Positions 1 through 64,000 of a stretch of DNA of 64,000 nucleotides are shown one piece after another. The stretch lies in NCBI RefSeq assembly GCF_024359525.1, contig NZ_JAKZEU010000006.1, positions 62,001 to 126,000 of the forward strand, given 5' to 3'. The stretch comes from Paracoccus albicereus (GTDB lineage Bacteria > Pseudomonadota > Alphaproteobacteria > Rhodobacterales > Rhodobacteraceae). Position 1 is the first letter of the stretch. Every line of letters begins with the position of its first letter. A program made the position numbers and the translations under genes. The notes below the pieces were generated by a model. It saw only the letters and a list, made by a program, of their open reading frames with translations, was not told where the DNA came from and did not search any database.

Positions 1-1844
1 TATCCACTGGAATAGCCGTCGCCCGAGAAGACGTGGCTGAAATGCGGCGTGCCATGACGCATCGGGATCGCGGCGGGCGCGCCAAGCCTGTCCTGCAATG
101 CACGCTGACGCGCCAGCGGGTCGGCAGGCGGCTCGCCCGAGTGGAAGTCCAGATCGACCAGCGCGGATTGCAGATACTCTGTTGTCGCGAAACCCTGCTG
201 GGCACGGTCGGCCGCGACGATGCGCTTGCGAAGATCCTCGGGCAGCGCTTCGCCCGTCTCGTAGTGTCGGGCATGCGCATCGAGCACCTGCGGCTGCTCC
301 AGCCAGTGTTCGTAAAGCTGGCTCGGCAACTCGACGAAATCGCGGGCGACTGATGTCCCCGAGATCGAGGGCCAGGTCACGTCCGACAGGATGTGGTGCA
401 GCGCGTGGCCGAACTCGTGGAACAGGGTGTGGGCGTCGTTCCAGGACAGGAAGGCTGGCTCGCCCGGTTCGTCCGGGGGCGTGAAGTTGCAGACATTCAC
501 GACGATCGCGCGCTGTCCCCCGCCCGGCGCAGGCCGGGCATCGTCAGGACCACCCAGCTTGTGCTGAACCTGCAGGCTGGAACACCACGCGCCCGACCGC
601 TTCCCCGGACGCGCGAAGAAATCACCGATGAACGTCGCCATCGGCTTGCCGTCCCGCGTGATCGTCCAAGCCCGCACATCCGGGCGCCACAGGGCGGCGT
701 TGATCGGATCGAATTCCAGCCCGAACAACCGGTGCGCGGTATCGAAGACCGCGCCGATCATCGCGTCGAGCGTCAGATACGGCTTGACCGCGCTGTCATC
801 CAGATCGTGCTCCGCCTTGCGCCGCCGCTCTGCGTAATAGCGCCAGTCCCACGCTTCCAGCGCGCCGTTGATGCCGTCACCGTGCAGCATCTCGGTCAGC
901 TTCGCCTCGTCGTCGGACGCGCGGCGCATCGCCGCCTCCCAGACCTCGGTCAGAAGCGCGCGGACCTTTTCCGCGTCGCCGGCCATTTCGGGTTCCAGCT
1001 TGTAGGACGCGAAATCGGCATAGCCCAGCAATTGCGCGCGTTCGTGGCGCAGGGCCAGGATCTCGGTCAGGATCGGCAGGTTGTTCGTTTCCTCGCCGCC
1101 CGCGCCCTCTCCGCTGCCGCGCCGGGTCCAGGCGGTGAAGGCCGTTTCACGCAGGGCACGGTCGCTGGCATGTTCCAGGAACGGCACAATCAGCGAGCGG
1201 TTCAGGGTGATCACCTGCCCCGTCAGCCCGCGCTCGCGCGCCGCCGCCCGCATCGACGCCACAAGCCACGCAGGCAAACCCGACAGACCGCTATCGGGCA
1301 CAGGCAGGACGTAATCGCGCTCATCCGTCAGCACGTTCTGCGAGAATTGCGTGGTTAGGACCGCCAGCCGGCCACGGATCTCGGCCATACGCTTGCGCGC
1401 ATCGGTCCCCAGCCCCGCGCCCGACCGTTTCAGATCGCGCAGCGCCAGTTCGGTTACGCGGCGATCCTCGGGCTCCAGCCGCTCCAGATGCTCGGCCACC
1501 TGCGCCACCCGGTCATAAAGCCGCGGGTCCATCCCTACCTTGCTGCCGTAAGCGGCAAGCTTGGGGGCGAAATCCCGTTCCAGTTCCTGCCGTGCGGGGT
1601 TCGAGTCGGTGCCGGCCAGCGTGTAGAAAACCGCAAGGACACGGTTCAGACCTTCTTCCGCCATCTCCATCGCTGCGATCGTATTCTCGAATGTCGGCGA
1701 GGTGGGGCTGGACGCGATCGCCTCGACCGCCGCTTCGGCGCGGGCCAGTTCGGTCTCGAAGGCGGGGGCGAAATCCGCATCCTCGATCAGATCGAAACGC
1801 GGCAACCCGTGCGGGCCGCTCCATTGCGTGAGTTCGGGGTTCAT
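1..1844 (-). CDS. M3 family oligopeptidase (partial, C-terminus beyond left edge)
   Basis: Zinc metallopeptidase of the M3 (oligopeptidase A / peptidyl-dipeptidase Dcp) family, which degrades short peptides in the cytoplasm. The reading frame stays open from the start to the left edge, about 614 residues, so the C-terminus is missing. The zinc motif HEFGHALHH is encoded on the minus strand around 391-429, as expected for the catalytic domain. The N-terminus (MNPELTQWSG...) is typical of the family. The ATG at 1844 has an AGGAG Shine-Dalgarno 7 nt upstream. Transcribed leftwards, divorced from the next gene by about 70 bp. Confidence 0.9.
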   Translation of the reverse strand, partial: MNPELTQWSGPHGLPRFDLIEDADFAPAFETELARAEAAVEAIASSPTSPTFENTIAAMEMAEEGLNRVLAVFYTLAGTDSNPARQELERDFAPKLAAYGSKVGMDPRLYDRVAQVAEHLERLEPEDRRVTELALRDLKRSGAGLGTDARKRMAEIRGRLAVLTTQFSQNVLTDERDYVLPVPDSGLSGLPAWLVASMRAAARERGLTGQVITLNRSLIVPFLEHASDRALRETAFTAWTRRGSGEGAGGEETNNLPILTEILALRHERAQLLGYADFASYKLEPEMAGDAEKVRALLTEVWEAAMRRASDDEAKLTEMLHGDGINGALEAWDWRYYAERRRKAEHDLDDSAVKPYLTLDAMIGAVFDTAHRLFGLEFDPINAALWRPDVRAWTITRDGKPMATFIGDFFARPGKRSGAWCSSLQVQHKLGGPDDARPAPGGGQRAIVVNVCNFTPPDEPGEPAFLSWNDAHTLFHEFGHALHHILSDVTWPSISGTSVARDFVELPSQLYEHWLEQPQVLDAHARHYETGEALPEDLRKRIVAADRAQQGFATTEYLQSALVDLDFHSGEPPADPLARQRALQDRLGAPAAIPMRHGTPHFSHVFSGDGYSSG

Positions 1845-1915
1845 CGCTTGTCTCCTGCCGTTCGGAGCGCGACCCTAGGCCCTATGCGCGGCAGAGGAAA
1901 GCCGACCCGGCAGCA

Positions 1916-2425
1916 TCATTTCGCAGCCGGGCATAACGACCCCCGTAAGGGATCGTCCGCTGCCAGCGGCTGCCATTCGGCGACATCGCCATTCGCCGCG
2001 ACCAGCCCCTGCCGATTGCCCGCGCAATCGGCCACGATCCGCATGGTCAGCGTCGGACGCCAACGCTCGACCAGAAAGACCCGCGCGCGGGCTCCGCCTC
2101 CACCGGGCTGCACCGTCGCCCTGTCCAGCGCGGCGAAACGGGTGGTGGCGGGGATCACGAAGCTCCAGGGTCGGAACGCCTTGCCGCCGGCCCCGGTGCT
2201 GAGGATCTGAACCGTATCGGGCAGCTGCGCCTTCAGCCTCGGATACCACGTGTAATCGTTCCATATCGCGTAGCCGAGCATCGCGGCCCCGATCGCGGCG
2301 GGCATCAGCCAAGCGGGCAGACCACGGCCTGACAGCCCAGCCCAATGGCGCAGGATCAGCACCAGCGCCGCCGCACCGACGCCGACGGCAACCACGCCCA
2401 GAATGTCCAATCCGACACCGCTCAT
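1916..2425 (-). CDS. Conserved membrane protein of unknown function
   Basis: 169-residue protein that I do not recognise by name. It has two hydrophobic segments near the N-terminus (about residues 8-26 and 38-55). The rest is a soluble domain with few landmarks, containing two cysteines (about 135 and 165). The layout suggests an inner-membrane protein with a C-terminal soluble part. The ATG at 2425 is preceded by GAGGGG. It lies downstream of the symporter gene, but a probable terminator between them makes cotranscription unlikely. Confidence 0.7.
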   Translation of the reverse strand: MSGVGLDILGVVAVGVGAAALVLILRHWAGLSGRGLPAWLMPAAIGAAMLGYAIWNDYTWYPRLKAQLPDTVQILSTGAGGKAFRPWSFVIPATTRFAALDRATVQPGGGGARARVFLVERWRPTLTMRIVADCAGNRQGLVAANGDVAEWQPLAADDPLRGSLCPAAK

Positions 2426-2451
2426 CTTGACCCCTCGTCCGTTCGAAAAGC

Positions 2452-2482
2452 GAAAGCCGGCACGAGGTCCGCGCCGGCTTTC
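2452..2482 (-). terminator. Rho-independent terminator after the acetate symporter
   Basis: Perfect 10-bp stem (GAAAGCCGGC at 2452-2461 with GCCGGCTTTC at 2473-2482) around an 11-nt loop. It lies just past the stop codon of the minus-strand symporter gene. On that strand the stem is followed by the T-rich run CGCTTTTCG. Confidence 0.65.
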
Positions 2483-2505
2483 CCGTCATGTCACCGATGC
2501 CGATG

Positions 2506-4317
2506 TCAGTGCATCGCGGTCGCGCCCGAAGCACCCTGGGGCACGCGGATCGACTCGACCAGTTCCTGCACCTCGACCGGCGGCTCTTCGGTTGCGTTTG
2601 ACACCAGATAGGCGACGCCGAAGTTGATGATCGCGCCGATCACCCCGAAGGATGCGGGCGAGATCCCGAACAGCCAGTTTGCCGCGTTGTCTTCCAGCAT
2701 GTTGGTGCCGGCGATGAAGAACCAACCCTTGTAGATGAAGACGTAGATCAGCGTCGAGACGATGCCCGCGACCATGCCCCAGATCGCCCCCTGCTGATTG
2801 ATGCGCTTCGAGAAGATGCCCATCATCAGAACCGGGAAGATCGAGGACGCGGCAAGCCCGAAGGCCAAGGCCACGGTCTGCGCTGCGAAGCCCGGCGGGT
2901 TCAGACCCAGCAGCGTCGCCACAAGGATCGACACCGCCATCGAGATCCGGGCAGCGAGCAGTTCGCCCTTTTCGCTGATGTTGGGATTGAACGCACCCTT
3001 CACCAGGTCGTGGCTGACTGCACCCGAAATGGCGAGCAGCAGGCCTGCCGCCGTGGACAGGGCCGCGGCCAGACCGCCTGCCGCCACGATGGCGATGACC
3101 CAGCCGGGCAGGTTCGCGATTTCAGGGTTGGCGAGAACCATGATGTCGTTGTTGACCGTGGTCAGCTCGTTCCCCTGCAGCCCCTGCGAAGCGGCCATTT
3201 CCGCCGCCGGACCGTCGGTTGCGGCGTCGTTGTAGTGCTGGATCAGACCGTCGCCGTTCTTGTCTTCCCAGTTCAGCAGACCGGTCACCTGCCAGTTGCG
3301 CATCCAGCCCAGCTGATCGCTGTTCTCGATGTCTTCCAGCGACACGGCCGGCTGACTGAAGGTCTCGCCCGTCGCGGCTCCGGGCCACATCGTCGTGGTC
3401 AGGTTGAAGCGCGACATCGAGCCGACGGCCGGCGCGACGGTGTAGAGAAGTGCGATGAAGACCAGCGCCCATCCCGCCGATTTGCGGGCGTCCGCCACGC
3501 GCGGCACCGTGAAGAAGCGGATGATCACGTGCGGCAGACCCGCGGTCCCGATCATCAGCGCCAGTGTGAACAGCACCATGTCCAGCGTCGACTTGTGGTG
3601 CCCCGTGTAGGAGGTGAAGCCGAGATCGGTCACCACCCGGTCAAGCGTGGTCAGGAACTTCTCACCCCCGCCGTTGAGCGAGCCGAAAAGCCCGGTCTGC
3701 GGCAGCACGTGCCCGGTCAGATTCAGTGCGATGAAGACCGCCGGGATCGTGTAGGCGACGATCAGGACCAGATATTGTGCCACCTGCGTGTAGGTGATGC
3801 CCTTCATTCCGCCCAGAACGGCATAGACGAAGACCAGCGCCGCACCGATCCAGAGGCCGGTCGAATTCGACACCTCCAGATAGCGCGAGAAGGTCACGCC
3901 GACGCCGGTCATCTGGCCGATCACATAGGTGATCGAGATGATCAGCAGGCAGACCACCGCGATGATCCGCGCGGTGCGCGAATAAAAGCGCTCGCCGATG
4001 AACTCGGGCACGGTGAACTTGCCGAACTTGCGCAGATAGGGCGCAAGCAGCAGCGCCAGCAGCACGTAGCCGCCGGTCCAGCCCATCAGGTAGGTCGAGT
4101 TGTCGTAGCCGGTGAAGGCGATCAGACCGGCCATCGAGATGAAGGACGCCGCCGACATCCAGTCGGCCGCTGTCGCCATCCCGTTCATCACCGGGCCGAC
4201 GGACCGATTGGCTGCATAGAATTCCGAGGTCGATCCCGCACGGGCCCAGATGGCGATGCCAATATACAGCGCGAAGCTGAGGCCGATGAAGATCAGGTTA
4301 AGGGAATACTGGCTCAT
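2506..4317 (-). CDS. Sodium:solute symporter, acetate/cation symporter-like (VC_2705 type)
   Basis: 603-residue polytopic inner-membrane protein of the SSS family, probably taking up acetate or another short carboxylate with sodium. The first helices (FAALYIGIAIWAR-type start, then GWTGGYVLLALLLAPYLRKFG) match the family. A long hydrophilic insert at about residues 320-400, with an EF-hand-like DKNGDG stretch, is characteristic of the VC_2705 subgroup, whose members are larger than ActP of E. coli. Start 4317 has GGGAG upstream. It is 12 nt behind the DUF4212 gene and close to acs, so import and activation of acetate are encoded together. Exact substrate is inferred. Confidence 0.88.
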   Translation of the reverse strand: MSQYSLNLIFIGLSFALYIGIAIWARAGSTSEFYAANRSVGPVMNGMATAADWMSAASFISMAGLIAFTGYDNSTYLMGWTGGYVLLALLLAPYLRKFGKFTVPEFIGERFYSRTARIIAVVCLLIISITYVIGQMTGVGVTFSRYLEVSNSTGLWIGAALVFVYAVLGGMKGITYTQVAQYLVLIVAYTIPAVFIALNLTGHVLPQTGLFGSLNGGGEKFLTTLDRVVTDLGFTSYTGHHKSTLDMVLFTLALMIGTAGLPHVIIRFFTVPRVADARKSAGWALVFIALLYTVAPAVGSMSRFNLTTTMWPGAATGETFSQPAVSLEDIENSDQLGWMRNWQVTGLLNWEDKNGDGLIQHYNDAATDGPAAEMAASQGLQGNELTTVNNDIMVLANPEIANLPGWVIAIVAAGGLAAALSTAAGLLLAISGAVSHDLVKGAFNPNISEKGELLAARISMAVSILVATLLGLNPPGFAAQTVALAFGLAASSIFPVLMMGIFSKRINQQGAIWGMVAGIVSTLIYVFIYKGWFFIAGTNMLEDNAANWLFGISPASFGVIGAIINFGVAYLVSNATEEPPVEVQELVESIRVPQGASGATAMH

Positions 4318-4329
4318 GTTTCGTACTCC

Positions 4330-4590
4330 CTACTCTTCCACGCCGTAGTCGCGGTCAATCTTGTTCATCCGCGCGGCGTAAAAGAAGATCAGCACGATGA
4401 AGACCAGGATCGAGCCTTGCTGCGCGAACCAGAAGCCAAGGTCCGTGCCTCCGATCTTGATCCCCGACAGAAGCGGGCGAAGGATGATGGCGAAGCCGTA
4501 GGACACCAGCGCCCAGATGGCGAGGCAGATCCAGATGACCCTGACATTGGCCCGCCAGTAGCCCATGCGGTCAGATGTTTTCGTGTTCAT
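4330..4590 (-). CDS. DUF4212 small subunit of sodium/substrate symporter
   Basis: 86-residue membrane protein with two predicted helices (about residues 18-38 and 52-74) and charged ends. It matches DUF4212, the small partner found directly before VC_2705-type SSS symporters. The gene immediately precedes the symporter (12-nt gap) on the same strand, as expected for a two-component transporter. Start 4590 has GAGGG upstream. Confidence 0.88.
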   Translation of the reverse strand: MNTKTSDRMGYWRANVRVIWICLAIWALVSYGFAIILRPLLSGIKIGGTDLGFWFAQQGSILVFIVLIFFYAARMNKIDRDYGVEE

Positions 4591-4685
4591 GTCCCTCGGT
4601 TCCCTCCCTTGTCGGACATTTCCCTCCCGGTTCCGCCGCTTTTATGATGTCCGCCCCGGTCACCGGCGGCGTGCCGGGGCGCTGG

Positions 4686-4709
4686 ACCCGCTTGCTGACG
4701 CAAGCGGGT
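4686..4709 (-). other. Hairpin downstream of acs
   Basis: A perfect 10-bp inverted repeat (ACCCGCTTGC / GCAAGCGGGT) with a tgac loop sits 8 nt past the acs stop codon. A second GC-rich inverted repeat lies at 4653-4680. Neither has a U-run after it on the minus strand, so it may attenuate, or protect the acs 3' end, rather than fully terminate before the DUF4212-symporter pair. Confidence 0.4.
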
Positions 4710-4716
4710 AATAAAA

Positions 4717-6672
<1,956 letters not shown>

Positions 6673-7019
6673 CGCAGACCTCCCTCTCTGTGTTCCGGAC
6701 GCCAAACACGAGCCTTAGCCAACGATGGCGCCCCCTCATCCATCGCATGCAATCTAGTCGGCTTGTTGCAGGGGGTAAATGTCTTTCTTTTTTGGCGATA
6801 CTTCACTCATAGGATTGATGTTAAAAGAGAATCGAGTGGAGGCTGGGCACCTCAGTTATCGTCCGCAAGCGTCGAATGGTGCCCCGCCGGCAGAGGCAGT
6901 GAAAAACGAGCGAACAAGAATCGATCTTGGCGAGGCATAATCTGGAAACAAAAGAACGCCGTCGCGAATGATCGCGACGGCGTCGATGGCGTCTTAGGAG
7001 GTCGGCTAACGCGCCCGGC
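6673..7019. other. Intergenic region between acs and the beta-helix gene
   Basis: 347 bp without a convincing gene. It must hold the acs promoter, reading leftwards, and it contains the terminator of the upstream beta-helix gene at 6956-6983. A pyrimidine tract (tttcttttttgg, about 6784-6795) and AT-rich DNA around 6780-6840 contrast with the GC-rich surroundings. I see no clear tRNA or small protein. Confidence 0.5.
6956..6983 (-). terminator. Rho-independent terminator of the beta-helix gene
   Basis: Perfect 12-bp stem (ACGCCGTCGCGA / TCGCGACGGCGT) with a 4-nt loop, 37 bp past the stop codon of the minus-strand gene. It is followed on that strand by TCTTTTGTTT. Stem strength plus T-tract make this a convincing terminator. 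Confidence 0.8.
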
Positions 7020-9311
7020 TCAGCCCGGCATATCCATCCTCACCTGCATCGCCACGGTACCCTTCACCGCGCTTTTCCAGTTCAGCCGCAACTGGCGGTG
7101 GCTCGCGCCGATCATCGTCTGCGTCCATGGCATTTCAGCCACGCGCGCCCCCGCCGCATTTGTGATTGGCGTTTCCGCCACGACTGATCCGATGGACCTG
7201 ACCCAGCCCATGAAAGGCAGCCCCCGCACGACGGCCGGCGTCCAGGTCACGGCAGCGGCGGCTTGCTGATGGCGCACAAGCAGTGGGTTGGCCACGTAGG
7301 TCTCGATCCCGTTGAACGTGTTTCCGTCGAACTGGATGTTGCGCATGCTGTTGTAGTCCAGGTCGGCAAAGGACGTATCCACCCGCTCGATCCGTTGAAC
7401 CGCGCCATCCAGCGCCTTGAACACGTTGCCCGATACGGTCAGCCCGTGAATGAAGTGCCCCGGACCATAGGGCTTCACGGTCAGCCAGGTGAACCAGTTC
7501 ACGGTGTTTGAACACAGGAAGGTGTTACCGGTGATGGTCAGCCCCCCGAAACTGTACTGGCTTCCGGTGAATCGCGGTCGGGCCGAATGTTCGTTCGTCC
7601 ATTCGATCGAGGAATTGTCGACATAATTGCCGGTGATCGTGGTCTGCACGTTGGTCAGCGTCAGCACCAGCCCGGCATAGCGCAAGCCATCCTTGCGGCC
7701 GTCGCCCTGAAACCAGTGGTTGCCGCTGATGATATGGCCGCCGCCATTCGCGACCATGAAATGGCCGAAGCGGACGAAGCGGTTGTCGCGGATCTTGGTG
7801 TCGTTAGCGTTCACGTTGATCGCGATCGACGTGCGGTCCTGCGCGTTCTTCTCGGACTCGTTCGAGATGAACTGGCAGCGATCGACCAGCAGGTCCTGAC
7901 ATCCTCGCCCGATCGAGGTGATGCCGCGGTCGCGCGGACGGGTGACGTAGCAATCGCGGATCGAGAACATCGACCCCGACGGCGGCAGCATGATTCCGCT
8001 GGCGACGCCGTTGCAGTGCAACTCAAGATCGACGAACTGCAGCCGGTCGAAATTGGTGCAGCCCGAGAAATCGAACAGGTAGCGATACCGATGGAAGGCG
8101 TAGGTTCGCGTCGCCGAACCGCCGTAAAGAGGCTGCGACAACGTCAGCGATTTGGCCGCGACGTTGCGGGCACGGACATAGACCTCGCGCCCGACGCCGT
8201 TGCCGATCACCCGGCTGCCGACCTCGATCGCAGCGACGTTCGCCACGTTGGTCAGCTGATAGGGGCTGTTGATGTCGTATTTGGCGGTGCTGGTGGCCGT
8301 TCCGGTGCGAAAGGCTGCTGTGTTCAGCGCAAGGATCTGACCGTTTGCGATAGACCGCCGGCTTGACCACGACCGTCCCTTGACCAGGTTGTGGATCTGG
8401 ATCGGCCGCGCCAGATCCACGCGCCGACCGCGCAGATCCAGCTCGACGTGATCGACATAGCCGAACATGGCTTGCAGCGCCTTTTCCAGACCCAGCGTCT
8501 CGTTGCCGAAGGCGTCGGCGTAGGTGGGGAAATCGAAGCTTTGCATGAAGGCGATGCGGACCGCGGCGGGCGCGGTCAACGTGCCCTTGAAACGGATCGG
8601 GGCGTTGATGCTGAGATCCGAACCGATCCGATAGCGTCCTTCGGGAACAAGGATGCCGCCGCCCTTGGCAGCCCTGTCGGCGGCGATGAAGGCCGCGCGG
8701 TCGTCCGTCGTGCCGTTACCAATCGCCCCGTAATCGCGCACATCGACCCAGTCGATCATCGATGGGACGAAGGCCGCAGTGATATCCTCGATCCTGACCG
8801 ACTCGATGCGGATCGAGCCGCCGTTCGCGCCGACCAGATCCAAGCCGAAATGCCCGAAGACCGGCACCGTGCCCCAGCGCATGTCCACGCCCGGCCGTGC
8901 CCCGACGCCGACGATGGCGCTGACCTCGATGATGTCGCCGTAGCTGCGCATGGCGACGGCGGGGCCGACCTCGACGAGCCCGCCGACATGGGTGCGCGAG
9001 GCGGTGCCTGCCCACCCCGCGATCCGCGCACTGCAAAGCGGTCCGGCGATGGCTTTCAGGCGGGCCGAGACGCGCAGATAGACGCCGGGGATCATCGGGG
9101 TCTCGCCCACGAAGCGCAGGCGGGTGATCGTGTCGGTCTTGCTGATCTCCATGCACACGCCGAAATCCTGATCGCCCGGCACGATTCCGGCATTCGGCGC
9201 ATCCGACCAGCGTGGTGAACCCGATGTGCCATCGGTGCGCGACCAGACACGCAGCCCCGCACGGAAATCGGGCGGCATCAACTGCAATCCGTTGGTGATG
9301 GCAATGTTCAT
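7020..9311 (-). CDS. Right-handed beta-helix protein, GH28-related / pectate-lyase-3 fold (candidate spike or fibre)
   Basis: 763-residue protein. Residues about 1-185 form an N-terminal beta-rich domain. At about 189-230 the stretch WVDVRDYGAIGNGTTDD is the entry motif of pectate-lyase-3 / GH28-related beta-helices, common in phage tailspikes and polysaccharide enzymes. The rest shows repeated ITGN / VSGNVF / FDGNTF turns of a parallel beta-helix. There is no signal peptide, which fits a particle-borne protein better than a secreted enzyme. From memory it is widely conserved in Rhodobacterales. The ATG at 9311 has GGGAG 8 nt upstream; a TTG five codons earlier is less likely. A near-consensus CtrA box lies 57 bp upstream. 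The spike role is inferred. Confidence 0.75.
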   Translation of the reverse strand: MNIAITNGLQLMPPDFRAGLRVWSRTDGTSGSPRWSDAPNAGIVPGDQDFGVCMEISKTDTITRLRFVGETPMIPGVYLRVSARLKAIAGPLCSARIAGWAGTASRTHVGGLVEVGPAVAMRSYGDIIEVSAIVGVGARPGVDMRWGTVPVFGHFGLDLVGANGGSIRIESVRIEDITAAFVPSMIDWVDVRDYGAIGNGTTDDRAAFIAADRAAKGGGILVPEGRYRIGSDLSINAPIRFKGTLTAPAAVRIAFMQSFDFPTYADAFGNETLGLEKALQAMFGYVDHVELDLRGRRVDLARPIQIHNLVKGRSWSSRRSIANGQILALNTAAFRTGTATSTAKYDINSPYQLTNVANVAAIEVGSRVIGNGVGREVYVRARNVAAKSLTLSQPLYGGSATRTYAFHRYRYLFDFSGCTNFDRLQFVDLELHCNGVASGIMLPPSGSMFSIRDCYVTRPRDRGITSIGRGCQDLLVDRCQFISNESEKNAQDRTSIAINVNANDTKIRDNRFVRFGHFMVANGGGHIISGNHWFQGDGRKDGLRYAGLVLTLTNVQTTITGNYVDNSSIEWTNEHSARPRFTGSQYSFGGLTITGNTFLCSNTVNWFTWLTVKPYGPGHFIHGLTVSGNVFKALDGAVQRIERVDTSFADLDYNSMRNIQFDGNTFNGIETYVANPLLVRHQQAAAAVTWTPAVVRGLPFMGWVRSIGSVVAETPITNAAGARVAEMPWTQTMIGASHRQLRLNWKSAVKGTVAMQVRMDMPG

Positions 9312-9368
9312 CGCGACGTCTCCCAATCAAACCGGCCGCCCGGGGCGGCGTGATTGGTCAACAGATAG

Positions 9369-9383
9369 TTTACGAACGGTTAA
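9369..9383 (-). promoter_or_regulatory. Near-consensus CtrA-type box before the beta-helix gene
   Basis: On the minus strand it reads TTAA-CCGTTCG-TAAA, i.e. TTAA-N7-TTAA with one mismatch and exact 7-nt spacing. It lies 57 bp upstream of the beta-helix start. Read on the plus strand (TTTACGAACGGTTAAC) it closely resembles the perfect box at 47882-47896. Confidence 0.5.
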
Positions 9384-9462
9384 CGCGGCCTGAATCGCCC
9401 GCGCGGCGCAACGGCGCGCCGCGCAACTGTCGTTGCGGTAAACCCGGCCGTGGCAGGGGTGC

Positions 9463-11049
9463 TCAGTCTTCGGCGGTCGCAAGCTCTCCGGCCAGCGCGC
9501 GTTCGATCAGCGCACGAGTCTCATCGACGCCGTAAAGCGCAATGAAGCCCCCGAAGCGCGGTCCCTGATCGGCACCCAGCAGCACCTGATAGAGGGCCGC
9601 GAACCAGTCGCGCAAAGGTTCGAACCCGTGTTCCTTGCCGACCGCGAAGACCATGCTTTGCAGTGCTTCCGGATCGGCGGGCTGATCCCATGCGGCCAGC
9701 CGCCCGGCCAGATCCTCCATCGCCCGACGCTCGACATCGGTCGGCACACGGAACGATCGTGTCGGTGCGACGAAATCGTTGAAATAACGCACCGCGAACC
9801 CTGCCGCCTTATCAAGACCGGGATTGGCTTCCGGGCTCGCATCGGGCGCATAGCGGCGGATGAACCCCCACAGACCGTCCTTGTCCGAAGCACCCGCGAC
9901 CGAAGCGAGATTCAGCAGCATCTGGAACGGCACGACCATATCGCTTGCGGGAACGTCGCCACCGTGGATGTGCCAGACCGGATTCGCCGCCTGCTGTTCC
10001 GGCGTCTGGTCGGGATAGGCGCGCAACTGCTGATGGTATTCGTCGACGGCCTTCGGGATCACGTCGAAATGCATCCGCTTGGCCGTTTTTGGCTTCTGGT
10101 ACATGAAATAGGACAGGCTTTCGGTCGCCGCATAGGTCAGCCACTCGTCGATGCTGAGCCCGTTGCCCTTCGACTTCGAGATCTTCTGTCCGTGCTGATC
10201 GAGGAACAGCTCGTAGGTGAAATGCTCTGGCTTGCGACCGCCGAGGATCTCGCAGATGCCGTCGTAGATCGGCGTGTTGGTGCTGTGATCCTTGCCGTAC
10301 ATCTCGAAATCGACGTCAAGCGCGGCCCAGCGGGCGCCGAAATCGGGCTTCCACTGCAGCTTCACGTTACCGCCGGTGACGGGCAGCGTCGTTTCCTCAC
10401 CATCCTCGTCGAAAGTGATCGTGCCGTTCGCCGCATCGACATGCTTGATCGGGACGTACAGCACGCGACCCGTCTTGCGGCTGATCGGCAGGAAGCAGGA
10501 ATAGGTCTGCTGACGCTCTTCGCGCAGACTGGCCAGCATAACGTCCATGATCGCTTCGTAGCGTTCGGCGGCCAGGCGCAGCGTGTCGTCGAACCGGCCC
10601 GAGCGATAGAATTCGGTCGCGCTGATGAATTCATAATCGAAGCCGAACGTGTCGAGGAACCGGCGCAGCATGGCGTTGTTGTGATCGCCGAAGCTCGCAT
10701 GTTCGCCGAACGGATCGGGCACCGATGTCAGCGGTTCCTGCAGATGCTCGCGCAGCATCTCGGTCTGCGGGACGTTGTCGGGAACCTTGCGCATTCCGTC
10801 CAGATCGTCCGAAAAGCAGATCAGCTTCGTAGGGATGTCGCTGATCATCTCGAAGGCGCGGCGGATCATCGTTGTCCGCGCGACTTCACCGAAGGTGCCG
10901 ATATGGGGCAGACCCGAAGGGCCGTAACCCGTCTCGAACAGCACGAAGCCCTTTTCGGGCGGCGCCTTCTCGTAGCGTTTCAGCACCCGGCGCGCCTCTT
11001 CGAAGGGCCAGGCCTTGGAGGTCATCGCGGCATCGCGCAGGGTCGTCAT
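9463..11049 (-). CDS. lysK: Lysine--tRNA ligase, class I
   Basis: 528-residue cytoplasmic enzyme that charges tRNA-Lys. It is the class I (archaeal-type) form used by many alphaproteobacteria instead of the class II LysS. The HIGH motif appears as PHIGT at residues 48-52 and the KMSKS loop as KISKS at 289-293. Length is normal for the class. The ATG at 11049 is preceded by GGAG 9 nt upstream; the open frame continues further but would overlap the divergent TerB gene. A GC-rich hairpin (9401-9424) follows the gene without a T-tract. Confidence 0.95.
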
Positions 11050-11143
11050 CTGAAAAACTCCGGTCACGGGGATCGACCGGGGCTTATTGAAACCCCGCGG
11101 GATCGTCAATAATTTGCCCCGCAAGCCCATTGGGAGTGGACCC

Positions 11144-11566
11144 ATGACCCTCGATCTGCCCTCGTTCTCGCCCGCCGACACGCTGGTCGCGGTCATGGTG
11201 GCCGTATCGGCCTCGGACCAGAACATGCGCACCGCCGAACTGATCGCGATTCAGCGGATCGTCGATCACACGCCGGTCTTTGCCAATTACGACACCGACC
11301 GCATCCGGGGCGTCAGCCAGACGGTGATCTCGCTTTTCGAAGAAGAGGACGGGATCGACGCCTTGTTCGGTCTGGTTCGCGACTCGCTGCCAGAGCGGTT
11401 GTACGAGACCGCCTATGTCCTGGCCTGCGACGTCGCCGCATCCGACGGTCAGGTAAGCGAGGGCGAAGCGGCACTGCTGCAGGAAATCCGCGACCAGCTT
11501 GAGATCTCTCGCCTGCACGCCGCCGCGATCGAGCTTGCGGCGCAAGTGCGTCACCGCCGGCTTTAG
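11144..11566 (+). CDS. TerB-family (tellurite-resistance-like) protein
   Basis: 140-residue all-helical protein. Acidic helices and segments such as [15 protein letters not shown] and [15 protein letters not shown] match the TerB fold, which has paired acidic metal-binding loops. Cellular role is uncertain; despite the family name, single TerB genes usually have no shown tellurite function. ATG 11144 has a GGGAGTGG site just upstream. It is divergent from lysK and convergent with the PBP4-type gene. Confidence 0.85.
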
Positions 11567-11575
11567 AACCCCTCT

Positions 11576-12973
11576 TCAGGCGGCAGCGACGGCGTCGATC
11601 AATGCGCGCTGCAGGATCTTGGCGCGCCGCGTCCAGGTGCTGACGCCCGCCGGCAGTTCCTGACCTTCGGTCGCGGCCCTGCGGTCCAGATCGGCACAGA
11701 AGATGGTGAAGGCGATTTGCCGGCCATCCGCGTCCGTCGCATAACCCGCAAGGTTGGAGACGAAATTCAGCGTCCCGGTCTTCGCCCGGACCGCGGGAGA
11801 CCGGGCGTCCGCGTCGCCGAGGTCTTCGTCCAGCGGATGCGCCTTCATCAGGCGTTGCAGATCCGCGGCCTTTCCCGGCCCCGCCATCACCCGCGCCATC
11901 GTCATCGAGGTGATGCGGCTGTCCGGCGACAGGCCGGAATGATCGGCCAGCACCATCGGATCGCCGATCCCCTTCCCGGCCAGCCAATCACGCATGGCTG
12001 CGCCTGACGCCGCCAGCGTCGATGCGCCGCTGGCGTGCAAGCCGACGACTTCCGCCGTCAGGTTCGTCGAATAGGTCATCATGTCGCGCAGGATCACCTG
12101 CAGGGGCGGGCTTTCGACCGCCGCGACCTCCGATCCCGCGGGCAAGGTGTCGATCACCTCTGGCGTAGGCAGAACCAGCCCACGTGCGCGGCACAGTGTC
12201 TGGAAGACATCGCCCGCATAAAGCTCGGGCAGGCGCACCGGCAGCCAGCGACTGCCCGAGCGGCCCATCGCTGCCCGTGAGACGGCCCAGGATTCCTGCG
12301 CCTCGTCGGCATGATAGGTGAAAAGCACCGCTTGATCCGCGGCGCGCGCGGTCACCGTGTAGGCGCGCGGCGAGTTGGATGCAGCCCGTGCCTCGAGCGA
12401 GATCTGATAGTCGCTGCCTGCCTGCCGCCAGTCCAGATGGACACGGTTGAAATTCAGGATCATTCCCGACAGCGCGGGATTGTAGGCGACATGGATCGCT
12501 TGCTCGGGCGCGATCGACTGGATTGTCGGCAGCGCGCCGCCCCAGACGGCGAAGCGCGCGGGCGAAGGTTCGCCGGCTTTTACAAGCTGATCGGCGAGCA
12601 ACGCAAGATCGTCGGTGCTGAGCACGGGATCGCCGCCCCCGGCCAGCACCAGCATATCGCCGGCGCGGACCACGCGCGTGCGAAAGCGATGGTCCGGCCC
12701 AAGCCTGTCCAGCGCGTAAAGCGTGGTGATCGCTTTCATCGTGCTCGCCGGCGGAAAGGCCTGCGTGCCTAGCATGGCCATAACGTCGCCCGTCGCGGCA
12801 TCGATGGCCGCAAAGCTGACATCGCCCGCCAGCCCCGCCGCGGCGATCAGCGACGTGGGATCGGGCGCGGGGCGCAGTGGTGGCCGGGCACCCAATGCTG
12901 TGGACGAGATCTCTGCGCGCAGCGCGGCCGGTGCCAGGAACGCCCCGATCAGAAACGTCCGGCGATCAAACAT
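11576..12973 (-). CDS. dacB: D-alanyl-D-alanine carboxypeptidase/endopeptidase (PBP4, S13 family)
   Basis: 465-residue periplasmic penicillin-binding protein that trims or cleaves peptidoglycan peptides. The N-terminus ([20 protein letters not shown]) is an export signal with a Tat-like RR. Serine protease motifs are visible: S77-T-M-K80, S302-T-N304 and K398-[10 protein letters not shown] is typical of the S13 family. Start chosen at ATG 12973; an ATG four codons upstream is possible. The 5' end overlaps the end of nadD by 8 nt, so the two are probably translated from one mRNA. Confidence 0.92.
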
Positions 12974-13583
12974 CGCTGCGTCCATTGCTGCGCTTGCGTC
13001 GGGCGCGGATCGCGCTGGAGGAAAGGTTCGACATCGGAACGTCGATCAGGACCCAGGCCGGCGCCGTCGTCCATGCCAGTTCCCGCGCGCGCCACTCTGG
13101 CAGCCGCCAGCGGCGCATGATCGACGCCGCCCGAGATTGTCGTGCCGAAAGCCGGGTGCCGGGCCGCGCGAAGACCCCGATGGGCACGCGCGCGGCGATC
13201 TCGCGCCATCGCGTCCAACGGTCGAATTGCACCAGATTGTCGCTGCCCATCAGCCAGACGAACGCGACGCCCGGATAGCGCCGCTGCAGCGCCGCGATCG
13301 TGTCGGCGGTCAACCGCGCGCCAAGCCGCGCCTCAAGCCCCGTAACCCTGACCCGAGGATCGGGCATCAAGGCACGAGCTTGCGCGACACGATCTTGCAT
13401 CGGGGCTGGCCCGTGAGCCTTCAGCGGATTGCCCGGACTGACCAGCCACCATACCCGGTCGAGACCGAAGCGGCGCAAAGCCTCCTCGGTGATCATGACA
13501 TGACCTTCATGGGGCGGATCGAAAGACCCACCCAGCAGGCCAATCGTCTGTCCAGGCAGGGCGATGGGGAAATCCGATGACAT
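12966..13583 (-). CDS. nadD: Nicotinate-nucleotide adenylyltransferase
   Basis: 205-residue enzyme of NAD synthesis that converts nicotinate mononucleotide and ATP to deamido-NAD. The nucleotidyltransferase signature [11 protein letters not shown] lies at residues 18-28, and the C-terminal SNLSSSAIR matches the ISSTxIR motif. The start at ATG 13583 gives the usual short lead before the signature; a TTG 12 codons upstream exists. Overlaps dacB by 8 nt. Confidence 0.93.
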
Positions 13584-13693
13584 CCGCAAAGGTGTAAAGC
13601 GCGTTGCCCGACCCGCCAAGCGATTACGGGCGGTTTTGCGAAGCGAGCCGGCGACTTGGGCAGCGGCTTACCACCGTCGCGGAATGGTCTCGC

Positions 13694-14779
13694 TCACACT
13701 GGTTCGCCCGCTTCGTCATGGCCGTGCAGGCTGGCCCGCCCGCGCCCCGCATGTTTCGAGCGATAAAGCGCCGCATCCGCCGCCTCCTGCATTTGCTCGA
13801 CCGCCGGGATCGCAAAGCTGGTCGACAAGGCGATCCCGATGCTGGCGGACACCCGGCAGGTCACACCCTCGACCGTGATGGGTTGCTCGATCCCCGCGAT
13901 GATCCGGGCGGCCAATGCCTGCAATGCGGCGGGCGAACCGGCGCCTGACAGGATCAGCACGAATTCATCACCGCCATAGCGCGCGACCGTGTCGTTATTG
14001 CGAGTCTCGCGCAGCAACACCTGCGCCACCTGTCGCAACACCTCATCACCCGCGGCGTGACCGTGCTGGTCGTTGACCTCCTTGAAGAAGTCCAGATCCA
14101 GATGGGCAAGGGCGAACTCCCCCCGGGTTCCTTGCGGCCGAGACGCCTCTACCGACCGCAACGCGACGTTCAGCGCCAGTTCCAGACCGCGCCGGTTGTA
14201 GAGACCCGTCAGCGGATCGGTGAAGGCCTGCACCTCGGCCTGTTCGCGCGCCTCGTCCAAACGAAGGTTGAAACGCGACAATTCGGCCATCACAGCGCGA
14301 TTTGCCTCGTGCAGGAACAAGAGCTCCATCGCCAGTTCGTGCGGCGCGAAGTCGCCGTCGGTCAGACCAAGCTCGCGCACCGCTTCGGCCAGCGCGATGC
14401 CGAAACCGAGGTTCAGAAGAAGCGTGCCGTCGCCCAGTTCGACCCCGTGTCCGCGCAGCGTCAGGCGCGGCCCGCCCAGCATACGCAGAAAGATCCGTTC
14501 GCCCAGATGCGCGGCGTGAAACAGCGTCGCGACATCGTCTTCACCGGTGCTGGGACGGGTCAGTTGAAAGGCATCGCCAAACCGATGCCCATCGGGCGGC
14601 AACAGCTTGCACATGGTCGGCCCGGCCGAAACGATGCTGCCTTCACGCCCCATCTGCAGGTGCATCGGCATTAATTGGGCCAGGGCGAGCGCATCCAGCG
14701 TGGCACCGGGAAACGAGGGCGACTCGACTGCGGGAGCCCTCGCGGTCGTGCCCGAGGTCAGATCCGGTGTGTTCTTCAC
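13694..14779 (-). CDS. HNOBA-GGDEF diguanylate cyclase (H-NOX partner)
   Basis: 361-residue signalling protein. The N-terminal half (about residues 30-155) resembles the H-NOX-associated (HNOBA) PAS-like domain. A short helical linker follows, then a GGDEF domain with intact active site (GGDEF, residues 269-273) and an inhibitory RxxD site at R260-D263. It should therefore make c-di-GMP under feedback control. The start is the GTG at 14779, whose GTGA overlaps the stop of the H-NOX gene by 4 nt, strongly implying a functional pair. No membrane segments; cytoplasmic. Confidence 0.87.
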   Translation of the reverse strand: MKNTPDLTSGTTARAPAVESPSFPGATLDALALAQLMPMHLQMGREGSIVSAGPTMCKLLPPDGHRFGDAFQLTRPSTGEDDVATLFHAAHLGERIFLRMLGGPRLTLRGHGVELGDGTLLLNLGFGIALAEAVRELGLTDGDFAPHELAMELLFLHEANRAVMAELSRFNLRLDEAREQAEVQAFTDPLTGLYNRRGLELALNVALRSVEASRPQGTRGEFALAHLDLDFFKEVNDQHGHAAGDEVLRQVAQVLLRETRNNDTVARYGGDEFVLILSGAGSPAALQALAARIIAGIEQPITVEGVTCRVSASIGIALSTSFAIPAVEQMQEAADAALYRSKHAGRGRASLHGHDEAGEPV

Positions 14780-15360
14780 GATGCCGCCGCTGCGTCAGGA
14801 CCGGTCCATGCGCCGAGCTCGAACTTGCGACCCTCCGCAAACGCATCGTCCGAGATGCGGACAACGACCGCTTCCCCCTCGACCAGTATCAGACCCAATG
14901 CGCCGTAATCGTCCGCCATCGCGCGGATCAACCCGGCCATGACGCTGCGCCATTCAGCGAAACAGCCGGTCATCGCGACGTGGGTGTCCTCACCCTCGCC
15001 GGCAGTGACGCGAATCCGCGGCATGCCGAGGCTTGGGATCACCATCTGGGCGCGCCCGGGCAGCTCGTCCAGCGAATGCAGGAACTCCTGGAAATCGCGC
15101 CCCGAAAATCGCAGAAGACGGCGCACCGGCTCTATCTGTGCCAGCCACGCGCCCAAATCCTCCAGCATCTCCGCCTCGGGCTTGTTGCGCCGCAGCGCCG
15201 CCTGATTGATCAGCGCATGGCTGATCGCATCCGGGTAGTCGCGCATCGTCTGAAAGCCACGCGCGTCGATGCCCGACGCCTCGGCCACGCCGAGCCAGAA
15301 CGCGTCACCATAGGTGCCGCGCAGAAATCCTTCGATCGAGCGATTGATCAAACCGTGCAT
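14776..15360 (-). CDS. H-NOX (haem NO-binding) domain protein lacking the haem histidine
   Basis: 194-residue single-domain protein. The N-terminus MHGLINRSIEGFLRGTYG is diagnostic of the HNOB/H-NOX family, whose members bind NO through haem. In canonical members the haem-ligating histidine lies in an SLxxLHxRV-type segment; here the matching segment is SLDELPGRA, with Pro101. The YxSxR haem-propionate motif is not visible near residues 126-138. It is translationally coupled to the HNOBA-GGDEF cyclase. Haem binding is therefore doubtful. AGAGGG precedes the ATG. Confidence 0.85.
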   Translation of the reverse strand: MHGLINRSIEGFLRGTYGDAFWLGVAEASGIDARGFQTMRDYPDAISHALINQAALRRNKPEAEMLEDLGAWLAQIEPVRRLLRFSGRDFQEFLHSLDELPGRAQMVIPSLGMPRIRVTAGEGEDTHVAMTGCFAEWRSVMAGLIRAMADDYGALGLILVEGEAVVVRISDDAFAEGRKFELGAWTGPDAAAAS

Positions 15361-15416
15361 CTTGCCCTCTGAGGCGAGTAATAGGACAAAAGCGTTAAGA
15401 ATTCGGAAACGCGCGA

Positions 15417-15707
15417 TCAGTCCGCGCTCCACCCCTCGCTCCCCGGTCCCGCAAGAATGGTCCGCGCGCGCATGATCCGGTCGGGCGACAGCCGCGCTGC
15501 CTGCGCAAAATCCAGCAGACGCCTGTCGTCTGCCGTCACGAAATCCAGCACAAAGACCGTGAAATCCGGATCGTGGGCGGCCTGTCTCAGCTGGCTGGCA
15601 TCGATCCCGGCATTGGCCAAAAACTGCTCGCACATCTCGTTGTCGCCCGCGATATGGGCGAGCGCCTGCGTGGCCACATCCTGTGCTGCGGCTTTCTCGT
15701 CGCGCAT
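15417..15707 (-). CDS. DUF3572 family protein
   Basis: 96-residue helical cytoplasmic protein. The pattern ALAHIAGDNEMCEQFLANAGI...DPDFTVFVLDFV matches DUF3572, a small family of Alphaproteobacteria with no known function. It is divergent from the PleD-like gene and precedes the H-NOX pair on the same strand with a 56-bp gap. Confidence 0.85.
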   Translation of the reverse strand: MRDEKAAAQDVATQALAHIAGDNEMCEQFLANAGIDASQLRQAAHDPDFTVFVLDFVTADDRRLLDFAQAARLSPDRIMRARTILAGPGSEGWSAD

Positions 15708-15830
15708 GTTGAACCCTTCCTCGTGCGATGAAGCTTCATGTGTCTCGAAAAGGTGGGGCGAAACACTTTGTTAAAGGTTTGATGCGTATCCTTGAGCAAG
15801 ACAACCAGCAGTTGGGAAGAACGCGTCGTC

Positions 15831-17252
15831 ATGACCGGCCAGATCCTCATCGCAGATGCGCAGGCGACGAACCGAATCACGCTGAAGGTTCGGCTGTCTG
15901 CCGCCTGTTATGACATTCTGACCGCCTCCGGCGTCGATCAGGCGATGCAGGCGGCGGAAACGCAGCGTTGCGACCTCGTGATCGTGGGATCGGGGCTTCC
16001 CGATGATGAGCAGGCTCGGCTTTGCGCCGCGTTGCGTCAGATACCCAGACAGCGCGACATTCCCGTTCTGGTTCTTTGCCGGGACGATATGCGCCTTTCC
16101 GCGCTTCGCGCCGGTGCCAGCGCGGTGCTGGATCCGCAGGGTGACGAATTCATGCTTCTTGCGCGTGTGCGCGGTCTTCTTCGTGACGCGGCACAGGGTC
16201 TGGGGACGCCGCTTGATGCGATATCCGGTTTCGCCGAACCCCGCGCGGAATTCGGCGGGCAGGCAACAGTCGGGCCTGCCGTGGCGCAGCGTATCGCCCT
16301 GATCGCGGACCGCCCGGCGCGGGCGCTGGCGTGGAAATATGCGCTGGCACCGTATCTGGCCCATCGATTGCAGGTCCGCGACCCCGATCAGGCACTGACC
16401 GACGTCGCGGCGGGTCGCGCGGCTGATCTGTACCTGCTCGCCGCCGATATCGATCAGCCGGGCGAAGGTCTGCGGTTGCTGTCCGAACTGCGCTCGCGTC
16501 CTGCCTCACGCCACGCGGCCTTCATCGTCGCCACCCCGACAGAGCGGCCCGATCTGGCGGCTATCGCGCTGGATCTGGGTGCGGGCGACACCGTGCCGCT
16601 TCTGCTGGCCGCGCCCGATCGGATCGAGACGGCGGTCATCGCGATCGACCGTCAGCTTGCGCAGAAGGCGCTGACCGATCAGCGCCGGACAGCCGCAGAG
16701 CGCTCGCTGACCTGGGCCATGACCGATCCGCTCACCGGGCTTTACAATCGCCGCTATGCACTGCCGCGTCTTGCCGAGGCGATGCGCGATGCCCAAACGC
16801 GCGGGTCGGCGCTGTCGGTTTTGGTGATGGACATCGACCGCTTCAAGCAGATCAACGACAGGCATGGTCATGCGGCGGGCGATGCGGCGCTGCGCGAAAC
16901 CGCGTCACGCATCGAACGCGTCGTGGGGCTTTCAGGTCTGGTTGCGCGGATGGGCGGCGAGGAATTCGTGGCGATCCTGCCGGGCGTTTCGGTGCGCGAG
17001 GCCTGCGCACAGGCCGAAGCCATCAGGGCAGAGGTCATGGGGGCAGACATCGCGCTGCCCTTCGAAAAAGCCAAAGGCCCGGTGCGTCTGACGCTGTCGA
17101 TCGGCGTGGCGTCGCTGCGCGAACGCGATCTTTTCGAAGAGGCCGACGCAACGGCCGAGGCGCTGCTGGACCGTGCCGATCGCGCGATGATGGCTGCCAA
17201 GAGCAAAGGCAGGAATCGCGTGATTCCCGATCGGGGGCATATCGCTGCCTGA
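15831..17252 (+). CDS. PleD-like diguanylate cyclase with two degenerate receiver domains
   Basis: 473-residue protein with REC-REC-GGDEF architecture. The first receiver (about 1-120) has Gly53 where the phosphorylated Asp should be (DLVIVGSGLP). The second (about 150-280) has Ala204 there (DLYLLAADID). The cyclase signature is GGEEF at 375-379. The RxxD inhibitory site before it is missing (GLSG in its place). It probably makes c-di-GMP without phosphorylation or product inhibition, though this is inference. ATG 15831 is preceded by GGGAAG; a start 13 codons upstream is possible. Confidence 0.88.
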   Translation: MTGQILIADAQATNRITLKVRLSAACYDILTASGVDQAMQAAETQRCDLVIVGSGLPDDEQARLCAALRQIPRQRDIPVLVLCRDDMRLSALRAGASAVLDPQGDEFMLLARVRGLLRDAAQGLGTPLDAISGFAEPRAEFGGQATVGPAVAQRIALIADRPARALAWKYALAPYLAHRLQVRDPDQALTDVAAGRAADLYLLAADIDQPGEGLRLLSELRSRPASRHAAFIVATPTERPDLAAIALDLGAGDTVPLLLAAPDRIETAVIAIDRQLAQKALTDQRRTAAERSLTWAMTDPLTGLYNRRYALPRLAEAMRDAQTRGSALSVLVMDIDRFKQINDRHGHAAGDAALRETASRIERVVGLSGLVARMGGEEFVAILPGVSVREACAQAEAIRAEVMGADIALPFEKAKGPVRLTLSIGVASLRERDLFEEADATAEALLDRADRAMMAAKSKGRNRVIPDRGHIAA

Positions 17253-17379
17253 CCTGAACAAGGGTGACATCCCGATTGGATTCCAGCGTCGAACTGGCTC
17301 CGCATGGCTCGCGGCACTGGAATTTGTCGCGCTGAAAGCCTAGATAGAAGACGGTTCCACGACAGGCCGAAAACACGCC

Positions 17380-17814
17380 ATGACCCAGACCGTCACTTCA
17401 CGCATTTCCGAAACCGAACGTCCGACCGGCAGGGCCGTGCTTCGCGGCGCCCTCGGTCGCTGCCCTGCTTGCGGCGAGGGTCGGATCTTTTCGTCATTTC
17501 TGAAGGTTCGCGACACGTGCCCCGAATGTGGCGAGGCGCTGCATCATCAGCGCGCCGATGACGGACCGGCCTATCTGACGGTTCTGATTGTCTCGCATCT
17601 GTGCGCACCGGTGCTGCTTTGGGTGTTCGTTGAATGGCGCCCTTCGGTGGCGGTGATGCTGGCGATCTTCGGGATCGGGGCCATCGTTGCATCGCTGGCG
17701 ATGCTGCCGCGGATCAAGGGCGCGCTGGTCGCCTTCCAATGGGCGCGGCGAATGCACGGATTTGGTGGCGACATCGGTCCTGCAACGACCGTGCCTGACC
17801 CCGCCAGCGCGTGA
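17380..17814 (+). CDS. DUF983 zinc-ribbon membrane protein
   Basis: 144-residue protein with two CPxC-type pairs (C28/C31 and C47/C50) that form a probable zinc ribbon. Two membrane helices follow (about residues 64-82 and 87-107). This layout is that of DUF983, an alphaproteobacterial inner-membrane family of unknown function. The last codon overlaps the Nudix start by 4 nt (GTGA), so the two genes are coupled. Confidence 0.88.
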   Translation: MTQTVTSRISETERPTGRAVLRGALGRCPACGEGRIFSSFLKVRDTCPECGEALHHQRADDGPAYLTVLIVSHLCAPVLLWVFVEWRPSVAVMLAIFGIGAIVASLAMLPRIKGALVAFQWARRMHGFGGDIGPATTVPDPASA

Positions 17815-18497
17815 GCGATCAGGGACCGCCCATCCGCGACGCGGCGACGATCATCGCGATCCGTCGCCAACCCGGCCCGCCCGCCGTCTTGATGGGGATG
17901 CGCGGTGCCATGGCCGCCTTCATGCCATCGAAATACGTCTTTCCGGGCGGCGCGGTTGATCCGGGCGATGCTGACCTGCATCTCGCCCGCCCGCTCGCCT
18001 CCTCAGACCAAGCGCGCCTTCTGGCAGAACCGCGTGATGGCGTCACTCCTGACCCTGCGGCGCTCGCTGCCGCCGCGCTGCGTGAACTGGCCGAGGAAAC
18101 GGGGCTGCTGATCGGCCGCTCCGGAGCCGGCTGTCCCCTGCCCGGTTACGCCGAGGCACAGTTGATCCCGGATGCCGGATCGCTGATCTATCTGTTTCGC
18201 GCGATCACGCCGCCGGCACGTCCGCGCCGGTTCGATGCGCGGTTCTTCCTGATCGACGCCGCCGAAATCCACGGCGACCCCGAGGATTTCAGCCGCGCCT
18301 GCGACGAATTGTCGCACCTGCACTGGGTTCCTCTGCCCGAGGCGCGGGCACTGGACCTGCCCTTCATCACAGAGGTCGTCCTGGCCGAATTGGCCGAGCT
18401 TCTGGTCGAGGTCGGTGACGGCCCGCTTCGCGCGCCGGACACGGTGCCGTTCTTCGACAACCGGACCCGCACCCCGCGCTTCTCCCAGATCGCTTAG
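17811..18497 (+). CDS. Nudix hydrolase
   Basis: 228-residue hydrolase of nucleoside diphosphate-linked substrates, exact substrate unknown. The Nudix box is split by a long insertion: GGAVDPGD begins near residue 46, and the catalytic helix AALRELAEETGLL lies at about 88-101. Such an insertion is typical of the NUDT7/NUDT19-like branch. It starts at GTG 17811, overlapping DUF983 by 4 nt. Its stop overlaps the convergent enoyl-CoA hydratase stop by 4 bp. Confidence 0.88.
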   Translation: MSDQGPPIRDAATIIAIRRQPGPPAVLMGMRGAMAAFMPSKYVFPGGAVDPGDADLHLARPLASSDQARLLAEPRDGVTPDPAALAAAALRELAEETGLLIGRSGAGCPLPGYAEAQLIPDAGSLIYLFRAITPPARPRRFDARFFLIDAAEIHGDPEDFSRACDELSHLHWVPLPEARALDLPFITEVVLAELAELLVEVGDGPLRAPDTVPFFDNRTRTPRFSQIA

Positions 18498-19264
18498 CGT
18501 CCGGTGAAGCGCGGTTTTCGCTTTTCCAGAAACGCCGTGACCCCTTCGCGGAAATCGGCGCTGCGCCCGGCTTTGCCCTGCAACTTCGCCTCGAGCTTCA
18601 GCTGATCTTCCAGGTCGTTGTCGAAGCTCGCGGACAGCGCCTCGCGGATCGAGACATAGGCACCGGTCGGTCCATCCGCGATGTGGCGCGCGCGCGCCGC
18701 GACGCCCTGGGCGAATTCGGCGTCCGGCAATGCCTCCCAGATCAGGCCCCAATCGGCGGCCTGCCGCGCCGGGATCTGGTCGGCGAACAGCATCATTCCC
18801 ATGGCACGCGCATGACCCACCGCCCTCGGAATAGCCCATGTTCCGCCTGCATCGGGGATCAGCCCGATCCGGGTAAAGGCCTGCCCGAACACCGCACTTT
18901 CCGCCGCGATCACGACATCGGCGACCAGTGCGAGATTGGCCCCCGCCCCGACCGCGATACCATTCACCGCCGCGATGACCGGCACCGGACAAGAGACGAT
19001 GGCGCGCAGCATCGGCTCGTATTCATCGCGCAACACCGCCTCCAGATCGGCGCTGACCGCACCGTCCGCCAGATCCTGCCCGGAACAGAAACCACGCCCG
19101 GACCCTGTGATGACGACGCACCGCGTACCTTCGGGAAGATCGGTCAACGCCGCCGTGATCTCGGCCCGCATCGTCCGGTTCAGCGCGTTCAGCACGTCGG
19201 GACGGTTCAGGATCAGCGTCGCGATGCCACCCTCGGCGTTGAAGCGGATCGTTTCCTGACTCAT
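18494..19264 (-). CDS. Enoyl-CoA hydratase/isomerase family protein (PaaG-like)
   Basis: 256-residue crotonase-fold enzyme. The oxyanion-hole region GRGFCSGQDLAD (about 76-87) and the second segment AVNGIAVGAGANLAL (about 113-127) are clear. The closest resemblance is to 2-(1,2-epoxy-1,2-dihydrophenyl)acetyl-CoA isomerase (PaaG), but no other phenylacetate genes are nearby, so the substrate is open. ATG 19264 has a full AGGAGG 7 nt upstream. It lies 70 bp behind ccmH and may be read through from the ccm genes. Confidence 0.87.
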   Translation of the reverse strand: MSQETIRFNAEGGIATLILNRPDVLNALNRTMRAEITAALTDLPEGTRCVVITGSGRGFCSGQDLADGAVSADLEAVLRDEYEPMLRAIVSCPVPVIAAVNGIAVGAGANLALVADVVIAAESAVFGQAFTRIGLIPDAGGTWAIPRAVGHARAMGMMLFADQIPARQAADWGLIWEALPDAEFAQGVAARARHIADGPTGAYVSIREALSASFDNDLEDQLKLEAKLQGKAGRSADFREGVTAFLEKRKPRFTGR

Positions 19265-19333
19265 CGTGACCTCCTCTGGCATGTCGGCGGTCATCATGCG
19301 CAGCGAGGCGAGCAAGGCCAGCGCGACGGCGCG

Positions 19334-19801
19334 TCAAGCGCGCGTATCGTCTTCCATCAGCCGGTCGAGACGCGACCGTTCGGCATCGCTCAGTGGGACC
19401 GGCGCGGCAATCTCGCGACGCGAGCGCAGGAAGCTCCACGCGATGATCAGCCCGATCAACGCAAGGATCGGTCCGGCCAGCCACAGGATCAGGTTGCCGC
19501 CACGCGCACGCGGTTCGAACAGGACGAACTCGCCGAAGCGGTCGGTGACCGCGTCGATGACCTCATCGTTGCTGTCGCCGTCCACCAGCCGCTCGCGCAC
19601 GTAAAGTCGCAGGTCCCGGCTGATTGGCGCGTTCGACTCGTCGATGTTCTCGCCCTGGCAAACCGGGCAACGCAGCTTCTGCGAGATTTCCCGCGCGCGT
19701 GATTCAAGCGCAGGATCGTCCAGCACCTCGTCGGGCTGCACGGCCAACGCCGCCGATCCGAGGCTCAACATCAGCGCCAGGATCAATCCGGCACGTTTCA
19801 T
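19334..19801 (-). CDS. ccmH: Cytochrome c maturation protein CcmH (Ccl2/CycL)
   Basis: 155-residue periplasm-facing thiol protein that reduces or presents apocytochrome c for haem ligation. It has a signal peptide (residues 1-20), the conserved LRCPVCQ motif with C45 and C48, and a C-terminal membrane helix (about 103-124). Its ATG overlaps the ccmF stop by 4 nt. Here it is the short CcmH without the TPR CcmI part. Confidence 0.95.
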   Translation of the reverse strand: MKRAGLILALMLSLGSAALAVQPDEVLDDPALESRAREISQKLRCPVCQGENIDESNAPISRDLRLYVRERLVDGDSNDEVIDAVTDRFGEFVLFEPRARGGNLILWLAGPILALIGLIIAWSFLRSRREIAAPVPLSDAERSRLDRLMEDDTRA

Positions 19802-21759
19802 TCCGCGGGCACCGCTGCAAGCCGCCGCGACCGCGCACCGGCCGCAACGCGATAGCGCCGGTCGGTCAGGCTGACCAATCCGCCCACGGCCATCAGGCCC
19901 GAGCCCAGCCAGATCCAGAAGGCGAAGGGTTTGACATAGGCGCGCACAGCCCAGCCCCCGTCCGCCTGCGCGTCGCCGATGACCAGATACAGGTCGCGGA
20001 ACAGCCCGCCATCGATCGCGGCCTCGGTCGTCGGCATAGCCTGGACGGGATAGACGCGCTTTTCGGGATGCATCACCGCCACCTCGCGCCCGTCGCGCCT
20101 GACCCTCATGGTCGCGGTCGTGGACAGGTAGTTCGGTCCCTGCACCTCGGCCACATCGACCAGCGTCACCTGATAGCCTGCGATGTCGAAGCTTTCACCC
20201 GGGCGGGCGACGCGGATATCCTCGACCTGCCACGCAGTCAGAAGGCTGACCCCGATGAAGGTCACACCGACGCCTGCATGGGCTATCGCCTTGCCCCAGT
20301 CGGCGCGCGGCAGACGTGCCAGACGCCCTAGACCCGCGCTGCCGGTACGGTGCCACAACTCGGCCGCCGCCCCGAAGATGAGCCACGCCCCCAGACCGGC
20401 GCCGATCACGGCGATGGAGGATCGTCCGGTCGAGACGGCAAAAACCAGGGTTGCCACAGCCAGCGCCAGTACCAGTGCCGCCGCCAGCGGGCGCGCGGCG
20501 CGCGCGATCTGCCCGCGCTTCCACGGCAGGATCGACCCCAAGGGCAGAACGATCGCCAGCACGATCATGAACGGCGTGAACGCCTTGTTGAAGAACGGCG
20601 CGCCGACCGACAGCTTTCGGTCCCATAGCAGTTCGGCCAGCAACGGCCACATCGTACCGACGAAGACGACCAAAGCCGAAACTGCCAGCAGGACGTTGTT
20701 CAGCACCAACGCCCCTTCGCGCGATACCGGCTGGAACACGCCTTTCGCCGTCATCGCGCCCGCCCTCGCCGCATAAAGCGTCAGAGCGCCGCCAACGAAG
20801 AAGGCGAGGATCGCCAGGATGAACACGCCGCGCGCCGGATCGCTCGCGAAGCTGTGGACCGAGGTGATGACCCCGGACCTCACGATGAACGTGCCGATCA
20901 GCGAAAAGCCGAAGGCCATGATCGCGAGCAGGATTGTCCAGCTTTTCAGCGATTCCCGCTTTTCCACGACGATTGCGGAATGCAGCAGCGCGGCTGCCAG
21001 AAGCCATGGCATGAAGCTGGCGTTTTCAACCGGGTCCCAGAACCAGAAACCGCCCCAGCCAAGCTCGTAATAAGCCCACCACGAGCCAAGGGCGATGCCG
21101 ACCGTCAGGAACATCCAGGCGGCCAAGGTCCAGGGCCGGACCCAGCGGGCCCATGCCGCATCCACCCGCCCCTCGATCAGGGCGGCGACGGCAAAGCTGA
21201 ATGACATCGAAAGCCCAACATAGCCGAGATACAGGAACGGCGGATGGAAAGCCAAACCGGGGTCCTGCAGCAGCGGGTTCAGGTCACGCCCGTCGAACGG
21301 CGGATTGGTGAAGCGCAGAAACGGGTTCGAAGTGAGGATGATGAAGGCCAGAAAGGCCACGCCGATCGCGCCCTGCACCGACAGCACCCGCGCGCGCAGG
21401 CTGGGTGGAAGATTGCCCCCGGCGACCGCCGCCGCCGCCCCGAACAGCGCGAGGATCAGCACCCAGAGCAGCATCGAGCCCTCGTGGTTCCCCCAGACGC
21501 CGGTGATCTTGTAAAGCATCGGCTTGGCCGTGTGGCTGTTCTCGTAGACCAGCCGGACCGAAAAATCCGAGGTCACGAAGGCCTGGGTCAAGGCCGCGAA
21601 CGAAATCGCGAGCAGCCCAAATTGCGCGATCGCCGCAGGACGGGCACTGTCCATCCAGGCGGGCGAACCACGATACGCGCCCACCATCGGCACCACGGTC
21701 TGAAACAGCGCGACCCCCAGTGCCAGGATCAGCGCGAAATGCCCAAGCTCCGCTACCAT
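19798..21759 (-). CDS. ccmF: Haem lyase CcmF
   Basis: 653-residue polytopic membrane protein, the core of the cytochrome c synthetase that joins haem to apocytochrome CXXCH motifs. The WWD haem-handling domain (WGGFWFWDPVENASFMPWL) is at about residues 230-250, with family-typical text such as GVWGNHEGSMLLWV before it. The ATG at 21759 has GGGGAG 8 nt upstream. It is coupled to ccmH downstream and separated from the holin gene upstream by a terminator. Confidence 0.96.
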   Translation of the reverse strand: MVAELGHFALILALGVALFQTVVPMVGAYRGSPAWMDSARPAAIAQFGLLAISFAALTQAFVTSDFSVRLVYENSHTAKPMLYKITGVWGNHEGSMLLWVLILALFGAAAAVAGGNLPPSLRARVLSVQGAIGVAFLAFIILTSNPFLRFTNPPFDGRDLNPLLQDPGLAFHPPFLYLGYVGLSMSFSFAVAALIEGRVDAAWARWVRPWTLAAWMFLTVGIALGSWWAYYELGWGGFWFWDPVENASFMPWLLAAALLHSAIVVEKRESLKSWTILLAIMAFGFSLIGTFIVRSGVITSVHSFASDPARGVFILAILAFFVGGALTLYAARAGAMTAKGVFQPVSREGALVLNNVLLAVSALVVFVGTMWPLLAELLWDRKLSVGAPFFNKAFTPFMIVLAIVLPLGSILPWKRGQIARAARPLAAALVLALAVATLVFAVSTGRSSIAVIGAGLGAWLIFGAAAELWHRTGSAGLGRLARLPRADWGKAIAHAGVGVTFIGVSLLTAWQVEDIRVARPGESFDIAGYQVTLVDVAEVQGPNYLSTTATMRVRRDGREVAVMHPEKRVYPVQAMPTTEAAIDGGLFRDLYLVIGDAQADGGWAVRAYVKPFAFWIWLGSGLMAVGGLVSLTDRRYRVAAGARSRRLAAVPAE

Positions 21760-21794
21760 CGGCGTCTCCCCTTGTCGGGGCGACCATAAAAGCT

Positions 21795-21826
21795 GGGCCA
21801 AGGCGGGGAAAGCCCCACCTTGGCCC
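21795..21826 (-). terminator. Rho-independent terminator after the holin gene
   Basis: A 9-bp stem (GGGCCAAGG at 21795-21803 with CCTTGGCCC at 21818-21826) continues, after one mismatch, into GGGG/CCCC closed by a 4-nt loop. On the minus strand it is followed by AGCTTTTATGG. It isolates the lysis pair from ccmF. Confidence 0.8.
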
Positions 21827-21856
21827 GAACCTGTCAGCTTTGCGTGTGTTGCGGCC

Positions 21857-22429
21857 TCAGCCGCGCAGCGATGCGGTCCAGTCACGCAGCGCGGCGTTGT
21901 CGGCGAAGCTGTCGGTCTGCGCAGGCGCGGACGCGATCGGCGTCGGGAAGATCGAGTCGGAAGCGGTCGTGCCGCCGCTGACCTGAGCGGCGTCGTTCCT
22001 GACCGTCGTCTTTGTCACCGATGTCGGCCAGACCCGACCGCGAAAGTAATGTGCCTCGCGTGCGCCGAAATAGAAGCTGACGATCGCGCCCAGCAGCCAC
22101 CACAACGGCTCGGGCACCAGCGCGAGCCCCTCCATTCGCAGCGAGAATCCCACCGGCTCGGCCATCGCGTAGACGAACAGACCCAGCACGCCCAGCGTCA
22201 TCATCGGTCGTGGCAGACGGTTCATGCCGTTCACCAGGCTGTCGAACCAAGTTTTGGGCGCCTGCCCGAACTCCTGCCCGTGCTGGCTGATAGCGCGGGC
22301 ATAGGCCTCCTCGTCCAGCTCCATCCGGCGGGTGGCATTCTGGGTGAAAACCTCTGCGACGTTGCTGGCGGCGGTGCCGACCGCGCTGACCTGCGCGCCG
22401 ACATTGATGAAGCGGTCGATCACGCCCAT
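21857..22429 (-). CDS. GTA-type holin (3TM holin family)
   Basis: 190-residue membrane protein. Hydrophobic segments at about residues 75-91 and 108-122 are flanked by charged stretches, with a long hydrophilic tail. It matches the holin family described for gene transfer agent release (GTA_holin_3TM). It overlaps the endolysin gene upstream by 10 nt, the usual lysis-cassette arrangement. It should let the endolysin reach the cell wall. From memory the R. capsulatus counterpart is rcc00556. Confidence 0.85.
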   Translation of the reverse strand: MGVIDRFINVGAQVSAVGTAASNVAEVFTQNATRRMELDEEAYARAISQHGQEFGQAPKTWFDSLVNGMNRLPRPMMTLGVLGLFVYAMAEPVGFSLRMEGLALVPEPLWWLLGAIVSFYFGAREAHYFRGRVWPTSVTKTTVRNDAAQVSGGTTASDSIFPTPIASAPAQTDSFADNAALRDWTASLRG

Positions 22430-23031
22430 TGTGCGGTCCTTTCGCGATGCTCTGCGGCAGTCAGGTGATACTGCGGTGCGATAAATTCCTCGGCCCGCGT
22501 GATCCAGCCGCCCTTGCCGCCGTTGCGGGCGCGGGCATATTTGCGGCTGGCGGCGCGGGCATCGGCCAGCGCGTAATAATAATTCCGCCGCGCGATCCCG
22601 TAGGCGTCGGCCAGATGCAGCGGCGCGGCTGCGGCCGCCGCATTGCAGGCCCCCAGCGTTTTCGGACCGACGACACCGTCATCCTTGGCGGCAAAGCCCA
22701 TGCGCGACACCAGCCGTTGCAGGATCTTCACCGCGTTCGCGCCGGCATTGACGTACATGTCGAAAACGCTTGGCTGGATCGCCGGCGGCAGACCGGCGAT
22801 GCCGGGACGACGGAAATAATGCTCGACGAAGATCTGCGTGGCCTGGTCGCGGGTCAGCGCCTTGACGTCGGCGGTATCGACCTTGCCGTCCCCGGTCAGA
22901 TCCAAACCCAGCCTGCGCATCGTCCCGATCGTGACGCCGTATTTCGTCGCACCACCGGGATCGTCGGGGTCGTTGACGTAGCCCCCTTCACGCGCGACGA
23001 TTTCCGTCGCGATCTCTTCGACTGTGCGCAT
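22420..23031 (-). CDS. GTA-type endolysin, glycoside hydrolase family 108
   Basis: 203-residue peptidoglycan hydrolase. The catalytic motif EGGYVND starts at Glu15, as in GH108 (N-acetylmuramidase) lysozymes. A C-terminal peptidoglycan-binding region (about 105-175, DGVVGPKTLGA) follows. There is no signal peptide, so it needs the holin encoded next. Start at ATG 23031, with a GGGGG site; the GTG just before is less likely. A perfect CtrA box lies 45 bp upstream. From memory it corresponds to rcc00555 of R. capsulatus, which lyses cells to free GTA particles. Confidence 0.88.
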   Translation of the reverse strand: MRTVEEIATEIVAREGGYVNDPDDPGGATKYGVTIGTMRRLGLDLTGDGKVDTADVKALTRDQATQIFVEHYFRRPGIAGLPPAIQPSVFDMYVNAGANAVKILQRLVSRMGFAAKDDGVVGPKTLGACNAAAAAAPLHLADAYGIARRNYYYALADARAASRKYARARNGGKGGWITRAEEFIAPQYHLTAAEHRERTAQWA

Positions 23032-23038
23032 CACGCCC

Positions 23039-23062
23039 CCTTTTTCGGCCCATCCGAAAAGG
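23039..23062 (-). repeat. Inverted repeat before the endolysin start
   Basis: CCTTTTTCGG / CCGAAAAGG with a 5-nt loop (9 pairs, one bulge), between the CtrA box and the ribosome-binding site. If transcribed, the hairpin would crowd the GGGGG ribosome site of the endolysin; alternatively it is a protein operator. Confidence 0.4.
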
Positions 23063-23075
23063 TGGCGGAACAGGG

Positions 23076-23090
23076 TTAACGCGCCCTTAA
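23076..23090 (-). promoter_or_regulatory. Perfect CtrA-type box before the lysis pair
   Basis: TTAA-CGCGCCC-TTAA, an exact TTAA-N7-TTAA match, 45 bp upstream of the endolysin start and between it and ccmE. CtrA is known to be needed for GTA gene expression and lysis in Rhodobacter capsulatus. Confidence 0.7.
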
Positions 23091-23113
23091 CCCCTCGCCC
23101 GTTGCGCGCCGCA

Positions 23114-23572
23114 TCAGGAGTTGGGGTCCTGGTAGACGCCGGCTTCCTTCAGCGTGTCGACGACTTCGCGTGGCATGTAGCTTTCATCGTGCTTGGCCAG
23201 CAGGTCGCTCGCTTCGAAGCGGCCCTCGCGGAAATGGCCCTTGGCGATCGTGCCCTGCCCTTCCTTGAACAGATCGGGGCGCGGATCGCGGCCAACATAG
23301 GCGACCGGGATCTCGGTCGCGCCGTCGGTCACGACGAAATCGAAGGCCACGCCGTCACGGTTCACGATCGAGCCTTCCTTGACCAGACCACCGATCTGGA
23401 AATACTCGTCAGGCGAGGGTGGCGCCTCGCTGACCTGGCTAGGCGAGCGATAAAGGTTGATGCCGTCGCGAAAGCCGTAACCGATCAAGCCGGCCGCGAT
23501 CACCAGCGCCAACATAGCCGCCGTGATGACCTGAATACGCCGCCGCTTCTTCAGCGATTTCATGCCTGCCAT
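23114..23572 (-). CDS. ccmE: Cytochrome c maturation haem chaperone CcmE
   Basis: 152-residue membrane-anchored periplasmic protein that carries haem covalently to CcmF. It has an N-terminal anchor (about 13-33) after a KKRRR cytoplasmic end, a beta-barrel region, and the haem-binding HxxxY motif (H128, Y132). ATG 23572 has GAGGAGG upstream. It lies 10 nt after murI. Normally adjacent to ccmF, here it is parted from it by the endolysin/holin pair. Confidence 0.95.
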   Translation of the reverse strand: MAGMKSLKKRRRIQVITAAMLALVIAAGLIGYGFRDGINLYRSPSQVSEAPPSPDEYFQIGGLVKEGSIVNRDGVAFDFVVTDGATEIPVAYVGRDPRPDLFKEGQGTIAKGHFREGRFEASDLLAKHDESYMPREVVDTLKEAGVYQDPNS

Positions 23573-23582
23573 GTTCGCCTCC

Positions 23583-24395
23583 TCAGGCCGCCTCGAACCG
23601 GATCGCGCTGCGCAGGAACTGCGTCGCCTTGCCCGAGACCCGCACCGGATCGCCCGTGGTCAGGAACCGGGATTCCGTTCCGGTCCCCATGAATTCGGGC
23701 CTGCGCTCAAGATAGTCGGCCAGGCTGGCCGCGACCAGACCCGCCTGCGAATAGACCGCGACCTTGGGGCCCAGGGCCTGCCGGAACGCGCCCTCGACAA
23801 GCGGATAGTGCGTGCAGCCCAGCACCGCGGCTTCCGGATGCGGCATCCGGCGCAACAATGCCTCGACGTGTGAGGCGACAAGCGCCTCTGCCAGAATTTC
23901 GTCGCCCTGCTCGATCGCATCGACGACGCCGCCGCAGGGCTGCGCCTCGACATCCACACCGACCGCGCGGAAGGCCAGTTCGCGCTGGAAGGCGCGGCTC
24001 GCGACCGTCGCGGGGGTCGCGAACAGCGCCACATGCTTCACCGCCACTTCGCGCGGGGGCGAATTGTCGCCCCATTGCCGTTCGGTCAGCGCCTCGATCA
24101 TCGGGACGAAGACGCCCAGCACCCGCTTGTCGGAAGGCAGCCACTTTTCCTGCATCCGGCGCAAGGCGGCGGCCGAGGCGGTGTTGCAGGCCAGGATCAC
24201 CAGATCGCAACCCTCGTCCCACAGCCGTTCGACGCCCGCGCAGGTCAGGGCATAGATGTCGTCGGCGTCGCGCACGCCATAGGGCGTGTGCGCATTATCG
24301 CCCAGATAGACCAGCGGCAGGTTCGGCATCCTTTCGCGGATGCCCTTGAGGACCGTCAGCCCCCCAAGCCCTGAATCGAATACGCCAACCGCCAT
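23583..24395 (-). CDS. murI: Glutamate racemase
   Basis: 270-residue cytoplasmic enzyme that makes D-glutamate for peptidoglycan. The catalytic cysteines are C70 (ACNTAS) and C194 (GCTHYPL), and the N-terminal FDSGLGGL loop carries the conserved Asp7-Ser8. Normal length. The gene is 10 nt upstream of ccmE on the same strand. Confidence 0.95.
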
Positions 24396-24460
24396 CGCCC
24401 GTTCTCCTGCCCGCCGAAACCATCCTTTACGCGCAGGGGGCCAAGGTGAAAAGCGCGACC

Positions 24461-27400
24461 TTATTCCGCCGCTTCACGCATGGGCGAGCCACCAGCGCGA
24501 AACTCGGCCAACAGTTCCGCCCGCCGCACCGCCGCCTTGTCGGCCGCCGCGTCCTTGACCGGGCCGTAACCCAGAACGGTCAGCGGCAATTCGGCCAATT
24601 CCAGCGCTTGCGGCATCGTGGCAGACGTCACGCTTGGCAGAATCTCTGCCATATCGGCCTCGTATTCCGCGATCATCGCGCGTTCGCGCCGCCGTTCCGG
24701 CAGGTAGCCGAACGGGTCCAGGCGCGTGCCCCGCAGCCGCTTGCCGCGCGCCAGGACGCGGAAGACATTCAGCATCCACGGCCCGAATTCGCGCTTCTTC
24801 GGGCGCCCTTCGGCGTCGCGGCCGGGCAGCAGCGGCGGGGCGAGGTGGAAGGACAGCTTCGTGTCTCCATCCCATCGCGCCGCGACCTGATCTGCCGTCG
24901 CCAGATGCAATCGCGCGACCTCGTATTCATCCTTGTAAGCGAGCAGCTTGTAGTAACCGCGCGCGACGGATTCGCGCAGCTCGGCCGGCGCCCGCGCGAC
25001 CAGATTGCGGAAGCGTCGCGCCAGCCGCTCGTCCTGATAGCCGACCAACCGCTCGGCGCGGTATTCGACCGGATCGACCGTGTCCTCTGCGGTCTCAACC
25101 GGCGCCAGCATCCGCCGCGCGGCCTCGGGCTCGGCGACGGCCCAGCGGCCGATCGCGAAGGCCCGCTGGTTTTCCTCGACCTTGGCGCCGTTCAGACGGA
25201 TCGCCTCGGCGATGGCCGATTCCGACAGTGGCAAAAGGCCCTGCTGCCACGCCGCGCCCAGGACCAGCATGTTCGAATAGATCGAATCGCCCAGCAGCTT
25301 CAGCGCCAGTTCGTTGGCGTCGAAGAAGGCGACGTGATCGCCCAGACGCGCCTGCAGCGACATCTTCAGCCGCTCAGCCGGAATGTGGAAGGTTCGGTCG
25401 CGGGTGAACTGTCCGGTGATGATCTCATGGTCGTTCACTACCGCGCCGGTACGGTCCTTGGTCATCAGCCCAATGGTCTTAGCGCCCGCCGTCACCACAA
25501 GATCGCCGCCGATCACGCAATCGGCCTCGCCCACTGCGACGCGGATGGCGCTGATGTCTTCGGGACGATCGGCCAACCGCAGGTGGATGTGGACCGCGCC
25601 ACCCTTCTGGGCCAGCCCCGCCATCTCCATCATGCCGGCGCCCTTGCCGTCGATATGCGCGGCCTGCGCCAGCACCGCGCCGATGGTCACGACGCCGGTG
25701 CCACCAACGCCGGTGATGACGACGTTATGCGTGCCCTGGATCGTGGGCAGCGATGGCGCGGGCAGGTCCGGCAGATCGAAGGCAGCGGCCTTGGGCTTCT
25801 TCAGCGTGCCGCCGAGGACCGAGACGAAGCTGGGGCAGAACCCCTTCACGCAGGAGTAATCCTTGTTGCAGGACGACTGGTCGATCTTGCGTTTGCGGCC
25901 CAGTTCCGTGTCGTTCGGGACGATCGAGACGCAGTTCGACTGCACTCCGCAATCGCCACAGCCCTCGCAGACTTCCGGGTTGATCCAGATGCGCCGGTCC
26001 GGGTCCGAGAACGCGCCCTTCTTGCGCCGCCGACGCTTCTCGGCCGCGCAGGTCTGGACATACAGGATCGCGCTGACGCCCTTGACCCCTTCCATTTCGC
26101 GCTGGACGGCCATCATCTCGTCGCGTTCCTCGAACCGCATGCCCGACGGGAACTGGCCGCGATCCACGTCCTCCTTCTCGTCATAGACGACGACCACAGG
26201 ATCGACGCCCATCGCGGCCAGCTCGCGCGCGATCTGTGGCGCAGTCAGCCCGCCCTCGTTCGGCTGGCCGCCGGTCATCGCGACCGCATCGTTGTAGAGG
26301 ATCTTGTAGGTGATGTTCGTGCCCGCCGCCTTCGCCGCGCGGATCGCCAGAGAGCCGGAATGATTGTACGTCCCGTCGCCGAGGTTCTGGAACACATGGT
26401 CGCGGTTGCTGAACGGCGCCTCACCGATCCAGTTGGCACCCTCGCCGCCCATATGGGTGAAGCCCTCGGTCTCGCGACCCATCCACTGTACCATGTAGTG
26501 ACAGCCGATCCCGGCATAGGCACGGCTGCCCTCGGGCAACCGGGTCGAGCTGTTGTGCGGGCAGCCCGAACAGAACCAAGGGGTCCGGGTCGCGATCTCG
26601 GGCGCGTTGTCATTGCGGCGCACCTCGGTCAGCCGGGTCAGGCCAGCCTTGATGCCTTCGGTGCCGCGTCCCTCTTCGATCAGGATGCCGCCGATCTTCT
26701 GGGCGATCATCACCGGGTCAAGCGCATAGCGGGTCGGGAACAGTTCCTCGCCGGTGCGGTCGTGCTTCCAGCCGTGGACGCGGCGACCGTGGCGATTGTC
26801 GAAGATCGCCTCTTTCACCTGCACCTCGATCAGCTTGCGCTTCTCCTCGACCACCACGATCACATCCAGGCTCTCGGACCATTCCTGGAACGACTTCATG
26901 TCCATCGGGAAGGTCTGGCCGACCTTGTAGGTGGTCAGTCCGAGCCGATCGGCCTCTGCCTCGTCGATGTCCAGCAGTGATAGTGCATGGACCAGATCGA
27001 GCCAGTTCTTACCCGCCGCGATGAAGCCGATCCGCGCCCCCGGCTTTCCCCAGACCGGGCGGTCGATGCGATTGGCGCGCGCGAAAGCCTCTGCCGCGAA
27101 GCGCTTGTAGTCGATCATCCGCGCTTCCTGCGCGACCGGGGTGTCGCCCAAGCGGATATTCAGCCCCCCGTCGGGCATCGTGAAATCAGGTGTGACGAAA
27201 GATTGCCGGAACGGGTCGCCATCGACGACACTGGTCGCCTCGACCGTGTCCTTCATCGTCTTGAGGCCGGTCCAGACGCCCGCGAATCGCGACAGCGCAA
27301 AGCCGTACAGCCCGTAATCCAGAATCTCTTGCACGCCAGCGGGCGAGAGAACCGGAACATAGGCATCGACCATCGCCCAGTCGGACTGATGCAGCACGGT

Positions 27401-27859
27401 CGAGCTTTCGCCGGTGTGGTCGTCGCCCATCGCCATCACGACGCCGCCAAGTTTCGACGATCCCGCCATGTTCGCATGGCGCATCACGTCGCCCGACCGG
27501 TCCACCCCCGGCCCCTTGCCGTACCACAGCGCGAAAACGCCATCGTATTTCCCCTCGCCGCGCAACTCAGCCTGCTGGCTGCCCCAGATTGCAGTCGCTG
27601 CCAGATCCTCGTTGAGACCGGGCTGGAAGCGGACCTTCGCATCCGACAGCCGCTTCCGCTCACGCGTCATCTGGATATCGACGCCGCCCAACGGGCTGCC
27701 GCGATAGCCGGTGACCAGCCCGGCCGTGTTCAGGCCGGCGGCCTGATCGCGCGCCGATTGCATCAGCATCAGCCGAACCAGCGCCTGTGTCCCGTTCAGA
27801 AGAACGTGGCGCTTGTCCAGATCGAAGCGGTCGCCCAAGGAAAATTCGGTCTTGCTCAT
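24461..27859 (-). CDS. Indolepyruvate ferredoxin oxidoreductase, fused alpha/beta
   Basis: 1132-residue thiamine-diphosphate enzyme that oxidatively decarboxylates aryl or other 2-oxoacids to acyl-CoA. The N-terminal half carries the pyruvate-oxidoreductase-type domains and the ThDP site (about 435-500, [11 protein letters not shown]). It is followed by a [4Fe-4S] segment with C631, C634, C637 and C643, the gamma-type domain ([11 protein letters not shown], about 710), and a C-terminal extension (DUF6537-like). It is the long aerobic single-chain form, without separate iorA/iorB. ATG 27859 has GAGGAGG upstream. A divergent LysR gene lies 161 bp away. Confidence 0.9.
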
Positions 27860-27903
27860 CTGGCGCTCCTCCTCAGCGGCTGGATGGCATTTCCGCCATT
27901 ATA

Positions 27904-27920
27904 GGTCAGAAAAGCTGACC
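27904..27920. promoter_or_regulatory. LysR-type operator (T-N11-A dyad)
   Basis: GGTCAG-aaaag-CTGACC, a perfect 6-bp dyad containing the T-N11-A core, in the 161-bp region between the divergent oxidoreductase and LysR genes. Position and form are those expected for autoregulation and control of the neighbour. Confidence 0.5.
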
Positions 27921-28020
27921 GATAAAACGAAATCGTCAGGTCCCTAGATATTGGCACCCTGCCGCGCAAAGTTTAGGGTTGCGTCCGCTGCATGGCTGAT
28001 CGCGCAGGATTGTGACCGTG

Positions 28021-28926
28021 ATGGACTGGGACAAGCTTAGAATCTTTCACGCCGTTGCGGATGTCGGCAGCCTGACCCATGGCGGTGAGAGCCTTCACCT
28101 GTCGCAATCCGCCGTCAGCAGGCAGATTCGCGCGCTTGAAGAATCACTCGGCACGACCCTGTTCCACCGCCACGCGCGCGGCCTGATCCTGACCGAACAG
28201 GGCGAATTGCTTTACGCGGCGACCGCTGCCATGGCGCAGACGCTGGACACGACGGCCGCGCGCATCCGCGACAGCGAAGAACATGTCATCGGCGAATTGA
28301 AGGTGACGACGACCACCGGCTTCGGCACGCTGTGGCTGGTTCCGCGCTTGGCCAAGCTCTACGACCGCCACCCGGACCTGAAGATCGACCTGATCCTGGA
28401 AGAGCGGTTGCTGGATCTGCCCATGCGCGAAGCGGACGTTGCCATCCGCATGAAGGAGCCGAGCCAGTCCGACCTGATCCGCCGCCGCCTGCTGAACATC
28501 CGCATGCGTCTTTACGCGACCGAGGACTACCTCGCCCGGACAGGGACACCGGAAGGTCTGGCCGATATCGCCAATCACCGGCTGATCTGCCAAAGCCCTA
28601 CGACGCCTCAGGTCAGCTCCGGCGCGGTGCTGTCGCAGATGCTGCTCAGCTACAATCTGAACTCGACGCTGATGGTGAACAACTATTTCGGTGTCCTGCA
28701 GGCGGTTCTGGGGGATGTCGGCGTGGGCATCCTGCCCGATTACCTGACCGCAGACTTCCCGCAGCTTGTGAGGGTCCTGCCAGAGGTCGAATCGCATGAA
28801 GTGCCAGTCTTCCTCGCCTTCCCTGAAGAATTGCGGCAGTCGAAACGCGTGACGGCGTTTCGCGATTTCGTCCTGGAAGAAATTCAGTCCTATCGCAAAT
28901 GGCAGAGCGAATCCGGCACAGCTTGA
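28021..28926 (+). CDS. LysR family transcriptional regulator
   Basis: 301-residue regulator. A winged helix-turn-helix lies at about residues 12-60 (SLTHGGESLHLSQSAVSRQIRALEE), followed by a periplasmic-binding-like effector domain. It is divergent from the indolepyruvate oxidoreductase gene, with a LysR-type dyad between them, so it probably controls that gene; the effector is unknown. Start ATG 28021 is chosen; GTG codons at 28012 and 28018 are alternatives. Confidence 0.88.
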   Translation: MDWDKLRIFHAVADVGSLTHGGESLHLSQSAVSRQIRALEESLGTTLFHRHARGLILTEQGELLYAATAAMAQTLDTTAARIRDSEEHVIGELKVTTTTGFGTLWLVPRLAKLYDRHPDLKIDLILEERLLDLPMREADVAIRMKEPSQSDLIRRRLLNIRMRLYATEDYLARTGTPEGLADIANHRLICQSPTTPQVSSGAVLSQMLLSYNLNSTLMVNNYFGVLQAVLGDVGVGILPDYLTADFPQLVRVLPEVESHEVPVFLAFPEELRQSKRVTAFRDFVLEEIQSYRKWQSESGTA

Positions 28927-29032
28927 TCCGGCAATTGTCTGATTTGCTTGATCAACCGTGCCGAGTTTCGCGGCCCTTCCAATGTTAACCTACAACTTTA
29001 GCGTGTCGCTATTCAGCAACTGCATACCCGCC

Positions 29033-29050
29033 ATGCTGCATTTGCAGCAT
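29033..29050. promoter_or_regulatory. PhaR-like palindromic operator
   Basis: ATGCTGCATTTGCAGCAT, an 8-bp perfect dyad with a 2-nt centre. It contains CTGC-N4-GCAG, the form recognised by the polyhydroxyalkanoate regulator PhaR of Paracoccus denitrificans. It overlaps the proposed -35 element of the small RNA promoter. Confidence 0.5.
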
Positions 29051-29069
29051 CCTGCGTCTTGCCTAATAG
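29042..29069 (+). promoter_or_regulatory. Putative sigma-70-type promoter
   Basis: TTGCAG (29042-29047), 16-nt spacer, TAATAG (29064-29069). Transcription would begin near 29076. The -35 lies inside the palindromic operator, which would allow repression. Confidence 0.4.
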
Positions 29070-29075
29070 GCATCG

Positions 29076-29174
29076 TGCCCATAGATCGATCATGAAGGCG
29101 ATGGCAGCCTTGTGGCGCATCATCTTCTACCTCCCTGTTGGACTCAGGCCGGGCCTCGTGCCCGGCTTTTTTTT
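29076..29174 (+). ncRNA. Candidate small RNA, about 100 nt
   Basis: Defined by the promoter-like element upstream and a strong terminator at its end. It contains a weak stem (AAGGC/GCCTT, 29095-29111) and an exposed ACCUCCCU stretch (about 29130-29137) that could pair with ribosome-binding sites, as in several alphaproteobacterial small RNAs. It could instead be a leader encoding a peptide from ATG 29092. No homology is claimed. Confidence 0.4.
29148..29174 (+). terminator. Rho-independent terminator before purL
   Basis: GCCGGGC (29148-29154), 5-nt loop, GCCCGGC (29160-29166), then eight T residues (29167-29174). A textbook terminator on the plus strand, 115 bp before the purL start. Confidence 0.9.
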
Positions 29175-29288
29175 CCGCTGCGTTGGGGCACCCTGTCCAT
29201 GCAGGCTGATCGTTCGGTCCGCGTCCCCTTCCCTCGCGGCCTCTCCACCCGTAAAAGGCGCTGACTTCTCGGGCAGGAAAGGCCGGAC

Positions 29289-31472
29289 ATGCAGGAACCG
29301 TCGATCACCCCCGATCTGATCGCCGCGCACGGGCTGAAACCCGACGAATACGACCGCATTCTCGACATCATCGGGCGCGAGCCGAGCTTCACGGAACTCG
29401 GCATTTTCAGCGCGATGTGGAACGAGCATTGTTCCTACAAGTCGTCCAAGAAATGGCTGCGCACGCTGCCCACCACCGGCCCGCAGGTGATCTGCGGCCC
29501 CGGCGAGAATGCGGGCGTCGTCGATATCGGCGACGGTCAGGCGGTGGTCTTCAAGATGGAAAGCCACAACCATCCCAGCTACATCGAGCCGCATCAGGGT
29601 GCCGCGACCGGCGTCGGAGGTATCCTGCGCGACGTCTTCACCATGGGCGCGCGTCCCATCGCCGCGATGGATTCGCTCAGCTTCGGGCGGCCGGACCATC
29701 CCAAGACGCCGCATCTGGTCAAGGGCGTGGTCGAAGGGATCGGCGCCTACGGCAATGCCTTCGGCGTCCCGAACGTTGGCGGAGAGGTGCGGTTCCACCG
29801 CAGCTATGACGGCAACTGCCTTGTCAACGCATTTGCTGCCGGCCTCGCGGATGCCGATGCGATCTTCTACTCCGCCGCGTCGGGCGTTGGCATGCCGGTC
29901 GTCTATCTGGGGGCCAAGACCGGCCGCGACGGCGTCGGCGGCGCGACGATGGCCAGCGCCGAGTTCGACGACACGATCGAGGAAAAGCGACCGACCGTGC
30001 AGGTCGGCGATCCTTTCACCGAAAAATGTCTTCTGGAAGCCTGCCTGGAGCTGATGGCCTCGGGCAGCGTGATCTCGATCCAGGACATGGGTGCCGCCGG
30101 CCTGACCTGTTCCGCCGTCGAGATGGGCGACAAGGGCGGTCTTGGCATCAAGCTGCAGCTCGACGCGGTCCCGCAGCGCGAGGCGGCGATGACCGCCTAC
30201 GAGATGATGCTGTCCGAAAGCCAGGAACGCATGCTCATGGTGCTGAAGCCCGAGAAGGAGGCCGAGGCGCGCGCGATCTTCGAGAAATGGGATCTCGATT
30301 TCGCCATCGTGGGCGAGACCATCGCCGAGGATCGCTTCCTCATCCTGCACGGCGACGACGTGAAGGCCGATCTGCCGCTGTCGAAACTGTCCTCCAGCGC
30401 GCCGGAATACGACCGGCCGTGGATTGCGACGCCCGCAGCCTCGGCGATGTCGCCCCTGCCGCCTATCCGCCCGATCGAGGGATTGCGCGCGCTGATCGGC
30501 AGCCCCTCCTACGCTCACAAGGGCTGGGTCTGGGAACAATACGACACCCAGGTCGGCGCCGACACGATCCGCCGCCCTGGCCTTGGCGCGGGCGTGGTCC
30601 GCGTTCACGGCACCAGCAGCAAGGCGCTCGCCTTCACCAGCGATGTGACGCCGCGCTATGTGCGTGCAAACCCGGTCGAGGGCGGCAAGCAGGCCGTCGC
30701 CGAGGCGTATCGCAACCTCTGCGCCGTGGGTGCGGTCCCGCTGGCCACCACCGACAACCTGAACTTCGGCAATCCTGAAAAGCCCGAGATCATGGGCCAG
30801 TTCGTTGGTGCCGTGCAGGGGATCGGTGAAGCCTGCCGGGCGCTCGACTTCCCGATCGTGTCGGGCAATGTCTCGCTTTACAACGAAACCGACGGCAAGG
30901 GCATCCTGCCCACGCCCACCATCGGTGGCGTTGGCCTGATCGAAGATCTGGACGACCTTATCGCCGGTTTGCCCGAAGACGGCGACATCGCCATCCTGAT
31001 CGGCCGAACCGAGGGTCATCTGGGCCAGTCGGCGCTGGCGGCCGAAGCCTTTGGTATCGAAGAAGGCGACGCTCCGCCCGTCGATTTGGCGACCGAACGC
31101 AAACACGGCGAATTCATCCGCGCGAACCGCGCCCACTTACGTGCCGCGACCGATCTGTCGGATGGCGGCCTGGCGCTGGCTGCATTCGAGATGGCGGAAG
31201 CCGCGGGAATCGGCCTTCGCCTGGACAGCGGCGACATCGGTGAGCTTTTCGGCGAGGATCAGGCCCGTTATCTGGTCGCCTGTTCGGCAGACGGGGCCGA
31301 AGCGCTGCTGCAGGCAGCCCGCGACGCCGACGTACAGGCCGCCCAGGTCGGCCAGTTCGGCGGGCTTGCGGTGCAGATGGGCGATGATGCTGGCGATCTG
31401 GCCGACCTCTCGACGCTCTATCGCGGTGCCTTCGTCGCGGCGATCCAGGGCACGACGCCGGATCACGCATGA
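29289..31472 (+). CDS. purL: Phosphoribosylformylglycinamidine synthase subunit PurL
   Basis: 727-residue small-type PurL, the ATP-dependent subunit that converts FGAR to FGAM in purine synthesis together with PurQ and PurS (not in this window). The family hallmarks [12 protein letters not shown] and [12 protein letters not shown] are near the N-terminus, and the [19 protein letters not shown] region is in the C-terminal half. Length is normal. The stop overlaps ispDF by 4 nt (ATGA). Confidence 0.97.
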
Positions 31473-32629
31473 GCGTGATCGCACCCCCGGGTTATGCCGC
31501 AATCGTCACCGCAGCCGGGCGCGGCACCCGCGTGGGTGATGGCGATCCAAAGCAATGGCGCGACCTCGCCGGACGTCCCGTTCTGGAACATGCGCTCGAC
31601 GCCTTCGCGGGCTTCGACCGGGTGATCCTTGTCGTCCATCGCGATGAAATGGACCGCGCCATCGACGCCTTTGCAGGACGTGCCACCATCGTCACCGGCG
31701 GCGAGACCCGCAGCGCCAGCGTCCGCGCCGCACTCGACACGCTTTCGGGCAGCGACGTCACCCATGTCCTGATCCATGACGGCGCCCGCCCCCTGGTCGA
31801 CGACGCCGTTATCAAGGGGGTCATCGACGCGCTTCAATCGGGCGCCCCTGCCGCAGCGCCAGCGCTGCCCGTTACCGACGCCCTGTGGCGCGGTGTCGAT
31901 GGCAGGGTCAGCGACAGCGCCCCGCGCGATGACCTTTTCCGCGCGCAGACACCTCAGGGTTTCGCCCTGGGTGAGATATCCGACGCACACGGGCAGCATC
32001 CGCAGGACGCGGCCGACGATGTGGCGCTGGTGGTGCGCGCAGGTATTCCCGTCACGATCACGCCCGGCAGCGAGGACAACCTCAAGATCACCTTCGCCGA
32101 GGATTTCGCCCGCGCCGAGCGTATCCTTGCATCCCGAAAGGATGGCACGATGGATATCCGGATGGGCAACGGTTTCGACGTCCACGCCCTTGGGCCGGGC
32201 GATCACGTCACGCTTTGCGGCGTGCGGCTTGATCACGATCACGGGCTGGTCGGTCATTCGGACGCCGACGTGGGCATGCACGCCTTGACCGATGCCATCT
32301 ACGGCGCGCTGGCCAAGGGTGACATCGGGCGCCACTTCCCGCCGTCCGAGGCGGATTGGAAGGGCGCAGACAGCGCGATCTTCCTGCGTCACGCCGCGGA
32401 TCTGGCACGCGAACACGGGTTTCGGCTTGGCAACGCAGACGTCACCCTGATCTGCGAGGCACCAAAGATCGGCCCCCATGCCGGCGCTATGCAGACGCGA
32501 TTGGCCGAAATCATGAATGCGGATCCTGGTCGCATCAGCGTCAAGGCCACGACTTCGGAACGGCTGGGCTTCACCGGCCGTGGCGAAGGCATCGCGGCAC
32601 TGGCCACCTGCACGCTTCTGAAAGGCTGA
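31469..32629 (+). CDS. ispDF: Bifunctional IspD/IspF isoprenoid enzyme
   Basis: 386-residue fusion that catalyses two steps of the MEP pathway. The cytidylyltransferase domain IspD covers about residues 1-225 (AAGRGTRVG loop near 15-23). The 2-C-methyl-D-erythritol 2,4-cyclodiphosphate synthase domain IspF starts at M228 ([14 protein letters not shown], metal ligands D237 and H239). The intermediate step (IspE) is elsewhere. Such fusions are usual in Alphaproteobacteria. It overlaps purL by 4 nt. Confidence 0.96.
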
Positions 32630-32633
32630 AGGC

Positions 32634-33122
32634 ATGATCACCCTCATCGTGACGTTCTTTGGGATCGGCCGCCTGCATCCGGCACCTGGCACCTGGGGCT
32701 CGCTGGCGGCGACGATCCTGGCTGTCCTGCTGTACCGTGCGGGGGGCGCCTATCTGCTGCCCCTGGCCTTTCTGCTAGTGACGATGCTGGGCTTCTGGGC
32801 CGTTCCGCTGGCCCTGGTCGACTCGACCGAACCTGACCCGGGCGAAATCGTGATCGACGAGGTCGCAGGCCAATGGCTCGCGCTTTGCTTCACGATGATC
32901 CCGCTGGCACGCCACGGCGTTCCGATTATGTCTGCCTGGCCTGCTTTCGTGGTGCCGTTCCTGATGTTTCGCCTGTTCGACATCTGGAAGCCCTGGCTCG
33001 TCGGTTCTGCCGACAGGCGGGGCGATCCGGTCGGGCTGATGCTGGACGATCTGTGGGCCGGGCTCTTCGCGGGCCTGACCTCTGTGGTGCTGGCCGGGCT
33101 GTATCACGGGCTGATGCGATGA
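32634..33122 (+). CDS. pgpA: Phosphatidylglycerophosphatase A
   Basis: 162-residue inner-membrane phosphatase that makes phosphatidylglycerol from its phosphate. GIGRLHPAPGTWGSL at the N-terminus, EIVIDEVAGQWLA in the middle and DPVGLMLDDLWAGLFAG near the C-terminus are family signatures. Several hydrophobic helices. It sits 4 nt after ispDF and overlaps cinA by 4 nt. Confidence 0.94.
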   Translation: MITLIVTFFGIGRLHPAPGTWGSLAATILAVLLYRAGGAYLLPLAFLLVTMLGFWAVPLALVDSTEPDPGEIVIDEVAGQWLALCFTMIPLARHGVPIMSAWPAFVVPFLMFRLFDIWKPWLVGSADRRGDPVGLMLDDLWAGLFAGLTSVVLAGLYHGLMR

Positions 33123-33610
33123 GCCTTGCGGCCGAGGTCTTGGACGCCGCACGCCGCGCCGGGGCGATGATCGCCACCGCGGAAAGCTGCACGGGCGGAT
33201 TGATCGTGGCGGCGTTGACCGACATCGCCGGATCGTCGGACGTGGTGGATCGTGGTTTTGTCACATATTCCAACGCCGCCAAGATCCAGATGCTGGGCGT
33301 CAGCCAAGCCACCCTGGACGTCCATGGCGCGGTCAGCGAAGAGATCGCGGCCGAGATGGCGTCGGGCGCGCTGAAACGTTCCACAGCGGATTTCGCCGTC
33401 GCCGTGACGGGCATCGCTGGCCCGGGCGGTTCCGAACACAAGCCCGAAGGACGCGTCTGCTTCGGGCTTGCCGGACCGACTGGAGTAATGGTCGAGACAG
33501 TCGAATTCGGCGCCTTGGGCCGGTCGAACGTCCGGGCAAAGACCGTCGAGCACGCGCTCGACCTTCTATTGAAAGCCCTGTCGAATCAACGCGCTTCGGA
33601 TAAAACCTGA
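33119..33610 (+). CDS. pncC: CinA C-terminal family protein, nicotinamide-nucleotide amidohydrolase (PncC)
   Basis: 163-residue single-domain enzyme that deamidates nicotinamide mononucleotide to nicotinate mononucleotide. The family motif AESCTGGL lies at about residues 20-27 and VTGIAGPGGS at about 96-105. It lacks the N-terminal MoCF domain of full-length CinA. The ATG overlaps the pgpA stop (ATGA). The 3' end overlaps the convergent aroB gene by 25 bp. Confidence 0.92.
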   Translation: MSLAAEVLDAARRAGAMIATAESCTGGLIVAALTDIAGSSDVVDRGFVTYSNAAKIQMLGVSQATLDVHGAVSEEIAAEMASGALKRSTADFAVAVTGIAGPGGSEHKPEGRVCFGLAGPTGVMVETVEFGALGRSNVRAKTVEHALDLLLKALSNQRASDKT

Positions 33611-34692
33611 TCCAGACTATCAAGTGCCACGTCGTCGTTGACGAAGGCCTCGCCGATCCGACGCGCCAACACGAAACGCAGCCGGCCGTCCACGACCTTC
33701 TTGTCCTGCCCCATCAGCGCGATAAGGGCCCGGTTGTCGGGCAGATCACCCGGGATGTCAGCCAAGCGCGCGGGCATCCCCATCGCCGCAAGATGTGCCG
33801 CGACGCGGGTCGGATCCTCCTGCGGGCAAAGCCCCATCCGTGCCGACAGATCGAAGGCCAGCGCGCAACCGATCGCCACGCCTTCACCGTGCAGCAGGCG
33901 ATCGGAATAGCCGGTCGCGGCTTCCAGCGCATGACCGAACGTGTGACCCAGGTTCAGATGCGCGCGCTCCCCTTGCTCGGTCTCGTCGCGCTCGACGATG
34001 CGGGCCTTCATGGCGACAGAATGGGCGACCGCGTGCTGCAACGCCTGCGGATCGTCGCGCAGGCGCGGACCGTTAGCTTCGAGCCAGCCGAAAAACGACG
34101 CGTCGCCCAGTAGCCCGTATTTCATGACTTCCCCGTAACCGGCGCGGAAATCGCGGTCGGGCAAGGTGGACAGAACGTCGATGTCGGCCAGAACCAGTGA
34201 CGGCTGATGGAATGCGCCGATCAGGTTCTTGCCATGCGGGCTGTTGATCCCGGTCTTGCCACCGACGGATGAATCCACCTGCGCCAGCAGCGTTGTCGGG
34301 ATCTGCACGAAGCGCACCCCGCGGCGCAGAATCGCGGCGGCAAAGCCTGCAAGATCACCGATGACGCCGCCACCAAGGGCGACGACGATATCGCTGCGCT
34401 CGATCCGTTGTTCCAGCAGCCATTCGACGGCGCGGGTCAATTGCGGCCAGCCCTTCGTCGCTTCGCCGGCGGGCAATGCAAGCGCCTCTGAAGCGATACC
34501 CTCGGCGGCGAAGGCGTCTTGCAACGGGCGCAGATGATACGACGCGACGGTCTCGTCGGTCAGGATCGCGACGCGCTTTCGGCGCAGCATCGGCGCGATC
34601 TCGGAACCCGCGCGCGCCAGAAGACCGCGACCGATCCGCACATCATAAGCCCGTTCGCCAAGCGCAACGTGAACCGTCGAGGTATCGCTCAT
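33586..34692 (-). CDS. aroB: 3-dehydroquinate synthase
   Basis: 368-residue enzyme of the shikimate pathway that cyclises DAHP to 3-dehydroquinate. NAD-binding GGGVIGDLAGFAA, PTTLLAQVDSSVGGKTGIN and the zinc-ligand segment HLNLGHTFGHALE are present. Its ATG overlaps the aroK stop by 4 nt, the classic aroKB pair. A class II DAHP synthase at 45-47 kb supplies the substrate. Confidence 0.96.
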   Translation of the reverse strand: MSDTSTVHVALGERAYDVRIGRGLLARAGSEIAPMLRRKRVAILTDETVASYHLRPLQDAFAAEGIASEALALPAGEATKGWPQLTRAVEWLLEQRIERSDIVVALGGGVIGDLAGFAAAILRRGVRFVQIPTTLLAQVDSSVGGKTGINSPHGKNLIGAFHQPSLVLADIDVLSTLPDRDFRAGYGEVMKYGLLGDASFFGWLEANGPRLRDDPQALQHAVAHSVAMKARIVERDETEQGERAHLNLGHTFGHALEAATGYSDRLLHGEGVAIGCALAFDLSARMGLCPQEDPTRVAAHLAAMGMPARLADIPGDLPDNRALIALMGQDKKVVDGRLRFVLARRIGEAFVNDDVALDSLDQVLSEAR

Positions 34693-35258
34693 CTTTTCTC
34701 CAGCATCTTGGGCGCGGCTTCCGCAATCTGCGTGGCAAGCCGTGTCGCCGACGCCTCTACCGTGTCGCTGGACCGGCCCTTGAAGGTCAGGTCCGCCAGA
34801 CCATAGATCGGCGCCCGCTGCTCCAGCAGGCGGGCAAGCGTGCCGCGCGGGTCCTCGGTCTGCAGAAGCGGCCGCGTCGGGCGCTGTTTGACCCGGTGCC
34901 ACAGCGTATCAAGATCGCAATCGAGCCAGACCGACATGGCACGGTGCGAGATCAGATCGCGATTTTCTGCACGGATCCACGCCCCGCCGCCGGTCGAGAT
35001 GACGCGCGGGCGCCCCGCCAGCAGACGGGTCAGCACCTGCGTCTCGCGCGCACGGAAGAACGCCTCGCCATCGCGCTCGAATATCTCGCGGATCGACATG
35101 GCTGCCGCGATCTCGATTTCGGCGTCGGAATCGGTGAATGGAACGTGCAGGCGTCGCGCAAGCTCTGCCCCGATCGCGGTCTTGCCCGCGCCCATCATGC
35201 CCACCAGGACGATGTGCCGATCCACCTTGCGACGCTCTCCCTTGCGTGTGGCACCCAT
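34689..35258 (-). CDS. aroK: Shikimate kinase
   Basis: 189-residue kinase that phosphorylates shikimate. The P-loop GMMGAGKT is at residues 20-27, D-S-D-A-E-I-E follows for substrate binding, and STGGGAW is the second substrate motif. Start ATG 35258 is preferred over a TTG two codons upstream. Coupled to aroB. Confidence 0.95.
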   Translation of the reverse strand: MGATRKGERRKVDRHIVLVGMMGAGKTAIGAELARRLHVPFTDSDAEIEIAAAMSIREIFERDGEAFFRARETQVLTRLLAGRPRVISTGGGAWIRAENRDLISHRAMSVWLDCDLDTLWHRVKQRPTRPLLQTEDPRGTLARLLEQRAPIYGLADLTFKGRSSDTVEASATRLATQIAEAAPKMLEKR

Positions 35259-35377
35259 TCGCAAGGGGCGCCCTTATCCCGTTGGCTTGAATGGCGTGAT
35301 CTTTCTGCGATTGCCATATATATTCGACCCCGACCGGCCGAAGACCGGAGAATGATCGAGCAGTTCAAGGACGAATC

Positions 35378-35515
35378 ATGCGGATTCTGAAGCTTCTTCT
35401 GGTGTTGGTGATCCTCACCGCGATCGGCCTTGTGGGCTATGCCTATCTGGGCGACATGGACGCCGACCCGCAGGAGACGCGCAACCCGGTCCAGCTGGAG
35501 GGACTGCGTGATTGA
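35378..35515 (+). CDS. Small membrane protein, 45 residues
   Basis: Short reading frame with one hydrophobic N-terminal segment (MRILKLLLVLVILTAIGLVGYAYLG) and an acidic tail. It overlaps the following secreted-protein gene by 8 nt (stop at 35513-35515, next start at 35508), which argues for real translation. From the arrangement it seems to be part of the operon leading to xerD. Function unknown; it is not the N-terminus of its neighbour, because the frames differ. Confidence 0.7.
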   Translation: MRILKLLLVLVILTAIGLVGYAYLGDMDADPQETRNPVQLEGLRD

Positions 35516-36998
35516 GCGAGCCCGGCGCACGCTGGCACTGCCCTTCCTGATCGGCATAGCCGGCTCGGCACAGGCGCAAGAGCCGCTGTCGGCCAGCGAC
35601 TGGCTGTCGGGGTCTGTCCGAAACCCGCCGCGCGAAAGCTCGGCTTGGCGGCCAGGAACACGACCACCCCCGACGCTGCCCGGACGCACGATCGATCCCG
35701 TTGCCGAAAGCGGCGCCGTGGGTGACGTCGCGGTCAGCCGTCTTGATCGTCCCGATCCCGATACCAGCGGCACGCTTGGCGCGGCCGACGCCGCGCTGCC
35801 CGACGATCTGTGGAATGGCAGTCAGGCCGAAGACGTCGCAAGGCTGATTGCCCAGACTCCGACCCGACTGCCCGCGATGGATGCGCTGATGCAGCGGTTG
35901 CTGCTGGTCCAATCATCGCCGCCTGCTGCGACGGATGCGACACGGGGCGCGTTCTTCCTTGCGCGCGTCGACCGCTTGCTGGCGACAGGGCATCTGTCCT
36001 CGGCCCGGGCACTGCTCCACGCGGCGGGGACAGCGGCGCCCGAGGCGTTCCGGCGGCTGTTCGATATCGCGCTGCTGCAGGGCAACGAATCGCAGGCCTG
36101 CGACCTGATGGACCGCACGCCGGGCATCGCGCCCAGCATCGGGGCACGCATCTTCTGCCTTGCCCATTCCGGCGACTGGTCGGCTGCGGCGCTGACCATG
36201 CACGGGGCCGAGGCACTGAATTTGATCGAGCCAGAGCGGGTGACGCTGCTGCACCATTTCCTTGACGATTCATACGTCGATCGGGGCGAAACGCTGGACC
36301 CGCCCGACCCGGTCACACCACTGGATTTCCGCATGCACGAGGCGATCGGCCAGCCCCTGCCGACCGCATCGCTGCCACTGGCCTTCGCGCATTCCGATCT
36401 GCGCGACAATGGTGGCTGGAAGGCACGGATCGAGGCGGCAGAGCGGTTGGCCCGTCAAGGTGCGATCCCGCCCGACCGGTTGCGACGCATCTATGCCGAA
36501 CAGCAGCCTGCCGCGTCCGGCGGTGTCTGGGATCGCGCGGCGACGCTGCAGGCCTATGAGACGGCGCTCGCAGGTGGCGATCCGCTGTCGGCCCTGCCTG
36601 CGGCTTTCGACGCCTTCGCATCGGCGGGGATGGGGGGTGTTCTGGCGACCCTGATCGGGGCCGAGGTGGAACCGCTGTCCCAGCAAAGCGCGGGGCGCGG
36701 CGCCGAAATCGCTGGCTGGCTGGCCGCCTGGCAGGGTCTGACCAGGCCGGCCGATCTGCCGGGCAAACCCTTGCCGAGCGTCGAAAACGCGCCCCAGATG
36801 CCGAAGAGCCGGTTGGGTGAGGCCCTGCTTTCCGCGATGGCCGATGTCGATGCCGGCCTCGACGGAGACGAGGCGCGCGCTGCGAACGGCATCGCGATGC
36901 TGCGCGCCCTCGGGCTTGGGCGCGACGCAGATTTGGCCGAGACGCAGCTGCGCCTTGCGCCGCAGATGATGTCGGCGATCCAGTCGGCACGGAACTGA
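35508..36998 (+). CDS. Secreted alpha-helical repeat-like protein of unknown function
   Basis: 496-residue protein with a signal peptide (residues 1-23, cleavage after AQA), then a proline-rich linker (about 40-75) and a long alanine- and leucine-rich helical region suggestive of a solenoid. I do not recognise a named family. The start is GTG 35508, overlapping the small membrane gene by 8 nt. Its last base overlaps the xerD start, so it is coupled to xerD. A periplasmic or envelope role is inferred from the signal only. Confidence 0.75.
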   Translation: MIERARRTLALPFLIGIAGSAQAQEPLSASDWLSGSVRNPPRESSAWRPGTRPPPTLPGRTIDPVAESGAVGDVAVSRLDRPDPDTSGTLGAADAALPDDLWNGSQAEDVARLIAQTPTRLPAMDALMQRLLLVQSSPPAATDATRGAFFLARVDRLLATGHLSSARALLHAAGTAAPEAFRRLFDIALLQGNESQACDLMDRTPGIAPSIGARIFCLAHSGDWSAAALTMHGAEALNLIEPERVTLLHHFLDDSYVDRGETLDPPDPVTPLDFRMHEAIGQPLPTASLPLAFAHSDLRDNGGWKARIEAAERLARQGAIPPDRLRRIYAEQQPAASGGVWDRAATLQAYETALAGGDPLSALPAAFDAFASAGMGGVLATLIGAEVEPLSQQSAGRGAEIAGWLAAWQGLTRPADLPGKPLPSVENAPQMPKSRLGEALLSAMADVDAGLDGDEARAANGIAMLRALGLGRDADLAETQLRLAPQMMSAIQSARN

Positions 36999-37945
36999 TG
37001 GGCGACGCGTCGGACATATCCGCCTTTCTCGACGCACAGGCGGCCGAGTCTGGCGCCGCGCGCAACACGTTGCTGGCCTATGGGCGCGACCTGCGCGACT
37101 TCGCCGGTTGGGTCGCGGGACAGGGCGGCTGCCTGCGCGATCTGACGCGCGAACGGATCGAGGATTACCTGACCGCCTGCGACGCAGAGGGTCTGTCCCG
37201 CGCCACTCGCGCGCGGCGCCTGTCCTCGATCCGCCAGTTCAGCCGCTTCGCGCTGGAAGAGGGCTGGCGAGACACCGACCCCGCAATCCGCATCAGCGGT
37301 CCGGGGCGCGCACAGCGATTGCCCAAGACGCTGTCGCGCGACGAGGTGTCGGCGATGCTCGGGGCAGCCCCCTCCGTCGGCCGGACCGCCACCGATCGTG
37401 CCCGGACGACGTGTCTGATCGAGTTGCTTTATGCGACGGGAATGCGGGTGTCCGAACTGGTCTCGCTGGCCGTGGCGACCTGCCGTGGCAATCCGCAGAT
37501 GCTGATGATCCGTGGCAAGGGCGACAAGGACCGGATGGTGCCGCTGACCGAACCCGCCCGCGCTGCACTGCGGGACTGGATCGCCCATCGCGACGGCGCC
37601 GCGGACGACAGCCCGCTGGGGCGCCTGGTCGCGGGCCGCGGCGCGCGCTGGCTGTTTCCTGCCCCCGGTGCGGCGGGCCACCTGCCCCGTCAAAGCTTCG
37701 GCCGCTTGCTGTCCGACATCGCCGCTGCCGCCGGGATCGATCCGGCGCGCGTCAGCCCGCATGTCATCCGTCATGCCTTCGCCACGCATCTGCTGGAAGG
37801 CGGCGCCGATCTTCGCGCGATCCAGACGCTGCTCGGCCATGCCGATCTGGGCACGACCGAGATCTACACTCATGTCCTTGACGAACGGATGCGCGATCTG
37901 GTGCTGAAGCACCATCCGCTGGCTCAAACCCCAACCCGAGATTGA
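36998..37945 (+). CDS. xerD: Tyrosine recombinase XerD
   Basis: 315-residue site-specific recombinase that resolves chromosome dimers at dif with XerC. An N-terminal SAM-like domain (about 5-92) is followed by the catalytic domain with all expected residues: R150, K174, H255, R258, H281 and the nucleophile Y290. Length is typical of XerD rather than of a phage integrase, and no attachment site is nearby. Start ATG 36998 overlaps the preceding stop by one base. Confidence 0.94.
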   Translation: MGDASDISAFLDAQAAESGAARNTLLAYGRDLRDFAGWVAGQGGCLRDLTRERIEDYLTACDAEGLSRATRARRLSSIRQFSRFALEEGWRDTDPAIRISGPGRAQRLPKTLSRDEVSAMLGAAPSVGRTATDRARTTCLIELLYATGMRVSELVSLAVATCRGNPQMLMIRGKGDKDRMVPLTEPARAALRDWIAHRDGAADDSPLGRLVAGRGARWLFPAPGAAGHLPRQSFGRLLSDIAAAAGIDPARVSPHVIRHAFATHLLEGGADLRAIQTLLGHADLGTTEIYTHVLDERMRDLVLKHHPLAQTPTRD

Positions 37946-37955
37946 TGCGAACCCC

Positions 37956-39275
37956 ATGACCGTGACCTACTGGCTGACCTGCGCCGCGATCCTCATCCTG
38001 CTGATGGCCTCTGCGTTCTTTTCCGGGTCAGAGACCGCGTTGACCGGGTCGAGCCGCGCCAAGTTGCGCGCGCGCGCCGACCGAGGCGACGGCGGGGCGG
38101 CGGCGGCCCTTGCGCTGACCGAAGACAGCGAAAGGCTGATCGGGTCGATCCTTCTGGGGAACAACGTCGTCAACATCCTGTCGGCAAGCCTTGCCACCGC
38201 GCTGTTCACCCAGGCCTTCGGCAGCAGCGGCGTTGCCCTGGCCACGCTGGTGATGACCGTGCTGGTGCTGATCTTTTCCGAGGTGATGCCCAAAACCTAC
38301 GCCATTTCGGCGCCCGAAGACGTGGCACGGCTGGTCGCGCGACCGATCCGCATCATCGTCGTCGTGCTGACCCCGATCGTCGCGGTGATCCGGGTGATCG
38401 TGCGCGGTCTGATGGCGGTTCTGGGACACGAAACCGCGCCGGGCGGTCATCTGTTCAGCGTCCACGAAGAAATCGCGGGCGCGCTGTCCATCGGCCACGC
38501 GACGGGCGCTGTTCAGAAAGAGGATCGCGACCGTCTGCTGGGCGCGCTGGATCTGGGTGAACGCACGGTCGAGGAGATCATGCTGCATCGATCGGAAATC
38601 CAGATGATCGACGCCGATCTGGCGCCCGACGCGCTGATCGAGGCGGTGCTGGCCAGCCCGCATACCCGGCTGCCGGTTTTCAAGGGAGAGCGCGAGAACG
38701 TCGTCGGCGTCATCCACGCCAAAGATCTGCTGCGCGCCGTCAACCGCGCCTTCCGTGATGCGGGGGACGAACCGGGTTTGGCGCATTTCGACCTGATGTC
38801 GGTCGCGATGCAGCCTTATTTCGTGCCCGACACCACCGCGCTGGACGAACAGATGCGCGAATTCCTCGACCGCCGCGCGCATTTCGCGCTGGTCGTCGAC
38901 GAATATGGCAGCCTGCGCGGACTGATCACGCTGGAAGACATTCTGGAAGAGATCGTGGGCGAGATCGCCGACGAACACGACACCGAGGCCGACCAGACGC
39001 TGACCCCAAACGCGCAGGGCGATTATACCGTCGACGGCGGCATGACGATCCGCGACCTGAACCGCGCGCTAGACTGGTCGCTGCCGGATGACGAAGCGAA
39101 TACAGTCGCGGGGCTTGTGATCCACATGGCACAGTCGATCCCCGAACAGGGTCAGGTGTTCAGCTTCCATGGGTTCCGGTTCGAGGTTCTGTCGCGGCGG
39201 GACAACCGCATAACCCGGCTTCGCATTCGACCGCTGACGCGACGGGCCGCACAACCGGCGATCGAGGCGGACTGA
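37956..39275 (+). CDS. CNNM/CorC (HlyC) family transporter-like protein
   Basis: 439-residue membrane protein. A DUF21/CNNM transmembrane domain (about 1-160, starting with FFSGSETALTGSSRAKLR) is followed by a CBS pair (about 205-335) and a C-terminal CorC_HlyC domain (about 350-430). Members are linked to magnesium or cobalt export. It sits 10 nt behind xerD and may share its transcript. Confidence 0.9.
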   Translation: MTVTYWLTCAAILILLMASAFFSGSETALTGSSRAKLRARADRGDGGAAAALALTEDSERLIGSILLGNNVVNILSASLATALFTQAFGSSGVALATLVMTVLVLIFSEVMPKTYAISAPEDVARLVARPIRIIVVVLTPIVAVIRVIVRGLMAVLGHETAPGGHLFSVHEEIAGALSIGHATGAVQKEDRDRLLGALDLGERTVEEIMLHRSEIQMIDADLAPDALIEAVLASPHTRLPVFKGERENVVGVIHAKDLLRAVNRAFRDAGDEPGLAHFDLMSVAMQPYFVPDTTALDEQMREFLDRRAHFALVVDEYGSLRGLITLEDILEEIVGEIADEHDTEADQTLTPNAQGDYTVDGGMTIRDLNRALDWSLPDDEANTVAGLVIHMAQSIPEQGQVFSFHGFRFEVLSRRDNRITRLRIRPLTRRAAQPAIEAD

Positions 39276-41237
39276 TCACGTCTTTCGGGGCCGCGTTAAG
39301 GCGCGCTCGACCAGCTTGCGCTGCTGCGCCATCAGATCGAGCCCGGGCCAAAGCCCTTCGGCGCGTGACAAGTGAAACAGCGCCGGCTTGGGTCTTCGCT
39401 GCTGGGCCATCCGACGCGCTTTCGACAATTGCATCAGCGGGTTTTCGCGGTCGAGCGCCAGCGCGCGGTCCAGTGTCTCCATTCCCGCCTGCAGGTTTCC
39501 GATGCGAAAGCAGGTGTCTGCAATGCGTTTCAGCGTCAGCACATCACCCGGCTGTTGCCGATCGAGCCAGTGCAGCAATTCGAGAGCCCTGCGGTAGCGA
39601 CCGTGAAGCGACAGGCAGGCGGCGTGCAACCCGACGCGGTCGCCGTCCGCGCTGGTGAGGGTCGACACGGATTGGTCGGCAGTGATCGCCTCGATCATCT
39701 CTGCCCCGCAGCCGACATGGCTCAACTTGCCATTCAGCCCGGGTGATAACCGCAACGACTGACGGGCACGGTCGTTGGGCAGCAATTCCTCCCAGTCTGA
39801 AAGATAGCACCATTCGGGCAGTAGATCAGGCTGTGTCGAACGGGGCTCGTCGGCCGGCGCTGGCGCGGACAGACCTTTCGCCAGCCGTACCGGCAGCAGC
39901 AGGGCCTGTCCGGCCCTGCCCGTCCGTCCAAGGGCGCGGGCGGCAAGCTGCGGCAAAAAAGGCCTGCCGTAATTGCGTGGCAGGAAGATCTCCGACAGGA
40001 AGGCCGCGTCGATGCGTGGATCGTCGTCGGAAAGATTCACAAGGTCGGCCATCGTCTTGACATGCTGGCATTGCAGCCGATCACGTCGCTGCAGGCGCGG
40101 GTCCTCCAGTGCCAGCCTTACCTGCGTCATCGCAGCCTCATGGTCGCCATCCGACATCGCCGTCGCGGCCAGAAGTCGGCGCACGAAGGGATGGGCAGCA
40201 CACAGCGTCTCCTGCGCCGCAAAACTCGCCATGACATCCCCCGCCCGACCCGCGGCAACCGCATGGGGTGCAGCGTATTGCAGCGATTGTGCAAGGTCAC
40301 CGGGCGCGAAGAAGCTGTCAGGCCGAGACAGGGCGCGATCAAGCAGCGCGTCATGCGCAGCCTCCCGCAGATCGGTCGGCAGATCGGCGGGCAGACTGTC
40401 CACCGTGGCGAGGCCGACAATCTCGGCCGCGCGGGAAAAGGCGCTGCCCGACGGCGCGCCGACCCGTGTGCAGCCTGCCATCAGCATCAGGTCCAGCACA
40501 TCGCGTTGCGCAGGCAGCATTCCCGCATCATCCAGAAGATCGCCGACCGGCACGATGCGTGGGTTACCCTGCGCCAGATGGGCGATCGCCGCGGGCGTAT
40601 CGCTGAAGGCGATGACCGGGCCGTCATGGCTGGCGACCCAGGCCCGAAAGAATTCGTCCGGGACATACTTCGCCGGCCAGGAACTTAGCGACCAGGGCAG
40701 TCCGTCCAGCAGATCGCCGCGCCGGACGTGGATCGCCAGCGGTGCGGTGCCGCCCCAGTGCTGTGCCAGCCGTTCGCGCGCCCGATCGAGCGCGGCTGCA
40801 AGCCGCGGGGCAAGCGGCAGGTCGGCGGTGATGCGGGCGACGGACGCGCGCACCTCATCCGGGCTTTCGTCGATCATGCGCAAAATGCCGAAGGCCGCGT
40901 CGCTGTGAAAAAGCGCGCCCTTCGCCAAGGCGTCTTTAAAATGCGCCCTGTCCATCCGCGCGGCCTCGGCCATCAGGTTGCGGCGCGCCGACAGGTCGGC
41001 ACGCTCGCCGATCAGCGTGATGTGGCGGTCAACGAAATCCGCGTCGAGAAAATCGCGCGGGTCGGCCAGTTCGGGATAGGGTCCGTGAGGCTCGGCCAGC
41101 CACAAAAATTGCGCCTTGGCACCGAAGTCCCGTTCAAGCCGCAGCACATTCAGCAGACCGACGATCCGGGCCCCGATACGATCCTGACGGAAGCCTGCAA
41201 TGGAAGATTGGGGGACCGGGTCGGCGGGCAAGAACAC
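39276..41237 (-). CDS. Putative fucosyltransferase-like protein with TPR C-terminus
   Basis: 653-residue protein. The N-terminal half contains IHVRRGD at about 169-175 and the later segment [24 protein letters not shown], both characteristic of GT11/NodZ/O-fucosyltransferase-like GT-B enzymes. The C-terminal third has tetratricopeptide-like helices (about 540-640). It could build surface glycans; donor and acceptor are unknown. The start is uncertain: GTG 41237 or TTG 41231, the latter with GGGGAG 5 nt upstream. The frame continues into tkt on the other strand, but that part is not coding. The 3' end abuts the CorC-type gene. Confidence 0.7.
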
Positions 41238-41384
41238 TCCCCATCGGATCGGGGCGAAAGGGCGGTCGGCCTTGGATGCGGCCGAAGGCAGCGTAGCCCC
41301 GCCCCCATACGCTTGCAACCGCGCGCGCCCGAACCTATCAGGACCGCAACGCTTTCCATCAGCATACGCCCCGGAGGACCTATC

Positions 41385-43409
41385 ATGGACATCGCCGATC
41401 GCCGCACGGCTGCCGACCCCGATATGTGGAACCTCGCGACCGCGATCCGCGCGCTGGCGATGGACGCCGTTGAGCAGGCCAATTCGGGTCATCCGGGTAT
41501 GCCGATGGGCATGGCCGACGTGGCGACGGTCTTGTTTCGCAACCACCTGAAATTCGACGCCAGCACGCCCGACTGGTTCGATCGCGACCGCTTCGTCCTG
41601 TCGGCAGGCCACGGCTCGATGCTGCTGTATTCGCTGCTTCATCTGACCGGCTATGAAGACATGACGATCGAGCAGCTGAAGAATTTCCGCCAGCTCGGCG
41701 CGATCACCGCGGGCCATCCCGAGTACGGCCACGCTGCCGGGATCGAGACGACGACGGGACCGCTGGGTCAGGGTCTGGCCACCGCCGTTGGCATGGCGAT
41801 CGCCGAAGAGGCGATGCGCGCCGAGTTCGGATCGGACCTGTGCGACCATCGCACCTGGGTCATCGCGGGCGATGGCTGCCTGATGGAGGGGATCAGCCAG
41901 GAGGCGATCGGCCTTGCCGGGCGTCAGGAACTGGGCCGGCTGATCGTGATGTGGGATGACAACAACATCACCATCGACGGCCGCGTGTCGCTGTCCGACA
42001 AGACTGATCAGAAGGCGCGGTTCGAAGCGTCGGGCTGGCGGGTTCTGGAATGCGACGGTCATGATGCAAAGGATATCGACCGCGCGCTGACCGAGGCCAA
42101 AAAGGACGATGGCCGCCCGGTGTTCGTGGCCTGCAAGACCATCATCGGATTCGGCGCCCCGACCAAGGCCGACAGCCATAAGGCACACGGCTCTCCCCTG
42201 GGCGGTGACGAGATCGCGGCGACGCGCGTGGCCTTCGGCTGGAACCACTCGCCCTTCACCATTCCCCACGATGTCGCCGACGCCTGGCGTGCGATCGGCG
42301 CCAAGGGTCGCGACACGCGTGAGGCATGGTCCGCCCGCGTCGATGCGCTCGGCGATGATGAACGTGCGGAGTTCACCCGCCGCATCGGCAACAAGGTCAG
42401 TCCCCATCTAGCGCCGACGATCCACGCGTTGAAGGAACAGACCATCGCCGGTGCGCCCAAGGTTGCGACCCGCAAGGCCAGCGAGAACACGCTGGAGGTG
42501 CTGAACCCCGAGATGCCGGAAAACTTCGGCGGCTCAGCCGACCTGACCGGGTCGAACAACACCTTCACCAAGGATCTGGGCATCTTCAGCCCGGAGAACC
42601 GGACCGGACGCTACATCAACTACGGCATCCGCGAACACGGCATGGCGGCGGCGATGAACGGGATCGTGCTGCATGGGGGCTTCCGCCCTTACGGTGGCAC
42701 CTTCATGTGCTTCACCGATTACGCACGTGGCGCGATGCGGCTGTCGGCGCTGATGGGCGTGCCGACGGTCTACGTCATGACGCATGACAGCATCGGGCTG
42801 GGCGAGGATGGTCCGACCCACCAACCTGTCGAACATCTGGCGATCTGCCGGGCGACGCCGAACACACTGATGCTGCGGCCCTGTGATCAGGTCGAAACCG
42901 CGGAAGCCTGGGAAATCGCGCTGTCGCGCGAAAGCACGCCCAGCGTCTTGGCGCTGTCGCGGCAGAACCTGCCGACGTTGCGCAACGAAGCGGGTGATGA
43001 AAACCTGTCGATGAAGGGCGCCTATGTGCTGCGCGAAGCCTCTGCAGAGCCGAAGGTCGTCCTGATGGCCACCGGGTCCGAGGTCGAGATCGCAGTCGCC
43101 GCGCGCGAGACACTTGAGGCCGAGGGCACGCCGACTCGCGTCGTCTCGGTCCCCTCGATGGAGCTGTTTCGCGAACAGGATCCGGAATACCGCCGTCAGG
43201 TTCTGCCCGGCGACACGGTCCGCATCGCGGTCGAGGCGGCCATCCGCCAGCCCTGGGACTGGCTGCTGCTGGGCGAGCGCGGCCGCGAGGAGCGCTCGGA
43301 CTTCGTCGGCATGACGGGTTTTGGCGGATCGGCCCCGGCGAAGGATCTCTACAAGCATTTCGGCATCACCGCTGAAGCCGTGGTTGAAAAGGCCAAGGCG
43401 CTGCTGTGA
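41385..43409 (+). CDS. tkt: Transketolase
   Basis: 674-residue ThDP enzyme of the pentose phosphate and Calvin cycles. Near the N-terminus are [18 protein letters not shown] and the ThDP motif GDGCLMEG...NNITIDG (about 158-205). The C-terminal half has the transketolase signature [19 protein letters not shown] lies 7 nt before the ATG. It is divergent from the glycosyltransferase-like gene. A GC-rich hairpin (43455-43473) follows without a T-tract. Confidence 0.96.
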
Positions 43410-43479
43410 ACCGCCGGTCCGCCCTTGGCGGGGATAGCCTGAAGACAAGGGCCTGCGCCCCCATACGGGGCGCGGCCTG

Positions 43480-44403
43480 ATGCGTGCCCTGCCCCGCGCC
43501 TTCGCGCTGATGGGGCGCGAGCGTGACGGGCTTCGCACGCCACCCGACAGCCAGACGCTGGGGATCCTGCTTCTTCTGGCCGCGATCTTCACCTTCACGC
43601 TGATGGACGCGACGGCCAAGTATCTGACCCAGACCTATCACCCCGCACAGGTCGTCTGGGCGCGCTTCGCGGGCAACATGGTGCTGCTGGCGCTGGTCTT
43701 TCGCACTAGGCTTCCCGGGCACCTGAAGACGCGTCAGCCAGGGATGCAGTTCCTGCGTTGCCTGACGCAGATCGCGTCGGTCGGGCTGTTCTTCAGCGCG
43801 CTGCAGCATATCGGCCTCGCCGAGGCCACGGCGGTCATGGATCTCAATCCCGTTCTGATCACCCTGGGCGCCGCCCTATTTCTGGGCGAGAAGATCGGCA
43901 TTCGTCGCATCTTGGGAATCGCGGCGGCGCTGGCGGGGGCGCTGATGATCATCCGGCCCGGCCTCGGTGTCTTTCAACCCGCAGCGATTCTACCGCTGAT
44001 CGGCGCCTTCACCTATGCGGCGGGCGCACTGCTGACGCGGATCGTCCGAACGGACAGCACCGCAACCTCGCTGCTGTGGTCGACGATCTTCGGCACCATC
44101 ATCGCAAGCTGCGTCGTGCCCTTCGTCTGGCAGCCTGTCGCCTGGCAGCACCTGTGGGCGTTCCTGCTGATCGGTTGCCTTGGCGCGGGCAGCCAGGCAA
44201 TGCTGATCCGCGCCTTTTCGCTGGCCGAAGCGGGCGCGGTCGCGCCCTTCGGCTACACGGGGCTGATTTGGGCAGGTCTCTGGGGATGGATGTTTTTCGG
44301 GCAAATCCCCGATGGCTGGACCATCACTGGCGCCACGATCATCGTGGTCGCTGGCATCTATGTCTGGTCCAGAGAGGCGCGCACGGCGCGGCTGGCCCCA
44401 TGA
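43480..44403 (+). CDS. DMT (EamA) family transporter
   Basis: 307-residue protein with about ten hydrophobic helices in two EamA repeats, like metabolite exporters of the drug/metabolite transporter superfamily. Substrate unknown. ATG 43480 is used; ATG 43510, nearer to the first helix, is equally possible and neither has a clear ribosome site. The stop overlaps the acyltransferase start by 4 nt. Confidence 0.87.
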   Translation: MRALPRAFALMGRERDGLRTPPDSQTLGILLLLAAIFTFTLMDATAKYLTQTYHPAQVVWARFAGNMVLLALVFRTRLPGHLKTRQPGMQFLRCLTQIASVGLFFSALQHIGLAEATAVMDLNPVLITLGAALFLGEKIGIRRILGIAAALAGALMIIRPGLGVFQPAAILPLIGAFTYAAGALLTRIVRTDSTATSLLWSTIFGTIIASCVVPFVWQPVAWQHLWAFLLIGCLGAGSQAMLIRAFSLAEAGAVAPFGYTGLIWAGLWGWMFFGQIPDGWTITGATIIVVAGIYVWSREARTARLAP

Positions 44404-45278
44404 GCGACGCGCCAGAGGAAAAGGTCCCCTTGCGCGACCGGCTGGCCAGCGGACTTTTCCTCGGGGTCATGCGGCTGGCCGGGATGCTGCCCTATGACCG
44501 TCGGATTCCGGCAGTCGGTTGGTTCTTTGCGCAGGTGGTCGCACCGGTCGCGGGATGGCGGCGACGTATCCACGACAATCTGGCGCTGGCATGGCCCGAC
44601 CTGCCCGATTCCGAGGTCGCGCGGCTGACCCGCGCGGTGCCGGACAATGCCGGACGGTCGATGGCCGAGATCTATGCCGGAGAGGCCTTTTCAGCGCGCA
44701 TTCGCGAGGCCGATCCTCTGGAAGGTCCGGGCCTGCCTGCACTGGAAGAAGCGTTCGAGGCGGGTCGTCCGGTCATCCTCGCCTGTGCGCATTTCGGGAA
44801 TTACGACGCGATGCGGGCTGCCTTGTCGGCACGGGGCTGGCCGGTCGGCGCCTTGTACCGGCCGATGAACAACGAGGCGTTCAACGCCCATTACGTGCCC
44901 GCCATAACCGCCATCGCCGAGCCGGTATTCCCGCGTGGGCGAAGCGGTCTGACCGCCATGATCCGGTTTCTGCGCGGCGGCGGCTGGATGGCGTTGGGGT
45001 TCGATCAGCACGATCGGCACGCCCCGCATCTGTCGTTCTTCGGCCAACCCGCCCGCACGGTCCTGACACCCGCAGAGCTGGCCCTGCGTCACGACGCATT
45101 GATTCTGCCAATCCATGGCATCCGCCAGCCTGACGGATTGAGCTTCCGCGTCCATGCCGGCGCGCCTGTCGCCCATGCCGATGCGATAGCCATGATGCAG
45201 TCGTTGAACGACGATCTCGAGACGCTGGTCCGCCGTCACCCCGACCAGTGGTTCTGGGTGCACCGGAGGTGGAAGTAA
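44400..45278 (+). CDS. Lysophospholipid acyltransferase / lipid A lauroyl-type acyltransferase (LpxL family)
   Basis: 292-residue membrane-associated acyltransferase. The HX4D catalytic motif is HFGNYD (H131, D136), in the ILACAHFGN context usual for LpxL/HtrB. Late acylation of lipid A is likely; the acyl donor is unknown. It is coupled by ATGA to the DMT transporter gene. The C-terminal PDQWFWVHRRWK is also typical of the family. Confidence 0.9.
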   Translation: MSDAPEEKVPLRDRLASGLFLGVMRLAGMLPYDRRIPAVGWFFAQVVAPVAGWRRRIHDNLALAWPDLPDSEVARLTRAVPDNAGRSMAEIYAGEAFSARIREADPLEGPGLPALEEAFEAGRPVILACAHFGNYDAMRAALSARGWPVGALYRPMNNEAFNAHYVPAITAIAEPVFPRGRSGLTAMIRFLRGGGWMALGFDQHDRHAPHLSFFGQPARTVLTPAELALRHDALILPIHGIRQPDGLSFRVHAGAPVAHADAIAMMQSLNDDLETLVRRHPDQWFWVHRRWK

Positions 45279-45329
45279 AAAGCGGCCTGCCTAGGGGCCG
45301 ACCGCATTCCGTGTTCGTGTCGTTTGCTT

Positions 45330-46739
45330 CTACCCAGCCCGGACTTGGGGCATGGCGCCGCCGTTCTGGCGGCGGTCGCGCAGTTCCTCGGCCACGAGGA
45401 AGGCCAGTTCCAGCGACTGGCTTGCGTTCAGGCGGGGGTCGCAGGCCGTGTGATAGCGGTCAGACAGGTCCTCGTCCGTGACAGCACGGACGCCGCCGGT
45501 GCATTCGGTCACATCGCGGCCGGTCATCTCGAAATGGACGCCACCGGGGATCGTGCCCTCGGCCTTGTGGACCGCGAAGAACTCTCGCACCTCGCGCAGA
45601 ACCGAGTCGAACGGACGGGTCTTGTAGCCAGAAGCCGACTTGATCGTGTTGCCGTGCATCGGGTCGCAGGACCAGACGACGTTCGCGCCTTCGGACTGAA
45701 CGGTCTTGATCAGGCGCGGCATGTGATCGCCGACCTTTCCCGCACCGAAGCGCGCGATCAGAGTCAACCGGCCGGCCGCGTTGTCGGGGTTCAGCTTGGC
45801 CATCAGCACCTTGAGGTCGTCCTCGGTTGTCGAGGGGCCGCATTTCAGGCCGATCGGGTTCTGGACGCCGCGACAGAATTCCACATGAGCGCCGTCAGGC
45901 TGACGGGTGCGATCGCCGATCCAGATCATGTGGCCCGACCCCGCAACTGGCAGACCGGTGGTGGAATCGGTGCGTGCCAGCGCCTCTTCATACTCCAGAA
46001 GCAGCGCTTCATGGCTGGTGTAGAAGTCGACCTTGCCCAGTTCATGCGCGGTTTCCGATGTCACACCGGCGGCCTGCATGAAGGCCATCGTGTCACTGAT
46101 CCGGCCCGCGATGTCGCGGTATTTCGCGGCCTCGGGTCCGCCGACGAAATCGGCGATCCAGCTTTGGACACGATGCATGTCGGCGTAGCCGCCGGTCGAG
46201 AACGCCCTCAGAAGGTTCAAAGACGCGGCCGCCTGCGTATAGGCCGCCAGCATCCGCTGGGGATCGGGGATACGGGCCTCGGCGGTGAAGTCGAAACCGT
46301 TGATGATATCGCCACGGTAGCTGGGCAGTTCGGTCCCGCCGACAGTCTCGGTCGGTGCGCTGCGCGGCTTCGCGAACTGGCCCGCGACGCGGCCGACCTT
46401 GACGACGGGCAGCTGCGCACCCCAGGTCAGCACGACGGCCATCTGAAGCATGACCTTGAACGTGTCGCGGATATTGTCAGCCGAGAATTCGGCGAAGCTT
46501 TCGGCGCAATCGCCACCCTGCAGCAGGAAGGCACGACCTTGTGCGACCTCTGCCAGTTCATCCCGCAGGCGGCGGGCCTCGCCTGCAAAAACCAGCGGCG
46601 GGAACCGGGACAGTTGCGCCTCGACCGCTTTCAGCGCGGTCTCGTCCGTATAGTCCGGCATCTGGACGCGCGGATAGGCGCGCCAGCCGGCCTTGTCCCA
46701 GGTCTGGCCGGCGGTGCTTTGGCGGTTCGCTTGCGTCAT
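45330..46739 (-). CDS. 3-deoxy-7-phosphoheptulonate synthase, class II
   Basis: 469-residue enzyme for the first step of aromatic amino acid synthesis (PEP plus erythrose 4-phosphate, the latter supplied by transketolase next door). [23 protein letters not shown] and [10 protein letters not shown] are class II signatures. Start 46739 has GAGGA 8 nt upstream. Length is typical. The 3' end is convergent with the acyltransferase gene. Confidence 0.95.
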
Positions 46740-46856
46740 GGCGCTGTCCTCGGGTTCGAATGATCGGCCTTCTATAAGGTTTTGGCGGGCGAAGGAAAAG
46801 CCCGCGCCCCCTTGCCGCGGCGCGAATTCCCTGCTGATCTGCCGCAACGACCTGCG

Positions 46857-47831
46857 ATGGACCGCAAGATGAGTTCCGAGAAGCCGACCCTGTACACCTT
46901 CGTGCTGCTGAATCGCTTCACGATGATGCCGTTTGCCTCGGCCATCGAGCCTTTGCGGTTGGCAAACCGCGCCGCAGGCCGAACGCTTTACGAATGGCGG
47001 CTGGTTGGTCCCGGTGGCGAGTCCGCGACCTGTTCGAACGGCGCGCGCTTGATCCTGGACGGGGGGCTGGATGTCGAGCCGCGCGGACATGAATTCGTCA
47101 TCGTCTGCGGTGGGATCGAGGTCGCGGCCGAAGCGACGAAGCCGGTGCTGGCCTTTCTGCGACGCATGGCACGGGGCGCGGGTGGGATGGGCGCATTCTG
47201 CACCGGGGCATGGGTCCTGGCGAAGGCCGGACTGCTGGACGGGCGAAAGGCGACGATCCATTGGGAATATCATGATGGCTTCGCCGAAGAGTTTCCCGAG
47301 GTCGACCTTTTCCGCTCGGTCTTCGTGGATGACGGGAACCGGATCACGGCTGCCGGTGGAACGTCGGCCATCGACCTGATGCTGCACCTGATCGCCGAGG
47401 ATCACGGCGATCCGCTGGCGACAGAGGTGGCCGATCAACTGCTCCATACCGGCATCCGCACCGGGCAAGACGACCAGCGGCTGTCGATCCCGACCCGGAT
47501 CGGCGTCCGTCATCCGCGCCTGACGGAGGTTATCGCACGAATGGAAGCGAACCTGGAGGAGCCGATCAGCCCAGCGCAGCTTGCGGCCGATGCCGGCATG
47601 TCCACGCGACAACTGGAACGCCTGTTCCGTCGCTATCTGAAACGCAGCCCGAAGCGATATTACATGGAGACGAGGCTGGGCCGGGCGCGCAAGCTGCTGA
47701 TGCAGACCGAATTGTCGATCATCGAGATTGCGTTGGCCTGCGGCTTTTCCAGTCCGTCGCACTTTTCGAAATGCTATCGCGCCCAATATGGCAGCACACC
47801 CTATCGCGAACGTGGTACCGGCAGCGCCTGA
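46857..47831 (+). CDS. GlxA family regulator (DJ-1/PfpI plus AraC HTH)
   Basis: 324-residue transcription regulator. A class I glutamine amidotransferase-like domain (about 10-190, with [14 protein letters not shown] nucleophile-elbow region) is followed by an AraC-type double helix-turn-helix (about 220-318). The C-terminal [33 protein letters not shown] resembles GbdR-type regulators of quaternary-amine catabolism; target genes are not next to it. Start ATG 46857 (ATG 46869 is also possible). Confidence 0.87.
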
Positions 47832-47881
47832 CGACGCCATTTGGCGCGCAGTCGCAATTTAATCGCGCGCGACACGTGAAG

Positions 47882-47896
47882 TTAACGAACCCTTAA
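47882..47896 (+). promoter_or_regulatory. Perfect CtrA-type box before the Hint-domain gene
   Basis: TTAA-CGAACCC-TTAA, an exact TTAA-N7-TTAA match, 80 bp before the TTG start of the Hint-domain gene. The intergenic region is 145 bp and otherwise AT-richer than its surroundings. Confidence 0.65.
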
Positions 47897-47976
47897 CCAT
47901 TCCACCCGTAATTCTCTGTGCAAAATCAGGGACAAAGTCCCGTGTTTGCGTGGCGTATCGGCCGTGGAGGGCAGTG

Positions 47977-49146
47977 TTGGACTACAAGATCCTGGTGCTC
48001 ACGATCAGCACCCCCGTTCCGACCGGAAGTTCGTCACCCGGCCGGTACGAACCCTGGTTCAATGCCAGCAGGATCACAATGCCTGACGCGAAGCTGTCCA
48101 CGATCACCGTGAGTGACAGCGACGGCAAGCTGGAAAACGTCCAGCTTGCCGTAACTGAAACCGAACAGAGGCTGGTTGAGTCGGCAACCTTCGGATCGGG
48201 CGGCAACGCCACGACCATCGCGGCCGGGACGCAACTGAACTACGCCTTCAATTCGATCATTCGCGACGATGCAGGTAACGAGTTTCTTGTCACCTTTCCG
48301 CGCATCGGGACGGGGCTGACCCCGTCCGAGATTGGCGGCAAGACGTCGGTTCTGGTATTCCCGCGGCCGGTGAAGAATGCAGATGGGACCGTGAAGCTGG
48401 GTGCCGATGGTAAGCCAGTCTTTCCTCAGTTTGATCCAGCGCGTACCTTCACCTATGCAGGCCGCGACCAGTACTCCAGCACAAACTATGGACTTAGCTA
48501 TTCCTATCCCAGCGCGGTGGATTGCTTTGCAGCAGGCACGTTGATCGACACGCTGTTCGGTCCGCGACCGGTCGAGCAGTTGCGTGTGGGTGACATGATC
48601 CGGACACGGGACAACGGCATGCGCTGGCTGTCGTGGATCGGCGGAACCAGGGTCGACGCCGCGCGGCTTGACCTGCAGCCAAACCTGCGGCCGATCCGCA
48701 TCGCGGCGGGTGCGCTTGGCCACAGACTGCCCTTTGCCGATCTGATCCTATCCCCTCAACATCGGGTACTGGTCCGCTCGGCCATAACCCAGCGGATGTT
48801 TGGCGAGGTCGAAATATTGGTGGCTGCCAAGCATCTGGTTGGGATGCCGGGGATCGAGGTGATCGTCCCCGATGATGGTGTGACCTACTTCCACATGCTC
48901 TTCGACGGCCATGAACTGGTGCTGTCAAACGGAGCCTGGACCGAAAGCCTCTTCACCGGGGCGCAGGCTCTGGAAGCAGTGGGGGACTCCGCGCGGCGCG
49001 AGATTGTCGCGTTGTTTCCGCACCTGTCCGATCCCGACTTTCGCCCCGAAGGTGCCCGCCGATTCCTGAAGGGTCGCGAAGGCCGGCAACTGGCCGAGCG
49101 TCACCGAAAGAACGGCAAGGCGCTGTGCGACACGCTCGCTATCTGA
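47977..49146 (+). CDS. Hint (Hedgehog/intein) domain protein
   Basis: 389-residue protein. The C-terminal half is a Hint_2-type domain that begins at Cys183 (VDCFAAGTLIDT), continues with PVEQLRVGDMIRT and DLILSPQHRVLV, and ends near residue 330 at ELVLSNGAW. Such domains, common in Rhodobacterales surface or secreted proteins, can self-process. The N-terminal ~180 residues form an unrecognised beta-rich domain. The start is TTG 47977, with GGAGG 6 nt upstream; a GTG at 47974 is too close to it. A perfect CtrA box precedes the gene. Confidence 0.82.
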   Translation: MDYKILVLTISTPVPTGSSSPGRYEPWFNASRITMPDAKLSTITVSDSDGKLENVQLAVTETEQRLVESATFGSGGNATTIAAGTQLNYAFNSIIRDDAGNEFLVTFPRIGTGLTPSEIGGKTSVLVFPRPVKNADGTVKLGADGKPVFPQFDPARTFTYAGRDQYSSTNYGLSYSYPSAVDCFAAGTLIDTLFGPRPVEQLRVGDMIRTRDNGMRWLSWIGGTRVDAARLDLQPNLRPIRIAAGALGHRLPFADLILSPQHRVLVRSAITQRMFGEVEILVAAKHLVGMPGIEVIVPDDGVTYFHMLFDGHELVLSNGAWTESLFTGAQALEAVGDSARREIVALFPHLSDPDFRPEGARRFLKGREGRQLAERHRKNGKALCDTLAI

Positions 49147-49200
49147 CGTGAATCCGCCGCGTCACCGGATGGTGCGCGACGGATCCGGATGCTCAACGCG

Positions 49201-50802
49201 TCATTTGACGGTGATGCGATCGTCCAGTTTGGGTGTGTAGTCTGCACCTTGCTGAGCCAGGTAATCGGCCACGACCTCTGCCAGATCCGGGCCGAAATCG
49301 TAGGCATTCTGGGCATTTGCCGCGAACACGTCATAACCGTCGCCGCCGCCGCGCATGTAGTTGTTCGAGACGACACCGTAGGTCGCCTCGGGATCGATCG
49401 GCGCCCAGTCTCCCCCGTCCATCACCATCACGTCGCTGATCCGGCTTCCGACCTCGGCCGCAGGATCGACCGTATATTTCAGCCCGGCAACCTGAGCGAA
49501 GCGACCGGCGGCCTCTTCATACTGACTGGCACCGTTTTCAAGTGCCGTGACGACGTCGGCCCCCTTTAGCTGGAACGTGGCAAGCGTGTTCTGGAACGGA
49601 AGGACACTGTAAACCTCACCCATCGTGACCGGACCCGCATCAATTGATGAACGCAGTCCGCCGCCATTGGTAATCGCTATGCTCATGCCCTGATCGGCGA
49701 CTCTCGCCAGCATCGCGTCGGCGACCAACACCCCCATCTCGCATTCCTTTGCCCGGCAATTCGCGCGGTCGCCATCGATCGGGGCCGCAGTTTCGGCCAC
49801 GACCTTCTGCCTGAGTTCTTCGATCGGGGCAGCCATCTCGGCGACACGAGCCTTGATCGCCTCGTCCTCAGGCACCGAATTGTCCAGAAGGATCGGCTCA
49901 CCCTCGGCACTGGTCAGATTGCCGTCGTCATCGAAGGTCAGGACCAGATGGCCGAGATATTTGGAATAGGCATAGGCGGTCGCAATCGGAACCTCGGACC
50001 CGTCGGGCCCCGCCACCATGGTCGGGTAAGCACCTTCCGCGCCGTCCATGTCCCCCAGCAGCGTGTGCGAGTGACCGCCAATGATCGCGTCGAGCCCGGC
50101 AACCTCGGCAGCGTATTCCTGATCACGCAGGTATCCGACATGGGTCAGCGCGACGATCTTGTTCACGCCTTCATCGGTCAGCGCCTGAACGTCCGCCTTC
50201 AGGCTGTCCATGTCGTCCATGAAGATGACATTAGGACCAGGCGACGCCGTCTCCGGCGTGTCCATTGCCAGCGCCGATACGATGCCGATCTTCTCGCCGC
50301 CAACATCGAGCGTCACGGTGTCCGCGACCTTGTCGTTGAGGATGTTCGATTGCGACAGATCGAGGTTGCCTGATGTCACCGGAAATTCGACACCCTCCAG
50401 CAGAACGTCCAAACCCTCGGGCCCGTCGTCGAATTCATGGTTGCCGACCGCCATCGCGTCGTAGCCGATTGCGGTCATGAACTCGGCCGTGTCCTTGCCC
50501 TTGTAGGTCGTGTAGAACAAGCTGCCCTGATACTGATCACCCGCGTCCAACACGATGACGTTGCCGCCCTCGGCCGTGATCTGGTCGCGCAGTTCCTTGA
50601 CCTTGGCCGCGACCCGCGCGACGCCGCCGAAACACTCGCCCGCGTCCAGCGTCTCCTGATCGCAGGTACTGTCGTAGGCGTTGATCGGCTCGATCCGGCT
50701 ATGCAGATCGTTGGTGTGCAGGATGTGCAGCACCATCTCGGCTTGTGCCGCGCCAGCGCCAAGCGCGATGAATGCCGTTGTGGCAAGGAGACGGTTCAGC
50801 AT
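49201..50802 (-). CDS. Periplasmic 5'-nucleotidase / 2',3'-cyclic phosphodiesterase (UshA-like)
   Basis: 533-residue exported metallophosphatase. Signal peptide residues 1-21 (AQA). The metal-binding motifs ILHTNDLHS, DAGDQYQGS, GNHEFD and GGHSHTLL are all present, followed by the C-terminal nucleotide-binding domain (ITNGGGLRSSI, about 375). It probably scavenges phosphate and nucleosides from external nucleotides. It is convergent with the Hint gene (54 bp). Confidence 0.93.
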   Translation of the reverse strand: MLNRLLATTAFIALGAGAAQAEMVLHILHTNDLHSRIEPINAYDSTCDQETLDAGECFGGVARVAAKVKELRDQITAEGGNVIVLDAGDQYQGSLFYTTYKGKDTAEFMTAIGYDAMAVGNHEFDDGPEGLDVLLEGVEFPVTSGNLDLSQSNILNDKVADTVTLDVGGEKIGIVSALAMDTPETASPGPNVIFMDDMDSLKADVQALTDEGVNKIVALTHVGYLRDQEYAAEVAGLDAIIGGHSHTLLGDMDGAEGAYPTMVAGPDGSEVPIATAYAYSKYLGHLVLTFDDDGNLTSAEGEPILLDNSVPEDEAIKARVAEMAAPIEELRQKVVAETAAPIDGDRANCRAKECEMGVLVADAMLARVADQGMSIAITNGGGLRSSIDAGPVTMGEVYSVLPFQNTLATFQLKGADVVTALENGASQYEEAAGRFAQVAGLKYTVDPAAEVGSRISDVMVMDGGDWAPIDPEATYGVVSNNYMRGGGDGYDVFAANAQNAYDFGPDLAEVVADYLAQQGADYTPKLDDRITVK

Positions 50803-50900
50803 CGGGACACCTCTCGATCAGGTTTGAAAGACGCCGATACATTGACGCAGCCCCCCTGAGGGGTCAAACGCTGTTTCCGGATGAAAGCGGAAAGGGCGCG

Positions 50901-51227
50901 ATGCTGATCTATAAGGTTCTTCGATCGGAGGAATGGGAAGAGTTGCGCGGCAATGGCGCATCCCAAGGCTCACCTGACGACCAGCGCGACGGCTTCATTC
51001 ATCTGTCCGGGGCAGACCAGGTTCAAGGGACACTGGACAAGCATTTCTCAGATGAGAACGATCTTGTGCTTGTCGCGGTCGATTCCGGTGTGCTGGGCTC
51101 GGCCCTACGATGGGAGGTGTCACGTGGTGGGGTGCAGTTTCCGCATCTTTACCGCGCAATGACCTTGGCGGATGTGGCGTGGACCAAGCCGATCACGGCC
51201 AGCCTGCAGGCGGGATCGCTGCTTTGA
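50901..51227 (+). CDS. DUF952 family protein
   Basis: 108-residue cytoplasmic protein. [13 protein letters not shown] and [20 protein letters not shown] match DUF952, a glutathione-S-transferase-like small family of unknown activity often located next to pyrD. ATG 50901; the stop lies 2 nt before the pyrD start, so the two form an operon. Confidence 0.88.
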
Positions 51228-51229
51228 AG

Positions 51230-52285
51230 ATGATCGAGCGCGCCGGCCTGCATCTTCTCCACCGTCTTGATCCTGAGCGAGCGCACGATCTGTCGCTCCG
51301 AGCACTGCGGATGGGGATCGTTCCCCTGCCCAGGGCGCCATTCACCTCTGACCGCCTGCGTCTGCGTCTTGCCGGGATGGAGCTTCCAAATCCGGTGGGA
51401 TTGGCGGCGGGTTACGACAAGAACGCGATTGCAATCGCCCCGCTGAGGCGTGCGGGCTTCGGCTTCATCGAGGTCGGCGCTGCCACGCCGCGTCCGCAAT
51501 CGGGCAACGACAAACCGCGCCTGTTCCGGCTTACAGCAGACGGCGCGATCATCAACCGCTTCGGTTTCAACAATGATGGCGTGGCTGTCATCGCACAGCG
51601 TTTGGCGGCAAGAGTGCACGGCATCGTTCCGGTCGGCCTGAACGTCGGCGCAAACAAGGACAGTACGGACCGTGCTGCGGATTATGTGGAAGTTGTGCGG
51701 CAGGCGGGGGGAGCTGTTGACTTCGTGACCGTGAACGTCAGTTCACCGAACACCGGCCGCCTGCGCGATCTGCAGCAACCGGAGGCGTTGGTCGCGTTGC
51801 TGGCACAGGTGAATGAAGCGCGTCGAGACCTGGTCAATCGGCCAGCGCTATTTTTGAAGATCGCGCCCGATCTCGACGATCCGTCCGTCCGCGACATCGC
51901 CGCCGTCGCGGCTGAGGCAGGGATCGATGGGATCATCGCCACCAATACTACAGTCGCGCGTAATGGTCTGAAGGATCCACAGGCATCAGAAACTGGGGGA
52001 TTGTCCGGCGCGCCGCTGTTTGACCGCTCTACAAGGGTTCTGGCGCAACTGTACCGCGAGACTAATGGAAAGATGCCGCTGATCGGTGTCGGCGGCATTG
52101 CGAACGTAGATCAGGCTTGGGCCAAGTTGTGCGCCGGCGCAAGCGCGGTTCAAGTGTACTCGGCGCTGATCTACCACGGATTTTCGCTCGCGACCAAAAT
52201 TGCACAAGGCCTTGATGCGAGGCTTAAATCGACACGCATGAGCCTCGAGGAGATCAGAGGAAGCGGTGCGGACGAATTGGTTTAG
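51230..52285 (+). CDS. pyrD: Dihydroorotate dehydrogenase (quinone), class 2
   Basis: 351-residue membrane-associated flavoenzyme of pyrimidine synthesis that passes electrons to quinone. [10 protein letters not shown] and the catalytic-serine segment [15 protein letters not shown] are present, with IGVGGI near the FMN phosphate site. An N-terminal amphipathic extension marks class 2. ATG 51230 lies 2 nt after the DUF952 stop. Confidence 0.95.
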
Positions 52286-52296
52286 CGCCTCTGCTT

Positions 52297-53124
52297 TCAG
52301 AGGTAGTCGTCCAGTCCGAGGAGCTGATTCATGCTATGTGCCGGCTCCGAACAGCCAGCATCGCCTATAACACGTGCCGGAACGCCGGCGACCGTCTTGC
52401 AGGGTGGCACTTCGTGCAGCACCACCGAACCTGCGGCGATGCGCGAATGATGCCCGATCCGGATATTGCCCAGAACCTTCGCACCAGCGCCGATCAGTAC
52501 GCCATTGCCGATCTTCGGATGACGATCGCCATCTTCCTTACCGGTCCCGCCGAGCGTCACAGAGTGCAGCATCGACACATCATCGCCGACCACAGCCGTT
52601 TCACCGATGACGATGGAATGGGCGTGGTCAATCATGACACCAGTGCCGATGCCTGCCGCAGGATGAATATCGACGCCGAAACATTCCGAGCAACGCATCT
52701 GCACGAAGTAAGCCATGTCGAACCGCTCGTGCGTCCACAGCCAATGGCCGATTCGATAGGCCTGTAGCGCCTGAAAACCCTTATAGAACAATAGCGGCTG
52801 GATCAGACGGTGTGTCGCAGGATCGCGATCATAGACTGCCATCAGGTCGTTTCGTGCGGCATCGCCAAGCGCAGGCGAATCCGCATAGGCATGGTCGGCC
52901 AATTCCCGCAGGATCTGCTCGCTCATCTCGCCCGAGGCAAGCTTGAGCGAAAACCGATACGCCAGTGCCGCCTCGAGACTGTGATGGTGCAGCAACCCCG
53001 CATGGATCAATGCACCCAGCAGCGGTTCGTTTCTCACAGCCTCTGACGCTTCGTCGCGGACCTGGCTCCAGATCGCCTCACGGATCGGGGCGCTCTGACT
53101 GGAAGCTTTGGTCTGAAGATTCAT
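52297..53124 (-). CDS. cysE: Serine O-acetyltransferase
   Basis: 275-residue enzyme for the first step of cysteine synthesis. A helical N-terminal domain (about 15-145) precedes a left-handed beta-helix of hexapeptide repeats (about 150-250; GVDIHPAAGIGTGVMIDHAHSIVIGE). C-terminal tail MNQLLGLDDYL. The gene lies just downstream of the GTA cluster on the same strand; from memory cysE is a frequent neighbour of GTA clusters in Rhodobacterales. Confidence 0.95.
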   Translation of the reverse strand: MNLQTKASSQSAPIREAIWSQVRDEASEAVRNEPLLGALIHAGLLHHHSLEAALAYRFSLKLASGEMSEQILRELADHAYADSPALGDAARNDLMAVYDRDPATHRLIQPLLFYKGFQALQAYRIGHWLWTHERFDMAYFVQMRCSECFGVDIHPAAGIGTGVMIDHAHSIVIGETAVVGDDVSMLHSVTLGGTGKEDGDRHPKIGNGVLIGAGAKVLGNIRIGHHSRIAAGSVVLHEVPPCKTVAGVPARVIGDAGCSEPAHSMNQLLGLDDYL

Positions 53125-53194
53125 AGCGGTTCCGCCCCAGCTGCGTCGGTACCGTCTTACTCTTTAATCGGCTGAACGAAAACCCGTTCGTCGC

Positions 53195-53914
53195 TCATGC
53201 CGATGGCAAGCGGAGTTCAAGCCAGTGTACCGCAAGCCGGACCTTTCCCGAGCCAGAAAACGTACCTGCACTGGCCGTCATCAGAAGTTCGGCAGGCTGA
53301 TAATAGGTCATTGGCTGCCCTAGCATTCCACGTGCCCAGGATCCGGTCGACGTCCCGAGACCGCTTCCAAAGCGATCCTCGGCACCATCCGTGCCAAGCT
53401 TCCAGCTTGAGAGGCTGCCGCCGATTGCGGTTACAACCCTTGCGACCGCCCCGATGACCATTGCCCCCGCCGGAATAACAACTCCCGTGGCGACGGTCTC
53501 GCCTGCGCTCACCATGATCTCCGCTTCCTCCATCCCCTCCAGCATCGAGGAACCGAGCATACCAAGCGACGCAGCACCGAGGCTCCAAGCTGTGCCCGTG
53601 TGAATCGCCCTGACTCCTCGATCCAGCACGAACGCCTGCATCCCGCGGGTGATCCGTACAAAGACCCATCCGCCGTTACTCGCAATCGCGATACGCCCGA
53701 TTTGGCCTGACCATGCGCCGGTGGCACCACCGGGCACGCCCCAGCATTCACCATCCTCAGGATCCGCAGGCGGAACGCCGACGCTGATGCTTTGCAACAC
53801 CAGATTCGTCAGTCCGTCGATCCGCATCAATGCTTCGTTGACGGTGACGTGCTTCTGAGCCTGCGCCGGCTGCAGCAGAGGCAACGCAAGACGATTGGTT
53901 TCAGTAATCGACAT
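53195..53914 (-). CDS. DUF2793 protein, probable GTA tail-fibre-like
   Basis: 239-residue protein. The N-terminal LALPLLQPAQAQKHVTVNEALMRID is the DUF2793 signature (about residues 1-90). The C-terminal half is a beta-rich domain (about 115-239) without recognised relatives. It starts 2 nt after the baseplate gene, so it belongs to the GTA operon. From memory the R. capsulatus GTA tail fibre, encoded elsewhere (rcc00171), belongs to this group; a receptor-contacting role is inferred. Confidence 0.75.
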   Translation of the reverse strand: MSITETNRLALPLLQPAQAQKHVTVNEALMRIDGLTNLVLQSISVGVPPADPEDGECWGVPGGATGAWSGQIGRIAIASNGGWVFVRITRGMQAFVLDRGVRAIHTGTAWSLGAASLGMLGSSMLEGMEEAEIMVSAGETVATGVVIPAGAMVIGAVARVVTAIGGSLSSWKLGTDGAEDRFGSGLGTSTGSWARGMLGQPMTYYQPAELLMTASAGTFSGSGKVRLAVHWLELRLPSA

Positions 53915-53916
53915 GG

Positions 53917-56900
53917 TCAGAAAACCTCTTTGATGAACGGCCCGGCACCCACAAGCTCGGACAATTGCGCGACAGCGATCGTGATCGCCCCTGTTGTCCG
54001 TGTCTCCGTCCAGACCGTCTCCGGGATGGTATATTCGGGGCGGGTGACGGTCGCCTCATGGACGGTCGCGCCACCGCTCTGAATCCGAACAAGATACTCT
54101 TCTCGGCTCTCACCCAGCGGGACATCGGTTCCTTCCCAGCCATCGCCCTCTATGCGGGTCCTGCGCACCCACGATATGCGACGCCCATCAAGACGAAGAT
54201 GACAGGGCGCGTAGGGCCGCAGGCCGATCCCGCGAAGGCTCAACGGCAGCGAACGATAACTCGGGTCATCGGCAGCCTTCTTGGCTGGACCAATCCGCCA
54301 GAAACGTTCTTGCCCACGCCAGGCAGGCGGTACTGAGATCTGCTCAACAGCCTTGTTTAGAAGGACGACGACGCTACCAGCCGGCCACAATTCGGGCATG
54401 ATCCCATCGGTGCCTGCCTGACCGCGAAGCCTGTCGCTGATTTCCCAGCGTCCGTCACCCAAAGGTGTGGCAGTTCCGAACTGGAAAACTTCCCAAGATC
54501 CGCCCTGTCCGTTACCGATAGCCATAGCGTTGGCGCCAGCCAGCAGGCCCGCCATCGAAGCGGCTGACAAGTTTCCACCCTTGATACGAACGCGTAAAGG
54601 CGATCCCCGGTCCACCAGACCGATACGCGCGCGTCGTAAGCCGGTCTCTGTCACACCCACGACGGCACAGCGCGTTGCAACGCCTTGGTATTCATAGCCG
54701 CCTGCTGGATCAACTGACGCAAAGGCAGCGACGCTGCCCTGCCACGGTGTCGCCGTCGCCGCGAGATACGGAGCATGCGGCAATTCATCCCCGCGCAGAA
54801 GTGGCAGATCTAGGAACGTCGCCCAAACAGGCATCAGCGGACGATAGGCGGGCCCTCCCGCAACTTCGAGAAGCGACTCAGCCGGTTGGTAGGCTCCATC
54901 ATCAACCCTAACTGCATCGACCAGACCAACACCGGCCCTTTCAACTCGGTCGATACGCCAGCGATAATGCTCAGCGACGCCATCTTCGAAGCGAATGATG
55001 TCACCCGCCCCCAACTGCGCCCGCGACGGAGGTAACGCAAAGCGAACACTATCCCTGGCCACTCTGGATTCGGCGAGCCAGCGCTGCGCGATTGCACGAC
55101 CTTCCGGGCGCGTAAGGGCAAGCGGATACTCGGTCTCGGACGTGACTGAGGATACATCGTCCGGCAGCATTGTCTCTGCCGTAGTCGTTTCGTAATCGCC
55201 CCCCGCTTCAATATGCGTCAGGCGAATCTGCCCCGCGAGTTCTGGCTCGGGTGCCCGGGTCAACTCCAGCCCGCTCAGGTCATCGGAGAGCGCCAGATCG
55301 CTCGCCTTCAAGGTTGCTATCGCCCGCGCGGACCGGGTCACAAAGCGGATCATGCCATCCCGTTCGATCGCGTCGAAGCCGAAGGCAAGCATCAGCGGCT
55401 GCAGCGCCGAGCGTCCTGTCTCGGCACCCTCGAGCGCGAAACCGCGAACGAGTCCTTCAAGCCTTGTAACATCAATTTCGGTCACGCCAGCATCGACGCA
55501 AATATCTGTTACAACACCTGACAGCGGGACCGCGCCTGCACGACCGTTGAGCCAATGACCCCGCTCCCACGCCGGACCGTCGGACCACAGGTCGTGCCGC
55601 TGCGGGAATGCGGGGTAAGGCCGCGCATCCCAGCACCAGACATGGGCACGCCCCATATCGACTATCGCTCGTCCGTCAGCCATCCGCGGATTGTTAGCGG
55701 GATCGGCCCAATAGGCGTTGACAGCCTCAAGATAGGCAGCTTGCAAGGCGTCGTCGCGCATCCCGTTCGAGAAATGCGGCAACGCGCTTTCCGAGCTGAA
55801 TGCATCAAGGAACTTGTTCGGCTGGTTGGTAGCCTTGTCCAGTGCCGCGCAGCCATACTCGGTAAACCAGAACGGCTTGGAGGCTGGCACCCATTCAGTA
55901 GGGGTCGACTTGCGAACGCCTCCGATCCGCTCGTGATGCGTGTTACCCCACCAACCGCGCAGATCCTTGTACCGCCAGACCCAAGGCTCATCGTGCGCGC
56001 CGTCGGTAATCGATACACGGCGCTGCGCCCGGCGGTCATCTTCGGATGGGTAGTACCAGTCGTAGCCTTCGCCACCAGCCACGTTCGCGGCAAGATAACG
56101 CGGATTGCGCACGCTGCCCCAGTGCGCATCGAGATGGTCGTCTCCATCCCGCCAATCGGACAGCGGCATGTAATTGTCGATACCGACAAAGTCGATATTG
56201 GCGTCAGCCCACAGCGGATCGAGGTGAAACCGCACGTCCCCGCCGCCCGGGTGGTGCCCAAAATACTCCGACCAGTCCGCAGCGTAGCTGAGCTTGACAT
56301 CGGGCCCCAGGATTCTACGGCAATCAGCCGCGAGACGGACCAGGGCGGCCACCGCAGGGTAACGTCCGCCCGACGTCCGGATCTGGGTCATCCCAACCAT
56401 TTCCGACCCGATCAGGAAGGTGTCGACACCGCCTGCCGCCGCACAAAGATGGGCGTAGTGTAGAATGAAGCGTCGATACGACCATTCGGACGGCCCGCTA
56501 TATAGAATGCGAGTACCGTCACGCTGAAAATCCTCCACCTTCGCTGTGCCGAAAAACTGCGCCACTTCTGCGGCTGCAGCGGCGCTCCCGTCGGTTGAGC
56601 CGGCCTGCCCCGGAGCCTTCTCAGTGGTGATGCGTCCTCGCCAAGGCATGGGCGCCTGTTCGCCTCCACCGTAGGGATCCGGCAAACCGTTGCCCTCCTG
56701 CTGTTCCATCAGAATGAACGGATAGAACACGGCCTTTCGTCCGGATGCCGCAAGCGCTCGCAACGCCTCCACAACAGACTGATCGCCCGGCGTGCCGCCA
56801 TAGATCGGTCGACCATCGCGCCGCGCAACCTCGCGCGCGCTTTCACGTGCAATTCCGCCTGCCCGCCACGGCATGTTGCCGCCATCACGCTCCCGGTATT

Positions 56901-57789
56901 CGACCTTGGGCCTCACCTCGCACCGGCCGATCCTCAGATCGTCGCCGAACCAGGACACAACCAGCGATACCGATTTCGCTCGCGGCAACTCTCGTTCTAG
57001 AACCTTGAGCGAGGCAGAGAAATCCGTCCCTCCAAGCGGCGTGTTCTCATTGAATGCGACGGTCTCACCAAGACCAAGGTCAGCCTCGACTCGACTCGTA
57101 GCCAACGCATATTCGCCCGTACCGGGGATCATCGCGACGGCGCGAACGTCGCGGCTGACACCGCCTCCAGTCTGGGCCGGTCGCGTGACCTCGAAGGACA
57201 ACTGCGGCATGCGGTTGCCCCATCGCTCAAGGCTCAGGTTTTCCAACACGACGTAGGCGATGCCACGATAGGCCGGGGCCTCTGCTCCTTCCCACGAAAC
57301 AATGGCGGAATCAGGCAGCTGGCTCTCATCGCCTTCATAGACGCGCATGTTGAGGTCGTCGGCGGTGACTTCCTCTCCGTCAGCCCAGACTCGACCGACA
57401 CCATTGATCGCACCTTCGCAGAGCGCCAACGCGACCGACATCGTGTAACTGATTTCGGTGACCTGCGGCTGCGGGGCACCCTTTCCCGCGCCGCCCTGCG
57501 ACGTGCGCACTTCCTCCAACGGCGACGCCCAGATGACATGGCCAGGCACCCGCATCTGACCCCAGACCTTTGGGATGTGCATGCCTTCGCCTGCCGACTG
57601 AAGGCGCAAGCGGTCGATCCGCCCCGTCTCGACCGGCTTCGAGCCCTGCCCCAGCAGGCGCTGGTCGATGACGCGTCCCACCGACGCACCGACTGCACGA
57701 CCAACCACTGCCCCGGAAAGGCCCAGCAATGTTCCACCGAAGCCGGAACCCAGCGATGCTCCGACGGCAGATAGGACCAACGTGGCCAT
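53917..57789 (-). CDS. GTA baseplate multidomain protein (g15, megatron)
   Basis: 1290-residue protein that forms the tail-tip assembly of the gene transfer agent. The N-terminus is glycine- and alanine-rich and hydrophobic (about 1-45). A TIM-barrel-like GTA domain spans about 420-720, with PFWFTEYGCAALDK near 640 resembling a glycosidase acid region. A phage tail-protein domain (about 790-960) and a C-terminal beta-rich domain follow. It is the largest GTA gene and ends the canonical g1-g15 order. The neighbouring NlpC/P60 gene lies 22 bp upstream. Confidence 0.93.
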   Translation of the reverse strand: MATLVLSAVGASLGSGFGGTLLGLSGAVVGRAVGASVGRVIDQRLLGQGSKPVETGRIDRLRLQSAGEGMHIPKVWGQMRVPGHVIWASPLEEVRTSQGGAGKGAPQPQVTEISYTMSVALALCEGAINGVGRVWADGEEVTADDLNMRVYEGDESQLPDSAIVSWEGAEAPAYRGIAYVVLENLSLERWGNRMPQLSFEVTRPAQTGGGVSRDVRAVAMIPGTGEYALATSRVEADLGLGETVAFNENTPLGGTDFSASLKVLERELPRAKSVSLVVSWFGDDLRIGRCEVRPKVEYRERDGGNMPWRAGGIARESAREVARRDGRPIYGGTPGDQSVVEALRALAASGRKAVFYPFILMEQQEGNGLPDPYGGGEQAPMPWRGRITTEKAPGQAGSTDGSAAAAAEVAQFFGTAKVEDFQRDGTRILYSGPSEWSYRRFILHYAHLCAAAGGVDTFLIGSEMVGMTQIRTSGGRYPAVAALVRLAADCRRILGPDVKLSYAADWSEYFGHHPGGGDVRFHLDPLWADANIDFVGIDNYMPLSDWRDGDDHLDAHWGSVRNPRYLAANVAGGEGYDWYYPSEDDRRAQRRVSITDGAHDEPWVWRYKDLRGWWGNTHHERIGGVRKSTPTEWVPASKPFWFTEYGCAALDKATNQPNKFLDAFSSESALPHFSNGMRDDALQAAYLEAVNAYWADPANNPRMADGRAIVDMGRAHVWCWDARPYPAFPQRHDLWSDGPAWERGHWLNGRAGAVPLSGVVTDICVDAGVTEIDVTRLEGLVRGFALEGAETGRSALQPLMLAFGFDAIERDGMIRFVTRSARAIATLKASDLALSDDLSGLELTRAPEPELAGQIRLTHIEAGGDYETTTAETMLPDDVSSVTSETEYPLALTRPEGRAIAQRWLAESRVARDSVRFALPPSRAQLGAGDIIRFEDGVAEHYRWRIDRVERAGVGLVDAVRVDDGAYQPAESLLEVAGGPAYRPLMPVWATFLDLPLLRGDELPHAPYLAATATPWQGSVAAFASVDPAGGYEYQGVATRCAVVGVTETGLRRARIGLVDRGSPLRVRIKGGNLSAASMAGLLAGANAMAIGNGQGGSWEVFQFGTATPLGDGRWEISDRLRGQAGTDGIMPELWPAGSVVVLLNKAVEQISVPPAWRGQERFWRIGPAKKAADDPSYRSLPLSLRGIGLRPYAPCHLRLDGRRISWVRRTRIEGDGWEGTDVPLGESREEYLVRIQSGGATVHEATVTRPEYTIPETVWTETRTTGAITIAVAQLSELVGAGPFIKEVF

Positions 57790-57811
57790 GGGCGTTCTCC
57801 TGAAAGTCAGG

Positions 57812-58240
57812 TCATGGGAAAAGGAACCTGGCGGCGATGCGTCGTCGCCAGGGCGTACTCAGCGGGCTCTCGACAACGCCATGACGGTCGTAAGCGTGAA
57901 TGAAGGCCGCGTGCTCTCCCGTCTCGGACAGCACGCCCAGATGTTTCGCAACGCCGCCTTGACGCATCCGGAACAGAAGCACCTCACCCGGCACCTCGAC
58001 CGCTGCCGCATGCACCGGTCGCAGGTGCCGCAACGCACCGGCCAGCAACACTTCTTCTCGGCCGCATTCGCCCCAATCTGGGGTGTAGGCCGGCGCCACT
58101 TCTGGTTCAGAGCCGTAGCGCTCACGCCACAAGCCGCGGATCAGACCAAGACAGTCCGTTCCGGCGCCATTTGCGCTGTGTTGATGAATGTATGGGGTCC
58201 CGATCCAGCGCCGCGCCATATCAACGACGTCAGCTGTCAT
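57812..58240 (-). CDS. GTA NlpC/P60 cell-wall peptidase (g14)
   Basis: 142-residue cysteine peptidase carried in the particle tail to open peptidoglycan during DNA entry. Catalytic C30 (GTDCLGLIRG) and H100 (AKHLGVL), with H115 as probable third residue. ATG 58240 overlaps the end of the hub gene by 11 nt; an in-frame start 16 codons upstream is less likely. Length matches g14 of R. capsulatus. Confidence 0.92.
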   Translation of the reverse strand: MTADVVDMARRWIGTPYIHQHSANGAGTDCLGLIRGLWRERYGSEPEVAPAYTPDWGECGREEVLLAGALRHLRPVHAAAVEVPGEVLLFRMRQGGVAKHLGVLSETGEHAAFIHAYDRHGVVESPLSTPWRRRIAARFLFP

Positions 58241-59120
58241 CGCCCGACCTGCCGCTGTAAGGCTGAAACTGCGCAACCACGGCAACATCCTTGCGGCGCT
58301 TTTCGACCTGAGGCGCGACTAGCCAATCCTCTCCCGGCATGTGCGGAAAGCCACGAAAATTCAGATAGTTGTCGAACTTATCGCGACAGCAGGCCCCGCT
58401 CTTGTCGCAGCCCGCGGTCAAGCTTACCCTGTCGCCCACCGCCATAGGTGCGCTTGCAGCAGCCCAAAGTTCGATCTGCCGGCGCCCAACTGAAAGCAGA
58501 CGGTCGTTTTTGATGGGCGCCGTGACACCCGAGCAGGCGCCACTAAGGACACTCATCGACCCATGGTCGAACCAACGCGCCCTGTAACCCACCAGGGTAT
58601 CGATCCGAAACGTCCTGTCATCGTCAATCGCGACGATACTCGCTTCGACCCGCAATTGTGCCTGCTCAAGATCGACCTTGCACCAACGATCGCCCAAGCG
58701 GGCCGAACAACGCGGGTGATAGGCCCGTCCCATGGACTTGTTTAGCGCCTCGGACAGGCCACGCAGCTCGGCACGAAAGCCGCCACCTCGTCGTGACACC
58801 TCGCCGATATGACCACGAAATGCCAAACGCCGCTGAGAAGGATCGCTCCAGTCTACTTCCCACATGCTCAGTTCCGCACCATCCCATCGCCCAGCGATCA
58901 GGTCGGTCTCGGTGATGGCTTCGTCGCTCAGCGCGCCTTCAGCCTCGGTGTTGTCGACCGAAAGTCCGACCGCCTGCACAAGAGCGCGCGCCGACAGTCC
59001 GCTATCCGGTCGAAAGACCACACCATCGAATTCCAAGGGGCCGTCGTGATCAGTAAACCCCAATGTGGTGCCGTCTGACCGGTTGATCCGCCAAGCGCGC
59101 GCGATCGTTGTCGTCGTCAT
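58230..59120 (-). CDS. GTA hub protein (g13, DUF2163 / phage BR0599 family)
   Basis: 296-residue tail hub component. DUF2163 covers most of the N-terminal 200 residues and a cysteine-rich C-terminal domain follows. Cysteines at 138, 147, 196, 238, 244 and 245 could bind an iron-sulphur cluster, as reported for the R. capsulatus GTA hub (from memory). It overlaps g12 by 4 nt and g14 by 11 nt. Confidence 0.92.
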   Translation of the reverse strand: MTTTTIARAWRINRSDGTTLGFTDHDGPLEFDGVVFRPDSGLSARALVQAVGLSVDNTEAEGALSDEAITETDLIAGRWDGAELSMWEVDWSDPSQRRLAFRGHIGEVSRRGGGFRAELRGLSEALNKSMGRAYHPRCSARLGDRWCKVDLEQAQLRVEASIVAIDDDRTFRIDTLVGYRARWFDHGSMSVLSGACSGVTAPIKNDRLLSVGRRQIELWAAASAPMAVGDRVSLTAGCDKSGACCRDKFDNYLNFRGFPHMPGEDWLVAPQVEKRRKDVAVVAQFQPYSGRSGDDS

Positions 59121-59749
59121 ATCCGCACCTCGATGATGGGAACCTGCGGCAGATCGCCTGCTCGGAAGGACGCCACCGATACCGCGATCCGGTCGGTGTC
59201 GAAGCGCACGGGCACGTCGAACTCGAAACCAGCCGTAACGCTGGCGCCGACGTCCGGCGGAACCGCAAAAGTGCAGGTACCCGTGTCATGGTCGATGGCG
59301 TAATCGAGCGTCTGAACTCTTTCGACGCCGCCAACACCAGCTCGGACACTGTTAAGAACCGGCTTCTGGATCGGCCGCAGGTAACTCACCCCGCCGGACG
59401 AATAAGCCTTCGTCAGCGAGAATTCACGCCGGACTCCGTCGCCGATGCCGATGACCTGATCTTCGAATCCCGGTTGGACCGAGGGCGCACAGCTCTTGTG
59501 ATCGGCCCAGTCCTTCCAGCGAAAGCCATGCATCTGTCCGCCGCGCGCCTCGAAGAAGGCCAGAAGCTCGGACATGTCGTCCAAGGATCGCAGTCCCATT
59601 CCCGCATCGTAGCGCCGACGCGAGTGCGCCCAAGGACTGTTGCGCTCTTCGAAGCCACTGGTCAGCGTGACGATCTCGGTCCGGCGCTCAGGACCTCCGA
59701 TCGACCCCAGTGACAGGTTTGCGGGAAAGCGCACATCATGAAATGCCAT
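59117..59749 (-). CDS. GTA distal tail protein (g12, DUF2460)
   Basis: 210-residue DUF2460 / TIGR02217-type protein. MAFHDVRFPANLSLGSIGGPERRTEIVTL is the family's N-terminal pattern, and the aromatic EARGGQMHGFRWKDWADHK stretch (about 70-88) is diagnostic. It forms the distal tail ring below the tape measure. The 3' end overlaps g13 by 4 nt (ATGA). Confidence 0.92.
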   Translation of the reverse strand: MAFHDVRFPANLSLGSIGGPERRTEIVTLTSGFEERNSPWAHSRRRYDAGMGLRSLDDMSELLAFFEARGGQMHGFRWKDWADHKSCAPSVQPGFEDQVIGIGDGVRREFSLTKAYSSGGVSYLRPIQKPVLNSVRAGVGGVERVQTLDYAIDHDTGTCTFAVPPDVGASVTAGFEFDVPVRFDTDRIAVSVASFRAGDLPQVPIIEVRI

Positions 59750-59758
59750 TCTTGGACC

Positions 59759-60409
59759 TCACCCGTTCCGTTCACCACGAGCCAGTGCGCGGCCCAATTG
59801 CGCCGCGATTTGCGACTGACTTCGGCGGAATCCTTCGACGTCCGGTGTCGAGATGTTGATGGTGACCTGAGTTGCGCGACCACCTTGCGTCGCGACACCC
59901 AATCGACCGTCGGCGCCACGGGTCAGTGGCATGATCGCTTCTGGTCCCGCCTCGCCCATGAGCCCCGTGGCGCCGCGCATGGGGAAATGCGTCGGCTGCG
60001 TCACCACGCCGCCCTTCGCAAAGGCCATCACCCTACCCTGGCTGAAGGCGCCGCCATCGGCGAAGGGTTTGACGCCTGAGATCATGTTGCCGAGACCGCC
60101 AGCGATGGAACCTGCCAGCGCCTGCTCGACGGGCTTCATGGCGATGGAATAAATCGTGTCGGCCATCGTTCGCGCGACGCCCTTCAGCGCGTCTGATAGT
60201 TTAAGTCCATCAAAGGCCACCCCCTCGAAGGCTCTCCTCAGACCGCCTTCGAGACCCGAGGACAAAGTGCCGACCTCACGGCTGGTGAACATCATGGATT
60301 GGCGCAGCCGCGCCAGTTCACGCTCGAATTCCGCGGTCACGCGGCCACCTTGATCGAACCCCTCGTCCAGACGGTCCGACGCGCTGTCGAACCCGCTTCT
60401 GTCTGCCAT
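59759..60409 (-). CDS. GTA tape measure protein (g11)
   Basis: 216-residue tape measure, far shorter than in long-tailed phages, fitting the short tail of GTAs. It has a helical N-terminal half, a glycine/alanine-rich hydrophobic middle (ALAGSIAGGLGNMISG), then FADGGAFSQGRVMAFAKGGVV and EAGPEAIMPLTRG, typical of minor tail or tape proteins. ATG 60409 has AGGAG 7 nt upstream. Confidence 0.9.
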   Translation of the reverse strand: MADRSGFDSASDRLDEGFDQGGRVTAEFERELARLRQSMMFTSREVGTLSSGLEGGLRRAFEGVAFDGLKLSDALKGVARTMADTIYSIAMKPVEQALAGSIAGGLGNMISGVKPFADGGAFSQGRVMAFAKGGVVTQPTHFPMRGATGLMGEAGPEAIMPLTRGADGRLGVATQGGRATQVTINISTPDVEGFRRSQSQIAAQLGRALARGERNG

Positions 60410-60442
60410 GTCCGCGCTCCTCGTCATGCTTCCGGATCAAGC

Positions 60443-60652
60443 CTAGCGTTGGTCCGGATATTTAGCGGCAAGTTCGGCCAGCCGATCCCGCGTCATCATC
60501 TTGGGGTGCGCATCAACGCCCAGCATCATCGCCAACTCCGCTGGGCTGAGCGCCCAAAAGTCGGCGGGCTTCAACCCCAGTCCGCGAATGCCCGCTCGCA
60601 TCAGTCCGGGCCAGTCGAGCCCATTTGCTTTCGCGTCCGAGCCGACACTCAT
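60443..60652 (-). CDS. GTA tail assembly chaperone (g10.1, rcc01693-like)
   Basis: 69-residue helical protein. WPGLMRAGIRGLGLKPADFWALSPAEL matches the TIGR02216 small chaperone that precedes g11. Its ATG overlaps the g10 stop by 4 nt (60649-60652). It probably assists tail-tube assembly on the tape measure. Confidence 0.88.
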   Translation of the reverse strand: MSVGSDAKANGLDWPGLMRAGIRGLGLKPADFWALSPAELAMMLGVDAHPKMMTRDRLAELAAKYPDQR

Positions 60653-60960
60653 GCGAAGCGAAACGCTCGTGCGAGCAATTCAGCCGCCGAGCGTGCAGCG
60701 CCGAGTGGCCCGCCACCGATATCCGCGTTGAGCAAATCGCCGGTGTCGCCTCTCCAGCCGCCGCCGCGCAACCCGGCGACCAGAACCGCCAGAACGTCCC
60801 GGCTGCGAAACTGACCACTCTCGAAGCGCTCGACCATCGCCAGTAGGCTGTCATCTCCCAACGATGCCTCCATCTCAGCCAATGCGCCGAGCGTCAGCTT
60901 GGCGGTCTGCGCGCGGCCATCGATCACGACCGAGACCTCCCCGGATTGCGGGTTAGCCAT
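60649..60960 (-). CDS. GTA tail tube chaperone-like protein (g10)
   Basis: 103-residue GTA family protein (Phage_TAC_11-like). The pattern LTLGALAEMEASLG...FRSRDVLAVLVAGLRGGG is characteristic. The start ATG 60960 shares one base with the stop of g9 (TGATG). With g10.1 it corresponds to the paired tail-assembly chaperones of siphophages. Confidence 0.9.
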   Translation of the reverse strand: MANPQSGEVSVVIDGRAQTAKLTLGALAEMEASLGDDSLLAMVERFESGQFRSRDVLAVLVAGLRGGGWRGDTGDLLNADIGGGPLGAARSAAELLARAFRFA

Positions 60961-61373
60961 CACATCGCCTCGAATGTCAGGGCCCCGGCCGAGGACATGC
61001 TCAGCTCGTAGGTCGCCTCGCCGTTGTAGCTGCCGGAATACTCCAGACTGGTGATCTGGAAGGGACCTTCGACAGTGCCGAAATCAGGGATGATGACCTG
61101 ATAGCGCGGCATCTCTCCGTCAAAGAAAATCTGTCTTGCTCGTCCATCCGTGCTGGCGTCACGGAACACACCCGAGCCTGACAGGGTCGCGCTGCGCATC
61201 CCCGCACCGCCCAGCAACTCGCGCCAGCCGCCCTCGCTCTCCAGGCTTGTGACGTCGACCGTCTCGGCGTTGAACGACAGTCGCGTTGCGCGCAGTCCGG
61301 CCACCGTTTCGAACGCGCCGTCGCCGGTCATGTCCATCTTGATCAGAAGATCACGTCCATTCTGTACAGCCAT
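60960..61373 (-). CDS. GTA major tail tube protein (g9, TP901-1 family)
   Basis: 137-residue beta-sandwich protein that forms the tail tube. NGRDLLIKMDMTGDGAFETVAGLRATRLSFNAETVDVTS is the TP901-1-like N-terminal pattern. Coupled to g10 through TGATG. Length normal. Confidence 0.93.
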   Translation of the reverse strand: MAVQNGRDLLIKMDMTGDGAFETVAGLRATRLSFNAETVDVTSLESEGGWRELLGGAGMRSATLSGSGVFRDASTDGRARQIFFDGEMPRYQVIIPDFGTVEGPFQITSLEYSGSYNGEATYELSMSSAGALTFEAM

Positions 61374-61386
61374 CGGTCCCTACTCC

Positions 61387-61806
61387 TCAGCCTAGATCAA
61401 TTCGGGCGCGGAAGGTCAGATCGACTCGCCGCGCCGCGCCGTTTTCAACCCGTCGCGCCTTGGCGCGTTGGAACCAGATCGCCGTCAGATGTCCCTGCTC
61501 CAGTTCGACACCGCCGTTCTCCAGCGCGTCCGACACTGCAGCCGCGACGCGCTTGACCGAATGGAAGCCAACGCTCTGATCGCTTCCGGCTAGAACCGAC
61601 ACGACGAAGTCATGACGTGAACCGCGTCCGGTCATATCACCCGCATCGACGGCATCTTCGGGGCCTAATGAGACATAGGGCCCGCTTGGAGCCTCGACCG
61701 GCATCGCGTCAAAGATCGAATCCCCGATCAGATCCGACAGGGCCGGATCGTCGCGCAGATGGCGATATACGGCCGCCTGAAGCGCCACTGACGATGAATA
61801 GCTCAT
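61387..61806 (-). CDS. GTA tail terminator protein (g8, DUF3168)
   Basis: 139-residue DUF3168 protein. The N-terminus SSSVALQAAVYRHLRDDPAL and the middle PYVSLGPEDAVDAGDMTGRGSRHDFVVSVLA fit the family. It closes the tail top at the head-tail junction. It lies 3 nt after g7. Confidence 0.92.
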   Translation of the reverse strand: MSYSSSVALQAAVYRHLRDDPALSDLIGDSIFDAMPVEAPSGPYVSLGPEDAVDAGDMTGRGSRHDFVVSVLAGSDQSVGFHSVKRVAAAVSDALENGGVELEQGHLTAIWFQRAKARRVENGAARRVDLTFRARIDLG

Positions 61807-61809
61807 GCC

Positions 61810-62142
61810 TCAATTCTCCTCGTGCGCGAAGCAGGTCAGCCAGCGTCCATCAGCGCCATCTTCGGTCACCGCATCGATCAGGAAGAACCGTCCCGCCATA
61901 CGCAGCCTCTGCCCTGGACGGGGCCGCCTGGGGTCGCCCGGACGGGCGCCGCGCAGTGTGATCCGCCAGTTGGCCACGCTGACCGGCCCAACCTCGCCGC
62001 CGCGTTCGCGGCCGCTGCCGCTTTTCAGCTCGGCCCAAAGCCGCGCGACGGGCCGCCAGTGCAGCCCGTGTCCGCCCATTCCGTCGGAAACCCGCTCGGC
62101 CTCTTCCAGGATCAGCGGGGTGCAAAGCCGTGGTGCGACCAT
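61810..62142 (-). CDS. GTA head closure protein (g7)
   Basis: 110-residue head-tail adaptor of the SPP1 gp16-like family. Segments such as GGHGLHWRPVARLWAELKSGSGRER and GQRLRMAGRFFLIDAV match. The ATG shares one base with the g6 stop (TGATG). Confidence 0.9.
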   Translation of the reverse strand: MVAPRLCTPLILEEAERVSDGMGGHGLHWRPVARLWAELKSGSGRERGGEVGPVSVANWRITLRGARPGDPRRPRPGQRLRMAGRFFLIDAVTEDGADGRWLTCFAHEEN

Positions 62143-62756
62143 CACCGGGCCTCCCGGCTGCCGCGCCCGGCAAGCGTGCGGATCTGCCTCCAGCGGTCGA
62201 TCAGCGCGCTCACGCCATGCGGTACGCCGCTACGCGACCCATCAAATCCGCGATCCTCGTAATAGCGCGATGCCAGCATCAGCACAGCCTGCGCCAGATC
62301 GCCCGGCACGTTCGACCAAGCCTGTCCGAAACCGGCCGTGAAGGTGATCGTGACCATGCCCCGACGCGGCACATGAGGCAGGATCACACCGGCAGGCAGG
62401 ATCGTCGGCCGTTGCAAGTCGGGAACCAGACGCCAGTTCTCGACCGGCAATTCCGTGACCGTTCCGTTGCCGTCGTCGATCTCGATCCGGTCGACGGATA
62501 GGACCGGAGCAAGCGGCAGCGTCTGACCCAGCCGGTCGCGCCAGTCATCCAGCTGCATCCGGAAGCGGCGCGTCAGAAGCACCTTGCCTGTCCGCGCCTC
62601 GATCGTCGCGATCGCGGCACGCAGGAAGCCAGCCAGCGCCGCGTTCTCGGCCGCATCGTCCACCAGGTCGAAGCCCGAGCCGAGCCGCAAATATTCCGCG
62701 AGTTCGGCGATGGGCAGGGCATCCGCCGCAAGCGCCGCTTCTTCGATCAACATCAT
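62142..62756 (-). CDS. GTA head-tail connector protein (g6)
   Basis: 204-residue adaptor protein (phage gp6-like connector). An acidic helical N-terminal half is followed by beta-rich segments; YYEDRGFDG near the C-terminus is typical. It stacks below the portal. Start 62756, or the adjacent ATG 62753, which is better spaced from GAGGG. A 189-bp gap with a long hairpin separates it from the capsid gene. Confidence 0.88.
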   Translation of the reverse strand: MMLIEEAALAADALPIAELAEYLRLGSGFDLVDDAAENAALAGFLRAAIATIEARTGKVLLTRRFRMQLDDWRDRLGQTLPLAPVLSVDRIEIDDGNGTVTELPVENWRLVPDLQRPTILPAGVILPHVPRRGMVTITFTAGFGQAWSNVPGDLAQAVLMLASRYYEDRGFDGSRSGVPHGVSALIDRWRQIRTLAGRGSREAR

Positions 62757-62848
62757 CCCTCGACCCTTCCGTCCTGCGTCAGCCCGCGTCCAAGTTGTCG
62801 GTAGCCGGGCGGCATCCGCCCGGCACCTTGACTAGATGCGAAAAGAGT

Positions 62849-62926
62849 GGGGCCGCGTCGCGCGGACGATTCCTGCACGCGCGGACAGCTGCAGGCGCCG
62901 CCTGTTCCGCGTGATGACGCGGCCCC
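62849..62926 (-). repeat. Long hairpin between capsid and connector genes
   Basis: Perfect 11-bp arms (GGGGCCGCGTC at 62849-62859, GACGCGGCCCC at 62916-62926) enclose 56 nt with further inner pairing (CGCGGA / TCCGCG). It begins 20 nt past the capsid stop. On the minus strand ACTCTTTTCG follows. It could be a partial terminator or an mRNA stabiliser that keeps capsid expression above later genes. Confidence 0.5.
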
Positions 62927-62945
62927 TTTTTCGCCTGACGGATCG

Positions 62946-64000
62946 TCAGACGAACTTCATCAGCTTGATGGCCTTGAAGTCGGTCACGCCGCCGCCCACG
63001 CGCTTGGTCGCGTAGAACAGGACGTGGGGCTTGGCGCTGAACGGATCGCGGAGCACGCGCAGGTCGGGACGCTCGACGATCGTATACCCGGCGCGGAAGT
63101 CGCCGAAAGCGATTGCGGTCTCGCCGCTGTCAACCTCGGGCATGTCCTCGCTGGTTTCGACCGGATAGCCCAGAAGCAGCGCGGGCTGACCTGCCGCCAG
63201 CGAGTCGGTCCAGATGTAACGACCGTCGCTGTCCTTCAGTTTGCGCACCTGCGCGGCGGTCTTCGAGTTCATGACGAACGACGCATTGGCCCGGTACTCC
63301 GCCGCCAGGGCATAGACGAGATCGATCAGCGCATCGGCGGGATCGGTATCGGCAAAGCCGCCGATCGCACCGGAATCGACGGTGCCCAGCTGCCCGTCAC
63401 CCTCGGTGCCGTTTGCGGCGGTCGGGTAGAACAAGATGCCTTTCGGCTTGTCGATGCCGTCGCCGTTGATGAAGGCAGCGGACTCGGCGCGCGCGAATTT
63501 CTCGCCGATCCGCTCGGCCAGCCAGCCCTCGACGTCGAACGCAGCGTCGTCCAGCAAACGCTGGCTCGCCTTGGGCATGGCCGACAGCTCGTGCAGGGGA
63601 ATGGTGATGCGGTCGATGCCACCCGGCGCAGTCTCGGCGCTGGCTGTCTCGGTGGCCCAGCCCGCACCGGTGTCACCCTTGTCGACCAGCACTTCATAGG
63701 TCGCACTTTCGACCGTGACGACATTGGCCAGCTTGCGCAGCGAAGCGCTGGCGCTCAGCACGCTCTGCACGGTGTCGGCGACCTGCGGCGCAGCAAGAAA
63801 GCCGCCGTCGCCGGCGACAGTCAGGCCCTTTTCCTCGATGGAAAGGCCACGCAAGCCGTCATCAGCACCGCTGCGCAGATAGGCGTTGAAGGCTTTCTGA
63901 TGCGGCACTTCGATCTCGGCTTCCGTCGACAAGGGCGCACGGCCCCGGAAAGCGGTCTTGCGGTCCAGCATGGTCATGCGTTTTTCCTGTGTTTGCAGAC
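62946..64000 (-). CDS. GTA major capsid protein (g5, HK97 fold), partial at right edge
   Basis: HK97-type major capsid protein of the gene transfer agent. Residues from the visible GRAPLST region onward show the mature shell domain: GWATETASAET, INGDGIDKPKGIL, ANASFVMNSKTAAQVRKLKD and the C-terminal FYATKRVGGGVTDFKAIKLMKFV. The frame stays open to the edge of the window, and the residues before the internal ATG 63977 (LQTQEKR) resemble the end of the usual N-terminal scaffold helix. I therefore think the true start lies beyond 64000. ATG 63977, with AGGA before it, is the alternative. Confidence 0.9.
   Translation of the reverse strand, partial: LQTQEKRMTMLDRKTAFRGRAPLSTEAEIEVPHQKAFNAYLRSGADDGLRGLSIEEKGLTVAGDGGFLAAPQVADTVQSVLSASASLRKLANVVTVESATYEVLVDKGDTGAGWATETASAETAPGGIDRITIPLHELSAMPKASQRLLDDAAFDVEGWLAERIGEKFARAESAAFINGDGIDKPKGILFYPTAANGTEGDGQLGTVDSGAIGGFADTDPADALIDLVYALAAEYRANASFVMNSKTAAQVRKLKDSDGRYIWTDSLAAGQPALLLGYPVETSEDMPEVDSGETAIAFGDFRAGYTIVERPDLRVLRDPFSAKPHVLFYATKRVGGGVTDFKAIKLMKFV

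Follow-up and report, generated by a model that had tools for sequence, protein, structure and literature searches.

Results and discussion

Gene content of the locus

The window analysed here is a stretch of 64,000 nucleotides from Paracoccus albicereus (contig NZ_JAKZEU010000006.1, positions 62,001 to 126,000 of the forward strand). One part of it is transcribed from the minus strand in the order murI, ccmE, GH108 muramidase, holin, ccmF, ccmH (Table 1). Family models bear out what a preliminary description had read from the DNA, namely that a GH108 muramidase (the lysin) and a GTA_holin_3TM holin lie between ccmE and ccmF, that the pair is of the R. capsulatus GTA (RcGTA) lysis type and that a GTA structural cluster is found about 30 kb away in the same window. 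The pair was assigned to the RcGTA-type lysis cassettes on the basis of the match of the lysin to the GH108 model, the PF11351 protein downstream of it, the presence of an RcGTA-like cluster and a CtrA-type site.

Table 1. Positions in the window of the lysis pair, its neighbours and the GTA cluster
Feature	Position	Strand	Basis
Complete CtrA-type site TTAA-N7-TTAA	23076-23090	minus	exact match; 41 nt upstream of the lysin ORF
Endolysin (GH108 N-acetylmuramidase + PG_binding_3)	22420-23034	minus	Pfam, NCBIfam family models
Holin, GTA_holin_3TM family	21857-22429	minus	PF11351
Hairpin, terminator-like, between holin and ccmF	21795-21826	minus	stem scan
ccmE, upstream neighbour of lysin	23114-23572	minus	family models
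ccmF, downstream neighbour of holin	19798-21756	minus	family models
ccmH family gene, after ccmF	19334-19801	minus	family model
GTA structural cluster, within-window part (DUF2793 protein, GTA_TIM tail protein, hub-domain protein, capsid)	53195-64000	minus	
GTA_TIM/Rcc01698_C protein	53917-57789		domain match
GTA capsid	62946-63977		domain match

The lysin ORF opens with GTG, but an ATG at position 23031 fits the relatives better and is the likely start. Its product matches GH108 (PF05838) with 95 bits and PG_binding_3 (PF09374) with 67.7 bits in Pfam, as well as the NCBIfam model of holin-associated N-acetylmuramidases (NF040573) with 356.4 bits against a cut-off of 240. The glutamate of the EGG motif, which we take to be the catalytic residue, is kept along with many other columns across 16 aligned lysins, and no export signal was seen in the muramidase by eye. 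The holin gene follows directly downstream, its start overlapping the end of the lysin gene by 10 nt. The protein scores 100.9 bits (cut-off 24.8) against GTA_holin_3TM, a family described as serving gene-transfer release, and is without a match in NCBIfam and PHROGs.

Behind the holin gene lies a hairpin with a stem of 14 pairs, of which 11 are G-C; a short T run, AGCTTTTATG, comes next. The preliminary description had called this a strong terminator; the hairpin is indeed there and is predicted to act as a terminator, but the scan found three terminator-like sites in total against 3.6 in shuffles, so that this one is distinguished by its stem length alone. The gap between holin and ccmF measures 81–112 nt in 25 other Paracoccus loci, except for L058 (259). 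In a comparison of these 25 loci made without a shuffled control, the best hairpin is often, though far from always, a G-run/C-run stem of the same kind, and it is weak in L063 and L079.

All neighbours scanned between 18.5 and 24.4 kb are host genes (murI, ccmE, ccmF, ccmH and an enoyl-CoA hydratase), with no phage gene adjoining the lysis pair among them. The RcGTA-like structural cluster is found elsewhere in the same genome; only a part of its ORFs in the window was scanned. Its large terminase lies beyond the end of the window on the same contig, as presumably do portal, protease and small terminase, which were named by gene order. A second GTA_TIM-domain protein, encoded outside the window (C16:28878-29774), scores above the one in the window and possibly belongs to a prophage.

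Conservation of the position

The arrangement of these genes was compared in 149 genomes sampled from the order, which all belong to a single family. A match to ccmF is present in all 149 and one to ccmE in 148, whereas a lysin was detected in 144 (143 over the cut-off) and a holin in 142. In 127 of the 144 genomes with a lysin, the latter follows closely behind ccmE (at most 917 nt from the CcmE domain), and it is linked to ccmE and/or ccmF in 139. In detail, at least 100 genomes have both neighbours, at most 27 have ccmE only (three of these being without a ccmF row among the matches listed), 12 have ccmF only and five have neither. Eight genomes are without ccmF among the matches listed; five of them were checked, and ccmF was found behind the holin in all five. 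Within the 80 named loci ccmE lies upstream of the lysin in 75, and an annotated record (CP038202.1) shows the same order of murI, ccmE, lysin, a hypothetical gene, ccmF and ccmH.

Outside the family the situation is different. CcmF was matched in 89 genomes from other families, of which the 29 best-scoring loci were examined. In 27 of these ccmF adjoins ccmE, with a gap of –3 to 250 nt, and the remaining two have no ccmE match in the roughly 560 nt available. A lysin over the cut-off was found in one of 112 genomes of other families in the class (G535), where it is accompanied by a holin with no ccm match in the 3.6-kb locus; 21 more genomes gave weaker matches. One genome, G145, has an empty site with 195 nt between ccmE and ccmF.

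The view that ccmE and ccmF are normally adjacent therefore holds outside the family but not inside it, where comparison of the gap across Rhodobacterales shows the lysis pair to be the usual occupant. What had looked like a local anomaly is an old, family-wide arrangement, and a rule of this kind points to the ancestral location of the pair. A single insertion in the stem lineage, mostly kept by descent and followed by later losses and moves, would be the simplest account, whereas a recent or chance insertion is ruled out by the family-wide position. The apparent oddity thus becomes a rule with a clear ancestral state: GTA-type release genes, present in 69 of the 72 genera sampled, are mostly found at one chromosomal place behind ccmE.

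The promoter of the lysis genes

The 79 bp that separate ccmE from the lysin gene contain the exact sequence TTAACGCGCCCTTAA, confirming the complete TTAA-N7-TTAA noted earlier upstream of the pair. This pattern occurs 22 times in the 3.66 Mb of the genome and its reversed control 11 times, suggesting that about half of the sites in this genome may be due to chance; from the genome-wide count, approximately 0.0005 sites would be expected in a gap of 79 bp.

For the comparison of promoters, 80 named loci were used, 25 of them titled Paracoccus (including the near-copies L040 and L044) and 55 others. An exact site within 200 nt upstream of the lysin is present in 23 of these 25 other Paracoccus loci and in none of the 55, the two exceptions (L049 and L058) having the site with one mismatch; the remaining 952 kb of the named loci contain one exact TTAA-N7-TTAA. 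Two further Paracoccus records from PLSDB likewise have the exact site. In 48 of the 55 non-Paracoccus loci a TTAA was found in the corresponding interval, compared to 1.3% of random stretches, approximately where the downstream half-site lies in Paracoccus. Most of the family thus has a single half-site in place of the complete predicted CtrA-type site of Paracoccus, a contrast that may represent one evolutionary gain because the loci are kin. This clade-limited regulatory change from a half-site to a complete site is directly testable.

In addition, 23 of 26 Paracoccus rows have the motif GCAACGC in front of the lysin, compared to three of the 55 others and 1.3% of random stretches. Repeated GTTGCG-like elements were seen in Paracoccus upstream of the GTA small terminase, in front of a TTGACT-type promoter (L212-L218), an observation resting on ten loci, as the small terminase was matched in 10 of 30 GTA loci. 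These repeats are possible activator sites of the Paracoccus GTA promoters. One GafA motif shared by the lysis promoters (GCAACGC) and the GTA promoters (GTTGCG) was considered and rejected; the two are similar, but the extra letters are on opposite sides. A search of the genome for gafA by its DnaA-like domain gave a single match, which was taken as DnaA, so that gafA was not located.

Other complete CtrA-type sites exist in this genome. A second one in the window (47882-47896) lies 53 nt before the gene of a Hint-domain protein on the plus strand (47950-49146) and adjoins a class II DAHP synthase encoded on the opposite strand. Outside the window such sites were found upstream of lexA and comM (L200 and L204); these two are included among 20 candidate proteins, the others of which look unrelated. 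In Dinoroseobacter shibae, CtrA sites are likewise predicted at lexA and com genes, according to section 24 of PMC6473078.

Comparison with R. capsulatus and other known systems

The lysis genes of R. capsulatus, rcc00555 and rcc00556, resemble the pair described here in that an endolysin is followed by a holin, both are located apart from the structural cluster and the promoter carries CtrA-type elements. They are reported to need CtrA and to be bound and raised by GafA (PMC6363796), and PMC4158056 describes them as co-expressed with the GTA cluster. According to PMC9638019 the R. capsulatus promoter has putative CtrA half-sites, in contrast to the complete site in the window.

Of 394 sampled genomes, two contain an exact match to a published forward primer for the rcc00555 promoter (PMC6854486). 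In one of them (G295) the match lies inside argC (TIGR01850, 376.8 bits), which is immediately followed by ccmE and the lysin; the reverse primer was not found in this locus (L113) within three mismatches. In the second genome the match falls in an unrelated region. Four loci titled Rhodobacter (L055, L074, L075 and L087) have ccmE upstream of the lysin, which together with the primer match upstream of ccmE in G295 makes it probable that the RcGTA lysis genes are located in the same place, and suggests that rcc00555 as well may lie behind argC and ccmE.

In D. shibae, the endolysin and holin Dshi_1756/1757 are described as involved in GTA release (PMC6473078), but the CtrA sites listed in section 24 of this article omit them. 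A statement on the adjacency of GTA lysis and ccm genes was not found in the accessible literature, including the portions of PMC5742617, PMC8456105, PMC8346489 and PMC7561429 that could be consulted; the multilocus-genome papers on RcGTA were outside the scope of this survey, and we do not claim that the adjacency is unpublished. The kind of cassette was already known. The extent of its conservation, the polarity of the change, the complete site limited to Paracoccus and the persistence after loss of the GTA cluster were not met in print within this partly accessible literature.

Origin and function of the lysis cassette

Taken together, we consider it probable (roughly 80%) that the pair represents the RcGTA-type lysis cassette in a Paracoccus-like bacterium, a phage-derived module which was inserted between ccmE and ccmF at the stem of the family, has mostly been inherited in this place by descent and releases particles by lysis driven by CtrA and GafA. 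The identity of the genes, their location and its conservation, and the predicted site with its clade limits are established here; control by CtrA and GafA and the lytic role in Paracoccus would follow by analogy from the published work on R. capsulatus.

The sequence of events would then be as follows. After the two-gene module had entered the junction between ccmE and ccmF in the stem lineage, phosphorylated CtrA and the GTA activator GafA would activate the lysin promoter behind ccmE late in GTA production. The holin would open the inner membrane, and the muramidase, for which no export signal was seen, could reach and cut the wall. The cell would burst and GTA particles would be released, while the hairpin behind the holin may limit read-through into ccmF.

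Relation to the cytochrome c maturation genes

Another explanation for the position is that it was kept because the pair shares its expression with the cytochrome c maturation genes. All of them are on the same strand with short gaps, and the lysin lies close behind ccmE in most genomes. In addition, codon adaptation in 14 of 3,477 gene families, ccmE among them, follows that of the GTA genes across 208 genomes (PMC9765227, section 9), a correlation that keeps shared expression with haem-protein biogenesis possible. That section explains such genes as stress-expressed chaperones and mentions neither the position of ccmE nor lysis genes. Moreover, the arrangement is confined to one family and cannot alone explain a correlation over many orders. 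The adjacency to ccmE offers a positional cause that can be tested for it. The CtrA-type site of the pair and the hairpin behind the holin argue for expression separate from the ccm genes, and the lysin is found with ccmE but no nearby ccmF, or with ccmF but no ccmE, in the minorities of genomes given above. Selection for shared expression is considered an unlikely reason for the conserved position.

Persistence of the lysis genes without the GTA cluster

In 11 of the 149 genomes, belonging to eight genera (loci L242-L252), the GTA cluster has collapsed. At the junction the large terminase, at about residue 172, is fused to the tail protein g15 at about residue 640, and cysE is still found alongside, indicating that the cluster between them is gone. 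A serine acetyltransferase gene (cysE, 52297-53124) adjoins the GTA cluster in the window as well. The junction is practically identical in ten of the genomes, and L250 has it at this spot with the frame broken; in 9 of the 11 a long fused frame remains open. When collapsed genomes were compared with intact congeners, the flanks were genus-like, clearly in g3 and g7 and less clearly in g25. The junction could have arisen by recurrent deletion at one short similarity or by the spread of a short tract, or it may reflect faulty data. No such junction was found in a scan of IMG/VR, and in PLSDB the fused protein matches Paracoccus records over the tail part, at one place and over at most 80% of the query.

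Lysin and holin are both kept in 10 of the 11 genomes with a collapsed cluster. Two draft genomes (G095 and G142) have no terminase or GTA_TIM match and retain both lysis genes. Conversely, three of the five genomes without a lysin keep strong GTA markers, one has a collapsed cluster and one a split terminase. The lysis pair is thus only loosely tied to the structural cluster. Such cluster-less genomes provide a natural setting in which to ask if the lysis genes of GTAs act on their own. Partial decay of the pair was seen in two genomes, one with the lysin but no holin match (L263, G085) and one with a shortened lysin and a trace of the holin (L262, G042).

The idea of a fossil finds no support in these sequences. 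No stops were found within the main lysin match of any genome or within the holin matches, among the matches listed. Within genera, and where it is defined, dN/dS amounts to 0.04–0.21 for the lysin and 0.03–0.30 for the holin; it is low for both genes whether or not a pair includes a collapsed genome, but dS is often near or beyond saturation, and several within-genus pairs leave it undefined. The estimable pairs point to strong purifying selection on the lysis genes.

These observations raise the question of whether the pair is a general host lysis module under CtrA control whose use extends beyond GTA release. Its persistence after loss of the cluster, including both genomes without either GTA marker, and the low dN/dS in pairs with collapsed genomes would be explained in this way. 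The losses may, however, be recent, as the fused frame is still open in most of these genomes; low dN/dS fits such recent losses as well as an independent role, and with most dS values near saturation, selection that was relaxed after a recent loss would stay unseen. In addition, PMC3423380 and PMC6854486 describe the genes of R. capsulatus as serving GTA release. We regard a general lysis module as distinctly improbable. The same low degree of probability is given to the bolder version of it, in which a host-owned, CtrA-governed module for self-lysis would have been located behind ccmE since the origin of the family, would have outlived the GTA cluster, would serve lysis beyond GTA release and, by its coupling to ccmE, would help to explain the codon usage of the latter.

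Viral relatives and phylogeny of the lysin

The phage-derived nature of the RcGTA-type cassette is reflected in its viral relatives. IMG/VR contains 121 relatives of the lysin; the best 80 of these 121 were kept and are 57–71% identical to the lysin of the window. A holin match is present in 74 of these 80 loci, corresponding to 54 of 59 distinct lysins, so that the cassette is a phage module and not exclusive to GTAs. The viral cassettes share both gene families and their order, often with an overlap. They differ from the pair in the window in that ccmE, ccmF, ccmH and murI have no match in the 80 loci and that their lysins fall outside the Paracoccus clade to which the window lysin belongs. 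INPHARED contains no record that covers 80% of the lysin; the best of the matches listed is 45.8% identical over 56%, and no match to the holin was found.

The preliminary description had named best homology to ordinary prophage lysins as an observation that would speak against it. The closest relatives are instead the ccm-linked copies of Paracoccus, with identities of up to 82%. In a tree of 136 lysins, built after removal of exact duplicates and of viral rows with more than 90% identity, the window lysin falls into a clade of 26 rows, all from Paracoccus and all ccm-linked, with an SH-aLRT value of 100 and no viral rows. A remnant of, or recent acquisition from, an ordinary prophage that became a neighbour of the ccm genes by chance would account for the two-gene module common to most IMG/VR loci and for viral lysins of up to 71% identity, but is very unlikely; a remnant is rejected by the host genes on both sides together with the tree, this origin is largely refuted by the conserved position, and the INPHARED result also speaks against it.

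Outside Paracoccus the ccm-linked and viral rows mix, and at least four changes of the ccm label are forced by the starred branches of the tree, the label "unlinked" depending on the length of DNA in a locus (L010 is labelled unlinked although ccmF lies at 3.9 kb). In other genera, exchange between prophages and the ccm locus is therefore possible.
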